Shown here: in pieces, positions 1 through 64,000 of the stretch | How the letters are laid out: every line of letters starts with the position of its first letter | Position numbering within the stretch: the stretch's first letter is position 1 | From: Hemileia vastatrix | Lineage: Eukaryota > Basidiomycota > Pucciniomycetes > Pucciniales > Zaghouaniaceae | DNA length: 64,000 bases | NCBI GenBank assembly: GCA_030280995.1 | Contig: JASXTE010000005.1 | Location: forward strand, 27,809,501-27,873,500 | Reading direction: 5' to 3' | Notes under the pieces: generated by a model | Told to the model about the DNA's origin: nothing | Seen by the model: the letters and a program-made list of their open reading frames with translations, nothing else | Database searches by the model: none | Position numbers and translations under genes: made by a program

Positions 1-1
1 T

Positions 2-2992
2 ATCAAGAAACCAAATGGCAAGCTTAGAGTTGTTCATGATCTTAGGGAATTAAATAGGGTTACAATAAAGGATGCTGGGATACCGCCTAGTGCTGAGGAG
101 TTTGTTGAAGCGTTTGCAGGGAGAGTGTGTTATGGTTTAGGAGATATTATGGGTGGATATGATGAGAGAGAGTTACATCCGGACTCAAGGCCTCTCACTA
201 CATTCGATACGCCACTTGGAAGTTTACAGTTAACAAGATTACCACAAGGAGCAACAAATTTGGTTGCAGTTTATCAAGCTCAGATGGCTTGGATCCTTCA
301 AGACAAAATTCCACAATATGCTGGAATCTTTATAGATGATGGAGGAATTAAGGGACCAACAACCGACTATGATAACCAGGTGTTGGAAGAGAATCCCGGG
401 ATATGCAAATTCATTTGGGAGTTTGCAATTACTTTAGAAAGAATCTTGTTTCAAATTGAAGAGGCTGGTTTAACTATTTCAGGTTCAAAATTTTCCTGTT
501 GTGTGCCAGCCTTAGAAATATTAGGCCATGTGGTATGTAGAGAGGGTAGGATTATGTCCAAGAAGAAAGTTAACAAAATTCAGTCCTGGCCAAGACCCAA
601 GAATACGACCAAAGTTAGAGGGTTTTTAGGCGTTTGTGTATATGTTAGAATGTTTATTAAGGACTTTTCTTCATTGGCAGCTCCATTGAGACGGTTAACA
701 AGAAAGGATGCAGACTGGGAGTGGGATGAAGAGTGTGAGAAGGCGTTTGTGAAGTTGAAGGAGGTTGTAGGGAAGGATTTAGTCCTGCACATGTTGGATT
801 ATGGAAAAGATTCTGGCAGAATTTATTTAGCAGTTGATTCAAGTCAGGTTGCAGCTGGGGCGGTTTTGTCTCAGATAGATAAAGCTGGTTACATCAGGCC
901 AGTTAGGTATGAATCTGTAGTATTTACTGAGGTCAAATCAAGATATTCTCAACCAAAATTGGAATTATGTGGTGTGGCAAAAATACTGAAGAAACTTCAG
1001 CATATTTTGTGGGGGCAACATTTTGAGTTGCAAGTGGATGCGAAATGGTTAATCCAGATGATTAATTCCCCAAGTTTACCAAACGCACCCATGACGAGAT
1101 GGGTAGCTTTTATTCAACATTTTTTGTTCGATTTAGTTAATAAGCGTGGCAAAACTTTTACTATGCCAGATGGTTTATCAAGGAGACCACCCACTGAAGA
1201 AGATTCAGACTCAGAAGAGTTCGATGAAGATATACCTATTATCAAAGCCAGCACTAAAGGAGCTGAAGACTTTCCATACCTCCCCCATGAGGTTAAACTG
1301 GCAGGACTATTGTGTTTAGATTATGGTGTTGATGACCTCCACCAAGAGGATAAACTGGAAAATAGTTTTTATGTTAATAAAGGTGTTGGAAAAGGTGTAG
1401 ATAAATTCGGCAGAGAGGAGGTAGAAGAAGATGTGGTGTATGTAGAGGAAGATGGATTGGTAGTGTGGGATAGTAGTAAATTAAGGAATGGTGTATATGT
1501 TGGAGAATTAGAGAATTTAAATAAAAGGGTGGATAAAGAGAAAGAGGTATTTTTGAATACGGTTTACGAAGGATCCAAAGGTTCAGAAGAAAAACGTCAA
1601 CATAGCTCGATTAAAGATTTATTTAGGGGTCAAAGATTATTGGCTCATTCATGTGCAGGTGATATTGGTGATAGAGAAGTCCCTATTGATGTTATATTAA
1701 TAGATTTTCAAGATGAAGTCTGGGGTCAGACTGGTTTTTATTTTTTGTTAGTCAAATATTTGTTGACTTTAGAGAGGCCAGAAGATTGTGAAGACGATGA
1801 ATGGGTGGCTATCAAGAGGAAGTCATCTACGTTTTATTTATCTGGTCGACGTTTAATGAGGAGGAGGTATCCAAATCCTCAAGTAGTTATAACTCAACAG
1901 AAGGGGCAAGAATTAGTTTTGAAATCACTGCATGAAGATCTCGGGCATAGAGGCGTTGGAGAAACGTTTAGAAGAATTTCTGATCGATTTTGGTGGCCTG
2001 GCATGAAGATGGCTGTTAAACAGTGGGTTCAGTCATGCGAAGAATGTCAAAGACGAAGTTATTTAAGGCCAAAAGAACCTGGACGCGCGACCGGTGAATA
2101 TACGCTCTTTGGGAGAGTTAGTTTAGATGCCGTCCATATAAAAGAGGGACGGTATAAATATTTAATTGTGGCCAGAGATGATTTATCTGGTTGGGTAGAG
2201 GCAGCGCCTCTTATTAATTTAACTGCCAAAAATGTGGCAGAATTTTTTTTGAATAATTGGGTATATAGGTATGGAGTGATGAAATTGGTAACGGTAGATG
2301 GAGGTCCTGAATTTGGGACAGAGTTTAAAGAGGCCGTATTGAAAGTTGGATCAAAGGTTAGGGTAGCAACCCCATATTATCCTGAAGCTGAAGGCATGGT
2401 TGAAAGAGGGCATCAAGTTATCAAGGATGCTTTAGTTAAAATGTGTGGGACAAGTGCCGAAAAGTGGAGGCACTATTTACCTTTAGTTTTATTTGCTGAT
2501 CGAATCACTGCCAAAAGGACTACCGGATTTTCACCTTATGAACTTGTTTTTGGACAGAAAGCAGTTTTACCGGTTGATTTAGAAGCTGAATCATATCTTG
2601 GAGTTGACTGGGACACGGTCAAAACTACTGAAGAATTATTGTGTGCAAGAATGATGCAGCTAGAAAAGAAAGAAGAATATTTAGAAAAGGCATATTCGCG
2701 GATGATGAAGATCCGAAATCAATCAGTTAGATATTGGGATGAGCGGTTGGCACATCGATTAAGGAAACCTTTGAACCCAGGTGATATGGTCTTGGTGTAT
2801 AATAGGAGTTTGGAAAGCCAGTGGGGAAAGATGTTTGCAGATAGGTGGAATGGACCGTATAAAATCAAGGAGCAAGTTTCCGGCGGTTCATATGTGCTAG
2901 AAGAGTTGGATGGAGTAGTATTAAAGAAGAGGGTAGCAGCCAATCAAGTGAAACGGTTCTATCCTAGAGGCACCAGGAGTGCCGAAGTCTAA
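2..2992 (+). CDS. pol: Ty3/gypsy Pol, element A (5' end outside window)
   Basis: Polyprotein for reverse transcription and integration of element A. The frame is open from base 2, so the start lies upstream of the window. Seen in order (residues counted from base 2): RT with an F-I-D-D box near residue 110 (instead of the usual Y-x-D-D) and the RT thumb; an RNase H-type domain with L-A-V-D-S-S near 277; a variable acidic linker; an integrase H2C2 zinc site (H-x4-H, C-x2-C) at about 645-685; an integrase core with D near 708, D near 764 and E near 800; and a GPY/F-type C-terminus. No stop interrupts the 996 visible codons, so this copy looks recently active. Two HP1 hairpin motifs lie inside the linker coding sequence at 1279-1301 and 1336-1358. 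The close paralogue B starts at 8224. Confidence 0.93.
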   Translation: MKKPNGKLRVVHDLRELNRVTIKDAGIPPSAEEFVEAFAGRVCYGLGDIMGGYDERELHPDSRPLTTFDTPLGSLQLTRLPQGATNLVAVYQAQMAWILQDKIPQYAGIFIDDGGIKGPTTDYDNQVLEENPGICKFIWEFAITLERILFQIEEAGLTISGSKFSCCVPALEILGHVVCREGRIMSKKKVNKIQSWPRPKNTTKVRGFLGVCVYVRMFIKDFSSLAAPLRRLTRKDADWEWDEECEKAFVKLKEVVGKDLVLHMLDYGKDSGRIYLAVDSSQVAAGAVLSQIDKAGYIRPVRYESVVFTEVKSRYSQPKLELCGVAKILKKLQHILWGQHFELQVDAKWLIQMINSPSLPNAPMTRWVAFIQHFLFDLVNKRGKTFTMPDGLSRRPPTEEDSDSEEFDEDIPIIKASTKGAEDFPYLPHEVKLAGLLCLDYGVDDLHQEDKLENSFYVNKGVGKGVDKFGREEVEEDVVYVEEDGLVVWDSSKLRNGVYVGELENLNKRVDKEKEVFLNTVYEGSKGSEEKRQHSSIKDLFRGQRLLAHSCAGDIGDREVPIDVILIDFQDEVWGQTGFYFLLVKYLLTLERPEDCEDDEWVAIKRKSSTFYLSGRRLMRRRYPNPQVVITQQKGQELVLKSLHEDLGHRGVGETFRRISDRFWWPGMKMAVKQWVQSCEECQRRSYLRPKEPGRATGEYTLFGRVSLDAVHIKEGRYKYLIVARDDLSGWVEAAPLINLTAKNVAEFFLNNWVYRYGVMKLVTVDGGPEFGTEFKEAVLKVGSKVRVATPYYPEAEGMVERGHQVIKDALVKMCGTSAEKWRHYLPLVLFADRITAKRTTGFSPYELVFGQKAVLPVDLEAESYLGVDWDTVKTTEELLCARMMQLEKKEEYLEKAYSRMMKIRNQSVRYWDERLAHRLRKPLNPGDMVLVYNRSLESQWGKMFADRWNGPYKIKEQVSGGSYVLEELDGVVLKKRVAANQVKRFYPRGTRSAEV

Positions 2993-3180
2993 CTCCGAAA
3001 TGAGGATAAACTACAATTTTAATGACATTTATCAAATTTTATTAAACTCCGAAATGAGGATAAACTACAATTTTAATGACATTTATCAAATTTTATTAAA
3101 CTCCGAAATGAGGATAAACTACAATTTTAATGACATTTATCAAATTTTATTAACCTCCGCAATGAGGATAAACTATCTTC
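2991..3180 (+). repeat. 54-bp tandem repeat at the end of pol A
   Basis: Three nearly identical 54-bp units start at 2991, 3045 and 3099, followed by a partial, diverged fourth unit at 3153-3180. Each unit begins with a CTC-N6-GAG hairpin followed by GATAAACTA, a form of HP1. The period is a multiple of three and one frame reads through as an 18-residue repeat. Copy B has only two HP1 motifs here (10611-10632 and 10658-10680) and copy C one (45804-45825), so A has expanded locally. Confidence 0.9.
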
Positions 3181-3345
3181 TTTTTTTATAAAAAAAAATA
3201 CTTTACTATCGTTACACTGCATATGGTCGACGAAACTATGATGAACTTAACGAAATTCAAAAAGACCTTCTTTGAAATTTTCAAAAACTTAAAATTCTTA
3301 AAATATGGGTGAAGATAGTGTTGGAAAATTTTAAAATTTATTGGA

Positions 3346-3523
3346 AGAAGTGTTCACAGGGGAACCTTCTTAATTTAATATTGGCAAGTGCGGGGGTAAT
3401 TGATGGGCTGGCTGCTCTATACACAATTACCCCATAATGTTCGTTTCCAAAATTTTCCCTGTTTCTAGTTGAATCCTGGCTTTGTCTTTTAATTTTAGGA
3501 AGTCCACTAAGACTATAAACTGG
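3346..3523 (+). ncRNA. HP0-HP2-HP1 hairpin module, element A
   Basis: Three potential hairpins in fixed order. HP0 (3346-3370) pairs AGAAG with CTTCT. HP2 (3393-3433) pairs GGGGTAATTG with CAATTACCCC perfectly around a loop containing GGGCTGGCTGCTC. HP1 (3501-3523) has AGTC/GACT and ends AAACTGG. The same order and spacing (67-71 nt between HP2 and HP1) recurs in B once and in C three times, with compensatory changes in the stems. Whether it acts as RNA is inferred. Confidence 0.6.
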
Positions 3524-3648
3524 AACGAATCAAGAGACACCGCTCTCAACGCCGGATTCAAGATTTTTTTATTTTGTTTTTGATTTTTTATGTTAGATTG
3601 TGATTTCTTTTCTTTAATATATATTATGAATTAATGTAAAGGTGATGC

Positions 3649-3844
3649 TCACTGGTGGTCTCTAATCATTTTTTATAAATTGGAGGGAGCCCACCCAGTG
3701 ATCATCATTATAAAAATTATCTTCTAAAAACTTTCATTTATTTTCTTTTCTTTCAATTTCTCAAAATTGTGTAACCACATCAAGTTGCACTTGGATGTGG
3801 GTATGATGTCGAGGGTATGGCTCATCAAATGGCCGGGGGGCATC
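3649..3844 (+). ncRNA. HP3, HP4 and HP5 hairpins, element A
   Basis: HP3 (about 3649-3712) pairs GATGATCACTGG-like arms; A has one mismatch. HP4 (3775-3800) pairs CCACATC with GATGTGG, with an inner AAGT/ACTT. HP5 (3805-3844) pairs GATG with CATC and encloses GGCTCATCAAATGGCC. All three recur in B and C with stem changes that keep pairing. Confidence 0.6.
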
Positions 3845-3847
3845 TTT

Positions 3848-4045
3848 AAAAAAAAAAAAAAAAATCATTTATTTTAAATGGTAAAAAAAAATAAATAATA
3901 ATAATAATAAAATAACTAAAATAAATAAAAAAAAATAAATAAAATAAAATAAAATAAAAATAAAATAAAATAAAATAAATAAAAAAAATAAAAAATAAAA
4001 AAATAAAAAATAAAAAAATAAAAATAAATAAATAAATAAAAGGTA
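3848..4045. repeat. AAAT/AAAAT low-complexity tract
   Basis: Runs of A broken by single T (AAAT, AATAA, AAAAT units). It sits between HP5 and antisense gene 1. Copies B and C have comparable AT tracts at the same relative place. Confidence 0.85.
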
Positions 4046-4126
4046 TTTTAGTTTTAGGTAGTTTAGATGTTTATATTTTATTTTTCAAACATTATTCAAG
4101 AAAGCTACATACCAGGAAGAACACCA

Positions 4127-5140
4127 TCAAGGGTGGTTATCTTTTGAAGAATCGAAATTAGAAAATTTAGAAGGACCTTGATTGATTTCCTGGGATTCGA
4201 ATCTTATTTCACGGTCACGATAGTGATGAAGCCAGTTGGCTATTTTGAAAAGGTCTCTTAACAGTTGCTCTCTCATCCAAGATTCTGATCTATCAGAGGG
4301 CGGGTATCGTTGGAAATAAGCAATAAGGTTATTAAAATTAGCAAAAAGCTTTTCAGACACTAGGTGAATTGGAACTCTAGGGAAGCTTGGATTAGGTTCT
4401 GGTAGCTCATAAGCTGAATATGAAATTGGAGAACCGGTGGACGCTTATCAAATTAAAATATCAGCAAATTAAAACCTGAAGATTAAGAAAATAAAAAGAG
4501 AAAACTAACCTGTGTCAACACTATCATGATCATAGATAAATGGCTTACTTGGTAATGGAGTGGGATTTTTTATGTTTAGAAAAGGGTTTTTTATTTTTGA
4601 TAGATGAGGAGGACTGGTGTTGGATTTGGTGTTTGAAGTAGATGTTCTGGGCCTTTTGGATGAAACAAGAGAAGATGAAGACTGCTGGCTATTATAGGAC
4701 CTTTTGTGCTTCAAGATGTTGGAAGAAGGAGAAGAATTGTTAGAAGGTTGAAGCATGGCCCTGGGAGCAGCAAGAGTTCTTGGGGGACTAGCAGCAAGTC
4801 TAGATTGGAGAGAAGGACCCAGAGGATTAGGTGATGGAGAAAGATTTAAATAGGCTGATGGAGAAAAAGGGATGGGATCTTTTGAGGTTGATGGAATAGG
4901 GGGTGGAGTAGAAGGTGAAGAAGAAGGAAGAGGTTTGCAGAAGGCGGCGAAGCTAGTAGCAGTGATGGGGAAAGAACCACAGTTCAAGCCAGAACATTTT
5001 CTTTTCTTCTCATAGCAGGATAAACAGGCCCTGTTATAAGTGTGCTTTTGCCAGTTAAAAGAGAAGATACATTCCCTATGGGTGAAGGCACAGTATTTGC
5101 AAGATTGATCAGCTGAAGCAATGAAGTCAGAAGGTTTCAT
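4127..5140 (-). CDS. Antisense Zn2Cys6-like protein 1, element A (spliced)
   Basis: Not a recognised named family. The model is two exons, 5140-4510 and 4443-4127, with a 66-bp GT-AG intron (4444-4509) that joins in phase, giving 315 aa. An upstream in-frame start at 5203 is possible. The N-terminus carries C-x2-C-x6-C-x14-C-x2-C-x6-C with a basic K-K-R-K-C end, the spacing of a fungal binuclear zinc cluster with a long linker. A Ser/Pro/Lys-rich middle follows, then a helical C-terminal domain. It lies antisense to the retroelement, downstream of pol. The HP1 array (5233-5703) is directly upstream. The counterpart in element C is 42959-44385. A DNA-binding role is inferred from the Cys pattern only. 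Confidence 0.7.
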
Positions 5141-5232
5141 CTTGTTAGGAGATATTTTTTGAAGAAGAAAACTTGAAAATAGGATGAAGAAAGTTGGTGG
5201 CAAAATCTGGGTTCAAGGATAGAGAAGTTGTT

Positions 5233-5703
5233 AGGTCCACCAAGACCTTAAACTGGACTGTTATCAAGCTGTTGGGTCCACCATGACCTTAAACTGGATT
5301 TCTTATCGATCAAATGTTTGGTCCACCATGACTTTAAACTGGCAGTTCATTCATTGTTTTAGTCCACTATGACTTTAAACTGGAAAATTAATATCTGCAG
5401 GATAATTCAACATTCATTGGACCACTATGGCCTTATACTGGATTACTTGTCGATCAAATGTTTGGTCCACTATGACATTAAACTGGATTATCAAATTTAT
5501 TCAATCTTTGGTCAAGCCTAGGCCTTACTTAGGAATTTATCAAGTTATTTATGCACCTAAACGATCTTTGGTCTACCAAGACCATAAACTGGCAATCGAT
5601 TATATGTTTGGTCCACCAAGACTATAAACTGGAATGTCAATCTTGTTTGGATAACTCAATTCAATCTTTTAATTTATCACTGTCCACTAAGACTCTAAAC
5701 TGG
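5233..5703 (+). repeat. HP1 hairpin array, element A
   Basis: About ten copies of a 22-23 nt motif spaced 20-100 nt, at 5233, 5274, 5320, 5361, 5419, 5464, 5517 (degenerate), 5570, 5610 and 5681. Consensus: (A/G)GTC-CACCAA/CACYAT-GAC(T/C)-TTAAACTGG. Stem bases vary together (GGTC with GACC, AGTC with GACT), with some G-T pairs. The array lies roughly 90-560 bp upstream of the antisense gene 1 start, in the opposite orientation to that gene. Confidence 0.85.
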
Positions 5704-6289
5704 TTATTCAATTATTTCTGGAATTGGGTGCTGATAGCTTTAGGAGGTTAAAATTTTAGGTGGTGATGATGCTAAAGAAAGCATAATGGTTAATTAGGTG
5801 AAATTTGTGGCGCTTTAACATGGTCTAAAGTTAATATTATTATTGGAATCCTGGCAAAAGTATTTTATGGGTTTGCTGTATAGCAAAGTTTGAAAATTGT
5901 GATGAAGGAATCAGAAGTTAGGATGGTAGTTGGATTTTAGGGAATGATTTTTTTAGTGCCTCATAGTTAGGCCATTTTTTTGGTGTGAAGCTTGGAGGAC
6001 CTTATGGCGAGATTGGAATCATAGAATTCGGCTCAGTGGGGGGCCCTATGAGGTTGGAATCAGGAGTATTCGGCTCATAGGAAGATCCACTCTCTCAATG
6101 CTGTGACAAGAAGGAAGACTGGTATATGGGAGTCTGAAGGGATTCAAACCTTGCTCTCAGTAGTGGAATCATCACAAGATTTATATTATTTTATTTTATG
6201 TTATATCAAGCCAGAGAAGAAAGAAAACATCATTTATGTTGAAAGTTTAAGAAGACCAAGCAAAAACAAAATTTTATCAAGTTATACTG
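5704..6289. other. Conserved non-coding spacer, element A
   Basis: No convincing gene. It is largely shared with 12765-13330 in copy B. It contains two imperfect direct repeats near 6010-6080, each with TTGGAATCA and ATTCGGCTCA, conserved in B at about 13065-13140. Confidence 0.6.
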
Positions 6290-6982
6290 TTAGAAAAGAT
6301 AACTTCTTTGAAATTGTTCAACATCATTATCAAAGCTTTGCATTAAAATTCTTCTTTTCATGAGGTCTTCATGGTTATTAGCTGGAGTTTCTTGAAAATA
6401 GGCCAGAATTTTTCGTTTCAACTCATTAGTAAAGTCAAGAAAAAGATAGCGATGAAAATTTGGGTAATGATTGATATAGTCCGTCTTCACTCTACCAACA
6501 TCATCAGTGTTGGTTATTTCGACAGCTAGAAGTTCAAATATGTTATTAAGTCATAGGTTTAGTCAATTTTGATTAAATGTTTTTTTTAGTAAAATAAATA
6601 GGGTCTTACATTTAGAGCCAGGAAACATAGTCTCAGCAAAGTTAGTTGGGGGTACTGGCGTTATAGGATTAGGATCTTGTGAAGGCAAAATTAGGCCGGG
6701 ATCCGCTGATGAAGATTGAACTTTTGAAGCTGTTTTTGATCTTATTCGTTTTAAGAAGACAGGAATTTTGGATCGCTTTTTAGAAGTTGAGGGATCAGGG
6801 AGAGCTGCTGGTCCTAAATATACGTTTGTTTTAGAAGGAACTATTGGCCGGTTGCATTTGATTTTTTTCACATGGCATAAGTCGCAAGCTGTCCTGCCAG
6901 GAAGATTAGGGTTGGACATTAAACAAGGTACCTGGTATCGAGCGCAGAGTTCACATGGAGAGACAAGCTCTTTGGAAGACAT
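6290..6982 (-). CDS. Antisense Zn2Cys6-like protein 2, element A (spliced)
   Basis: Two exons, 6982-6610 and 6525-6290, with an 84-bp GT-AG intron (6526-6609) that joins in phase to give 202 aa. The N-terminus has C-x2-C-x6-C-x12-C-x2-C-x6-C; its second half, A-C-D-L-C-H-V-K-K-I-K-C, is close to the classic first half of fungal Zn2Cys6 clusters. The C-terminus is helical, with Y-F-Q-x-T-P-A followed by a D/E-rich helix and R-R. The same C-terminal pattern is intact in the element C homologue at 41651-42258 despite strong divergence. The gene starts about 120 bp from the 3' LTR and points away from it, so the PPT/LTR edge may serve as its promoter. A regulatory role is inferred. Confidence 0.72.
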
Positions 6983-7090
6983 ATTGATGAAGATGAATTT
7001 TATAGTCAATTAAAGGGATGGTGGTTGAAGGTTAAAGATGAATATTGTGTTCAACCACTTATGCAAAGTTTTAAGAATGGGGACATTCTC

Positions 7091-7104
7091 GATTGGAGGG
7101 AGGA
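7091..7104 (+). other. Polypurine tract, element A
   Basis: GATTGGAGGGAGGA lies immediately before TGTGGTAGCC, the start of the 3' LTR. The same tract precedes the B LTR (13415-13428) and, on the other strand, the C LTR. Confidence 0.75.
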
Positions 7105-8223
7105 TGTGGTAGCCTAAAGTTTAGTATGGCTCCTAAGTACGTAAATGGAGTTATTATGGTGTGCAAGATTGGCGTTATTATTTTTTATATAAGGGTTTTA
7201 TTTGATTTATTGGAGTTTAAAATATGAAGAAATTGGTCACGAGCAAATGCCTACACAATTACAATTTATTTTACGGAGAAACTTATTTTTACGGTCTAAA
7301 AAATTTATAAGTATCAAGTCAAGTCACTCAAGAACCTTGGGAAATTTTCCCAGAATTTTTACTATTTTTCTTATATTTTTAAATGAATTTTAAAGTTTTA
7401 TAGAAATATTTATGTTTTCAAAAATTACTTAACTTTGATGAATTTTCACGGGGTAGTTAGAGCTGCGCAGACTACGAAAATTAGTTTGATGTGTAAAGGG
7501 GAAGTAGCTCTATTATGTGTAATTTTTCTAGATTTTTTATTATAGTTTTAAGGTTCTAATTGAGTCTGGAAGTCCGGACGGACTCCGTACGGACTCCATT
7601 TCAACTCCGTACGGACTCCGTACGGGCTCCGGATTGACTCTGGAAGAGCTCTGGAGGGGAAAACTTAGGCACGTGACTAGGAATACTTAAGCGCTTCTCA
7701 AACTCGAAATTGAGAGGGGGGACACATCATACAGCTTAATCATTAACCACCACGGTCTCATTTTTTATTACTCAACAAATTAAATAAGTTATAATACCCT
7801 TATAACATTTATTATTTTTACATAACATTTTAGAAATACAATTCAACAATTTAAATCACACTTCATATAGGGTATCTTTAGAAAGGTCTTCATCGCTGGG
7901 ACTTGATTATTGCCGTCTCATATAAATTTAAATTATTATAAAAACATAAAAGTCAATCTTTTCAGATCCTTCACTGGTACACCTTAATTGTTGTTATCAG
8001 TATTTCTTTTATCAACAGCCACTTTCTTTAAATCTCAATAAGCGTTAAATATTTTAGAGTTTCATTATTTTTATCAATCAGATCTAAGTAGATTGGTTAG
8101 CTTAGTGATTTAGAACACCCATTTTGTTATTTTTATTGGAAGGACGGGGTTTTCAGCTAAATCCACATATCTCCTCCGGATTCTGCTTACAGCAAGGCGA
8201 CTGTAAGAGTTTACCTTACTATA
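7105..8223 (+). repeat. LTR of element A (TGTGGTAGCC type)
   Basis: About 1.12 kb, closely matching 13429-14545. It starts TGTGGTAGCC after the PPT and ends near TTACCTTACYATA; the exact 3' edge is uncertain by a few bases. It contains short repeats such as TCCGTACGGACTCCGT around 7575-7620. Instead of host DNA, the next base begins pol B in mid-RT. Confidence 0.85.
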
Positions 8224-10635
8224 ACGACTGAAGTTAGAGGGTTTTTAGGCATTTGTGTATATTTTAGAATGTTTATCAAGGACTTTTCTTCATTGGCAGC
8301 TCCATTGAGACGGTTAACGAGAAAGGATGCAGACTGGGAGTGGGATGAAGAGTGTGAGAAGGTGTTTGTGAAGTTGAAGGAGGTTGTGGGGAAGGATTTA
8401 GTCCTGCACAAGTTGGATTATGGAAAAGATGCTGGCAGAATTTATTTAGCAGTTGATTCAAGTCAGGTTGCAGCTGGGGCGGTTCTGTCTCAGATGGATA
8501 AAGCTGGTTACATCAGGCCAGTTAGGTATGAATCTGTAGTATTTACTGAGGTTGAATCAAGATATTCTCAACCAAAATTGGAATTATGTGGTGTGGCAAA
8601 AATACTGAAGAAACTTCAGCGTATTTTGTGGGGGCAACATTTTGAGTTGCAAGTGGATGCCAAATCGTTAATCCAGATGATTAATTCCCCAAGTTTACCG
8701 AACGCACCCATGACGAGATGGGTAGCTTTTATTCAACATTTTTTGTTTGATTTAGTTCATAAGCCTGGCAAAACTTTTACTATTCCAGATGGTTTATCAA
8801 GGAGACCACCCACTGAAGAAGATTCAGACTCAGAGGAGTTCGATGAAGATATACCTATTATCAAAGCCAGCACTAAAGGAGCTGAAGACTTTCCATACCT
8901 CCCCCATTAGGTTAAACTGGCAGGACTATTGTGTTTAGATTATGGTGTTGATGACCTCCACCAAGAGGATAAACTGGAAAATAGTTTTTATGTTAATAAA
9001 GGTGTTGGAAAAGGTGTAGATAAATTTGGTAGAAAGGAGGTGGAAGAAGATGTGGTGTATGTAGAGGAAGATGGATTGGTAGTGTGGGATAGTAGTAAAT
9101 TAAGGAATGGTGTATATGTTGGAGAATTAGAGAATTTAAATAAAAAGGTGGATAAAGAGAAAGAGGTATTTTCGAATACGGTTTACGAAGGATCCAAAGG
9201 TTCAGAAGAACAACGTCGACATAGCTCGATTGAAGATTTATTTAGGGGTCAACAATTATTGGCTCATTCATGTGTAGGTGATATTGGTGATAGAGAAGTC
9301 CCTATTGATGTTATATTAATCGATTTTCAAGATGATGTCTGGGGTCAGACTGGTTTTTATTTTTTGTTAGTCAAATATTTGTTGACTTTAGAGAGGCCAG
9401 AAGATTGTGAAGACGATGAATGGGTGGCTATCAAGAGGAAGTCATCTACGTTTTACCTATCTGGTCGACGTTTAATGAGGAGAAAGTATCCAAATCCTCA
9501 AGTAGTTATAGCTCAACAGAAGGGGCAAGAATTAGTTTTGAAATCACTGCATGAAGATCTCGGGCATAGAGGCGTTGGAGAAACGTTTAGAAGAATTTCT
9601 GATCGATTTTGGTGGCCTGGCATGAAGATGGCTGTTAAACAGTGGGTTCAGTCATGCGAAGAATGTCAAAGACGAAGTTATTTAAGGCCGAAAGAACCTG
9701 GATGCGCGACCGGTGAATATACGCTCTTTGGGAGAGTTAGTTTAGATGCCGTCCATATAAAAGAGGGACGGTATAAATATTTAATTGTGGCCAGAGATGA
9801 TTTATCTGGTTGGGTAGAGGCAGCGCCTCTTATTAATTTAACTGCCAAAAATGTGGCAGAATTTTTTTTGAATAATTGGGTATATAGGTATGGAGTGATG
9901 AAATTGGTAACGGTAGATGGAGGTCCTGAATTTGGGACAGAGTTTAAAGAGGCCGTATTGAAAGTTGGATCAAAGGTTAGGGTAGCAACCCCATATTATC
10001 CTGAAGCTGAAGGCATGGTTGAAAGAGGGCATCAAGTTATTAAGGATGCTTTAGTTAAAATGTGTGGGACAAGTGCCAAAAAGTGGAGGCACTATTTACC
10101 TTTAGTTTTATTTGCTGATCGAATCACTGCCAAAAGGACGACCGGATTTTCACCTTATGAACTTGTTTTTGGACAGAAAGCAGTTTTACTGGTTGATTTA
10201 GAAGCTGAATCATATCTTGGAGTTGACTGGGACACAGTCAAAACTACTGAAGAATTATTGTGTGCAAGAATGGTGCAGCTAGAAAAGAAAGAAGAATATT
10301 TAGAAAAGGCATATTCGCGGATGATGAAGATCAGAAACCAATCAGTTAGATATTGGGATGAGCGGTTGGCACATCGATTAAGGAAACCTTTGTATCCAGG
10401 AGATATGGTCTTGGTGTATAATAGGAGTTTGGAAAGTCAGTGGGGAAAGATGTTTGCAGATAGGTGGAATGGACCGTATAAAATCAAGGAGCAAGTTTCC
10501 GGCGGTTCATATGTGCTAGAAGAGCTGGATGGAGTAGTATTGAAGAAGAGGTTAGCGGCCGATCAAGTGAAACGGTTCTATCCTAGAGGCGCCAGGAGTG
10601 CCGAAGTCTACCTCCGCAATGAGGATAAACTATAA
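8224..10635 (+). pseudogene. pol: Ty3/gypsy Pol, element B (5' truncated, one stop)
   Basis: The copy begins at the codon matching base 605 of element A, in the RT thumb, so RT catalytic motifs and gag are missing. RNase H, the integrase zinc site (H-x4-H, C-x2-C), the D, D, E core and the GPY/F end are present and nearly identical to A. One in-frame TAG (8908-8910) replaces the GAG of an HP1 motif; the frame is otherwise open from 8224 to 10635. The C-terminus runs slightly past that of A and includes an L-R-N-E-D-K-L peptide encoded by HP1. Abutment to the A LTR suggests recombination or deletion, not a separate insertion. Confidence 0.9.
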
Positions 10636-11023
10636 TACCAACAAAATTTTATGGATTCCTCCGCGACGAGGATAAACTATCTTCTTTTTATCAAAATACT
10701 TTACTGTCGTTACACTGCATATGGGCGACGAAACTATGATGAAACTTAACGAAATGCAAGAAATTCTTCTTTGAAATTTTCGAAATTTAAAATTCTTAAA
10801 ATATGGGATAAGATAGTGTTGGAAAATTTTAAAAAATTTATTGGAAGAAGTGTTCACAGGGGAACCTTCTTAATTTAATTTTGGCAAGTGTGGGGGTAAT
10901 TGATGGGCTGGCTGCTCTATACACAATTACCCCATAATGTTCGTTTCCAAAATTTTCCCTGTTTCTAGTTGAATCCTGGCTTTGTCTTTTAATTATAGGA
11001 AGTCCACTAAGACTATAAACTGG
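10611..11023 (+). ncRNA. HP1 pair and HP0-HP2-HP1 module, element B
   Basis: Two CCTC-N6-GAGG HP1 motifs (10611-10632, 10658-10680) are followed by HP0 (10846-10870), HP2 (10893-10933, perfect 10-bp stem) and HP1 (11001-11023). Spacing equals that of element A. Confidence 0.6.
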
Positions 11024-11150
11024 AACGAATCAAGAGACACCGCTCTCAACGCCGGATTCAAGATTCTTTTTACTTTATTTTCTTTTTGATTTTTTTATGT
11101 TAGATTGTGATTTATTTTCTTTAATATATATTATGAATTTTTGTAAAGGT

Positions 11151-11351
11151 GATGATCACTGGTGGTCTCTAATCATTTTTATAAATTGGAGGGAGCCCAC
11201 CCAGTGATCATCATTATAAAAATTATCTTCTAAAAACTTTCATTTATTTTATTTTCTTTTCATTTTCTCAAAATTGTGTAACCACATCAAGTTGCACTTG
11301 GATGTGGGTATGATGTCGAGGGTACGGCTCATCAAATGGCCGGGGGGCATC
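11151..11351 (+). ncRNA. HP3, HP4 and HP5 hairpins, element B
   Basis: HP3 pairs GATGATCACTGG (11151-11162) with CCAGTGATCATC (11201-11212) perfectly over 12 bp. HP4 (11282-11307) and HP5 (11312-11351) follow, as in A. Confidence 0.62.
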
Positions 11352-11496
11352 TTTTAAAATTTTAATTTTGATAATTTTTTTATTATTACTTTTTTTATCT
11401 TTCTTTTCACATTTGCTTATCTTTCTTTAAAAATTAAATTTTAACTCTTATTTCAAAACTTTTTTTTCTAAATCTTATATTTTAAATTAAAAACAA

Positions 11497-11745
11497 ATAA
11501 AAATAAAATAAATAAATAAAAAATAAAAATAAAAATAAAAATAAAAATAAAAATAAAAATAAAAATAAAAATAAAAATAAAAATAAAAATAAAAATAAAA
11601 ATAAAAATAAAAATAAAAATAAAAATAAAAATAAAAATAAAAATAAAAATAAAAATAAAAATAAAAATAAAAATAAAAATAAAAATAAAAATAAAAATAA
11701 AAATAAATAAAAATAAAAATAAAATAATAAAAAAAAAAAAATGAA
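11497..11745. repeat. (AAAAT)n microsatellite
   Basis: A nearly pure run of AAAAT pentamers, roughly 40 units, with AAAT edges. The reverse complement of the unit forms the large satellite at 62671-64000. Confidence 0.95.
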
Positions 11746-11897
11746 AAAATTAATTAATTAAATCAAAAATTATTATTATATTTCTTAGTTTTATTTTTCA
11801 GTCTTCATTCTTTTTTAGTTTTATTCATTTAGTTTAGACAGGAAACAGGGTCTAGGGGAACTCAATACCTATGGGATTTTACTTCAAGACATCTGTT

Positions 11898-12764
11898 AGT
11901 CCTCCAAGACTCTAAACTGGCTACTGTTCAAGACGTTCTTTAAGGTTTTTTATACATATTTTGGAGCTTTTAGTCCTCCAAGACTTTAAACTGGCTACTG
12001 TTCAAGACATTCTTTAAGTTTTTTTTTATATACGAATTTTGGAGCTGTTAGTCCTCCAAGACTTTAAACTGGCTAATTTTCAAGACTTTCATTAAAGATT
12101 TTATATTGGAGCTGTTAGTCCTTCAAGACTTTAAACTGAATTTCAAGGATGTTCAAGATTTTATGGATATTTTTGGAGATGGATTTTTGTATTTTTTTTT
12201 TTAATCAAATGTTAGGTCAACCAAGACCTTAAACTGGAGTGTTATCAAATGTTAGGTCCACCAAGACCTTAAACTGGGCTGTTATCAAGCTGTTAGGTCC
12301 ACCAAGACCCTAAACTGGACTATTATCAAGCTGTTAGGTCCACCATGACCTTAAACTGGATTTCTTATCGATTAAATGTTTGGTCCACCATGACTTTAAA
12401 CTGGTATTTCATTCATTGTTTAGTCCACTATGACTTTAAACAGGAAAATTAATATCTGCAGGATAATTCAACATTCATTGGTCCACTATGGCCTTATACT
12501 AGATTACTTGTCAATCAAATGTTTGGTCCACTATGACATTAAACTGGATTATCAAATTTATTCAATCTTTGGTCAAGCCTAGGCCTTACTTAGGAATTTA
12601 TCAAGTTATTTATGCACCTAAACAATCTTTGGTCCACCAAGACTATAAACTGGCAATTGATTATATGTTTAGTCCACCAAGACTTTAAACTTGAATGTCA
12701 ATCTTGTTTGGATAACTCAATTCAATCTTTTAATTTATCACTGTCCACTAAGACTCTAAACTGG
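11898..12764 (+). repeat. HP1 hairpin array, element B (expanded)
   Basis: About fifteen HP1 motifs, at 11898, 11972, 12050, 12117, 12215, 12255, 12296, 12337, 12382, 12422, 12480, 12525, 12631, 12671 and 12742. The first four use AGTC-CTCCAA-GACT and are absent from A; several GGTC/GACC copies look like a local duplication of about 40 bp. The antisense genes that flank this array in A and C are missing here. Confidence 0.85.
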
Positions 12765-13414
12765 TTATTCAATTATTTCTGGAATTGGGTGCTGATAAGC
12801 TTTAGGAGGTTAAAATTTTAGGTGGTGATGATTCTAAGGAAAGCATAATGAGTAATTAGGTGAAATTTGTGGCGCTTTAACATGGTTTAAAGTTAATATT
12901 ATTATTGGAAGCCTGGCAAAAGTATTTTATGGGTTTGCTGTATAGCATAGTTTGAAAATTGTGATGAAGGAATCAGAAGTTAGGATGGTAGTTGGATTTT
13001 AGGGAATGATTTTTTAGTGCCTCATTGTTAGGCCATTTTTGGTTTGAAGCTTGGAGGACCTTATGGCGAGATTGGAATCATAGAATTCGGCTCAGTGGGG
13101 GGCCCTATGAGGTTGGAATCAGGAGTATTCGGCTCATAGGAAGATCCACTCTCTCAATGCTGTGACAAGAAGGAAGACTGGTTAATGGGAGTCTGAAGGG
13201 ATTCAAACCTTGCTCTCGTAGTGGAATCATTACAAGATTTATATTATTTTATTTTATGTTATATCAAGCCAGAGAAGAAGAAAGAACATTTTTATTATAA
13301 AGAATTAAAAGAAGACCAACTAAAACAAATTTATCAAATTATTTTATTAGAAAAGATAATTCTTTTGGAATTGCTCAACCACTTATGCAAAGTTATAAGA
13401 ATGGGGACATTCTC
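12765..13414. other. Non-coding 3' region of element B (gene 2 deleted)
   Basis: Matches 5704-6320 of A, then jumps at about 13377 to sequence matching A from about 7045. About 730 bp carrying antisense gene 2 is absent. In A this segment is bounded by short direct repeats (TTGTTCAAC near 6320, GTGTTCAAC near 7050). No gene seen. Confidence 0.75.
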
Positions 13415-13428
13415 AATTGGAGGTAGGA

Positions 13429-14545
13429 TGTGGTAGCCTAAAGTTTAGTATGGCACCTAAGTACGTAAATGGAGTTATTACGGTGTGCAAGATTGGCGTT
13501 ATTATTTTTTATATATAAAAGGGTTTTATTTAATTTAATTGAGTTTTAAATATGAAGAAATTGGTCAAGAGCGAATGCCTACGCGAAAACAATTTATTTT
13601 ACGGAGAAAACTTATTTTTATGGTCTGAAGAATTTATAAGTATCAAGTCGAGTCACTCAAGAACCTTGGGAAGGTTTCCCAGAATTTTTACTATTTTTCT
13701 TATATTTTTTTAAATGAATTTTAAAGTTTTATAGAAATACTTACGTTTTTAGAAATTACTTAACTTTGATGAATTTTCACAAGGTGATTAGAGCTGCGCA
13801 GACTACGAAAAATAGTTTGGAATGTAAAAGGGAAGTGGCTCTATCATGTGTAATTTTTCTAGATTTTGTATTATAGTTTTAAAGGTTCTAATTGAGTCCG
13901 CTTGGACTCCGTTTGGACTCCGCTTGGACTCTGTACGGACTCTGTACGGGCTCCGGGGTGACTCTGGGAGAGCTCTGGAGGGAAAAACTTAGGCACGTGA
14001 CTAGGAATACTTAAGCGCCTCTCAAACTCGAAATTGATGGGGGGACACATCATACAGCTTAATCATTGACCACCACTGTCTCATTTTTTATTACTCAACA
14101 AATTAAATAAATTTGTAATACCCTTATAACTTTATATTTTATATATAACATTTTAGAAATACTACTCAACAATTTAAATCACACTTCATACAGGGTATCT
14201 TTAGAAAGGTCTTCATCGCTGGGACTTGATTATTGCTGTCTCATATAAATTCAAATTATCATAAAAACATAAAAGTCAATCTTTTTAGATCTTTCACTGG
14301 TACACCTTAATTGTTGTTATCAGTATTTCTTTTATCAACAGCCACTTTCTTTAAATCTCAATAAGCGTTAATTATTTTAGAGTTTCATTATTTTCATCAA
14401 TCAGATCCAAGTAGATTGGTTAGCTTAGTGATTTAGAATTCCCATTTTGTTATTTTATTGGAAGGACGGGGTTTTCAGCTAAATCCACACATCTCCTCCG
14501 GATTCTGCTTACAGCAAGGCGACTGTAAGAGTTTACCTTACCATA
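13429..14545 (+). repeat. 3' LTR of element B
   Basis: About 1.12 kb, starting TGTGGTAGCC after a polypurine tract (13415-13428) and ending near TTACCTTACCATA. Close copy of 7105-8223. The target duplication cannot be tested because B has no 5' end. Confidence 0.85.
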
Positions 14546-16507
14546 CCGGCAAGGCCATTACTAAGAACAAGTTCAATTTGACTAAGATGCACCTTGAATA
14601 ACCATGAGCAATTCACATCTGAGATTTGTTCAATCACAGAAATCATAGCAATCCTAAGACAGGTATGTAGAATTCTTGGAATTTCTCGCATTAGTGAAAA
14701 GTGATGAAAACGACCTGATTAAAACATGAATTCATCAATTAAAATTCCAAATTTTGAAAGCTTTAGAGCTGACTGAAATCATATATTTCTGGAAGCTTTT
14801 TAATAGAAATAGTTGTTTCTAATGAGCTTTTACTAAGAGATAAAGATGAAATCTCCAAGTTTTCAGAATGAAGAGTGGAAAAGGGACTCTTTGATTGTTA
14901 GATTATTTCTAGAATCATAAAAAATAGATTAGAAATACTAATTTTGTTGCTCTGGTATATTATATTGCTCACCACTAGGGAAATTCAGGTTTTCATTGGA
15001 ATGCTCTAAAACATTGAAAAGATGCGCTTATTTTCTCAAAAAGGCTACCCAAAATATATTTTAGATTTGGAGCTATAATATAAATATATTTTAATTTCAC
15101 TTACATTCATTGTAGGTTGATATAAGAGCAGCAGCCCGCTGATCTGCCAACTGATGAGAGAGAAGAGTTGGAAGATGTAGAAAGCTCTAAAGTACTAAGA
15201 AGTAGACACAATGCAAGATGGGTTGGTTCTTCTTTTCAATTTCTAAAAAGAAGTGCCTGCCACTCTTATTTTAAAGACAGCACAATAATGTGTAACACTA
15301 ATATCTGACTAGATAGTTTATAAGTTGAGAGATGAGTTAAAAGATAAGGAAAAACAAATATTATTATCTTGATATTTCTATTCTTAATAAGTGCTAGTAT
15401 CCACAGATACTCCCACTTGAAGCTCTCTCTTTGAATATGCCTTATTATAGCAATAAAATAACTCTAATAATATTTTATCCTACTGAATCTATATATTCTC
15501 TCTGTGTTGCTCTTTTTCACTATACTATATGAAATACGCACACAGACGCAGAAACTCTAAAAGACTCAGAATATCTCCAATATGCTCTTTAACACTTAAT
15601 TGCAGAAAAATCCAATCTCTTACTGTTATCAGAGTAATCACAAAATAGACAAATCACTATATACCACAATATATTTCAAAAGTATATTATATGAGGCTTT
15701 AATGTTTTTAATGTAATGACTGATTCAAATAATATATTTTTTACCTGAAAACTACTACTCCTATTAGATAGCCTTTCATTCTTATATTTTTCAGCACTCC
15801 AGAAACAGTTCCCTAGTGTATCTCCAGCACTGTCTCTAGCACCACATTAGCAAAACAATAACTAATCCATTAGTAAACTAAATACACCACTTGTAAAAAA
15901 TACAGCGCCTAAACATAACCTATGCTTACTAATGCTAGTTTTAACTTGTTTCGCTCATATTCCACATGCCCGCTTATGACTATACCTTTGCATTGTTTCA
16001 GCACTACTTCCCATGTTGACACATTTAAGTGTCTATCCTTGTCTCTTTGACTCTTGGGTAGTTTTGTGATCAAGTCCCCATCCTTCTTGCTTCATTACTA
16101 TTTCCATAGTTCTGAAAATTCACTTAACTAGTTAGCCTCTGAAACTTACATTACCTGCTTCAGTAAGTTACCACTCTAGCTGCTGTGAAGCATACTATGT
16201 ACTTGAGGCCTTCCTTGAGCCATAGTTCCTTCCCTAATGCATAACACATAATAATTATGTAGAATACAAATCCATAATGTTCAGTGCTTGCGCTCCTAAG
16301 TTGATAACACACAATTCCCTTTGTGCCGCACATCTTGCTTCAAAATCCTCTTCTGTGCTTCTCTTTCCCTTTTTTCTTTTTTGAAAAAACACACAGTTAC
16401 ATATTTATAATAGTGCTATTTACTGCACTATAACTCCCCTTTGTTCTTCCTGGGCTACACAAGTTGAATGGTCCAAGAGATAGGTTACCTGAAATGCATG
16501 TACCACA
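14546..16507. other. Unassigned AT-rich DNA ending in an old LTR edge
   Basis: No gene recognised. The right edge, ending ACCACA at 16507 and followed by TCCTCCCTCTA, matches the LTR/polypurine junction of C-like elements on the minus strand. At least its right part is therefore probably the 3' LTR of a decayed minus-strand element (E). The left border of that LTR could not be found. Confidence 0.4.
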
Positions 16508-16540
16508 TCCTCCCTCTACTTGCAACTGTCCCAAGGAGCC

Positions 16541-16548
16541 TATAAATA
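16541..16548 (+). promoter_or_regulatory. TATA box before Zn-cluster relic E1
   Basis: TATAAATA lies about 150 bp upstream of the ATG at 16698, followed by a CT-rich stretch. The same CCTATAAATA context occurs at 18899-18908 before the second relic gene. Confidence 0.5.
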
Positions 16549-16697
16549 CGCTATGCCTTTCAGTGTTCCCTTCTTCCATCTTCCAAATACTTCATCATTT
16601 TCTATAAATCATCCTCATCATCATTTCCTTCTTCTTCTACTACATATTTATACCCTCTTATATTCTTTTATTCCTTTTTATTTATAACTTCTAAATA

Positions 16698-18443
16698 ATG
16701 AACACAAGAAACACTACCATTAATACTGATAACACCCCCAATGTTGTGAACTTTATCCAACAGTTTGTGCCCATGCAGCCCCCTGATGCTCCTCCCATGA
16801 TGACAGTCACTATGCTGATGGGTAGGACAAGAGGCTCCCGCTGTATCAAAAATGGCATAACCCCCTGCCACTTTTCAAAAGCCCGCTGTGGCAACAATTA
16901 TTTTAATGTAAGTTTTCCTTTATTTCTCTTCCTTTCCTTTCATCCTATCATTACTAACTTCCATTTCCTTTTTCTCCTAGTCATATGATTTTTGTAAAAG
17001 TTGCAAAAAGAAATGTAGCTATGATGGGCTTCCCACCATTGTGCATCTAGACCCAAAAACCTCTACTACAGAGATGATGAGTCAGATGACCATCAAGTGC
17101 CCTGCGCCTGCAACAGCTACACCACCTGACAACAAACGTTGTGGTCTTCCAACATTGGAAGAGGCCTTTGTTGGTCTATTTAGCGTTGTTTTGATATGTC
17201 TTAAATGACTTTGTTTAATAATTAAGTGTTTTTCTGGATTTATTCAGCAAATATTGAGACTGCGGAGATGTGGGTACTACCATTGGATAACCCCAGTATA
17301 TCTCTATATTTTATGTCCTGTTGAATTTTTTCAGATTTTAAGTATTAAAGGGATAATTTCTCATTTTTCATTCAAAAAGATAGCTGTTTAATTTTGTTTT
17401 TTGTGCTTTACATTGCTCCTCACTCAGTTTTCACTGTTTTTTGGCCACAATTGGCTGTGTTTGTTGCAAGGTGAATTCTTCATTTAGCTTAACTTGGAAA
17501 CTGGTTTCTCTGGTATAGTCTTGCAAGCTATATCAAGTATTATTACTGTCTCTGGTGTGGATTTGTAACCTACATCAGGTATCATTGCTCTATCTAGTGT
17601 GGACATTAGTCTACATTTCAGTTCTTTGGTTTGGTAGTCTGTCTGGAGACTACTTTCTTGGCTGATCAGGAAGTCAAGTGTGTTGGAAATTGGGCTTTAG
17701 CAAACAGGAACCAATTTACTGTAGCAGGTAAATCTCACTTTTTTTTCTAAAGGGACTGGGGATTTTCTCTCTGGGTTTTCTCTAACTCCTTTTGTCAAGG
17801 CCTATAGCTAGTACTAAAGTATTTTCTACAATGTGTCAAGGTTGGTTTCCAAGCGCCTACTCCCAGTAGTGTTGCTTAAATTCCTAGATCACTCTTTTCA
17901 GAAGAGAGTATCCATACTGTAAGCTCCTTTCTCTTCTTCTTCCTCTTCTGACTCAACACTAATACCCTTCCTTTCTTTTCAAGAATGCGCCAGCCTCTCC
18001 TTACACTGAGACACCTCTTCCGCCAAACAAATCACTATTCCTTCCTGCTCTAGAAGAAGATCCCCTCTGGGATGCAGCTCCTCTTCCAGAGTGCACACCT
18101 TGTTCATCAACTCCTGACTGGACTGAAATGCAGCCAGCTGGTGATGCCATCATCCCAGATCATTGGCCCATCAATACCCCTTTGTTCAACAACAAGGAAG
18201 TTCCCGCCATGGTTTGAAACTGGGAATTTGCACAGCATATTGCCTGTGTTCCATACAATGCAATTATGCATCAATTAAAAAACATGTTCACTGCCATCAA
18301 ACAATTCTTTGAGGCAGTCCCATTATATACTTGTGCCAAGTATAACCAAAGCACACAGATAATCACTACCTTGCAACAAAACATGAAAGAGGCTTTTAAT
18401 GACTGGGCTTTCTGCATATCAATCTTTGATGATGCAGAATACT
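16698..18443 (+). pseudogene. Zn-cluster gene relic E1, interrupted by an LTR
   Basis: Exon 1 begins at 16698. An intron of about 70 bp (GTAAGT at about 16909, CCTAG ending at 16980) joins in phase and completes a Cys-rich region with C-x6-C followed by C-x2-C-x3-C, resembling antisense gene 1 of element A (C-A-F-T-H-R-E-C versus C-H-F-S-K-A-R-C). A solo LTR interrupts it at 17150-17830. The downstream part (about 17980-18443) encodes a helical C-terminus after a Pro-rich stretch, with a stop at about 18215. It sits next to an LTR/PPT edge, as gene 2 does in A and C. It is not functional as it stands. Confidence 0.5.
17150..17830 (+). repeat. Solo LTR, C type, internally deleted
   Basis: Starts TGTGGTCTTCC and ends TTTTCTACA, matching the element C LTR ends, but is 681 bp against about 1.1 kb. 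Flanks are ACGT before and ATGT after, a possible 4-bp duplication with one C-to-T change. It splits relic gene E1. Confidence 0.75.
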
Positions 18444-18946
18444 AAGAAAAATCTTCTTTTCTTCATCTAAATTGTATCCTTCTTCCTATAATGTGTACAT
18501 ATCCTGTAAAAAGTAATATAATTTCTTATATTCTTATCTTAAATTCTTTGTGAGAACCCTACAAGATGAGTTTCCAAAAAAAATTCATCCTTCTTCCAAA
18601 CTTGCCATCACACCCTTTTTCTATGTTCTTCAGAAAGATGAAACAACAACAAAAAAAAACTTAAGATCAGCGCTACTCCCTATAGCAGCAAATACATTCT
18701 CTGCATCATATACGCATGAGTTCTCTTAAAATCTTCAGATCTTTGCAAAATATGACTTTCCCTTGAATGTGACAGATTCCACTTTTCCCTTGGGTCCCTT
18801 TTTCTATGACAAAAATCATCCACATCTTTCTTAGAGACCAATTAGTGCTCAAGTCAGATATTGCGCAACTTATGCCTTTTCTATAATTCCATTCTTAGCC
18901 TATAAATAGCTCATCTAATAATTGACATTTCCATCATCTTAGTATC
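18444..18946 (+). promoter_or_regulatory. Spacer with TATA box before relic E2
   Basis: About 500 bp of AT-rich spacer. TATAAATAG at 18901-18909 lies 38 bp upstream of the ATG at 18947. No HP1 motif is seen here, unlike the corresponding spacer of elements A and C. Confidence 0.4.
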
Positions 18947-19354
18947 ATGACACAATACCACACCGCTCCTAGAGATCAAGTGTGCTCTTTCTGCAAACGT
19001 CACAATTTCCATTGCATCTTTTTAGACCTTGGGGGTATGCCTCCTTTAGACCTTCCTGTAATATTTTTTTCAGATATCATAAGACTTGTAACTCCTCCCT
19101 AAACCAAAATAGTCCTCAGCCTACTGGCTAAATTTGTTTTCCAACTAGTTCCACCAGTAGCGCTCCTATAATAACTACTACTAGTCCTACCAGAGTTAAT
19201 TCTTCTCCCATAACTGATGTCACTTACAAATCATCATCACTTCCCACTTGTTTCAGGCACAAAATATCTATTCAGCCTAGTGCTGCACCTTCTTCCACAC
19301 CAAGTTCCAATGCTTCTATGCATTCAGGCTCCTCTACAGCTTCTCCAGACACGG
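18947..19354 (+). pseudogene. Zn-cluster gene relic E2
   Basis: Starts at ATG 18947. An early C-S-F-C-K-R-H-N-F-H-C gives C-x2-C-x6-C, exactly the first half-cluster of the antisense proteins. The second half-cluster is degenerate: only one Cys remains in the best frame near 19090, and stops follow. A Ser/Pro-rich stretch runs to a C-type LTR that begins at 19355. The close TATA box argues that this was once a self-standing gene. Confidence 0.45.
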
Positions 19355-20487
19355 TGTGGTCTTCCAACATTGGCAGGGGCCTTTGTTGTGGGTTTCGACG
19401 CTGTTTGTGCATGTCTTAATTGACATCTGTTGAAGAATTGGGTATTTTTCTGGTTTTATTCCATGGATATTGGGTCTGCGGGTATGTGGGTACTATCATT
19501 GGATAGCCCCAGTTTTTCTATATATTTCATGTCCTGTTAATATTTTTCATATTCTAAGTATTAAGGGGTCATTTCCTCATTCTTCAGTTACAAAAGATAG
19601 CTGTTTAATTTTGTTTTTTGTGTTTTATGGGCTAACCTTAAGTCTTAGGGTTAAGTACTTAGCACCATTGGATAGGGCTAATTTAGCTCTATATTTCATG
19701 TCTCAATGTTGTATAGCGTAATTCTGTGTTTTAAGGGTTTTAGTAGTTGTAGCTAATTTTTCTAAGTAGATTAGATGTTTTTATTGGTTTTCTGGCTTCA
19801 GGGAGGCCGGTCCGCTTCAGGCGGCACCTCCGACGTTGGGCAGCCCACCGGCCTCTGTTTTAGAAGGTTGGGGAGCGCTTCTGGAGGGTTTTTATTTAAT
19901 TTGGCTGGTACAGGCGCCAAATTTGTTGGTGTGCATGGGCTCTTAGATAGTGGTCTGTGTGTAAATAGTGAACAAGTCAGTTTGGGGCAACTTTAATTAT
20001 CATACAACCATCCGGAGGTGATATCCTTGTTCCTCACTCAGTTTTCACTGTTTTTTGGCCACAATTGGCTGTGTTTGTTGCAAGGTTAGTTTTTCATTTA
20101 ACTCAACTTTTGCAACAGGTTCTCTGGTATAGTCTTGCAAGCTATATCAAGTATTATTGCTGTCTCTGGTGTGGGTTTGCAGCCTACATCAAGTATCTTT
20201 GCTGTCTCTGGTGTGGATTTGCAACCTACATCAAGTATCATTGCTTTCTCTGGTGTGGGCTTCGGTCTACGTTTCAGTTCTTTGGTCTGGTAGTCTGTCT
20301 GGGGACTACTTTCTTGGCTCATCAAGCAGTCAAGTGTGTTGAAAAAGGAGTTTAGCAAAACAGGAACCAAGTTACTTTAGCAAGTAAATCTCACTCTATT
20401 TTTCTAAAGGGACAGGGGATTTTCTCTCTGGTTTTTCTCCAACTCCCTTGGTCAAGTCCTATAGCTAGTACTATAGGATTGTCTACA
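19355..20487 (+). repeat. Solo or junction LTR, C type
   Basis: 1133 bp, TGTGGTCTTCC to GATTGTCTACA, matching the reverse complement of the LTRs at 40478-41569 and 52516-53589. Flanks (ACGG before, CCAG after) do not match, and left and right neighbours belong to different elements (Zn relic versus D-type gag). This suggests an LTR-LTR recombination joint. Confidence 0.85.
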
Positions 20488-22230
20488 CCAGTACTTGGGT
20501 CATATCTGGTTGTTTCATACAATCTTTTTAGTGTGATTCTAAATTTTGGTCTGCCAAACTGTCTTTCAATTAGTGCCTTCCACTCAACCCAGGAGTAATT
20601 AACTCCCTCACTCAATACAGATTCAAATCATAATAAGTTCACATCTGTAAATAAAGATATCAATTTTGATTTAATTTCTTCATCAGGAAATTTGTATTAA
20701 AATTGTAAGTTATCAATTTGTTGGATGAATTGTTGCCAACCAGATTTTTAATCACCATCAAAAGAAGGGTACTGATCTAACTTATGCCATCTCTTTTGGT
20801 TAGTTCTGAATTCCTTAACCTGAGGAAGATTTATTAATTAACTTGCTTTGAATAGATGAATATGTATTTCATCTTTTACTGATTTTTTACTCTCAGAGTC
20901 CATGACCCTATTCTCTTTCTCAATAATTGTTGTTTCATATGACTGTTTCATATGAAGTGGTATATTTTCCACATTAGAGGTTTTTCCATCAATTTTGTCA
21001 GTATTTTTTAAAATATTAGCTACCGCTATTTCTAATCTCTGTAATCCATCATTTATTACAGGTACATGTAATAAAGTATCATTTAAATTTCAAAAAGATA
21101 ATTTAACATCTCCTTCAATGGTAGACATTGTGTTCTGAGAATTTTCTAATCTACTGTATAAATTTCTGATCTTAGAGTTGAATTCTTTATTTTAATTATT
21201 TAATTCATAATTTAAATTTTCAATGACCTTTAGTTTGTTGGAAGTAGTACTCAATGATTTTGTAAGATTTAATAATATGTTTTTCTGTATTCTTGTTGGA
21301 CTCTCTAGAGAATTTTTCCAATATTTCAATTCTTTATAATAATTAACTTATAATGATTAATTCCATTGGATTTTTTTTCATTAAATATTCAATCTTATCA
21401 GTATCTAACTCAGAAGTTTAATCATTATTGTTGCACTCAACTTTAAATTCATTTGGCTCAATTTTAATAATTTTAGCATGATCCTTGTTTCCAATAAAAC
21501 TATTTAAAGTATTATAATGTAAAGATAAATCCATAATACCATGTTCAAATGAATAATCCTTAAGATACTCATCAAGTATATCTAATACATCCTTGGTAAT
21601 TTAATTACCTGTGAGTAATTCTTTACTAGTATTATAAAATTGATTATAAGCAGATGGAGGACTCACCATGGTCTTATTCCACTTCCCCTTCTTCTCTTTC
21701 CCATTCCCATGTAAGGGTGACAGCTTTATCTCTGATGAAAAGAATGATTTTAGTTTTGTGAGTACCAGTCCCATCTCCATTTGCTGACTGTGAATTTTTG
21801 TTCATTTTCTTGAGTTGGAGATGGAGCTACTTCTGGTAGATTTCTGGAGGGGTTGTTGACTACTAAAGTATGTTGAGACATGAGGCTTACCAGAGCTTTA
21901 TTAACTTCTATAAATCCCTGAGTTTCCCTCTTTTCCAGGTTTTTCATTTTTTTCCACTATATTGTTGACCTTTATTGTTAAGCTGTTAAGAAGTTGTGAG
22001 AGGGAACAAATTTGCTCTTGCAACATTTTTTTTTTATTTCTTTATTGATATTTTGTTTTATAATCTTTCTTTTTTCTCTATTTTCATGTGAGGAGTCTTG
22101 CTGCTGTTTGATTGGGTTGTAGATCCTTGATCCTTCATTTGAATGTCCTGTAATGATTTTATCAGCTCTGCATCTTAAACTGTAAGGTTTAACATTCTTA
22201 CTCACATTGTCAAAGCTGTCAAGCATCTTG
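20488..22230 (-). pseudogene. gag: D-type gag relic
   Basis: On the minus strand, pieces in several frames match the gag part of element D: W-x-K-L-D-Q-x-P-x-F-D-G near 20780, W-Q-Q-F-I near 20745 and Y-S-W-x-E-W-K near 20600. The 5' part (21750-21947) matches a second, overlapping reading frame of D through K-W-x-W-D-W. Many stops and frameshifts. It is cut at 20487 by a C-type LTR; protease, RT and integrase are gone. Confidence 0.75.
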
Positions 22231-22826
22231 CAAGTTGGTCATGTATCAAGAAATCAAGATATAAGTATTTAGAGCTTTATGAAGGAGTTCTATCAGTAAA
22301 AAATAACAGTGCTTAAGTCAATACTTTGCTTACTTTTAGCTTTTTAAAGTGAATCTATAAGTGCCAAAAGCTAAATATGTTTTTATGTGGTCACTTAATG
22401 TAATAGGTCTACAAATTTAGATATGTTTTACCTTTAAAAATGAATTTTTGTCAGTAAATTTCTTTTTAAATATTAAACAATTTTGAAAAAACCCACAAAA
22501 AAAAGGATTAAAAATCCTTTTAAAAAAGAGTCAATGAATCAGTTTTTATTATTTGGTATATTATCTGTAAAGATTACAAATTTAATTAGTCTGTTGACAG
22601 ATCTTTACTAAGAACAATTTATGTCCAATTATTATTAAAATTGTTGATTCTTAGGTCAAAATTTTAGTATCATTGGGCTTCTTTTTCTGATATTACTCTA
22701 TTTAATGACCCAACCCTTTTGTAACAAATCTAAAGATGTATATCAGAATTTTATTTACTTTAAACATTTTTAAATTTTTACTTAATGAAAGATAAAACAA
22801 CAGAATTCATAAGGAAAGCTCCTGAA
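22231..22826. other. AT-rich spacer, nothing recognised
   Basis: No coding signal, repeat or RNA gene seen. Confidence 0.5.
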
Positions 22827-24289
22827 TTTCAGGCTTAGCTCAAGTAAAGATACGTGAATAGCTTAATTAGCCAGTTTTCTAGATGACTTTAATGGTCCAG
22901 TATAAATAGTGTTGTCCAAATCCAATAAAGTATTAAAATATAATTAAATATATTGGTCTCAAGAATTTAATCTCACTTATTATAAATGGTATACAGCTTA
23001 AAGTTGGTAGAAAAATAGAACTAATGATGTAAAAAAATATTTAAAAGACTTAAAAAGTACTAATGAATATGAATTTTAATTTTTTGGTTATATATTTGTA
23101 GGGTGATGTAAAAGAATGTAGAATAAAAGCCCCAAAACCTCCTCTTTTTATATCCATAAATTCCCCAATGTTTTACCTTGAATTACCAATCCATTGAAAA
23201 CCCAATGACACCCAAATCTTGCAGTTAGAAATGTGCATCAACCCAAGAACCATATTACATACCAAAATACAAGAATAACAAGGGTTAATCCATCAAAATA
23301 AGGTAATAAACCAAAAAAGACAGTATATGCATGAAAATCTTAAAATAAAAGACTGATTAAGGAGAGAAAGGACCTAATAATAATGTCTAATTAAGGAGAA
23401 TCAACAGTAGAAATTAACACATTAATTATAGCCAATTTATATGTGAGATACCCATTTAAAAATGACCAATATAGCCTGAGAAACCTAAAATTAGACATAA
23501 AATATGGGGTGACTGAATGAAGACTCTTGGAAAGAGCTTTCACAGGTAACTCCTTGACTAAATAGGCAATTTTCAAGGTGGCAGTGAAATCTGGGCACCA
23601 ATCTTGAGGTTATTAATGAAGATAGTGCATATAATGAGGTCAATGCACTAATGATAAAATTAAGACACTAAATAAGCACCTCTTGCCTATTTTAACATGT
23701 TTACTCATATGGAGCATACAATGTGGGCTAATATTAGTGTAAAATCACTAACCTTGTTAATCATGAAGCTATGAATGTGAGATAAATGTAGGAAACATAA
23801 GTCTAGTACACAGAAGCCATTTCTGGCATAAAAAAACATCAATTTTTAGAAGTGTTATTTTTATGTGTTTAAGTAGCCAAATCAATAGTTCTAAATAAGG
23901 AAAAATGATCTGTCAAAGCACAATTTAAATATTATTGAATTTATAGTGCATGTGTTCAAATTTAAGTGATTTAAAGTGCATTTATCTATTATTTCACTAT
24001 TATAATGAAAAAACAACTTTCAGAACACTTAAAAATTATGTAAACTAATGTCTAAGACTCTTAAGATTACCCTAGCATATTTCAACATAATATTTAGTAC
24101 ATAAGACTTATAAAAGGTGGATATATATGTGTATTTGAAGTATTATAATTGCATATATTGTATTAAATGACTTATTTCACTAATGTGTACATATTGTATA
24201 CCTTCACTTATTGTCCACATGTGTAATACATATGTTGAGCATATTTTATATGCTTATTTTACTCATTCCTGGGAATATCCAGGCTGAAA
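22827..24289 (+). repeat. Old solo LTR, R family (copy R1)
   Basis: About 1.46 kb, alignable to 54855-56348 along its length, including the CAATAAAGTATTAAAATATAA region and the end ATATCCAGGCTGA. The consensus ends TGTCAGGCT and AGGCTGACA are TG..CA-like and mutually inverted, hence an LTR by structure. Heavily diverged, no clear target duplication. Confidence 0.6.
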
Positions 24290-26143
24290 ATATATATCTG
24301 TTTTGAAATTTTTGGCAATCCCCTGGTCTGCATTTTAACCATGAATTTCAAAGCAAAATGAAAAGTTGTAAAATCAGAAAAAGTAAAATTTAAAAAAAAT
24401 TAAAAAGAATTCATTATGGAATGTGTCAAAAAATGGGCACTCTTAAAAGGACATAAAAAAAAACTACGTGATCTTTTTAATTGATTAATTGTTTTTTTTT
24501 TTTGGTTAATAGTTACTTTTAATCTTATCAAAAAAAGTTATATCATGAGATTCTGATAACACCATTTGTCCTTACTGGACTCTTAATTGTTTCACTTTTT
24601 GGAATTTCAGATGGTAAAAAAATACTGACACCTGTGCAAAGAAAAAATCCTTATCATGTTCTCAACACCATCTTGATTTCTATCCCTTCACAATCCTGAT
24701 CACTAACATACTTTTATCACCTCACCACTGATTTGCATTTCTAACTAGAGCTAAGTCAAAAAAACTCTAGATCTGTTTTTATAAATTTGGCAATACCCTC
24801 CCCTGCATTTTATTGAAGGGGTGGGTATCACCAAAAAAAATTTCCAACTCATCAATTTCACATGTCAGAATTAAAAATTTGGCAATATCATCCCCTTCAT
24901 TTTATTGAAGGAAGGGGTTTCAAGTCACTAAAATGTAATATAATTACATAAATTAATCAATAAGATTTTGTCAAATTTTACTAGTTTTAAAGTAATGACC
25001 CTTCCTCATTCTGAAAATGCAGATCAAGTCTAGAAACTAAGTTTGGGACTTTCCACAGGTATGAGCTAGATGAACCCCATGAAAAAATTTAATATTGTCA
25101 TGATTACTGTTTATACAACACAAAAGGTTGTTGGCACATTACTTTAGTTTAATAAATTGAAATATCAGATTAATTTATTAAAAATTTATGAAAGAATAAT
25201 AAATATATGATGACTTTACAAATCCCCATATATTTTTTGATCTACCTAAAGTTGTATTAAATATATTACTTTACCCTTTTTTTTTTTTTTTTTTTTTTTT
25301 TTTACCTTGTTGATTTGTAGGATTAAATTTTGACTGATCTGAAATGAGCACCCAAAATGTGTGAATTCTTGACAAGACTGCAAACTTTGAGTTGCTTTTG
25401 TTGTTTGGTGATTATTGTGAGAGGAGTTTCAAAAGATGATAAAGAAGATAAAGATGTAGATAGAGCTGTAAGGCTTGAATCCAAAGAAACAGACTTTTTT
25501 TTTTTTTTTTTTTTCTGAAAAAACTTTTTAGTGGTCAAAAAAACCTCAAAAAAAAAAAAAAAAAAAAAATTGTTTAAAAATTTAAATAAAATAAAATAAA
25601 AAAAACTCACATAATTTGAAATAAATGAATGACCTTGAAGAATTTGCCACAAAAAAAAAAACTTATAAGAGTAATTATGACTTCAATTGAAGCTGAGGAA
25701 TACTTTTATAAAATTCTGCAAAAATAAAATAAAATAATAATAATAATAATAAAAGTTCTAATACATATCTCCAAAGTTTATTTTAGACAGTTGGTAGTGG
25801 GTGTGACAGGGTAGGTAATAGAAAAGTGAGGGTAGCTGCATAGGTCTGTTGATTTCATTTCTGTTCAATTTTTAGAGAGGAGGGTGGGGGTTGGAGGTTT
25901 CTAATTAGCCAGGCAGCCAGTGAGCCTGACTGGCTGTTTCCTCATTTTTCTACCAAATCAACCAGGATCATTTTTGAATCTATGGTATATGAAAACACCT
26001 TTTTACTGAGAATGAAAGGTCTTTCTTTTAGTGTTGTGTATTTGATTTTAAAATGCAAGTATAATATTTTACTTGTTGTATAGTTTTATAGTTATTTACT
26101 TATTTAATTATCTCCACTTCCCTTTCCATTTCTTTTACCTCCA
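24290..26143. other. AT-rich intergenic region with small repeats
   Basis: No gene seen. A motif with TTTGGCAATA followed by CCCCTKCATTTTATTGAAGG recurs near 24308, 24785 and 24883; the last two can form CCCCT/AGGGG hairpins. Poly-T (25279-25302) and poly-A tracts are present. The final 200 bp should hold the promoter of the gene at 26144; no clear TATA box. Confidence 0.45.
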
Positions 26144-27549
26144 ATGCTCCTCCTCACCCTCATCCGCCAATGTCCGTTCTCTTCTTTCTATCTCGCCGCC
26201 ATCCTCACCCAGGCACTCATCAACATCGCTCTAGAGGCCGCTCTCTTCTCCCATTCTCGTCTCACCACCGCTCTCCTCGACAACTCTCTCACTCCTCTCC
26301 CCGTCTATCTCTCCATCTTCATGTTTGCTCATCTCTATCTTATCATCCTCGCTCTCGACGCTCTGGCTCATCAGAATACCATCCAACTCGCTGGTATTTG
26401 GCTCTTCAATCTTACTTATCTTCTCGTCTATTCGGCGATGCAGGTTCATCCCTTCTTTCCCTTCTTTCCCTTCTCTTCCCTCTAATCTTTCTCCCCCTCC
26501 CCCCTTTTTAAATAGATCTTCGAATTAAAACCTACCTTGTCTCCTCATCTTCTTCGTCTCCCTTTCATCGCTCTCTATCTCATCCTGGCTGTCACTCTTA
26601 TCAATCAATTCTTCCTTTCCTTTCTTTCTTGGAAACTCTTTCGTGAATTCGGTTGGAATATCTTCAAAACTATCGGCGCCGATCTTTCTCTTAAACGCTA
26701 TCATCGTGATTATCAAGGTTCTCTTTCTTTCCTTCCTTATCTACTCCTACTCTCTCCCCTCTTCTTATCTAGACACTCATTCTCTACTTTATTTTATTTC
26801 AAGTCTTTGTTTGTCTCTTAAAGTTCGACTTCTTCGTCTTCCTTGCTTTTGCTGTCCAACTAGTCCTCTTGGTTCCAAGAACTGCTGACGGTCGTGTCGA
26901 TCGAAATGTCGAAAATATCCTCACCTTTATTGCTTTGCCTCTCACCTTGTTCGTCTTGGTCATCGCTTCCATTGCGGTGAGGAGAGAAATCAAGTGCTTG
27001 ACGATCATTGTGATTATTAGTAATGTGATTGGGATGGGCTATTTCATTTACAAGGTTGTTATCTCTTCTTCTTCTTACTGCTGCATATATATTAATGTCT
27101 TTCCCTTCAGATGGGTCGCATTTGGCATGGTAGGCATGACGCTCAGTCTTATAGCAACATCTTTATTTCAATGAGTCTGGCTTGTATGTATTCATCCATT
27201 CATTCATGTCTTGCCTCACACTCATCTATTATCTTATCTTGTTGTTCTCTAGGTGGATTATCTATCGTTTTGTTAATCTTAACCTTGATCTTTGGTATTA
27301 TCTGTTATCTTCATTTCGGAAAAGGTCTCAAAGAGCAACGTAAGCTGGATTGGCTCTCATCATGTCCGTTTCTTTCTTTTAACCCATCCTTCATGAATCT
27401 TCTATAAAACAGTCGACCGGTCCACTTCACCAAGAAAATCTCCCAAATTAAGTGGTTATGCTTTACATCAAGTCTTGCCTAGCTCCGGATCCTCGGATAG
27501 TGATGAAGATCAACATCTGAAAGATAGAAAACGAATGGTGATTGATTAA
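26144..27549 (+). CDS. UPF0658 Golgi apparatus membrane-like protein (6 exons)
   Basis: Exons 26144-26443, 26516-26717, 26804-27054, 27111-27183, 27253-27339 and 27413-27549; all five introns (56-86 bp) are GT-AG and keep frame, giving 349 aa. It is a multi-pass membrane protein: hydrophobic segments in exon 1 (two or three), exon 2, exon 3 (three) and exons 4-5. Family hallmarks seen are I-Q-L-A-G near residue 85, the L-L-K-F-D-F-F segment opening exon 3, a late R-R-E-I-K, and F-G-K-G-L-K near the end, followed by a Ser/Asp-rich cytosolic tail. Fungal UPF0658 members (for example S. pombe SPAC1952.10c) are placed in the Golgi membrane; their function is unknown. This is the only convincing host gene and appears intact. 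The family call is from recalled motifs. Confidence 0.85.
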
Positions 27550-27693
27550 ATGATGATGATGATGATATAATTCTTTTTACCCTCACTTTTCTCTTTCTCT
27601 TGCCCTTGGCTTTATTATTATTATTATTTTCGCAGTGGAGTGCCGAGATTAGTATATATGATTGCTATCTAATATATAGCTGTGGTTGAAGTT

Positions 27694-27736
27694 TTAGCCA
27701 ATAAAATCACAAAAAAAAAAAAAAAAAAAAAAAAAA
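27694..27736 (+). terminator. Possible poly(A) signal after the UPF0658-like gene
   Basis: CCAATAAAATCAC followed by a run of about 25 A, 150 bp beyond the stop codon. The A-run could also be a microsatellite. Confidence 0.35.
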
Positions 27737-28038
27737 GCTTCATTCATTGGATAGGATACTTTGTCTTTTTCATTCACTCATTCATTCATTCTTTTTTTTT
27801 CAAATCATGGTGCAGATTTTTTTTTTTTTTTTTTTTTTGAGTTACAAATTTATCTCTTTTATTTACATTAGCTTGCATAGATATGGACTGTCAATGATGT
27901 TCATCATTTCAATAATGGTTATTGTCACTACTTGTATTGTATTGTAATTTGTATTATATTGTATCGTGATTAGGTTTAGATTTAATTATGTAGGTGATAT
28001 AGTGATGTTAATGGCTGATAAGTGGTTAATTTATTTAT

Positions 28039-28875
28039 TGTCAGGCTAAGATCAAGTACAGAGATGTGAACTAGCTTGAATGGTCAGTTGTCTAGAAGGT
28101 TTTAATGGTCCTATTTGAATAATGTGGTACAAATCCAATAAGTATTAAAATATAACTCAATATAAGGGTGTCAGTAATTTAAATTTCACTAATTATATAT
28201 GGCTTACAGTTGTATAGTTGGCAGAAAGATAGATTTAATAATTCAGATACTATTCAAAGACTTTATAAGTGCTATTGATATGTATTGTAATTGTATTGGT
28301 TATATCACTACACAATATAGGGGGTGGACTTGCTAGCAAGTCCCCAACCTGAACTCAGATGGAATTCAGATGGAACTCAGACTGAAGTCATATTAAACCC
28401 ATACTGAACTCTACTTGGATACCCACCTAAAACTGTTCTGCTGAGTGGTGTTCATCCCTGATTGTATGGTTCCTTTATCAATAGCTCAACGTGTGTTCAA
28501 TCTGTGGTGAGTTTGGGTCCAAGGTTGTGGACTTGCTAGCAAGTCAGCCCCCCATATTGTGTGGTGTATGCTTGATTGTCATGATAAAGAGTGTAGAAAA
28601 CAAGACCAAACACCCCCTCCTTTTCTACACAATAACTTCCCCAATGAACCCCTTGATTTACAAGCTCTATACACAGTTAATGATGCCTCATTCCAACTAA
28701 TAGACATGTCCAACAACATAAAGAGTGACCAGTAACATAATTAGAATGATATCACCTGCCAAAATCCTGCAGTAATAGGGATAATCCATCAAAAATAAGG
28801 AATAAGCAAAAAAAGAGAGTATATGCGTGTAATACATTAAAATAAAAGACTAAAAAGTGAAAATTAAGACTAATT
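28039..28875 (+). repeat. Truncated R-family LTR (copy R2), split by a MITE
   Basis: Begins TGTCAGGCTAAG and matches 54855-55424 of copy R3 once the inserted MITE (28306-28566) is removed. It ends where a second MITE begins at 28876. The 40 bp before the LTR start are also shared with R3. Confidence 0.75.
28306..28566 (+). mobile_element. CACTA-like MITE, 261 bp (M1)
   Basis: Starts CACTACACAATATAGGGGG and ends with the near inverse, ATATTGTGTGGTG. Both ends carry ACTTGCTAGCAAGT, itself a palindrome. Flanked by TAT on both sides. The paralogous LTR copy R3 (about 55113) has the site without the insert and with one TAT, an empty site that fixes both borders and a 3-bp duplication. Non-coding. 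Confidence 0.9.
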
Positions 28876-29127
28876 CACCACACAATATGGGGGGGGAAGA
28901 CTTGCTAGCAAGTCTGTAAACTTGGACCCAAACTCACCACAGATTGAACACACATTGAGCTATTGACAAAGGAACCATACAATCAGGGATGAACACCACT
29001 CAGTGGAACCGTTTTAGGTGGGTGTCCAAGTAGAGTTCAGTATGGGTTTAATATGAGTTCAGTCTGAGTTCCATCTGAGTTCAGGTTGGGGACTTGCTAG
29101 CGGGTCCACTCCCTATATTGTGTAGTG
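28876..29127 (-). mobile_element. CACTA-like MITE, 252 bp (M2, inverted)
   Basis: Same family as M1 in the opposite orientation: CACCACACAATATGG at the left, TATTGTGTAGTG at the right. Flanks are ATT and TAT, so the duplication is not preserved; the right flank also stops matching R3, suggesting a rearrangement at this end. Confidence 0.85.
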
Positions 29128-29360
29128 TATATAAATCAACTTTTCATTAGTATAATGTTACTAACATACTTTAAAATATGTTGCAAATATTTTAGTTTTT
29201 TTGTATTCAAGTTTGATAAAATAAAATTTCAGAGGCTCATATTCTTGGTTGGTGAGATAAAAAATTCAGAAGATAAATTTTAAAGTTCTAAGTTTGATCA
29301 TTATTCTCAATTTAGAAAGATAGGTTAATGGGTTTTCAATACTTTATTTGAAATACAATA

Positions 29361-30191
29361 CACCACGCAATATGGGGGGCGGACTTGCTAGCAAGTCCGC
29401 AACCTTGAACCCTAATTCATATCTTTTTGAGCACACATTGAGGAAGTGATGAAACCATCATGAAGAAGTATTGAATTTACTTTGAACACAAATGGGGCTA
29501 CAAGGGCTGGAAAGGCTGGAGAGAGGGGTGAGGAAGGGTGTATGGGGTAGCGAAAAGGTTGGGAAAGAGTTGGAAGGGAAGATTAAGGGTTCCGAGGCAT
29601 TTTAAATGAAGAAAAGGGTCTGGGAGAGGTTGAGAGGGGTGAAATGGGGATCAAAAGAGGATGGCATACAATGGGGCTGGGAGGATAGCGAAAGGCATGG
29701 GAAGGGAAGACAAGCATGTGTTGATAGAATTGAAAGGGATGGAGATTGGTGCAAACAGAGTGTGAAAATAGGAGGATGAACTCTGTTCTTCGGGCGAAGA
29801 ACAGAGTTCACTTCCATAAAATATTAGCTGAAACAAAACAGAGTGTGAAAATAGGAGGATGAACTCTGTTCTTCGGGCGAAGAACAGAGTTCACTTCCAA
29901 AAAATAGTAGCTGAAACATAGTTTTCAATTCTGTAAAAACAGTTGTAGGTAATAGAAAAAGTCACTGATCTTCAAAAAATACTTTGCATTGAGTAGACTC
30001 ATGGAATGATTTTTTCTGGCTTCCATTCAGTTATCCTCACACTTTCACTATGTTTTCAATATAGATCCATTGTTATTTGTGTGATACTTCAAGTGAAAGT
30101 TCAGTATTACTTCAGTCTGAGTTCCATCTGATTTCCATCTGACTTCAAGTTGCGGACTTGCTAGCAAGTCCTCCCCCTATATTGCGTGGTG
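29361..30191 (-). mobile_element. CACTA-like element, 831 bp (M3)
   Basis: CACCACGCAATATGG to ATATTGCGTGGTG, flanked by ATA on both sides. Its ends match the two ends of the 4.9-kb element K2, and it contains the same kind of GA-rich block and hairpin (29778-29892). It looks like an internally deleted K element in reverse orientation. No coding sequence supported. Confidence 0.85.
29752..29900. repeat. Two perfect 15-bp-stem hairpins in an 83-bp tandem duplication
   Basis: At 29778-29809 and 29861-29892, GAACTCTGTTCTTCG is followed by GG and its exact reverse complement. The surrounding 83 bp are duplicated. Related hairpins occur at 31709-31736 and about 60998-61033. Confidence 0.9.
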
Positions 30192-30194
30192 ATA

Positions 30195-32842
30195 ATAAAA
30201 AAAGATGGCTAAAAATCAATTATTTTAGACATTAAATGAGTCAATGTATTTCCCATTTTTATTAAAAAGAAATACTATATTCATCCTCTTATATATTCCA
30301 AGTATCAACATTCATTACATGAATAAAAAATTATTTTTATTTAAATTAATTTAAAATGATCATATGATAAGTTTTCCAGTGAATAATTAACAAGAAAAAC
30401 AACTTCATAAGTTCAATTTAATTTAAATTGAACTTTTTGAAAAATATTTTTTCCTTTCTATTTTAAATATTTAAATTTTTTATTCATTAGTGTTATTTTA
30501 ACTTGAACATATAAATATATCTAAAAGAGTGTGTTACCAAGAAGTACCTGAATTATTTTTATTTAAAAGAGATATTTTCTTTCATTAAAATATATTGAAT
30601 TTAAATAGGAACTCTGGAACCTGTTTATATATTTTATAGGACTATATACATAACTGTAAGATTTTTTTTTTTCAGTCTATCATTTAGAAGCAAAATCATA
30701 CTATAATAATTGAAGATAAAATGACATCTATTGAATTTTTTTTTTAAAAAAGACTTTACAAAGTTTTCTATTTATTCCCATGACTCCATATCAAATAATA
30801 AAAATATTTTTGATAAAAAAAATATATATATATACTTAAATTTGAAATAAAATAATATCTACTTTTAAATTTTAAGAGTTCTAGTAGACTTCTCACAGCT
30901 TAACTAAGCTTGAACCACAGTCAGGCATAGGTTCTCATTGAGAGTTCAATCTATGATCTATCAAAGCTAAGATATTTAATTTTATAAAATTGTATGTATT
31001 TATTTCCATAAAAGATTTTTGGAAAGTAAGAGAGTTCATAGAGTTGTTTCTTTTATTGATTAAATAATAATATGCATACTAATAAATAAAATAAGTGTTA
31101 TTCATATGAGTGTTTATTTATTATATGTATTTATTAATGTATATACAGTAATCAGAAATTGAGATATTAAGATAAAATTTTAGTTATATTGATAGATCTT
31201 GAGTTAAATTTTCATTTGAAGCTCATGATTCATGAAAAAAAATAATTTTTACCTCACCAGCAGCGCTCACATGTAAATTCAAAACTATGTAAGTTAACCT
31301 GATGAGGCCTATCAAAATGGGTAAAGCATTAATCAAGTTTTTTGGTTTCAAATTATTTTCTAAAATACATTCTTTTTTTTTCAATATATATATAATTATA
31401 AATTAAATTAAATAAAATTGTTTTAAAGAAGAATTATACTACTATTATATGGGTTTTTCTTATATTCTATTGCTTCTAATTCTTTATATTTTAATATATA
31501 TATAAATAATAATCAATACATCTTTATGTTGAATAAGTGAGCATTGATAAAGATTCATACAAGATAATTTGAAAATTATTTACATGATAGCATAAAAAAA
31601 AGAGCTGTTTTATTCTATTTAAAATTCTGATGTATGTCTAAAACTACCTCAGATTTAATTTTGGTACCTTAGAGATTTCATGTTTTAAGTAACATTTTAT
31701 GTCAGTGTACTCTGTTCTTTGCCCAAAGAACAGAGTCCATCTTCCTTTTTTCACACATACTTTTTACCATTCCTCACCCCTTTAAATGAAATAAACACAT
31801 TCTTTTATGCCCTCCCCACCCCTTTTGCTACCCTCCCCTTTTGCTCCCCATTCACCCCTCCCAAACCCTGTTCTACACTTGAAAATCTTCAGAAACTCTC
31901 TCCAAACCTTCTTGCTACACCACATAACCTTCCTCACCCCTTTTGCTAGACTCCCAAACCCTTCTAGACTTATTAATTAGACACCCCCTTTCTCCCCTTT
32001 ACCTCGCTTCCCCAACCTTTGAACCCCATCTCACTCCCTTCAAATCCAGTCCCTATTTCTATCTATAGAAATAAAGTACTAGTGAGGAGTGGGGAGATTA
32101 GAAAACTGGATGAAGAGAAGTGGAGAGGGGTGGAGAGCAAGAGAAGAAGGTGAAAAGGGATGGAAACCAATGAAGCAGGGAGTGTAAAGGGTGGGGAGAA
32201 AGATTAGAGGAGATGAAAAAAGAAAGCTATTGAAGGGGAAGTATTGTGGTATTCTTGAGAGGAAATACACAAAGATGGTGAAAGAAGTTAGTGATACAAA
32301 ATAAATATCCAAAGAACATCAAATATACAAAATATTTTGCAAGGAAAGGAACATTAATTACCTGATTCCTATAAACTCACAAGTCATATACTTATTGTTT
32401 CTTCATTTACTTAAATCAAATAAAAATTCTACATTTTAATATTTTGAAATTTAGAAGATGAAGGGAAATAAATTTTAATAAACATTAGTATGAAATTTTT
32501 TTTATTTACTAGTAAAATAGGGTATGTATTTAAATTTTAAAAATTATATGTCTAAGTAAAGTCTTTTTAGCATCCTATTTATGATTTTTGAGCCTTGTTT
32601 GAATATTTTCATGATTTATAACATTCAATACTATCTAATCACACAATTAGTATATAATTTTTTCAATTATTGAAAAGATTAAAATAAATAATATCAATGC
32701 AAAAAATATTTTTTATGAACAAGTTCATATATTATATATTATAATTTCTCCATGTATTGTTGGCCAAAGAAACTTATATAATTTATTCAGATGGTTTCTT
32801 ATTGACTCTATACTTTGGTGTTTTTTTGAAACTGTGAAAATA
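30195..32842. mobile_element. Left part of a CACTA-like element (K1), decayed
   Basis: AT-rich and non-coding. The stretch at 30893-31040 matches 60275-60420 inside K2, and 31709-32300 repeats the layout of 60998-61760 in K2: hairpin, CT-rich block, GA-rich block. The element continues beyond the D insertion and ends at 54814. Its left terminus was not identified. Confidence 0.55.
31709..31736. repeat. Perfect 13-bp-stem hairpin in K1
   Basis: ACTCTGTTCTTTG, CC, then its reverse complement. Compared with the copies at 29778 and 29861, an inner C-G pair is replaced by T-A with pairing kept. Confidence 0.8.
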
Positions 32843-32847
32843 AACTC
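32843..32847. repeat. Target-site duplication of element D, left
   Basis: AACTC, matched exactly at 54524-54528 beyond the other LTR. Confidence 0.9.
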
Positions 32848-33655
32848 TGTCAAGGTCCCCTTTTGGTCTAGAAAATTTGGTACGGGGTTTTTACAAGGAT
32901 TTTATGAATTATAATGGATTCTCAACAAGTGGTACCTATTTCTTTATCAAAGTGATTTAATTACTCAAATAAAAGAGTTAGATTTAAAATATTGATATAA
33001 TTTATAGATCAGAGTTACGTTATTGTAAATACTAATTTTATAAAATATAAGAATAAGTTTTATGTTTGTAATTATCATAAAAAGATTTAGTAAAGGAATG
33101 ATGAAAAAGCACAAAAAGGAGGGGCCTTTTATAGGCAAAATGTGAGAAAACAAAACACGGGATTAATATCTCCTAATACAAGAGTATGAGAGGGAAAAGT
33201 TAAATAAAAGAAAGTATGTGAAATAATAGAATCTATACTAAATGGAGCATCAAGGAAGATATCAGTATTATTTGAAATAAAACTTAAGTTTCTCTTGATT
33301 GTCACATTTAATACTAAACATTTGATTTTAAAATGTAGATTCAACGGTATTTACAATTCTAAATAAAAGAATTTGAATTTTTTAGAATTTTTAATTATTT
33401 TTTAATACTAATTTTATTCCTACTCCTCTGTATGATTGATCACTGGTGTTAGGGAATAAAATATGTATGGGACAGGTACTTATTATCTTTTATTAATTAT
33501 CTACCTTTCTTAATTTACTTAACTAGTTATTTTTAAGTAATACATAAGTAGTTAAAATAATTAATTATTTTATTAATAAGTATTAAAAAGGCGTGGCTTC
33601 ACTTCAGTAAGAAAATCAATTATTTTACTGGGTGAGTCTAGTAGCCTGGCTGACA
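32848..33655 (-). repeat. 3' LTR of element D
   Basis: 808 bp, same length as 53716-54523 and roughly 98% identical by eye. Ends are TGTCA and TGACA in element orientation. Confidence 0.92.
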
Positions 33656-33667
33656 CTTCCTCACTCT
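33656..33667 (-). other. Polypurine tract, element D
   Basis: AGAGTGAGGAAG on the minus strand directly before the LTR start TGTCAGCC; the primer for plus-strand synthesis. Confidence 0.75.
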
Positions 33668-33774
33668 AAAAAAACAATAAAAAAAATGCTATGATTTTTC
33701 TTTTTATACTTTTTTAGTAGAGTAGGAAGATTAGATATCTCCTTCCCAGGTATCCAAGAATCATATTCAGATGA
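33661..33774 (-). pseudogene. Second half of the D chromodomain, after an in-frame stop
   Basis: Continuing the D frame past the stop gives S-S-E-Y-D-S-W-I-P, E-I and L-P-T-L-L in the order of the second half of a chromodomain (the conserved W followed by E-N-L-like and leucine-rich helix). The frame ends at TGA 33661-33663, next to the polypurine tract. Confidence 0.7.
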
Positions 33775-36700
33775 TTAATTCTTGAATCTCAATAAGTATG
33801 CTGTACCTTTTTCAGCAGTGACTATTCTGTCAATTAGAATTTTTTCAATTTCTGCTGTTTCAGTGATTTCATTTGGGGTTTTCTTTGGTCTTCCCCTCCT
33901 TTTTGGAAATAAATCACTATTGGATGTGTAAGGTTTCAGAAGAGATATTGGAAAAATAGGATGTTTTCTGTCATATGGAGAATACAAAATAACCTCAACT
34001 GAATTATCTCCAATCATTCTTCTGACAACAAATGGACCAACAAATGGATCTTTCAATTTTTTATTACCTTGTAAGTTAAAGTGGACTGTAGAAATCAACA
34101 CTTCATCACCCTTTTTAAAAGTGTATTCTTTATGGGATATGTCCCATCTTTTCTTCTCATATTCAAATGATTTTTCAATACATTGTTGAGCATGATTTCT
34201 GCAAATTTGTTGCATTTGAAGAAAAGACTTTACACCAGGATGTATATCCAATTTAGGTATTTTGTTATTGAGAATTTGGGCAGGAGTGTTTGGAACATAT
34301 CCAAGCCAGAGCTCAAAAGGCTTTCTTTGAGTAACAGAATGAACAGTGCTGTTATAAGTAAATTCCAACCCACAAAGTAAAGTAACCCAATCATGAGTAA
34401 ATCTGTCATTATCTTTATACTCAAGGCCAAAGGCACAATACCTTCTTATCATGTCCTCTAAAGTCTGAATCATTCTTTCAGCTAAGCCATCAGTCTGTGG
34501 ATGATGGGCAGTAGAAAGTTTCAGATCACAACCACAAACATCCATCAGAGACATCCAAAATTCAGAAGTAAATTTAGGTTCTCTGTCAGAGATTATGGCT
34601 TTAGGAAAACCAGCAGTATTAAACATATGAGACCACCATAAGAAAGCTAATTCTTTAGTGGAAACATCCTTGTGAGTAGGGATAAATTTACACATTTTAG
34701 TGAATCTATCCACAATAACCCAACAAGAGTTATAACTGTCTTTTCCAGCAATTTGTAATCCTGTTACAAAATCCATGTTTATTATTTGCCATGGTGCATC
34801 AGGAGGTTCAATATGTTGCATTAATCCTGATCTTTTACCAGTCAATCTTTTTGATTTTTGGCAAGAATCACAAGATTCAACATATAATTTGGTGTCTTCA
34901 GACATATTTACCCACCAAGCAGTGTTCTTAATTCTGATCATTGTTTTTTCAAGATCAAAATGTCCAGCCAATATGTCATCATGACAAATTTTCAAGATGA
35001 TTTCTCTCATAGAAGGAGGAATAACAATAACATTACTCAACTTTCTTCTATAATATAGATATCCTTCATCAATTGAAAATTTACCTTTTTTCAAATCCTT
35101 CTGGTACTTTGGTGGAAGGGTTTTAATTAATGCTTGTATTGAAGCATTCTTTGGATCATTTGATATGGTGCATAACTTTTTCAACCCATTGTCCTTATCA
35201 TATGAATCCAGAATAATCTGTAATAGCTCTTCCTCCATATCAACCACATATATCCCATGTATATGAATAATTTCATCCTCAGGGTCATAAGCAGGATTAG
35301 AGTCATTATTTGGTAAAGGTAACCTAGATAACATATCCACATTTGAGTGAACAATACCCGCCCTATGAATAATTGTCATTCTCCCTCTGTATTCTTGAAC
35401 AGCCAACTGCCATCTAAACATATGTCTGTTTGGTGTTTTCAAGTTCAAAAGGGATTTAACTGCACTGCATTCAGTGACAAGTTCAAATTTCTGGTCATCT
35501 AGGTAATAATGAAGCTTTTCTAGAGCCCACACTACAGCTAAACATTCCAATTGAGTAGCACCATATTTCAATTCACTATTTCTCAAGGTTCTTGAAATAT
35601 AACAAATTACTACTTCTGAAACTTTATCATTTATCACTTGTTTTTGATTGAGGGCAGCACCAAGACCAATGAAACTGGCATCAGTATACAAAACAAATGG
35701 TTGATTAAAGTCAGGTAAATCAAGAATTGGTGCTGACATCAAACAGTGTTTCATAGTGTCAAAGGCTCTCTGTCTTTCACTATTCCAGACAAAAGCAACA
35801 TCCTTTCTAGTTAATTGGGTAAGGGGTAAAGCTATAACTTGGTAGTTTTTAATATACTGTCTATAGTATCCACACATTCCCAAAAAACTCTGGAGCTCTC
35901 TAACTGTAGTAGGAGCCTTCACCTGTTGTATGGCTGCCACTTTGTTTTGGTCAACACATATCTGTAATCCTGAAACAACATGACCAAGAACTTTTAAAGA
36001 ATGAAAACCAAATTTACATTTCTTCAAGGAAAGTTTCATATTTATTTCATCCATTTTCTGGAACACTTTACACAGGTGGTTAAGATGGTCCTCAAATGTT
36101 TTTGAGAATATAATAATATCATCAATATAAACCATCAGCCATCCTTCAATAATCTCTTTATGGAATGTGTAATCCATGACTTTTTGGAAAACTGAAGGGG
36201 AATTTTTAGGGCCAAAAGGCATCCTAATATACTTATAAATACCCATATGAGTAGAAATCATCAGAAAATTCTGAGAATTTTTCTCAACAGGTACCTGGTG
36301 ATATCCCTTGTTACCATCCAAACAGCTGATATATTTAGCTCCCTGTAAAGTAGCATGTATAGAGCTAATTCTAGGTAAAGGGTAGATATCATCAACAGTA
36401 TAAGTATTTAGTGCTCTATAATCACCACATAACCTGGCTTTATCTTTCTCATAAGGAATTAGGACAGGTGAGATAACACAATATTTAGGTGTTTCAACTA
36501 CCTTTTCAATAATATTCATTTTCAAAAGGGTAGAGATATTGTCTTCAATATCTTTTCCCTTTGTGGGAGAAGCGGGATAAGGCTTCTTCTTTAAACTAGG
36601 TGGTATATCAGTTAATGGACAAGACAATGAAAGTCTCATTTCCTCTTTAACTAATCCCAGTTTATGTGACCCATGAGCAAAGGCCATAGGAAAAGACTTT

Positions 36701-39699
36701 ATCAAGTTAATGATGGAATCTTTATCCTCACCAGAAAGTTGTTCTCCAAAAGAAGCATTGTCAATTTCAGACATAAGGGCATGCATTTTTTTTGTAGATC
36801 TTCCTTTATATTGAACCACAGAATTACATGTGTTCAATTCTGGTTTTAATAATTTTTTAGGGTAGGAAATCTTAAATTTTCTCTTCCCATTCATCCCCAT
36901 TGTGAAACATTGGTTTGAAGGATCCAATTTTATGCCATACTTGGTTAAAATATCATTCCCTACAATAAACAAATTGCTCAAGTTATCATTTTTCATGACA
37001 ACAAAATCACAAATAGCTCTTACAAAACCATGGTTATATTTAAAAAACACTGTGGTTTTGTATTTACCAATGGGGGACAAAACAGAGCCATACCCTCTCC
37101 AATTTTCAGAAATGATAGGCATCAGTTTTGATTTATAGTCTTGATCTACTGAAGCAAGTGCTCTTTCAGATACTATACTTCCTCCAGCTCCAGAATCCAG
37201 AACAACTTCAATGCTGGTTCCATTGAACAAGACTGGTGCCTTGAGAGGGGCAATAACAATTGGGCTATCCTCAATGTTCTTTATGATCTCAGCATATTCA
37301 ACTGTAGATAAATCATTATTATCAATATCAATTGTATTTAAATAATGGATATCCCCTTCCAGCATCAATATTTCTTGTTGAGATTCATATGAAATATTGC
37401 TGGCACACTCACTTGAAGTATCCTTCAGTGCTACTGTGTCATCAGCATGCTCCTCTGTTTGTTCTACAAGGTTTATCTTCTTGTCACAAACATGGCCCTT
37501 CTGCCAAGGTTTGCTGCACTTGAAACAAGTGTTTGTTGCATACTTTTTAGGTGCAACAGGTGAAGAAGGCTTCCTAACCTTTTCCAGAGGTTTCTGTTGA
37601 AAAGTTGAGGGTTTTTCCCAAGTGGTTCTAGGAATGAATCTTCTGGCGTCATACTTGTTGTTTAGAATAATCTCATTACAAGTATTGATGAAAGAAGAAG
37701 GTTCTCTGGTGAACTCAGTCCTAGCCACTATCAAGTCTCTCAAAGACATTGGTAATTTATAGAGGATCCTCTCCTTCCATAACTCAAACTCCATCTTTGG
37801 GTCCATAGCTCTTAATATTTTAACAAGTTTCATTAAGAGCTCAATAGGTTTATCAGTAGAAGAACTATATTTAGTTTCCTCATACTGCCTTTGTTGAGCC
37901 ATTCTAAACTTGGAGCCCCCAAATTGTGCTTTAATTAATTTCTTCCAATCTTCCCATGAGTAATCATTCCCATCTAATAGAACAGATTCATACCACATAA
38001 GGGCTACATTGGTAAATAAAGAAATTAACTTAGACACAACTTCCTCATCTGGGAGTTTGTAAGAGTTTTTCAACTTATCAATTCTGCAAATAAATTGTTG
38101 CCAATCAGAAGAGGAACCACCATCAAATGTTGGATTCTGGTCAAGTTTTGGCCAATTCTTTTGATTTGAAGGAGTCTCCTTAGTACTAGCTTGTTTCTGA
38201 GTAAGAAGCAGCTGTAACTTCTCCAATTGGGCTGTAATCTCATTGTTCAATACCTCTATTGAAGATCCTGGTGCATCATCAATTTTTGATGGAAACTCAG
38301 TGGTATCAACAGGTATTTCTGGATCTATTTTTATTTTAGATGAACTAGCCACAGGTAATATTTGAGCATGCTGCACTATATGTTCCTTCACAGAAATGTC
38401 ATTCAACAATGAATTCAATTTTTCTTCAATGGTTGTTAGTCTTGTTTTCATTCTTGGAAGACTAGATAAACTCTCATTGATAGTTGCAAAAGATAACTGA
38501 TTTTTATTTTGAAAAGATGAATAATGGTCATTAAATCTCTTCAGATTCATCTTATCTATCTCCAGCTCTTCACAATAGATTGATACAGTATCTTTCAGTT
38601 TAGATAAATCATTTTTGATATTTTGCCACAAAGCAACCTTCTTTTCATGAGTTGCCTTATAGTCAAACAAATCATCAGAAACTTTTTGCAATTCACTCCT
38701 TAAGGATTGATACCCTTTCTCAGTTAATAAACCATTAAACTTCTGAGTTAATTGCATATTGTTCATAATATGATTCTGCTTTGCAATAATATCTCTCAAG
38801 TACTCATCATTAATCTTTGCTACATCTGGAGTGTTTCTCAATAAGGAAACTGAGTAACTTTCCAGACTCTCAAAAAACTCAGGGTCAAGAGTTTCATCAA
38901 TCACAGCCATATCAGGGTTAATCATTGAAGTAGCAATTAAAAGTAAAGGATTAGATACATGAGTGATTTGTCTACTACTCTCAGCCTCTACTGGTCTCAA
39001 GGTTTCATCTTCCCTTCCAGATTTACCTGAAGGAACAGAATCAGCTACAAGAAATGGCACTTGAGAATCAATAGAGGGGCTTACCAAGGTTTTCTGGGTA
39101 TGACCATATTTGGCTTCCTTCTTCTTTTGCCTCTTTGATAGGGGTGAGGAGGGTTGGGGTTTACCTGGGTGGGTCTTTATGGACCTGCCTGAGTCAACTG
39201 ATGCTATTTTTGAGACAGTTTGTCCCACTGAGTGTTTAACCAGTCCCACTGCCACTTTGATACTTCCACCTTCTCCTCCTGGGACTGGGGGGCCAATTGT
39301 TGTTGATTCTCGGGGGGAAGAGGTTTCTTCTTCTCTTGAAGAAGGGAATCTATTTTTCTTACCTTCTCTTCCAGAGCATTTACCTTTGTCTTTAGTTTCA
39401 AATTTTCTGCCTTTAACTCGTTTATGTGAGATGACAGGTTCTTTACTTGTTGGGGCAGTGGCATCTTTTTTATTTTGAAGCCTTTTGGAAGTTCTTCTTG
39501 TTGGTTTACCACGGGCTTCTGATCCTGAGTTTTGTCTACTAGGACTTCCACTTCTTCCATCTCCACATCCTGCTTGGGGCAATGATTTATTAATCTGAGA
39601 AATTTTTCTTGTTAAAGGAGAACTTACAGAAGTAGGCTCATCATAGTCAATCAAGTCAAGTTCCTCTTCATGTGCAGCAGAGCTACTTTGGTCATTCAT
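33775..39699 (-). CDS. gag-pol: Element D Gag-Pol polyprotein (chromovirus-like, 1974 aa)
   Basis: Single long frame. Seen: a Ser/Lys-rich N-terminus (1-250); coiled-coil-like gag (about 300-460); a retroviral-type gag core near 520-640; a zinc knuckle C-F-K-C...H-V-C near 726-740; protease D-S-G-A near 834; RT with Y-I-D-D near 1190; RNase H with Y-T-D-A-S near 1338; an integrase zinc site (about 1580-1612) and core D (about 1645), D (about 1706), E (about 1742); GPY/F near 1860; then the first half of a chromodomain before the stop. The remaining chromodomain half is open for 37 codons past the TAA (down to 33661). This argues for a nonsense change or readthrough. In chromoviruses the chromodomain directs integration to heterochromatin. 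The copy is otherwise intact; C is inserted upstream of its start. Confidence 0.93.
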   Translation of the reverse strand: MNDQSSSAAHEEELDLIDYDEPTSVSSPLTRKISQINKSLPQAGCGDGRSGSPSRQNSGSEARGKPTRRTSKRLQNKKDATAPTSKEPVISHKRVKGRKFETKDKGKCSGREGKKNRFPSSREEETSSPRESTTIGPPVPGGEGGSIKVAVGLVKHSVGQTVSKIASVDSGRSIKTHPGKPQPSSPLSKRQKKKEAKYGHTQKTLVSPSIDSQVPFLVADSVPSGKSGREDETLRPVEAESSRQITHVSNPLLLIATSMINPDMAVIDETLDPEFFESLESYSVSLLRNTPDVAKINDEYLRDIIAKQNHIMNNMQLTQKFNGLLTEKGYQSLRSELQKVSDDLFDYKATHEKKVALWQNIKNDLSKLKDTVSIYCEELEIDKMNLKRFNDHYSSFQNKNQLSFATINESLSSLPRMKTRLTTIEEKLNSLLNDISVKEHIVQHAQILPVASSSKIKIDPEIPVDTTEFPSKIDDAPGSSIEVLNNEITAQLEKLQLLLTQKQASTKETPSNQKNWPKLDQNPTFDGGSSSDWQQFICRIDKLKNSYKLPDEEVVSKLISLFTNVALMWYESVLLDGNDYSWEDWKKLIKAQFGGSKFRMAQQRQYEETKYSSSTDKPIELLMKLVKILRAMDPKMEFELWKERILYKLPMSLRDLIVARTEFTREPSSFINTCNEIILNNKYDARRFIPRTTWEKPSTFQQKPLEKVRKPSSPVAPKKYATNTCFKCSKPWQKGHVCDKKINLVEQTEEHADDTVALKDTSSECASNISYESQQEILMLEGDIHYLNTIDIDNNDLSTVEYAEIIKNIEDSPIVIAPLKAPVLFNGTSIEVVLDSGAGGSIVSERALASVDQDYKSKLMPIISENWRGYGSVLSPIGKYKTTVFFKYNHGFVRAICDFVVMKNDNLSNLFIVGNDILTKYGIKLDPSNQCFTMGMNGKRKFKISYPKKLLKPELNTCNSVVQYKGRSTKKMHALMSEIDNASFGEQLSGEDKDSIINLIKSFPMAFAHGSHKLGLVKEEMRLSLSCPLTDIPPSLKKKPYPASPTKGKDIEDNISTLLKMNIIEKVVETPKYCVISPVLIPYEKDKARLCGDYRALNTYTVDDIYPLPRISSIHATLQGAKYISCLDGNKGYHQVPVEKNSQNFLMISTHMGIYKYIRMPFGPKNSPSVFQKVMDYTFHKEIIEGWLMVYIDDIIIFSKTFEDHLNHLCKVFQKMDEINMKLSLKKCKFGFHSLKVLGHVVSGLQICVDQNKVAAIQQVKAPTTVRELQSFLGMCGYYRQYIKNYQVIALPLTQLTRKDVAFVWNSERQRAFDTMKHCLMSAPILDLPDFNQPFVLYTDASFIGLGAALNQKQVINDKVSEVVICYISRTLRNSELKYGATQLECLAVVWALEKLHYYLDDQKFELVTECSAVKSLLNLKTPNRHMFRWQLAVQEYRGRMTIIHRAGIVHSNVDMLSRLPLPNNDSNPAYDPEDEIIHIHGIYVVDMEEELLQIILDSYDKDNGLKKLCTISNDPKNASIQALIKTLPPKYQKDLKKGKFSIDEGYLYYRRKLSNVIVIPPSMREIILKICHDDILAGHFDLEKTMIRIKNTAWWVNMSEDTKLYVESCDSCQKSKRLTGKRSGLMQHIEPPDAPWQIINMDFVTGLQIAGKDSYNSCWVIVDRFTKMCKFIPTHKDVSTKELAFLWWSHMFNTAGFPKAIISDREPKFTSEFWMSLMDVCGCDLKLSTAHHPQTDGLAERMIQTLEDMIRRYCAFGLEYKDNDRFTHDWVTLLCGLEFTYNSTVHSVTQRKPFELWLGYVPNTPAQILNNKIPKLDIHPGVKSFLQMQQICRNHAQQCIEKSFEYEKKRWDISHKEYTFKKGDEVLISTVHFNLQGNKKLKDPFVGPFVVRRMIGDNSVEVILYSPYDRKHPIFPISLLKPYTSNSDLFPKRRGRPKKTPNEITETAEIEKILIDRIVTAEKGTAYLLRFKN
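39204..39560 (-). CDS. Overlapping 118-aa frame inside D gag
   Basis: A second frame within the first 165 codons of the D polyprotein, ATG at 39560. It has a strong coiled-coil stretch (heptad leucines, K/E rich), a Gln-rich part and a K-W-Q-W-D-W end. The relic at 20488-22230 keeps this frame (K-W-R-W-D-W, 21750-21947) with synonymous Ser and Lys codon changes, while the main frame there diverges. This suggests the overlapping frame was under selection. It could be a separate small protein or the original N-terminus joined by frameshifting. Function unknown. Confidence 0.45.
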   Translation of the reverse strand: MEEVEVLVDKTQDQKPVVNQQEELPKGFKIKKMPLPQQVKNLSSHINELKAENLKLKTKVNALEEKVRKIDSLLQEKKKPLPPENQQQLAPQSQEEKVEVSKWQWDWLNTQWDKLSQK

Positions 39700-40477
39700 T
39701 TTAAGCTTTAACTGAAATGAAGAAAAGAGACAATAGATGAATTAGTTTTTTATTTTTAATATTTATTTAACAGAAATAAAATAAAAATAATAAAAAAAAA
39801 TTTTTTTAGGATAAAAATTAACTAAATAAAATTAATTTATTAATTCAAAAATAATTTTAAAACCAGGCTTATAATATAATCAACTGAAGAAATAAATTAA
39901 AATTAATTAATAATAATTATTTTCAGAATTTAAATCAACTAAATAATTACCAGGACTTAATGTCAACTGAAGTAATCAAATATGAGTTTTATTAATTAAA
40001 AAATTTTTTTTGAACTACCAGGACTCAAGGTCAACTGAAGTAATTAAATATGAATTATTTATTAATTAAAAAAAATATTATTGTCAGGACAATTTGTCAA
40101 CTGGAACAATTAAAATTTAATCAGGACAAATGTCAACTGAAAAATTATAATAATTAATATTAAAATATAATTATTTTATTACTTCTGTGACTAAGAACAC
40201 TTATTGCTCTATTATGGTCAACCAGGAAAAATAAAAAAAAAATATAATAATAAAGATAAATTCCAAATTACCAGACACCTCCCCCTGTAAAATGAGCAAA
40301 TTAATACCACTTACAGAGTGCTGAGTAAAAGGAAATACGTAGCAAATGAAGAGTGAAGAGTAACCCACAAATAGTAATATCAATAATTACCACGATATAT
40401 ACAACGTTTAGTCAGTATATGAACCTAAGTTTTGGAGCGCGGTTCAATTCCCATTTGCAGCAAAACTTTTGTCACGT
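39700..40477 (-). other. 5' leader of element D with a repeated motif
   Basis: AT-rich leader between the D start codon and the C insertion. A motif CAGGAC-N4..6-GTC-AACTGRA occurs at 39950-39972, 40018-40040, 40085-40106 and 40122-40140, with a weaker copy at 39863-39889. The GAC/GTC arms can pair. Read on the + strand it resembles HP1 of elements A-C (short stem, then AACTG). Confidence 0.6.
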
Positions 40478-41569
40478 CGTAGACAATCCTACAGTACTAG
40501 CTATAGGCCTTTACCAAGGGAGTTGGAGAAAAACCAGAGAGAAAATCCCCTGTCCCTTTAGAAAAATAGAGTGAGATTTACTTGCTAAAGTAATTTGGTT
40601 CCTGTTTTGCTAAAGCTCCTGTTTAACACACTTGACTGCTTGATGAGCCAAGAAAGTAGTCACCAGATAGACTACCAGACCAAAGAACTGAAATGTAGAA
40701 CAAAGTCCACACCAGAGACAGCAAAGATACTTGATGTAGGCTGCAAATCTACACCAGAGACAGCAATAATACTTGCTATAGCTTGCAAGACTATAACAGA
40801 GAAAACAGTTGCCAAAGTTAAGTTAAATGAAGAACTCACTTGCAACAAACACAGCCAATTGTGGCCAGAAAACAGTGAAAACTGAGTGAGGAAAAATGAT
40901 ATCACCTCAAGATGGTTGTATGATGATTAAGGTTGCCCCAAACTGTCTTATTCCCTATGTACACACAGACCACTATCTAAGAGCCCATGTGCACCCACCA
41001 ATCTGGCACCTGTACCTGCCAAATTGCATAAAAAACCCTCCTGAAGCGCTCCCCAACCTCCTAAAACAGAGGCGGGCAGGCCGCCCAATGTTGGAGATGC
41101 TGCCTGAAGCAGCCCGGCCTCCCTGAAGCCAGAAAACCAATAAAAACAACTAATCTACTTAGAAAAATTAGCTACAACTACTAAAATCTTTAAAACACGG
41201 AATTTCACTATAACAACATTGAGAGATGAAATATAGAGAAAAATTATCTCTATCCAATGGTACTAAGCACTTAACCCTAAGACTTAAGGTTAGCCCGTAA
41301 AACACAAAAACAAAATTAAACAGCAATCTTTTATATATGAAAAATGAGGAAATGACCCCTTAAAACTCAGAATATGAAAAATGTCTACAAGACATAAATT
41401 ATAGAGAAAAACCAGGGCTATCCAATGATAGTACCCACATATCCTCAGACCCAATATCCACGGAATAAAACCAGAAAAATACCCAATTCTTTAATAGATG
41501 TCAATTAAGACATGCACAAACCGCGCCAAATCACACAACAAAGGCCCCTGCCAATGTTGGAAGACCACA
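40478..41569 (-). repeat. 3' LTR of element C
   Basis: 1092 bp, paired with 52516-53589 (1074 bp). The length difference is one 18-bp block near 41083-41100. The left terminus reads CGTAGAC instead of TGTAGAC. The flank before it is ACGT, the flank beyond the other LTR is ACAT. Confidence 0.92.
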
Positions 41570-41586
41570 TCCTCCCTCCAATTGAG
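41570..41586 (-). other. Polypurine tract, element C
   Basis: Minus strand AATTGGAGGGAGGA directly before TGTGGTC of the LTR; same tract as in A and B. Confidence 0.8.
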
Positions 41587-41650
41587 AATGTCCGCATTCT
41601 TTCTTCATCTAACCACCATTTTTAACCTTCTTCCCAAATCTGCCTCTGAA

Positions 41651-42258
41651 ATGGGCCCCTGCCAATACTGCATCGACAATAATTTAATCTGCGCCATGAA
41701 ACCACCTTTCAATCCATACAGAACGTCCTGCAATGTCTGCCAATCCAGAAAGAAGACCTGCCACAGACCTGGTCCACTTTCTTCCACAACAGATTCACCT
41801 CCACCTCAACCTGGTCCTTCTTCTGCCAGCACCAAAAGATCTAGGCCATCCATCCTGATACCCAGATTAATCAAAAAGCTCCACCCTTCCCAGAAGAGTG
41901 CCACAACCCATAAAATAACTAGTTCCCCCATTCCTGGTCCATCTGATGGTAAACAACATTCATTTCTTCCTTCAACTTTAAAACTGATAACTTCTCAGTT
42001 CCTCCCTCTTCTGATAGTGATGATAACAATGTAGGATCCATTGCCCCACCAACACCAACGCACTTGCCCACTATCAAGGCCAAGTTCCAACAACACACAT
42101 CTCAACAGAAACAACTTCTGCTTCACTACTTCCAATCCACTCCTGCTAGAGATCCACAGGACATTGAGAACAGAAGACACCTCATTCACCAGTTCAAGGC
42201 TAATTCTGAACACTTCATTTCATCTCTTGATTCCCTCTGTAATTCCACTAGTAGTTGA
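41651..42258 (+). CDS. Antisense Zn2Cys6-like protein 2, element C (spliced)
   Basis: Exons 41651-41948 and 41999-42258 with a 50-bp GT-AG intron, joined in phase to 185 aa. An upstream in-frame ATG exists at 41588. N-terminus C-Q-Y-C, x6, C, x12, C-N-V-C, x6, C. The middle is rich in Ser and Pro with a basic patch; the C-terminus has L-L-H-Y-F-Q-S-T-P-A and R-R, aligning with gene 2 of element A (6290-6982). The two copies are diverged yet both intact, with the intron at an equivalent place. It lies next to the 3' LTR, divergent from it and antisense to gag-pol. Confidence 0.75.
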
Positions 42259-42319
42259 GTTTGATTCAGAAAGAAAAATTGATCACACCCTCTATAGGAT
42301 GTAACCACAAAACAACCCT

Positions 42320-42807
42320 CAGTTTTAAGTCTTGGGGGACCATCCTCATTTTATAGTCTTGGGGGGCTCAAAAACCCTCAGTTTAAAGTCTTGGGGGACT
42401 CAAAAACCTAAATCATAAACCCAGAACCAGAGATCAACCACATTAAGACACAGAAAAAAAACTAACATTCTGGGGTAATTGTGAATAGAGCTGCCAGCCC
42501 ATCAATTACCCCCAAACTTGCCTTTGCTAAATTCAGAGGCTCCCCCTGTGGATACCCTCCACCAATCTTTCAAAACCAACTCCAACAACAAAAACTTCTT
42601 CCTCAGTTTATAGTCTTGGGGGACTCACAACCCTCAGTTTAAAGTCTTGGGTGACTCAAAACCCTCAGTTTGAAGTCTTGGGGGACTAACACAGTGTTCA
42701 GTTTAAAGTGTTGACGGACTAGTCTTGATAAAATCTTAAAACCAGCCAGTTTAAAGTCTTGGAGGACTAATAACATAACTTTTTCAGTTTAGAGTCTTGA
42801 TGGACTG
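42320..42807 (-). repeat. HP1 hairpin array, element C
   Basis: About ten motifs on the minus strand, at 42320, 42345, 42379, 42604, 42634, 42666, 42699, 42746 and 42785 plus weaker ones. They are mostly AGTC-CCCCAA-GACT followed by TTAAACTG. The array lies 150-640 bp upstream of the gene 1 start (42959), the same position as in element A. Confidence 0.82.
42472..42512 (-). ncRNA. HP2 hairpin, element C copy 3
   Basis: GGGGTAATTG pairs with CAATTACCCC around the GGGCTGGCAGCTC loop; HP1 follows 71 nt downstream in element orientation. An HP0-like GAGG/CCTC pair lies just upstream (42535-42560). It is embedded in the HP1 array. Confidence 0.6.
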
Positions 42808-42958
42808 ACGGACTTTTGCATAAAATGGACGCAGACAATTTCATGCAGCACACCTCTACAGCCAACCTGCTGAGCTTTCCCCTTCACTTAATCATCTACC
42901 CATCACTGACAAAAAATCTCCTCCTATCCCTATTCATCATCTTTTCTCACCACAGATC

Positions 42959-44385
42959 ATGGCTGGATCTCCTGATGTTAACCCTTCTACTCTCCCTTGC
43001 TTCACTGCTCCCAAGGACTATGCCTGCAAACAGTGCATCCACATGTGCAGACCTTGCACATTCACTCTTCCAAATCCTGAATCCAAATTCTACAACAGGG
43101 CTTGTGACTCTTGCTATTCCAAAAAGAAAAGATGAGACAGAGATGCCAACTACCCTATTCCTCCGCCTTCTCCTTCTTAAAAATAAATCTCCAGATCCCC
43201 TACCAGATCCCCAGAGCTTGGTCCTTCCTCTTCCTCTCTATCTTCTGCTCCTTCTAGAAGATCCAGAAGCTCAGCTTCCTGCACTCTTCCCAAAAGACCA
43301 GCCTTAGCCTCACAAGAAACTGCTTTTATCTCTGCCAAATTAGCTCCAAAAGCTTCAAGATCAACTCCCAGGCTTCTAGACCACTTCCAGGCGGCCTGCC
43401 TGCCTCACCAAACAGTGAAAATCAGGGCCAAAACCTCCAAAAACGGCCAGAAAACTGCCACATTCATCCAGACAACAACAACAACTCAACACAACTACCT
43501 CCTACTGCTCCCAGAGCAATGCAATCCGCCCTTCCAAAGTCCAAAAACACCAAAATTTACCGAATTTCTAAGAGGCCTGCCAGAGAACCTCAAGAAGAAA
43601 CCAGAACACCACACACTGCTCCACAACAACAACTTCGTCCCTAACTAAGACAAAGAAACTACACCTCTCCTCTGTCAGCCAACTACTATTCTGACAGTTC
43701 TATCTCTTCAAATTCTCTATCCAGAAGAGAGCAGTCTGCTTCCAAATCTCCCTCTCCTGCTCCATCCTTTAACAACACTGGTACTCCATCACCAGCACCT
43801 CCTCCAACTGAATCCAACAGAAATAACAACCACAACAACCACAACAATCTCACTGCTCCAACTAGGCCCCAGGAACCTCAGCATCCCAGTTCACCTTCTC
43901 TGGATCCTTCAGAGGAAGACCATGAGAATCCATATCTTTCCCTAGTTGATCCACCCACTATAACCATTACAAAATTGTCAGAGATCCAAATCCCAGCTGC
44001 TTACAGATTTGATGAGCTTCCAATCTGTAAGTACCAAATTAATTTATCCCATTTCTTCAACAAAAATAATTACTGATCCAATTCTTCTTGTCTAGTTGGC
44101 ACCCCTCCTCCTGAATCTATTATTGGAGCTGGCCAACCTCTTGAAACTTCTTTGACCCTAGATTATGGAGACATGAAGAAACACCTAAGCACCATGTGTT
44201 CCAACATGCTAAAAGCCTTTGCCCTCCATGGACATTTGAATGACTTTGAAAAATCCCTGAGAAAGCGCCTACTGGACAACCACTGGAAAATGTCTAGGAT
44301 CATTAAGCACGCCCTCCAGCACTCCATTCCTTCCTCTTCTTCTTCCTCCTCTGAACTTCCCTCTAATCCAATCCCTGACCATTAA
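42959..44385 (+). pseudogene. Antisense Zn2Cys6-like protein 1, element C (broken)
   Basis: The N-terminus from ATG 42959 has the cluster C-K-Q-C ... C-D-S-C-x-x-K-K-K-R, then TGA at 43133-43135 exactly where the last cluster Cys is expected (one base from TGT/TGC). More stops follow. The 3' part is still readable: a Pro/Ser/Asn-rich region from about 43680, an in-phase 69-bp intron (44027-44095), and a helical C-terminus ending at 44385. Homologous to 4127-5140 of element A. Confidence 0.65.
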
Positions 44386-44577
44386 AATCCCTGTAATCTC
44401 TCCAGCAGGATGCACTTCAAAGAACACAGTGCTTCCCACAATCCCAACAAAAAACAAAAACATCATCACAATCCGGACCAGCCTCCTCAAGCTTCATCAT
44501 CCAGGCAATGAGCTCCTGCAAAAGATTAGAAACATAATAGTAATATAAAACAATTAATAAAAAATAATTTCAGAATT

Positions 44578-44641
44578 TTTTTTTTTTTATTTTTTTTATT
44601 TTTTTTATTTTTTTTATTTTTTTTATTTTTTTATTTTTTTA
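44578..44641. repeat. T-rich (TTTTTTTATT)n tract
   Basis: Short low-complexity tract at the place where A and B have AT tracts. Confidence 0.85.
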
Positions 44642-44733
44642 TATATGATGAGATACTAATATATTAGAATTAAAAATTCATAAATAAAATGAAATAAAAT
44701 GAAATAAAATAAAATATAAAAAATAGTACAAAT

Positions 44734-45001
44734 GGTATCCCCCAGCCAATTGATGAGCTGATCCCTTGATACCTTACCCACATCCAAGTGAACCTTGATG
44801 TGGATACACAATTAATTCTTTTAAATGGTTAACCGAAAACAAAATTCAAAAAATTTAGAAATTCAGAAGATAATAAAAATAATGAAACACAGAAACACAT
44901 GAAATAAATAATAAATAAAATAAAAGAAAATAGCATTGCCCGGCCAATTGATGAGCCTTTCCCCACCAATGCTTGCCCACATCCAGATGACTCTGATGTG
45001 G
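44734..45001 (-). ncRNA. Two HP4-HP5 hairpin pairs, element C
   Basis: HP5 copies pair GGTATC/GATACC (44734-44773) and GCATTG/CAATGC (44933-44972), both enclosing GCTCATCAATTGGC. HP4 copies (44778-44803 and 44977-45001) pair CCACATC with GATGTGG. Elements A and B have one copy each with other stem bases. Confidence 0.65.
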
Positions 45002-45181
45002 TAACACCCTATATTTTTGATTTTATAATTTTAAACAACCCCCATAAAAAAATTAAAAAATAAAAAAAGAGAAAAAAAAGAAAATAATTTAAAACTGCTA
45101 TCTAGCAAAAACATAACTGCAAAATCAAAGACAGTCCAGCTCCATAGATGGTCCAATAAGGGAAAGTCCGTTCCATAGAAA

Positions 45182-45728
45182 TGATCACTGGGTGGGATCC
45201 CTCCAATAAGTAAAAATGATGGGAGACCACCAGTGATCCACCATCAATATGAAAGAACCAAAGATAAAGAAGCCAGTCCCAAACCAGTTTAAAGTCATAG
45301 TGGACTTGAAACCTGAATAATAAACAACAGAACTAGAATTCAACTAGGAAAAACAAAAGACTTGAGACAGACATTCTAGTGTAACTGTATATAGAGCAGC
45401 CAGCTCATCAGTTACCCCCACACTTGCCAAAATAAAATCTAGAAGCCCCCCCTGGGTACCTTCTAACAAAAACACAACATCCAACACAAAAAAAAGCCAA
45501 AAATAATAAGAGTGAAGAGACCAGCACATGAAAACCAGAGGAAATTCCAGTTTAAAGTCATAGAGGACTAAAACCTGTGAAAAGAAACCAATACTAGGGT
45601 TCAACCAAATTAAGAAAAAGGGTTGGAAACAGACAATCTGGGGTAACTGTTGATAGAGCAGCCAGCCCATCAGTCACCCCTACACTTGCCAAGATCAAAT
45701 CTAGAAGCCCCACCCATGGGTACCTTCT
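45182..45728 (-). ncRNA. HP3 and two HP0-HP2-HP1 modules, element C
   Basis: HP3 at about 45182-45238. Modules: HP2 at 45379-45418 with HP1 at 45284-45307, and HP0 45703-45728, HP2 45640-45680, HP1 45547-45570. HP2 stems read TAACTG/CAGTTA or TGACTG/CAGTTA here against TAATTG/CAATTA in A and B, so pairing is kept. The first module overlaps the end of pol. Confidence 0.62.
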
Positions 45729-48700
45729 AACAAAAGTAAATTTTCCAACACAAAAGTTGCTCTGCAACACCACAAAAATTCCAAAACAAAAAAGAACGTT
45801 CCATAGTTTATCCTCATTGCGGAGCCAATCTTCTTCATGCTTAGTGCCTCTGGGATAAAAAATCTTCACTTGGTCTGCAGCCACCCTCTTTTTCAAGACT
45901 GCACCATCCAACTCTTCCAAAACATAAGAACCTCCAGATGCCTGAGATCTGACTCTGTAAGGTCCATTCCATCTGTCAGCAAACATTTTCCCCCACTGAC
46001 TCTCCAAACTTCTATTATACACCAAAACCAAACAACCAGGTTTCAAGGGATTCCTGAGTCTATGAGCCAACTTTTTGTCCCAGTACCTGACTGGTTGATT
46101 CCTAATCTTCATCATTCTAGAGTATGCCTTCTCCTGACATTCCTCTCTACATTCCAACTGTTGCATCCTGGCACAGAGCAAATCTTCTGTTGAGTGCATG
46201 TCATCCCAATCAATTCCAAGATAAGAGAAAGCTTCCAAGTCCACTGGTAGAACGGCTTTCTGACCAAACATTAACTCATAAGGAGAATAGCCAGTTGTCC
46301 TCTTCACAGTGACCCTATCAGCAAATAACACCAAGGGTAAATAATGCCTCCACTTTTCAGCACTATCTCCACACATCTTCACCAAAGCATTCTTGATAAC
46401 TTGATGGCCTCTTTCAACCATGCTTTCAGCTTCAGGATAATAAGGTGTAGCCACTCTAACTTTAGAACCAACACTAGCCACAGCTTCTTTAAATTCAGCA
46501 CCAAACTCTGGCCCTCCATCAACAGTCACACACTTCATCAACCCATACCTATAAATCCACTCCTTCTTCAAAAACTCTGCCACATTCTTGGCAGTCAAAT
46601 TAACCAGAGGCACTGCCTCAACCCAACCAGACAAATCATCCCTAGCAAAAATCAAGTATTTATACCTGCCCTCTTTAATATGGACAGCATCCAGACTGAC
46701 CCTTCCAAAAACAGTTGATTCACCAGTAGCACGGCCCACCTCTTTAGGTTTCAAGTGAATTCTTCTTTGACATTCTTCACAAGATTGAACCCAACCCTGC
46801 ACAGCCAACTTCATACCTGGCCACCAAAATCTGTCTGCTACTCTTCTATAAGTCTCCCCAAAGCCTCTATGACCAAGGTCTTCATGCAAAGACTTCAAAA
46901 CCAATTCTTGACCCTTCTTCTGAGTCACCACCACTTGAGGATTTGGATGTCTCCTCCTCATCAATTGCCTTCCTGAAACATAAAATCCAGGACTCTTTTT
47001 CTTGATTTCCAACCAAGTATCATCATCACAACTATCTGGCCTCTCCAAGGTCAACAGATATTCCACCAAACTAAAATAAAACCCAGACTGACCCCAGGTC
47101 TCATCTTCAAAATCCAACAGAACAACATCCAAGGGTACAACTCTGTCATCAAAATCACCAGTGTGAACATGAGCCAACTGAGCAGCCCAACCAGGACACC
47201 AATCCTTAAATTTTGGCACATCCTTCTCTTTCCACTGAACCTTCTGAGAATCCAGTTCACTAACAAAAACACCCTTTTCCAATTTTGAGCTGTCGTAAAC
47301 AACAACTCCATCTTCATCAACAAAAACATCCTGATCACCAGAATCAAGATCAGATCCAGCCAGTTTAGCCTCTTGGGGGAGGTCAGAAAAATCATCCAGT
47401 TTAGCCTCATGGGGGAGGAGAGAAAAATCCTCAGCACCCTTTGTGCTGGCCCTAACCACTGGAACATCTTCGTCAAACTCTTCAGAATCAGAATCCTCAT
47501 CTGTAGGTGGTCTCCTTGATAATCCATCAGGCATAGTAAAAGTTTTACCTGGTTTGTGTACCAGGTCAAAAGAAAAATGTTGAATAAATGCCACCCACCT
47601 AGTCATTGGAGCATTTGGAAGACTAGGTGTATTGATCATCTGAACCAAAGATTTTGCATCCACCTGCAGCTCAAAATTCTGCCCCCACAAAACCGTCTGT
47701 AGCTTCTTTAAAATTTTAGCTATGCCACACAATTCCAACTTAGGTTGAGAATACCTAGATTCCACCTCATTAAACACCACAGACTCATATCTTACTGGCC
47801 TGACCCTCCCAGTCTTATCCTCCTGAAACAAAACAGCACCAGAAGCAACATAACTTGAGTCCACTGCCAGATAAATTTTTCCAGCACCAACACCATAATC
47901 CAACTTGTGAAGAACAATATCCTCACCAACAACCTTTTTCAACTTCTGAAAAGCCTCTTCACACTCTTCAGTCCATTCCCAATCTGCATCTTTTCTGGTC
48001 AACCTCCTTAAAGGTGAAGCCAAGAAAGAAAAATCCTTAATAAAAATCCTGACATATACACATACACCCAAAAATCCCCTGACTTCAGTAGTATTTTTAG
48101 GCCTTGGCCATGACTGTATTTTATTAATCTTCTTCTTTGCCATAATCCTTCCCTCTTTACATACTACATGACCCAGAATTTCCAAAGCAGGAACACAACA
48201 ACAGAATTTTGACCCTGAAATGGTCAAACCAGCCTCTTCAATCCTGAACAACACTCTCTCTAGAGTTATTGCATATTCCCACACAAACCTCCTTATGCCA
48301 GGGTTCTCCGCTAACACCTCATTACCATAATCAGTGGATGGTCCTTTAATTCCACCATCATCAATAAAAATACCAGCATGAGTAGGAACCTCATCCTGCA
48401 AAATCAAAGCCATCTGTGCTTGATAAACTGCCACTGAATTAGTTTCTCCTTGAGGCAACCTAGTGAGCTGAAATCTTCCCAAAGGAGTCTCAAAAGTTTT
48501 GAGAGGCCTTGAATCCGTATAGAAATCCCTCTCATCATAACCACCCATAATATTGCCCAATCCATAACACACCCTTCCAGAAAAAGCTTCAACAAAATCC
48601 TCTGCACTTGGTGGCATACCAGCCTCCTTGATAGTGACTCTATTCAAGGCTCTAAGATCATGAACCACCCGCAACTTTCCATTCTGCTTTTTTACACAGA

Positions 48701-49694
48701 AAACCGGACTTGAGTAGCTGGAAGTTGATTGTTTGTATAACCCAGTCCTGACTCTTTCCCTAACAATCTCTACAAAATCCTCTCAAATAGCGGCTGGAAT
48801 CGGAATAGGTTTGATTTGCCAAGGTTCATGACAAACCACAGGAATCAAGTAAGGTTCCCCATAAGAGTGCTTCAACACACCCCTTTCATCCTCAACAAAT
48901 GCCACAGCTTTTTCCCTTAGCACAATAGCGTGCAACAACAACTTCTTTTCTTCCTCAGACAACCACCCATCAGGACCAAAATTAACAACTTTAAATCTTT
49001 CCATGGTCACCCTAGCCGTCTCTACAAATTCTGGAGGATTCTTCACCAAAGGAGTACAGTACGGATCTCTTGACAAAGGAGGTTTCTTCAAGTGAGGAGT
49101 CAAACCCACAGGCATAGGCTCATTGACAGGCCTAATCTTCTGCACAACCTTCTTATACTTTGCCGCTTGACCTTCAACTTGAGGGATCTTCAGAAATTCT
49201 TCATCACCAGACCTGGAACAATAACCAAGGGTTTCCCCATTGCTCACATGTGTGGCCAAGGTAATGTTTTTGAAAGGTGTAGAAGAAACCCTAGCGGTGC
49301 ACAATTGGGAGGACTTACTTTTACACCCCAATCTCACCACTCCAAAACTTTTTGGCAATTCCACATCTTCATCCTCACTTCCAACTTCCAAATATTCAAA
49401 TCTTGATTCATCTTCTGAATCATATCTTCTAAAATTGTGCAGTTTACCCTCATGCTGGAGGCCCAAAAATCGATCTTGATGATCTTCTCTCTTCATAATT
49501 TTCTGCAGTTTAACCTCATGCTGGAGGCCCAAAAATAGATCTTGACGATCTTCACAAAAATGTTTTGCATCTTCTTTCTTCATTATCTTCAGATTTTTTT
49601 CTTGATTTTCATGAATTATCTTGAAATTTTTATCTTCTTTTCTTGAGTTTTCTTCTGACCTACAAAAATAACCAGGGGTTTCCCCAATGCTCAC
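45594..49694 (-). pseudogene. pol: Ty3/gypsy Pol, element C (one in-frame stop)
   Basis: One frame from about 49694 to 45594, interrupted by TGA at 48783-48785 (CGA-to-TGA type) shortly before RT. Domains after the stop: RT with F-I-D-D-G-G, RNase H, the acidic linker, integrase H2C2, the D, D, E core, and GPY/F. It is closely related to A and B. The C-terminal 40 residues read through HP2, giving A-S-V-G-V-T-D-G-L-A-A-L; all five HP2 copies could encode a similar peptide. HP1 motifs lie in coding sequence at 47360-47382, 47396-47419, 49439-49461, 49505-49527 and 45804-45825. Confidence 0.88.
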
Positions 49695-49795
49695 AGGTGT
49701 GGCCCAGGTAATGTTTTTGAAAGGTGTAGAAGAAACCCTAGCGGTTCACAATTGGGAGGACTTACTTTTAGACCCCAATCTCACCGCCCAAAACT
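49203..49795 (-). repeat. Direct duplication between protease and RT of element C
   Basis: About 140 bp at 49203-49342 recurs at 49654-49795 with few changes. The upstream copy has TGA where the downstream copy has TGC, so the frame is closed there. This points to a tandem duplication of about 450 bp. Confidence 0.85.
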
Positions 49796-50043
49796 TTTCT
49801 GCATATCTTTCAATAAAGATATATAAACAATCTTCTTCCTTGAACTTGAATTAAAAATAATTAAAAATCATGAGAGAGAACAGAGACTTGATAAAAAACT
49901 TGATGAATACTTTCAGAGAAGAGAAACATTAAAAAGAGAAAGTTGAAAATCCACTTGGTATATCTCCAAGGGAGCTGACCTACTACAACCTGGTATTTCC
50001 TCATCTCGGGGAGAGGTTGTAGCACTAGGGTGATCAGCCCTCA
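49796..50043 (-). other. Non-coding gap between gag-pr and pol of element C
   Basis: No open frame connects the protease ORF to pol here. Element A cannot be compared because the window starts later. Confidence 0.5.
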
Positions 50044-52424
50044 TTACTCTAAAAAAGACAGACTCTCAATAGAGCCTGAGCCGCACTCCAAAAATCCAGA
50101 GGCAGCACCCACTTCCTTCCTTCTCCTGCAGCATTCCATGCACTGGCACATTGAAGATAAACCAGGCCTGGTCTCCCAACCATCCTCTCCAGGGGATGAA
50201 AACCTCATGTGAATTCTCCTTTCATCTTCACCAGTCAACTCCAAAATGATTCCCAAATCAAATTGATAACCAATTCTTGCCTGAAAATCCATCAAGAATG
50301 GCCCACCCAAAACTGCTTTTACATTACCTTTAGCAATGTAAAAATGAACCTTCCCTGAGGCTCCTCCAACATTTAACTTCACAAACTCTGAAGTTCCAAA
50401 AAATTTAGTGACATGGCCACCGATCCCTCTCAAATTCCCACCAATACCAGTTTTGATGGGGAGGCCCATATGAGTTGCCTCAAACAAAGAAATCAGGTTT
50501 ATCTGAGAACCTGAATCCACCAATGCCCTTGCCTCCCTGCCATTCAGAGTGACATTGACATATCCCAGAGGAGCAGAAAAATGAGTTTCCAACCCCTCAC
50601 CAAACTTTTCAGCAGAATCACAAATGTATTTTACCTCACCAGGAGAAACCCTTCTCCTGGTCAACACCTTTTTCTGCCTATCAGCCAACCCTGGACTGAT
50701 AGCATACAATTCCCCATAAAATAGGGAAAGCTGACCCTGATTCATCCTTTCCAGGACAGAGTCCATAACATTAACTTGACCAGACACTACTGGCCTCTCA
50801 AAGTGAGCTCTTTGCTTCACCACCTTGGTCCTAGAAGCTTCTTGAGGACCAGCACCACCAACAGATTTACCATTAACAGGAACCAAACCAGATCCCTCAC
50901 CAGAACCTCTGACTCCAACAGGCTTTGGAAATGAAGCCAAAGGGACATCCTCCTCAGAGTCAGAATCCACCTCCATTGGCATTGGCTCACCATTCATATC
51001 CAATGCACCAAAACTAGGGGGGCCCATGTCAGCCATACCCTTCTGCATCTTGTACAGCTCCTCTTTGCTTTACCTCTTCCTAGCTGCACTCAGATTAGGA
51101 TCCCCCTTTGAAGCATTTGGCTTTGGTTGGGCCTGAGAACTGCTCTTAGGCCTTCCCACCTTTCCTGCTTCCACATCATAAACACCAGCCAAGCATTCAC
51201 CACTTGACTGTCCACCACAAGAATACAACTCCAAACCACAAAAGGAAGTAGAAAAAGAGACCTTATTGACCTCCTTCCCCTTTCCCTTGACGTCCTCATC
51301 TACCTTAACAGAAGACTTCCCCTGATCAGGAATCTCCTCAAACCTTGTCCTCCTTTGATTAAGGCCACCCCTTCTCCTGACCAAATCCACACGAGCCTGC
51401 CCCTCACTGGGCTTCACAAAAGAACCGTCAGGGAACTTAAAAACCCTGCCATTAAACTCCACTTTTCCTTCAGACACATCTCTTTTCAGTGCCCAACAAT
51501 CATTGGACATGTGCCCCCTCCTACTGCAATAAGAGCAAACCCAAGGATCACTCCTACCAGCCCTCCTTTCAAAATCTCTAGGCTGAGAAGGTGCCTTATT
51601 AACCTTCTTGGCCTCTTGAACAAAAATGTGCAGCTGCTTTCTAAGATCAGCCAACTGCTCCACCATTGGGTCCCTCTCCTGTTTGGGAACCTGCACCAAA
51701 TTCTTCTCCTCCTTCTTCTCTCTAACTTCCTCTTCAGCCAAAGCCTCACTGACATTGCTGACATACTTTGCACACCCCTCCTGATAGGTGTCCACAGCCA
51801 ATAACTTCAAATGGGCCTCAACAGCCTCCTTCACCTTATCCAAGGCAGGCAACTTCTGGTCCCCATTAGAAAGAGTCTTCATCAATTCCTTTCTTGAAAA
51901 CTCCTTCAACACATCCATCCTGACATCTCTAGCCAGGGAAACCAACATCCATCTTTGGCAGCATTTTCATGTGCCAGCTCCTCCACTTCCACCAAATATT
52001 CCACCACAGGATCAAACTGTAGCAGAAACTTCCTGTAACTATGTAAGTTACCCACACCACCATAAGATTGACATTCACTGACAACCTTGTTCAGATCCAC
52101 CATAGTGAACCTGACCCCCCATCTGTCCACCATTTCCCTACACAAAAATTTCCAATCCCTCTTCTTGTAGCCAGACATGGCCACAATCTCCTTCTCCACT
52201 GACCTATCACCAATGAAGAAGATAATCTGCTTCACCATGTCCAGGTAGGAAGCACCATCCACTCCAGAAGCAGTTTCATACTTCTCTAGAAACCACTTGA
52301 CATCCTCCCCATTAAACTTGGTACCATCCCAAGTTTTAATCCTCACACACTCCCTAAACATCACAGAAGGAGGACCATCCCCCCCACTGACAGTCACCAC
52401 AGTAATAGCAGAACCAGAAGCCAT
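50044..52424 (-). pseudogene. gag: Gag-protease of element C (frameshift and stop)
   Basis: Starts at ATG 52424. Gag core to about 51930, then a frameshift near 51906-51948 into the frame that carries a CCHC knuckle (C-S-Y-C-S-R-R-G-H-M-S-N-D-C, near 51520). In-frame TAA at 51070-51072. The same frame then continues with a retropepsin domain, D-S-G-S near 50515, and ends at 50044. The TAA lies between the knuckle and the protease, so a readthrough design cannot be excluded, but the frameshift shows decay. Confidence 0.85.
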
Positions 52425-52494
52425 TCCTCCAGACCAAAACACCAAAAAGAGCCAACCAAAGAAAACAGATATTCCAAAGAACTAGCAAGTTCTA

Positions 52495-52511
52495 CCCCAT
52501 GTTGGGCGCCA
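52495..52511 (-). other. Primer binding site, element C
   Basis: Minus strand TGGCGCCCAACATGGGG, four bases inside the 5' LTR. It resembles PBS sequences complementary to lysine tRNA 3' ends in other retroelements (from memory). Confidence 0.8.
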
Positions 52512-52515
52512 GAAA

Positions 52516-53589
52516 TGTAGACAATCCTATAGTACTAGCTATAGGCCTTGACCAAGGGAGTTGGAGAAAAACTAGAGAGAAAATCCCCTGTCCCTTTAGA
52601 AAAATAGAGTGAGATTTACTTGCTAAAGTAAGTTGGTTCCTGTTTTGCTAAAGCTCCTGTTTAACACACTTGACTGCTTGATGAGCCAAGAAAGTAGTCA
52701 CCAGATAGACTACCAGACCAAAGAACTGAAATGTAGAACAAAGTCCACACCAGAGACAGAAAAGATACTTGATGTAGGCTGCAAATCCACACCAGAGAGA
52801 GAAATAATACTTGCTATAGCTTGCAAGACTATAACAGAGAAAACAGTTGACAAAGTTAAGTTAAATGAAGAACTCACTTGCAACAAACACAGCCAATTGT
52901 GGCCAGAAAACAGTGAAAACTGAGTGAGGAACAATGATATCACCTCCAGATGGTTGTATGATGATTAAGGTTGCCCCAAACTGTCTTATTCCCTATGTAC
53001 ACACAGACCACTATCTAAGAGCCCATGTGCACCCACCAATCTGGCGCCTGTACCTGCCAAATTGCATAAAAAACCCTCCTGAAGGGCTCCCCAACCTCCT
53101 AAAACAGAGGCGGGCAGGCCGCCTGAAGCGGCCCGGCCTCCCTGAAGCCAGAAAACCAATAAAAACAACTAATCTACTTAGAAAAATTAGCTACAACTAC
53201 TAAAACGTTTAAAACACGGAATTTCACTATAACAACATTGAGACATGAAATATAGAGAAAAATTATCTCTATCCAATGGTACTAAGCACTTAACCCTAAG
53301 ACTTAAGGTTAGCCAGTAAAACACGAAAAACAAAATTAAACAGCAATCTTTTATATATGAAAAATGAGGAAATGACCCCTTAAAACTCAGAATATGAAAA
53401 ATGTCTACAAGACATAAAATATAAAGAAAAACCAGGGCTATCCAATGATAGTACCCACATACCCGCAGACCCAATATCCACGGAATAAAACCAGAAAAAT
53501 ACCCAATTCTTTAACAGATGTCAATTAAGACATGCACAAACCGTGCCAAATCACACAACAAAGGCCCCTGCCAATGTTGGAAGACCACA
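52516..53589 (-). repeat. 5' LTR of element C
   Basis: 1074 bp, TGTGGTC to GTCTACA in element orientation; see its partner at 40478-41569. Confidence 0.93.
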
Positions 53590-53715
53590 ACATGACATAT
53601 GATGTTTGTCTTTTTCTCGCCTCTCTTGTCATTTACAGGTACTTGTAAACCGATGGTCCCTTCGATTACACCTCAATTAACGTTGCGCCGTCGATATTTC
53701 AGAAAGGTTCCCAAT
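53590..53715 (-). other. Remaining 5' leader and PBS region of element D
   Basis: Between the C insertion and the D LTR. Minus strand TGGGAACCTTTCTG begins two bases inside the LTR border and is the likely primer binding site. Noticeably more GC-rich than the rest of D. Confidence 0.55.
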
Positions 53716-54523
53716 TTTAAAGGTCCCCTTTTGGTCTAGAATATTTGGTACGGGGTTTTTACAAGGATTTTATGAATTATAATGGATTCTCAACAAGTGG
53801 TACCTATTTCTTTATCAAAGTGATTTAATTACTCAAATAAAAGAGTTAGATTTAAAATATTGATATAATTTATAGATCAGAGTTACGTTATTGTAAATAC
53901 TAATTTTATAAAATATAAGAATAAGTTTTATGTTTGTAATTATAATAAAAAGATTTAGTAAAGGAATGACAAAAAAGCACAAAAAGGAGGGGCCTTTTAT
54001 AGGCAAAATGTGAGAAAACAAAACACGGGATTAATATCTCCTAATACAAGAGTATGAGAGGGAAAAGTTAAATAAAAGAAAGTATGTGAAATAATAGAAT
54101 CTATACTAAATGGAGCTTCAAGGAAGATATCAGTATTATTTGAAATAAAACTTAAGTTTCTCTTGATTGTCACATTTAATACTAAAAATTTCATTTTAAA
54201 ATGTAGATTCAATGGTATTTACAATTCTTAAAAAAAGAATTTGAATTTTTTAGAATTTTTAATTATTTTTTAATACTAATTTTATTCCTACTCCTCTGTA
54301 TGATTGATCACTGGTGTTAGGGAATAAAATATGTATGGGACAGGTACTTATTATCTTTTATTAATTATCTACCTTTCTTAATGTACTTTACTAGTTATTT
54401 TTAAGTAATACATAAGTAGTTAAAATAATTAATTATTTTATTAATAAGTATTAAAAAGGCGTGGCTTCACTTCAGTAAGAAAATCAATTATTTTACTGGG
54501 TGAGTCTAGTAGCCTGGCTGACA
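53716..54523 (-). repeat. 5' LTR of element D
   Basis: 808 bp, partner of 32848-33655. The inner terminus reads TTTAAAGG against TGTCAAGG in the partner, three changes in four bases in an otherwise near-identical pair. Confidence 0.92.
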
Positions 54524-54528
54524 AACTC
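54524..54528. repeat. Target-site duplication of element D, right
   Basis: AACTC, identical to 32843-32847. Confidence 0.9.
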
Positions 54529-54814
54529 CTTAAGTATTTTAAAAAATATGTCTTTCTCAGCATAATTTAGGTGTGGTCTGCACTTAATTCACATTTCTAT
54601 ATAAAATATCATTCTTCATCTTTCAGGATTTTTTCAAAGTATTATTAACTATGCTTCATTAAATGTTCAAGTTAGATTCAGATTGAGTTCACCAAAATTT
54701 CAACCTTTTTTCTTGGTGGCTTCATCACTACCTCAATTTTAGCTCATATTTGATATGAATTAGGGTTCAAGGTTTCAGACTTGCTAGCAAGTCTTCCCCC
54801 CATATTGTGTGGTG
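54529..54814. mobile_element. Right end of the CACTA-like element K1
   Basis: Ends CTTGCTAGCAAG ... ATATTGTGTGGTG with the sub-terminal sequence type of K2's right end and M3's left end. It continues the element seen left of D, so D inserted into K1. Confidence 0.7.
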
Positions 54815-54854
54815 ATAGTGATGTTAATGGCTGATAAGTGGTTAATTTATTTAT

Positions 54855-56348
54855 TTTGAGGCTGAGATCAAGTACAGAGACGTGAAATAGCTTGAATGGT
54901 CAGTTGTCTAGAAGATTTGAATAGTCCTACTTGAATAATGTAGTACAAATCCAATAAGTATTAAAATATAACTCAATATAAGGGTCTCAGTAATTTAAAT
55001 CTCACTAATTATATATGACTTACAATCTTATAGTTGGTAGAAAAATAGATTTAATAATTTAGATAATATTCAAAGACTTTATAAGTGCTATTTATATGTA
55101 TTGTAATTGTATTGGTTATATTTTTGATTGTAGTGAAAAAGAATGTAGAAAACAAGACCAAAAACCCCCTCCTTTTATACAAAATAACTTCCCCTATGAA
55201 CCCCTTGATTTAACACCTCTATAAATGGTTAATGATGCCTCATTCCAGCTAATAGACATGTCCAAAAACATAAAGAGTGACCAGTAACATAATTAGAATC
55301 ATATCACCTGCCAAAATCCTGCAGTAATAGGGATAATCCATCAAAAACAAGGAATAAGCAAAAAAGAGAGTATATGTGTGTAATACATTAAAATAAAAGA
55401 CTAAAAAGGGAAAATTAAGACTAATTATTACTCAATATTAAGAAGAATTAACAGTAGAAATTATGTGTCTAATCATGACATTAAAATATGTGAAATCCCC
55501 ATTCAAAAATAACCAAAATTGACTGAGAAACCACTTAAAACCCCGAAAAAGGGTGTGAGATGTGGGGTAACTACATGCAGTCCTTGGCAGGTGCTTGAAT
55601 GGGTAAAAACTTGACTAATTTAGGCCAAATTAAGCATGGTAGTGAATTAAAGGGCCAAGCTTGAGGTTATTAATGATATTAGTGTATATAATTAGGGTCA
55701 ATGCGTTTATAATCAAACTAGGACACTAAATGAGCGCCTGTCACCTATTTTAGTGTGTTTCCCCACAGTGGGCGTAGAATGTGGGGGTGATTATAGTGTG
55801 AAAAAGCTAACTTTGCTAAAAATGAAGTTATTCACACAGGAAAAATGCAGGCAGTATGTGGCCAGTACACAGAAGCCATTTCTGACATAAAAAAACACCA
55901 AATTTGAAAAGTGTTATTTTTATGCATTTGAGTAGCCAAATCAATATCTCTAATTAAGACATATTGATCTGTCAAAGCAAATTTTTAATATTATTAAAAT
56001 TTATAGCGCATAGAGTCACCTTTTAAGTGATATAAAGCGCATTTCTTGTTTTTCACATAAAATAATGAAAACAACAGCTTTAAGTCTACTTAAAAATTAT
56101 GTAGCCTTATATTTAAGTTTCTTAAGATTACCCTAACATATTTCAACTTAATTTAAGTACATAAGACTTATAAAAGGTGGATATATGCATGTATATAAGG
56201 TGTTATAATGGCATATTTTGTATTTTATCATAAATTTACTTATGTATACAATTTGTGTACTCTAATTTATTGCTCCCATGTGTAGTCCATGTGTTTTAAA
56301 TAAATTATAAGTGCTATTTACTAAGTCCTGGGGATATCCAGGCTGACA
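54855..56348 (+). repeat. R-family solo LTR (copy R3)
   Basis: 1.49 kb, the most complete copy. Ends near (TG)TCAGGCT-like and AGGCTGACA; the left terminus is mutated. It serves as the empty-site reference for MITE M1. Confidence 0.7.
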
Positions 56349-56547
56349 CTTATGCTGATGATTATGATGATTTTTATCATTATTTGGTTTCTGCCTCCAT
56401 CTACTTCTTATAAATATATAAGTATATTTGAGCTTTGAGATTGTTTTTTTTACATGAATAATGGAAAGAGAGAAAAATTTATAGGGGTTATAGTTGGTGG
56501 AAAGGGGTATAATGATCCTTACTTGCAGCCAAATACATACATATATA
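56349..56547. other. Spacer, nothing recognised
   Basis: AT-rich, no feature supported. Confidence 0.5.
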
Positions 56548-56808
56548 CACTACGCAATATAGGGGGTGGACTTGCTAGCAAGTCCTCAACCTGAACTCAG
56601 ATGGAACTCAGATGGAACTCAGACTGAACTCATACTGAACCCATACTGAACTCTACTTGAACACCCACCTAAAACTGTTCTGCTGAGTGGTGTTCATCCC
56701 TGATTGAATGGTTCCTTTATCAATAGCTCAATGTGTGTTCAATCTATGGTGAGTTTGGGTCCAAGGTTGCGGACTTGCTAGCAAGTCCGCCCCCCATATT
56801 GTGTGGTG
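56548..56808 (+). mobile_element. CACTA-like MITE, 261 bp (M5)
   Basis: CACTACGCAATATAGGGGG to ATATTGTGTGGTG, flanked by ATA both sides. Nearly identical to M1 and M6. Confidence 0.92.
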
Positions 56809-57712
56809 ATATATATATATATACCTGGGAAAATCAGGGGGTGTCTGCATGCAAGTGTGAAGTGAGTTTATTTATTTTATTTTTTTCCCCACATTAATAT
56901 CTAGCATTCATCTAGCATTTATCCAGAACTCATTTGGTCACTTTATATATATATATATATATATTTTTACCTCCTCAATAAAATTTTTAAATTAATCTTC
57001 TTTTTGTGAAAAAAAATTTTTTTTTTGACATGATTCACATGTGGGTTCCCCCCTTTAATATTATTATGTTTATAAATCACCACCACCAGCAGCAGCAGCA
57101 GAAGGAGTAGAAGGAGTGGAAGCAGTAGAAGCAGGAGAATCATTAGAAATATTATTCAGACTCCATCACAATTTATATTTCACCACCACCACCTCCTCTT
57201 CCACTTCCTCCACTTGCCAAAAAAAAAATAAAGATATAGATAAGTCAAGTAGATAATTATTTGGACCAATATATATATATATATATATATGAAAATTGAA
57301 CAACTCAATCAATAATGAAAATGATTGAGTGATGAATATTGAAGATGAGTACAGTTATAATAGATACAAAACATATTTAGATATATATATATATAAATAT
57401 AAAGAAATAATAAAAAAAATAAAAACACACACACATGCATACATACATAATTTACTTTGAAAAAAAAAGATAAAAGAGAAGATAAAAGATAAATGCAAAA
57501 GAGGGGGGGAGGGGGGTGTACAAGCACATTTAACAGTGTGACAGGATACAGGAATGGGGGGTGCTTTATGATTTTTACAGCCTGTTTTTTTTTTTGCTTT
57601 GATTTGATTTGTGATTAGTTTTTCACAGGATTTTAGTGAGACATCACATTTTTTTTGTGTGTGTGGTTTAATCATCATCATCATCATTTTTTTATTTTAA
57701 TTTTTTATTTCT
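56809..57712. other. Simple-repeat-rich spacer
   Basis: (AT)n tracts near 56809, 56945 and 57270; (CAC)n/(CAG)n codon-like repeats at 57079-57130. On the minus strand 57075-57140 could read as a Ser/Pro/Ala/Gly-rich protein end with a TAA stop, possibly a last exon, but no upstream exon is seen. G-rich run near 57506-57518. Confidence 0.35.
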
Positions 57713-58584
57713 CACCACACAATTTTTTTTTTTTTTTTTTGGGGGGGAGACTTACTAGCAAGTCCTCAACTTGAAGTCAGATAGAGCTCAGATGGAATTC
57801 AGTCTGAAATCTTCATGAAATAAGCTTGAAATAGTCACAAAACATGGGTGAGTTTTGATTGAAAGCATTATGAAAACCTATTCAAGGCTGAATGGTAATC
57901 AGAATATATTAGAACTTTTGAAAATATTTTCAATAAAAAATACATTTTGATGAGATGTAATCAGATTATCTTTCTGAATAAAAATGTAAGAATAAAAAGA
58001 CATGAACTTACATTATTTTTTCTTAAGTTTAAATTTTAATCATTCTAAGAAATATACTACATATTTTTGAAAAAAATTAAAAAAATAGTTCATGACTTCT
58101 TAATTTGGAAAACATCCATTTTTTCATAATCCAAAACTTTAATTTTATTTTATAGAGACCATGTAAACCAAATTTTTCACAATTTTTTTTTCAGAATTTT
58201 TAGCTTATGCAATAATTTTCTTATTTAAATGAATTATATAACTGTAAAATTAAGCCATAGATCCTATCCCATATTATATTCTAAAATTCTGTATAAAAGA
58301 CACAAAATCATAAAATTTAGATGCAGTAAAACTTTATTTTTAAATGGTGGAATTGATGAAGCACCTTCACTTCTCTTATCCTCAAATAAATAGAAATTGA
58401 AGAATGAGATTATATATGTTGAACAAAAAAAATTCTTCAAGTGTTAAAGTCTATTTGTTTTAATAAAATTTACAAATGCAATAAAATGATACAAACAGTG
58501 AGCCAAGTAATTTTGGTCTTTTTTAGGATAAACTATGTGCTCAACTTCAAAAGCATTTTATGATAAATTTTTAGTAACTACAAT

Positions 58585-58845
58585 CACTACACAATATAGG
58601 GGGTGGACTTGCTAGCAAGTCCTCAACCTGAACTCAGATGGAACTCAGATGGAACTCAGACTGAACTCAGACTGAATCCATACTGAACTCTACTTGAACA
58701 CCCACCTAAAACTGTTCTGCTGAGTGGTGTTCATCCCTGATTGTATGGTTCCTTTATCAATAGCTCAATGTGTGTTCAATCTGTGGTGAGTTTGGGTCCA
58801 AGGTTGCGGACTCGCTAGCAAGTCCGCCCCCCATATTGTGTGGTG
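58585..58845 (+). mobile_element. CACTA-like MITE, 261 bp (M6), nested in K2
   Basis: CACTACACAATATAGGGGG to ATATTGTGTGGTG, flanked by AAT both sides; same length as M1 and M5. Confidence 0.92.
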
Positions 58846-60997
58846 AATACTTTTCATAATTTGGAAGCAATTTTCTTTTTCAAATCCATAAATATTCTTT
58901 AGGTTCATTTTCATTCTTCAAAGAAATTTTATCAAGTCACAGAAAGTAAATTTTACTCTGAGAAATGTTGTTCTTAAAATCAATTAATTAAAAGGAACCC
59001 AAAATACAAATGAAAAAAATTAATATAAATCAACAAAGATTCATTCAAAATGTAAGCTGAATGCTTTATTTTTCTTGAATTCAATAATTTAAGATATCAA
59101 TGGTGCTCACCTGAGAATACACAGCACAAACTAAACAGATTTCTAGAATGCACTATGAGAGTTTTTAAATTTCAATTTCAAGCTTTACTATTTTTCACAG
59201 AATCTATATTATGTACTAGAGTTAATTTTAATTTATTAATGTATAATTTTATTTATAGAAGAATCAATATATGAGAGTATCATTTGAAATGAGAGAAAAC
59301 ATATATATATAGTGATACTGATAGAACAGGCTAATCTTAGAATTATTGAATTATTATTAATTTAAAGTTAAGAAAATATTTCAAATAGGGGGATAAATGT
59401 TTCAATTTTTTCTTTTTGAGCTTTTAATTGAGTATAGCATAGCAGTGCAGAAGTACCTTCTTTTTTTCCAGAACAAGAGTATTGACCATGAAAATTTGAA
59501 ATACAAAATGCAAATATTATAGTCAAGTGATAAAATACAGGTTAATAAATTATTGATGCTTTTTTAGTAATATGATTTTAACACCAATATTTAAACAAAA
59601 TTATGTTCTTTATTAAAAAATATAAAAAATAAAAAATAATTGAGATTTTATTGAAAAGTAAGAATTGATGCATCTTCTTAGCTATATTCCTTATAAAAAA
59701 TCAATACTTAAATTAATTACTTTTTATACAAACTCATTCTAATAAAGAAAGTTTTAAATTTTCATTTATTATAAAAAGAAAAAGTTAAGGCTGTAAGTTG
59801 AATTTATCTTCAAGTTCAAATTGATGAAAAATATTTTTTTTTGAATATTTAAACTTTCTGAATTCATAACTTGAAGTTTTCAATAGAATTTGAAGTCAAA
59901 AGCTAAGAAAAAAGATTTTGAGAATAAGAAGGAGCTAAATAATGTTTGATAAGTACAAAAATCATATTCCTCCAGTTTAGTTTAAATACAAAAAGAAAAA
60001 TTTGTGATTATTCATGTATATTGTAGATACAAAAAATGAAATTTAAAAGTTTTGTTAATCTATCATATGGAAAAACTAATATTATAATTATTAAAAATAA
60101 ATTTAAAGATTATATTATATATAAAAAAAAATTACAATAATTACAAATTTTGATATATGTTCAGCATTTTAATTGTATTTGGTATAAATCTTTTCAATAA
60201 AAATATAAACCTGGGCACACATTAAGGAGTTTGAAATCAAATTTAAAAAAAAAATTAAAAAAATCTCAAATATTAACTTATCTTGAACAGTGGTCAGAGA
60301 AAGAATCTCATTGGGAGTTCAATCCATGTTGAATCAAACTAAGATGTATACATTTATAAAATTGTATTTAGTTATTTGTCTGAAAAAACTTAAGCAACAA
60401 AAGGGATCAAGGGGCTTATTAATTTACTGAATAGATATCATTAAATATATTGGAACAGCTTTATTATTTAATTTTTATCAATTTTTATTCATTAAGTATA
60501 ATTATTCAGGTATGTATAGTAATCATAAAACAAACAAAATCAATCTAAAATGTAAAATAAAGCAATGAATTTTTTGTTCAAGTCTCATCTGCAATCTATA
60601 AGGAAAGCCTTAGCTATTTTTATCTAACCAACAGCATTTAATATTAAATTAAAGACAAAATAAATTCACCTCATAATATAGAAAAGAGACTTTTTTTTTA
60701 ATATCATCTGTGCTTTTTTCCATTTTTTGATTTTTTTTTCTAAAATTTTTCTGTAAAATTTATTATTTGATCTTATGTATAACTATGACAATCATTCCAT
60801 GAAATAATTTTTTTGAAAATTTACTAGGGCTTTATGGCTAGTTTTTATATTTTTATAATTCTTTTACTTCAAAGATAAGTATTTATTACAAACAGCCAAT
60901 ATATATGTATTTTGAATTGATTGATAGTTTAAAATAGCCATACAGCAGATTTGACTATTGGTTTTCTGAATGAAAGCAAAGCATCATATTTTTACAA

Positions 60998-61760
60998 GGT
61001 GGACTCTATCATTTGTTCAAAAAATAGAGTTCACCTTCTAATTTTCACCAAGTTTCTTGATGCTCCTTCTACCCATTTGTACATACTTTTCAGACTCCTC
61101 AACTGTTTCACTTCTATTCCCAACCCTTTCATTCTCTCATCATCTCTTTACCTTTGTTTTTCTTTCCGTTCCTTCAAAACTGAGCTTTTACTCTTCTCAC
61201 CCTTCCTCACCTGTTTTGCTCACACTCCATTCTATCCCCTTTCACTTTTCAGCCCATTTCACCCCTTTTTCTGTAATCACAACCCTTCTAAATATTTTTT
61301 TCCCTCTTCCTACCCCAGCCCACCCCTTCTGATTGCCACATTACCCCACCACACCCTTTTGGCTCCCAGTGCATACCACCATACACCATTCACTGCCACT
61401 TCCACCCACTTTCTAAACTTTTTTATCCCTCACCACATCTGTTTCTATATTCCCCACTCCTTTTCTTTTGATCCTAACTCTATTGCTCTTTAATGTAGTC
61501 CACCCCTCACACTTTCCACCCCCTCCCTTTTACTTTCTTTCTTATCTCTTTCACTCTAAAGTGATTATAAGGGGCTGAAAAAGGGAGCAAAAGGAGTGAG
61601 TTCCAAGAAGGTAGGATAGAGAGGGGTGGAGAAGCAATCAAAAAGTGCAAAGAGGAAATAAAATAGGTAAGAAAAAATGAAAATAAAAATAATGGAGAAG
61701 ATTTAAAAGGGGAAGAAAATGATATGAACCAGAAATTGGAGGGAAATATATGGAAGGAGG
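60998..61760. repeat. Hairpin plus CT-rich and GA-rich blocks in K2
   Basis: GACTCTAT/ATAGAGTTC imperfect hairpin at about 60998-61033, then about 500 bp rich in C and T, then about 200 bp rich in G and A. The same layout is seen at 31709-32300. The blocks could fold on each other. Open frames here are Ser/Pro/Phe-biased and not believed. Confidence 0.6.
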
Positions 61761-62602
61761 GTTTTGAAATAAAATAAATAATATATATATATATAAACAA
61801 AGAATGGAAAGGGTAATATCACAAAAATAAAAAAAAAACCAAATTTTGGTGTACTAATGATTAGATATAGTTTATCATCATAAAACTCCACCCTTAAAAT
61901 TTTGATTTATTGAAGAAGAAGGAAATTAATTATTTAAAAATAATAGTGACCATATCATTTTTTCACTTGATTGAAAAAAATCATATGTATTAATTAGATA
62001 AATGATACCTCTAAATTAATGTATTTTAACTACATTTGAAAAAGATTTTTAACTTTCACAAATATTTTAAACCTTAAAAAAATTAATAATTCCTGATCAT
62101 AAAATTAGAATAAATATATTTATTTACAAACTTTTAATGATTAAATACAATGAAAAATATCAGTCAAATACATATTTTCTCTTCAAAAACTTCTTATGAT
62201 ATTAAGTAATTTCTCTACATAATGATAGCTCCAAACACTTATATAACTATGTAAAAAAGCTTTTGATTTGATTTACATAGGAAATTCACAATCTTGTATG
62301 AATTCATAAAGCAGAAGCACAAATTTTTTAAAATATTATGCATTTTCCAGTCTGTTAATGTTGTGGACTTCCCTCATATTAACATTCATTTGATAATTAC
62401 AGTAAGTAAGATCAAAAGACTTTAAGAAAAAGATCAACTGTGATTCAATAAGTCTTCAACTTGTCTTTGTGTTTATTTCAGAGAGGTTCCAAACTTGATT
62501 GTTGGTTGTTTCATCACTGCCTCATTATGTGCTAAATCAGATATGAGAGAGGGTTGTTGCAGACTTTCTAGCAAGTCTGCATCCCATATTGTGTGTTGTC
62601 TA

Positions 62603-64000
62603 TTTTTATTTTTACTTTTATTTATTTATTTTATTTATTTTTTTTTATTTTAATTTTAATTTTAATTTTAATTTTTATTTTTATTTTTATTTTTATTTTT
62701 ATTTTTATTTTTATTTTTATTTTTATTTTTATTTTTATTTTTATTTTTATTTTTATTTTTATTTTTATTTTTATTTTTATTTTTATTTTTATTTTTATTT
62801 TTATTTTTATTTTTATTTTTATTTTTATTTTTATTTTTATTTTTATTTTTATTTTTATTTTTATTTTTATTTTTATTTTTATTTTTATTTTTATTTTTAT
62901 TTTTATTTTTATTTTTATTTTTATTTTTATTTTTATTTTTATTTTTATTTTTATTTTTATTTTTATTTTTATTTTTATTTTTATTTTTATTTTTATTTTT
63001 ATTTTTATTTTTATTTTTATTTTTATTTTTATTTTTATTTTTATTTTTATTTTTATTTTTATTTTTATTTTTATTTTTATTTTTATTTTTATTTTTATTT
63101 TTATTTTTATTTTTATTTTTATTTTTATTTTTATTTTTATTTTTATTTTTATTTTTATTTTTATTTTTATTTTTATTTTTATTTTTATTTTTATTTTTAT
63201 TTTTATTTTTATTTTTATTTTTATTTTTATTTTTATTTTTATTTTTATTTTTATTTTTATTTTTATTTTTATTTTTATTTTTATTTTTATTTTTATTTTT
63301 ATTTTTATTTTTATTTTTATTTTTATTTTTATTTTTATTTTTATTTTTATTTTTATTTTTATTTTTATTTTTATTTTTATTTTTATTTTTATTTTTATTT
63401 TTATTTTTATTTTTATTTTTATTTTTATTTTTATTTTTATTTTTATTTTTATTTTTATTTTTATTTTTATTTTTATTTTTATTTTTATTTTTATTTTTAT
63501 TTTTATTTTTATTTTTATTTTTATTTTTATTTTTATTTTTATTTTTATTTTTATTTTTATTTTTATTTTTATTTTTATTTTTATTTTTATTTTTATTTTT
63601 ATTTTTATTTTTATTTTTATTTTTATTTTTATTTTTATTTTTATTTTTATTTTTATTTTTATTTTTATTTTTATTTTTATTTTTATTTTTATTTTTATTT
63701 TTATTTTTATTTTTATTTTTATTTTTATTTTTATTTTTATTTTTATTTTTATTTTTATTTTTATTTTTATTTTTATTTTTATTTTTATTTTTATTTTTAT
63801 TTTTATTTTTATTTTTATTTTTATTTTTATTTTTATTTTTATTTTTATTTTTATTTTTATTTTTATTTTTATTTTTATTTTTATTTTTATTTTTATTTTT
63901 ATTTTTATTTTTATTTTTATTTTTATTTTTATTTTTATTTTTATTTTTATTTTTATTTTTATTTTTATTTTTATTTTTATTTTTATTTTTATTTTTATTT
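62603..64000. repeat. (ATTTT)n satellite running off the window
   Basis: After a short mixed start (TTTTA, AATTTT units), pure ATTTT pentamers from about 62671 to the window end, about 265 units without visible interruption. It starts directly at the K2 right target duplication. Confidence 0.97.

Follow-up and report, generated by a model that had tools for sequence, protein, structure and literature searches.

Organization of the locus

The window, that is, the whole 64-kb stretch of DNA that was analysed, contains three copies (elements A, B and C) of one retroelement family, which Pfam matches to protease, reverse transcriptase (RT), RNase H and integrase, together with the pair of long terminal repeats (LTRs) in element C, assign to Ty3/gypsy (Table 1). 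The family shares these proteins and the LTRs with other Ty3/gypsy LTR retrotransposons and differs from them in its length of 13.1 kb and in having, behind pol, a structured region of ∼4 kb and two antisense open reading frames (ORFs; as1 and as2) with Cys clusters. No homologue of the as2 protein was found at an E value of 0.001 among 373 candidates. The first-pass annotation had named all three elements as carriers of a hairpin motif, HP1. The motif is present in each, but elements A and B represent a recent tandem duplication (605–8226 and 8224–14548, 92–97% identical), so that their copies of HP1 are not independent.

Table 1. Features of the carrier elements and positions of HP1 in the window.
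Feature	Position	Strand	Remarks
pol of element A	2..2992	+	RT, RNase H, integrase; 5' end beyond window
HP1 class II, pol A linker	1279..1301	+	LPHEVKL
HP1 class II, pol A linker	1336..1358	+	LHQEDKL
HP1 class I x4, end of pol A	2992..3176	+	2992, 3046, 3100 (loop CGAAAT), 3154 (loop CGCAAT)
HP2 hairpin, then class II copy	3370..3456	+	kept in 5 copies
HP1 class II single, element A	3501..3523	+	behind HP2
HP3 long hairpin	3635..3725	+	
HP4 structured element	3762..3852	+	two domains; compensatory pairs
Antisense ORF as2, element A	4505..5140	-	Cys cluster C-x2-C-x6-C-x14-C-x2-C-x6-C
HP1 class II array, element A	5234..5703	+	9 copies
Antisense ORF as1, element A	6563..6982	-	Cys cluster C-x2-C-x6-C-x12-C-x2-C-x6-C
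HP1 class II, pol B	8898..8920	+	one broken stem pair
HP1 class II, pol B	8955..8977	+	
HP1 class I x2, end of pol B	10611..10680	+	10611 (CGCAAT), 10658 (CGCGAC)
HP1 class II single, element B	11001..11023	+	
HP1 class II array, element B	11898..12764	+	15 copies
3' LTR of element C	40479..41569	-	96% identity to 5' LTR
Antisense ORF as1, element C	41642..42034	+	
HP1 class II array, element C	42319..42806	-	9 copies
Antisense ORF as2, element C	42959..43135	+	shortened by stop codon
HP1 class II single, element C	45284..45306	-	behind HP2
HP1 class II single, element C	45547..45569	-	behind HP2
pol of element C	45594..48782	-	RT, RNase H, integrase
HP1 class I, end of pol C	45803..45825	-	loop CGCAAT
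HP1 class II x2, pol C linker	47360..47418	-	47382, 47418
HP1 class II x2, protease-RT of element C	49439..49527	-	49461, 49527; loop CAGCAT with tail CTGC, a compensated pair
5' LTR of element C	52517..53589	-	

Copies of HP1 in the window and in the host genome

A list compiled by hand, from which the sites at 14464, 36679 and 51998 were excluded as chance matches, contains 52 copies of HP1: 33 in arrays, six in the linker between RNase H and integrase, two between protease and RT, seven at pol ends and four single. All are sense to the element that carries them (36 of 36 on the forward strand in elements A and B, 16 of 16 on the reverse strand in element C), and many are tandem duplicates. 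The motif was found within a base or two of every site given previously, and the phenomenon is larger than the ∼50 copies then claimed. Copies at 8898, 8955, 10611, 10658, 11001, 45306, 45569, 45825, 47382 and 47418 were missing from the earlier account.

A pattern for the common type of copy matches 40 sites in the window (0.01 expected from dinucleotide shuffles) and a pattern for the pol-end type matches seven (none in the control). A looser scan, for any three-pair stem with a loop of 4–8 bases and WTAAACT, gave 41 sites against a mean of 13.6 and a maximum of 24 in shuffles; copies in the family account for 36 of the 41, without exception with a loop of six bases. The inner three stem pairs are unbroken in 48 of the 52 copies. 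Covarying stem pairs do occur, as described previously; however, the coding copies in the window (linker and protease–RT), which share the peptide LxxExKL, have the stem CCTC/GAGG alone, with a broken pair in one copy in element B. At the end of pol B, the stop codon overlaps the final spacer base of the class I copy at 10611.

Enrichment extends well beyond the window, with 115,219 matches to HP1 at up to three mismatches in the host genome (747.6 Mb, probably that of a rust fungus) compared with 61 for the reversed pattern. Exact class I sites number 13,782 genome-wide against none in the control, the pattern itself requiring a YGNNAD loop. In the sample of loci that were read, HP1 is confined to one retroelement family. 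Outside the host, class II patterns match 11 IMG/VR and 24 GTDB contigs once each; nearly all of these matches lack full stems and they were rejected as chance. In a single IMG/VR contig (L005), the class II copy is perfect. A third pattern of this class matched 11 loci. A scan of IMG/VR for relatives of pol confirmed none.

Secondary structure and covariation

In class II, loop bases 3–5 pair with tail bases 7–9 to form a mini-pseudoknot with compensatory changes. Among the 45 class II copies (34 distinct), 95.6% of stem cells and 92.2% of loop–tail cells are paired, and all slid controls fall far below both values. Pair 7–23 is seen as C-G, U-A and G-C, and pair 8–22 as C-G, U-G and U-A. In a larger set, a CUGA tail is followed by GG in 12 of 12 sequences with C at loop base 3 and in none of 20 with U; therefore, pairing can persist with a bulged A. 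Two of five shuffle measures, namely pairs changed on both sides and further pair types, lie within the shuffles (70 and 119 of 500; 93 and 112 in a second test), and pair 8–22 shows no excess over its shuffles in the larger set. Because the copies are related by duplication, the covariation counts overstate the number of independent events. At the two linker copies, the codons of residues shared by pol A and pol C are identical in 11 of 11 cases, compared with 359 of 712 over pol as a whole.

These results confirm in class II the paired stem changes described by the first-pass annotation and support its proposal that HP1 is under selection for RNA structure, which the loop–tail pairing and the linker codon conservation extend. 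In class I, loop G2 could pair with the base that ends the spacer (t9) in seven of seven copies in the window, but phages lend this pair no support, t9 being free there, and it is therefore not claimed.

Comparison with viral coremin

The first-pass annotation knew of no described motif of this kind, a view that is not supported: the copies at pol ends largely match a motif of RNA viruses, coremin, in its form with a six-base loop. Coremin is an Xrn1-stalling RNA in which a short stem closes a loop of six bases and is followed by the spacer NWUAAACUNN (PMC10520033). Common to coremin and HP1 are a stem of 3–4 bp and a six-base loop with C first and A fifth, whereas agreement with the coremin spacer differs between the classes of HP1. 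The loops CGAAAU and CGCAAU of pol-end copies are both Xrn1-resistant in the viral context (PMC10520033). The loop consensus YGNNAD, which was derived from mutational tests of coremin (PMC10520033), is found in six of seven class I and one of 45 class II copies in the window, and in nine of 18 distinct class I-type sequences in a wider set of loci, the others ending in C or lacking G2; in the viral context, loops with the G moved or ending in C gave no resistance (PMC10520033). The class I spacer is GATAAACTAC or GATAAACTAT, agreeing with GUUAAACUAC of coremin at nine or eight of ten bases, while class II spacers typically agree with it at six or seven of ten. Class II, as seen in the arrays, would appear to be a coremin variant. 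The likeness extends to location: 3' regions, stop codons and coding sequence all carry the motif, and for viral coremin the last two are also documented (PMC10520033). The viral-type motif is also present in DNA phages, mostly in intergenic positions and sometimes behind tRNAs.

HP1 differs from coremin in being carried by an LTR retrotransposon, in numbering tens of thousands within a single genome, in having no second hairpin and, in class II, in having three loop–tail pairs instead of the loop G. A second hairpin is needed for the beet virus motif (PMC10520033); behind the HP1 spacer there is no enrichment of one, the mean best energy being -0.64 kcal/mol over the 52 copies and -0.50 kcal/mol in shuffles. 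Flavivirus and tombusvirus/solemovirus xrRNAs have the proposed function and a pseudoknot in common with HP1 but are far larger folds, and no such Rfam match occurs in the window. Rfam yielded no fitting family there, only six matches at E values up to 1, all to weak miRNA models. In the searchable literature, Xrn1-resistant motifs of the coremin kind are described from viruses only.

Possible function of HP1

The comparison suggests that HP1 is a coremin-like motif with covarying stem and loop–tail pairs that probably serves as an Xrn1 stop on Ty3/gypsy RNA. Since HP1 closely resembles the viral Xrn1-stopping motif, the element RNA would probably be decay-resistant too. Xrn1 entering a decapped element RNA would proceed to HP1 and halt, and the many copies downstream of pol could act as successive stops, yielding stable 3' RNA fragments such as those that coremin leaves in beet virus (PMC10520033). 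Copies in the protease–RT region and the pol linker would give fragments that retain pol sequence and may also slow ribosomes. The loop guanine and second hairpin of classical coremin are likely replaced in class II by the three loop–tail pairs. The benefit to the element is not obvious, because a cut RNA lacks the 5' end required for reverse transcription. In favour of an Xrn1 stop, yeast Ty3 RNA transits Xrn1-containing bodies and its packaging falls on loss of Xrn1 (PMC4589538).

HP1 could instead be a protein-binding RNA signal, such as a Gag packaging or assembly site, its likeness to coremin reflecting a shared small fold; the sense orientation, the RNA covariation and the many copies per RNA would suit multivalent binding, and the second hairpin is missing. 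This is nevertheless unlikely, as the class I loops are those shown for Xrn1 stalling by experiments and viruses, and packaging signals are usually neither repeated dozens of times nor located in pol. Less probable again is an effect mainly on translation, with the knots delaying ribosomes within pol and downstream of it and with Xrn1 resistance either of secondary importance or lacking. In its favour, scanning ribosomes are blocked by coremin in vitro (PMC10520033), and some copies lie within coding sequence or meet the stop codon of pol. Against it, 33 of the 52 are in the arrays behind pol, across which no sense ORF of at least 150 codons runs, and no canonical slippery heptamer is found in the 25 bases upstream of any of the ten coding copies. 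A -1 frameshift signal was rejected for the latter reason. The H-type -1 frameshift pseudoknots of luteoviruses and poleroviruses have a short stem 1, a two-base loop 1, a 3-bp stem 2 and an A-rich loop 3, all in common with HP1, which differs from them in lacking the heptamer and in forming arrays in non-coding parts.

Another explanation is a DNA operator bound by the Zn2Cys6-like antisense proteins encoded on either side of the arrays. GGTC-N6-GACC is a dyad, and as1 and as2 flank the array in elements A and C as well as at a random locus (L108); however, a dyad predicts neither the loop–tail compensation nor the bulge rule, and the single orientation of all 52 copies and their presence within pol also make this very improbable. 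The least probable explanation is that duplication has spread a neutral minisatellite together with a short protein motif, LxxExKL. The many tandem duplicates and the common peptide speak for it; against it stand the compensatory changes, the conserved codons, the likeness to a known RNA motif and the maintenance of stem and tail in non-coding arrays. A protein motif alone was rejected: L..E.KL occurs in three of the 120 pol homologues listed, in none of them in the linker. Among the first 45 listed homologues, those in which the anchor was found have no L..E.KL in the linker, where one (P0042) reads TPHEAKL.

With an Xrn1 stop as the preferred reading of HP1, a broader proposal may be put forward tentatively. 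Coremin could be a general tiny 5'-exonuclease stop common to RNA viruses, DNA phages and LTR retrotransposons, multiplied in this fungus by a retrotransposon to ∼100,000 copies with a new loop–tail pseudoknot, and might produce decay-resistant RNAs that hold Xrn1 and steer RNA to particle assembly or away from silencing. The phage copies suggest that the motif may function in bacteria too, despite their lack of Xrn1. A 2023 paper terms the structure of coremin unsolved, and the natural loop–tail compensations provide a ready set of mutants for it.

Xrn1-resistant RNAs are known as a viral device; here, a small motif resembling one of them and a pseudoknotted variant occur throughout a genome-filling retrotransposon family. 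If HP1 does stop Xrn1, potential exonuclease roadblocks would number tens of thousands in a single fungal genome, with implications for the survival of retrotransposon RNA in the face of decay and for the dependence of yeast Ty elements on Xrn1.

Distribution of HP1 and its carriers

The HP1 unit comprises 23 bases (a 4-base stem, a 6-base loop, a 4-base stem and a 9-base tail) and occurs 52 times in the window, every copy being sense to its own element. Pattern searches of the window located 40 sites of the common type (0.01 expected) and seven of the pol-end type (0 expected), while a very loose scan gave 41 sites, where shuffles averaged 13.6 and never exceeded 24. Across the 747.6 Mb genome, the common type with up to three mismatches has at least 115,219 sites, compared with 61 for the reversed pattern, and the pol-end type at least 13,782 exact sites, compared with 0 in the control; these counts are lower bounds for large families.

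A random sample of 20 stretches of 10 kb on two contigs (one stretch minus 6,523 bases), scanned strictly with TAAACT and loop A5 required, contained 25 matches against 4 in the control. Of these, 21 are family-like and fall in three stretches (L108, L109 and L110), all of which encode parts of the HP1-bearing element family; the remaining four are chance-like, elsewhere or beside family-like ones. L107 encodes gag and protease of this family but has 0 copies by the strict scan. No family-like copy accompanies the other Ty3/gypsy pols (22-29% identity) in L099, L101, L102, L105, L106, L115 and L107, or the other Ty3/gypsy element in the window (33775-39741). An array at L110:5813-6563, which precedes an element's RT region, has loop CAGCAA, stem CCTC/GAGG, a mostly CTGC tail and a spacing of 45/105 bases. 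One IMG/VR contig carries a perfect class II copy (L005:108-129), a candidate chance match or contamination.

The carriers in the 64 kb window are three copies (A, B and C) of one Ty3/gypsy family. By Pfam, the pol frames of both A and C encode RT, RNase H and integrase; C, whose LTRs are 96% identical, also has an aspartic protease. A and B (92-97% identical) form a tandem duplication with both ends inside a retroelement; B is without the two segments that carry antisense ORFs in A, yet its array is longer. The best pol homologues show 58% identity. The nearest named homologues belong to rust fungi: identity is 49-56% along the best stretch for Puccinia striiformis, 50% for Puccinia coronata and 52% for Austropuccinia psidii, the last covering a quarter of the query. 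On this evidence the DNA probably comes from a rust fungus. A bacterial label (Sphingobacteriaceae) is carried by two further contigs with identities of 56 and 71%, which appear to be fungal contaminants.

Coordinates of elements and associated features
Feature	Position	Strand	Description
Element A	duplicated unit 605-8226	+	First unit of tandem duplication with B
Element B	duplicated unit 8224-14548	+	Second unit of tandem duplication with A
Element C	LTRs 40479-41569 and 52517-53589	-	13.1 kb LTR to LTR
HP2	3370-3456, 10870-10956, 45620-45706, 45366-45450, 42445-42535		5 copies; ten-pair hairpin, loop nearly constant
HP4	3762-3852, 11268-11360, 44922-45025, 44730-44815		4 copies; two-domain RNA-like element, conserved CTCATCAA loop
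Antisense ORFs, A	4505-5140, 6563-6982	-	C-x2-C-x6-C repeat
Antisense ORFs, C	41642-42034, 42959-43135	+	C-x2-C-x6-C repeat
Antisense ORFs, random locus L108	5221-5609, 7072-7389		47-56% conserved
TATTTT repeat array	62601-64000		1.4 kb, 98% matches, continuing past the window end

Loop-tail pairing in class II

In the 45 class II copies loop base A5 is always kept and loop base C1 and the TAAAC core mostly so; apart from a few decayed copies, the tails end in CTGG, CTGA or CTGC, and loop bases 3-5 are able to pair with tail bases 7-9. Among 34 distinct sequences, pairing is present in 95.6% of stem cells and 92.2% of loop-tail cells, falling to 13-42% when the partners are slid, and two-sided changes occur in four of the seven pairs. 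Of five measures set against 500 shuffles, for stem and loop-tail helix together and for the helix alone, three lie beyond every shuffle; the exceptions are the counts of pairs changed on both sides and of further pair types. Compensation is visible inside one array, where CTCCAA/CTGG at 12050 becomes CTTCAA/CTGA at 12117, as well as in CAGCAT/CTGC (49461 and 49527) and CACTAT/CTAG (12480).

A mismatch arises in six copies of array C, where loop C3 meets a tail whose last bases are TGA. Since GG directly follows each of these tails, C3 can pair one base further on with the A bulged. In a larger set, which includes ten loci (L125-L134) picked for this mismatch, GG follows CTGA in 12 of 12 cases with loop C3 and in 0 of 20 with loop U3. 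Pair 7-23 forms in 52 of its 63 distinct class II sequences, beyond all 2000 shuffles (mean 37.3, maximum 45), whereas pair 8-22 is not above shuffles (57 of 63; mean 55.5, maximum 61). Genome-wide, loop C3 goes with tail G at no fewer than 38,747 exact sites (control 0); tails with a different last base accompany it at 13,489 or more (control 6), CCCCAA/CTGA predominating among the latter matches listed.

In coding copies, codon identity would be expected if the RNA, and not the peptide alone, is kept. With Met and Trp left out, pol of A and C use the same codon at 359 of 712 aligned shared residues (50%) and at 25 of 76 Leu positions; within the two linker motifs this holds for each of the 11 residues in common, and in the pol-end motif the codons of B and C are identical from CTC to CTA. 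This identity supports selection on RNA but does not prove it, because other pol stretches are equally conserved.

Relation of class I to viral coremin

The seven class I copies of the window lie at pol ends, with loops CGAAAT, CGCAAT and CGCGAC and tail ATAAACTAC/T; one of them, in element B, shares the end of its spacer with the stop codon of pol. They match GUCCGAAGACGUUAAACUAC, the six-base-loop form of coremin, a viral RNA that stalls the 5'-3' RNA-degrading enzyme Xrn1. As this form is defined in PMC10520033, the motif type is already described in viruses. There, mutation showed that six-base loops need YGNNAD, CGAAAU and CGCAAU stalled Xrn1 in a beet virus context, and such motifs slowed scanning ribosomes; they were found across untranslated, coding and intergenic regions of viral genomes, among them those of fungal hypo- and chrysoviruses. 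YGNNAD fits six of the seven window copies and nine of 18 distinct class I-type sequences from the window and L089-L134. The exception in the window, CGCGAC, ends in C, as do the loops of two chrysovirus motifs, but a C-ending loop tested there, CGAAAC, gave no resistance (PMC10520033). In titles and abstract starts of the mainly open-access literature, no retrotransposon or DNA phage was reported to carry coremin.

The canonical six-base-loop pattern is present in 42 IMG/VR contigs (L047-L088), and its reverse in none. When loop bases 2-4 and the final base were left unconstrained, there were at least 120 matches; pooled with the 42, these represent 98 distinct contexts. G occupies loop position 2 in 93 of the 98, and in 60 of 65 once the G/C class preselected by the canonical pattern is removed; the loops are CGAAAT (46), CGCAAT (23), CGAGAT (9), CGTAAT (7), CGGGAT (4), CGGAAT (3) and others (6). 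The carriers (L047-L088 and L136-L230) are dsDNA phages and prophages, with motifs mostly intergenic and some just behind tRNAs. Among ten of the 42 loci inspected for tRNA neighbourhood, the motif starts 4 bases behind a tRNA gene in Synechococcus phage S-CBWM1 (L064, MG450654; motif at L135:806), 6 bases behind one in L079 and inside a tRNA cluster in L053. Of the canonical motifs, 35 of 42 lie outside same-strand mechanical ORFs of at least 60 codons. Bacteria are not known to possess Xrn1, but the 5'-3' nuclease RNase J occurs in many of them. Judged from sequence, the phage motifs are possibly an RNase J stop.

Other structures behind pol

Between pol and the 3' LTR lie 4 kb that also contain the conserved structures HP2, HP3 (three copies) and HP4. 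HP2 and HP3 each show one two-sided compensated pair and HP4 five, with compensatory stem changes; HP4 has no Rfam match. A class II copy begins approximately 45-60 bases behind the aligned stretch in all five HP2 copies. Two antisense ORFs (as1 and as2) flank the HP1 array in A, C and L108. Their Cys spacing is Zn2Cys6-like, but the basic half comes second, and no Pfam family matched as2 of A or as1 of C.

Probable function

Classical coremin needs a second hairpin behind the spacer, which was not found for the 52 HP1 copies (mean of the best hairpins -0.64 kcal/mol, versus -0.50 in shuffles). Because this hairpin is missing, HP1 is best called coremin-like; class II may be a variant whose loop-tail pairing takes over the role of both the loop G and the second hairpin. 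Decapped retrotransposon RNA is open to attack by Xrn1 from the 5' end. Each HP1 would stop the enzyme on such RNA: the 3' fragments left by an array behind pol would be a few kb long, and those left by copies within pol, or between protease and RT, longer. A fragment of this kind reportedly complements a silencing suppressor that has been weakened in a beet virus (PMC5086608). A motif that holds Xrn1 could, by analogy, also serve assembly, since in yeast Ty3 depends on Xrn1 and Lsm1 for gathering RNA and Gag, and packaging falls when they are lost (PMC4589538).
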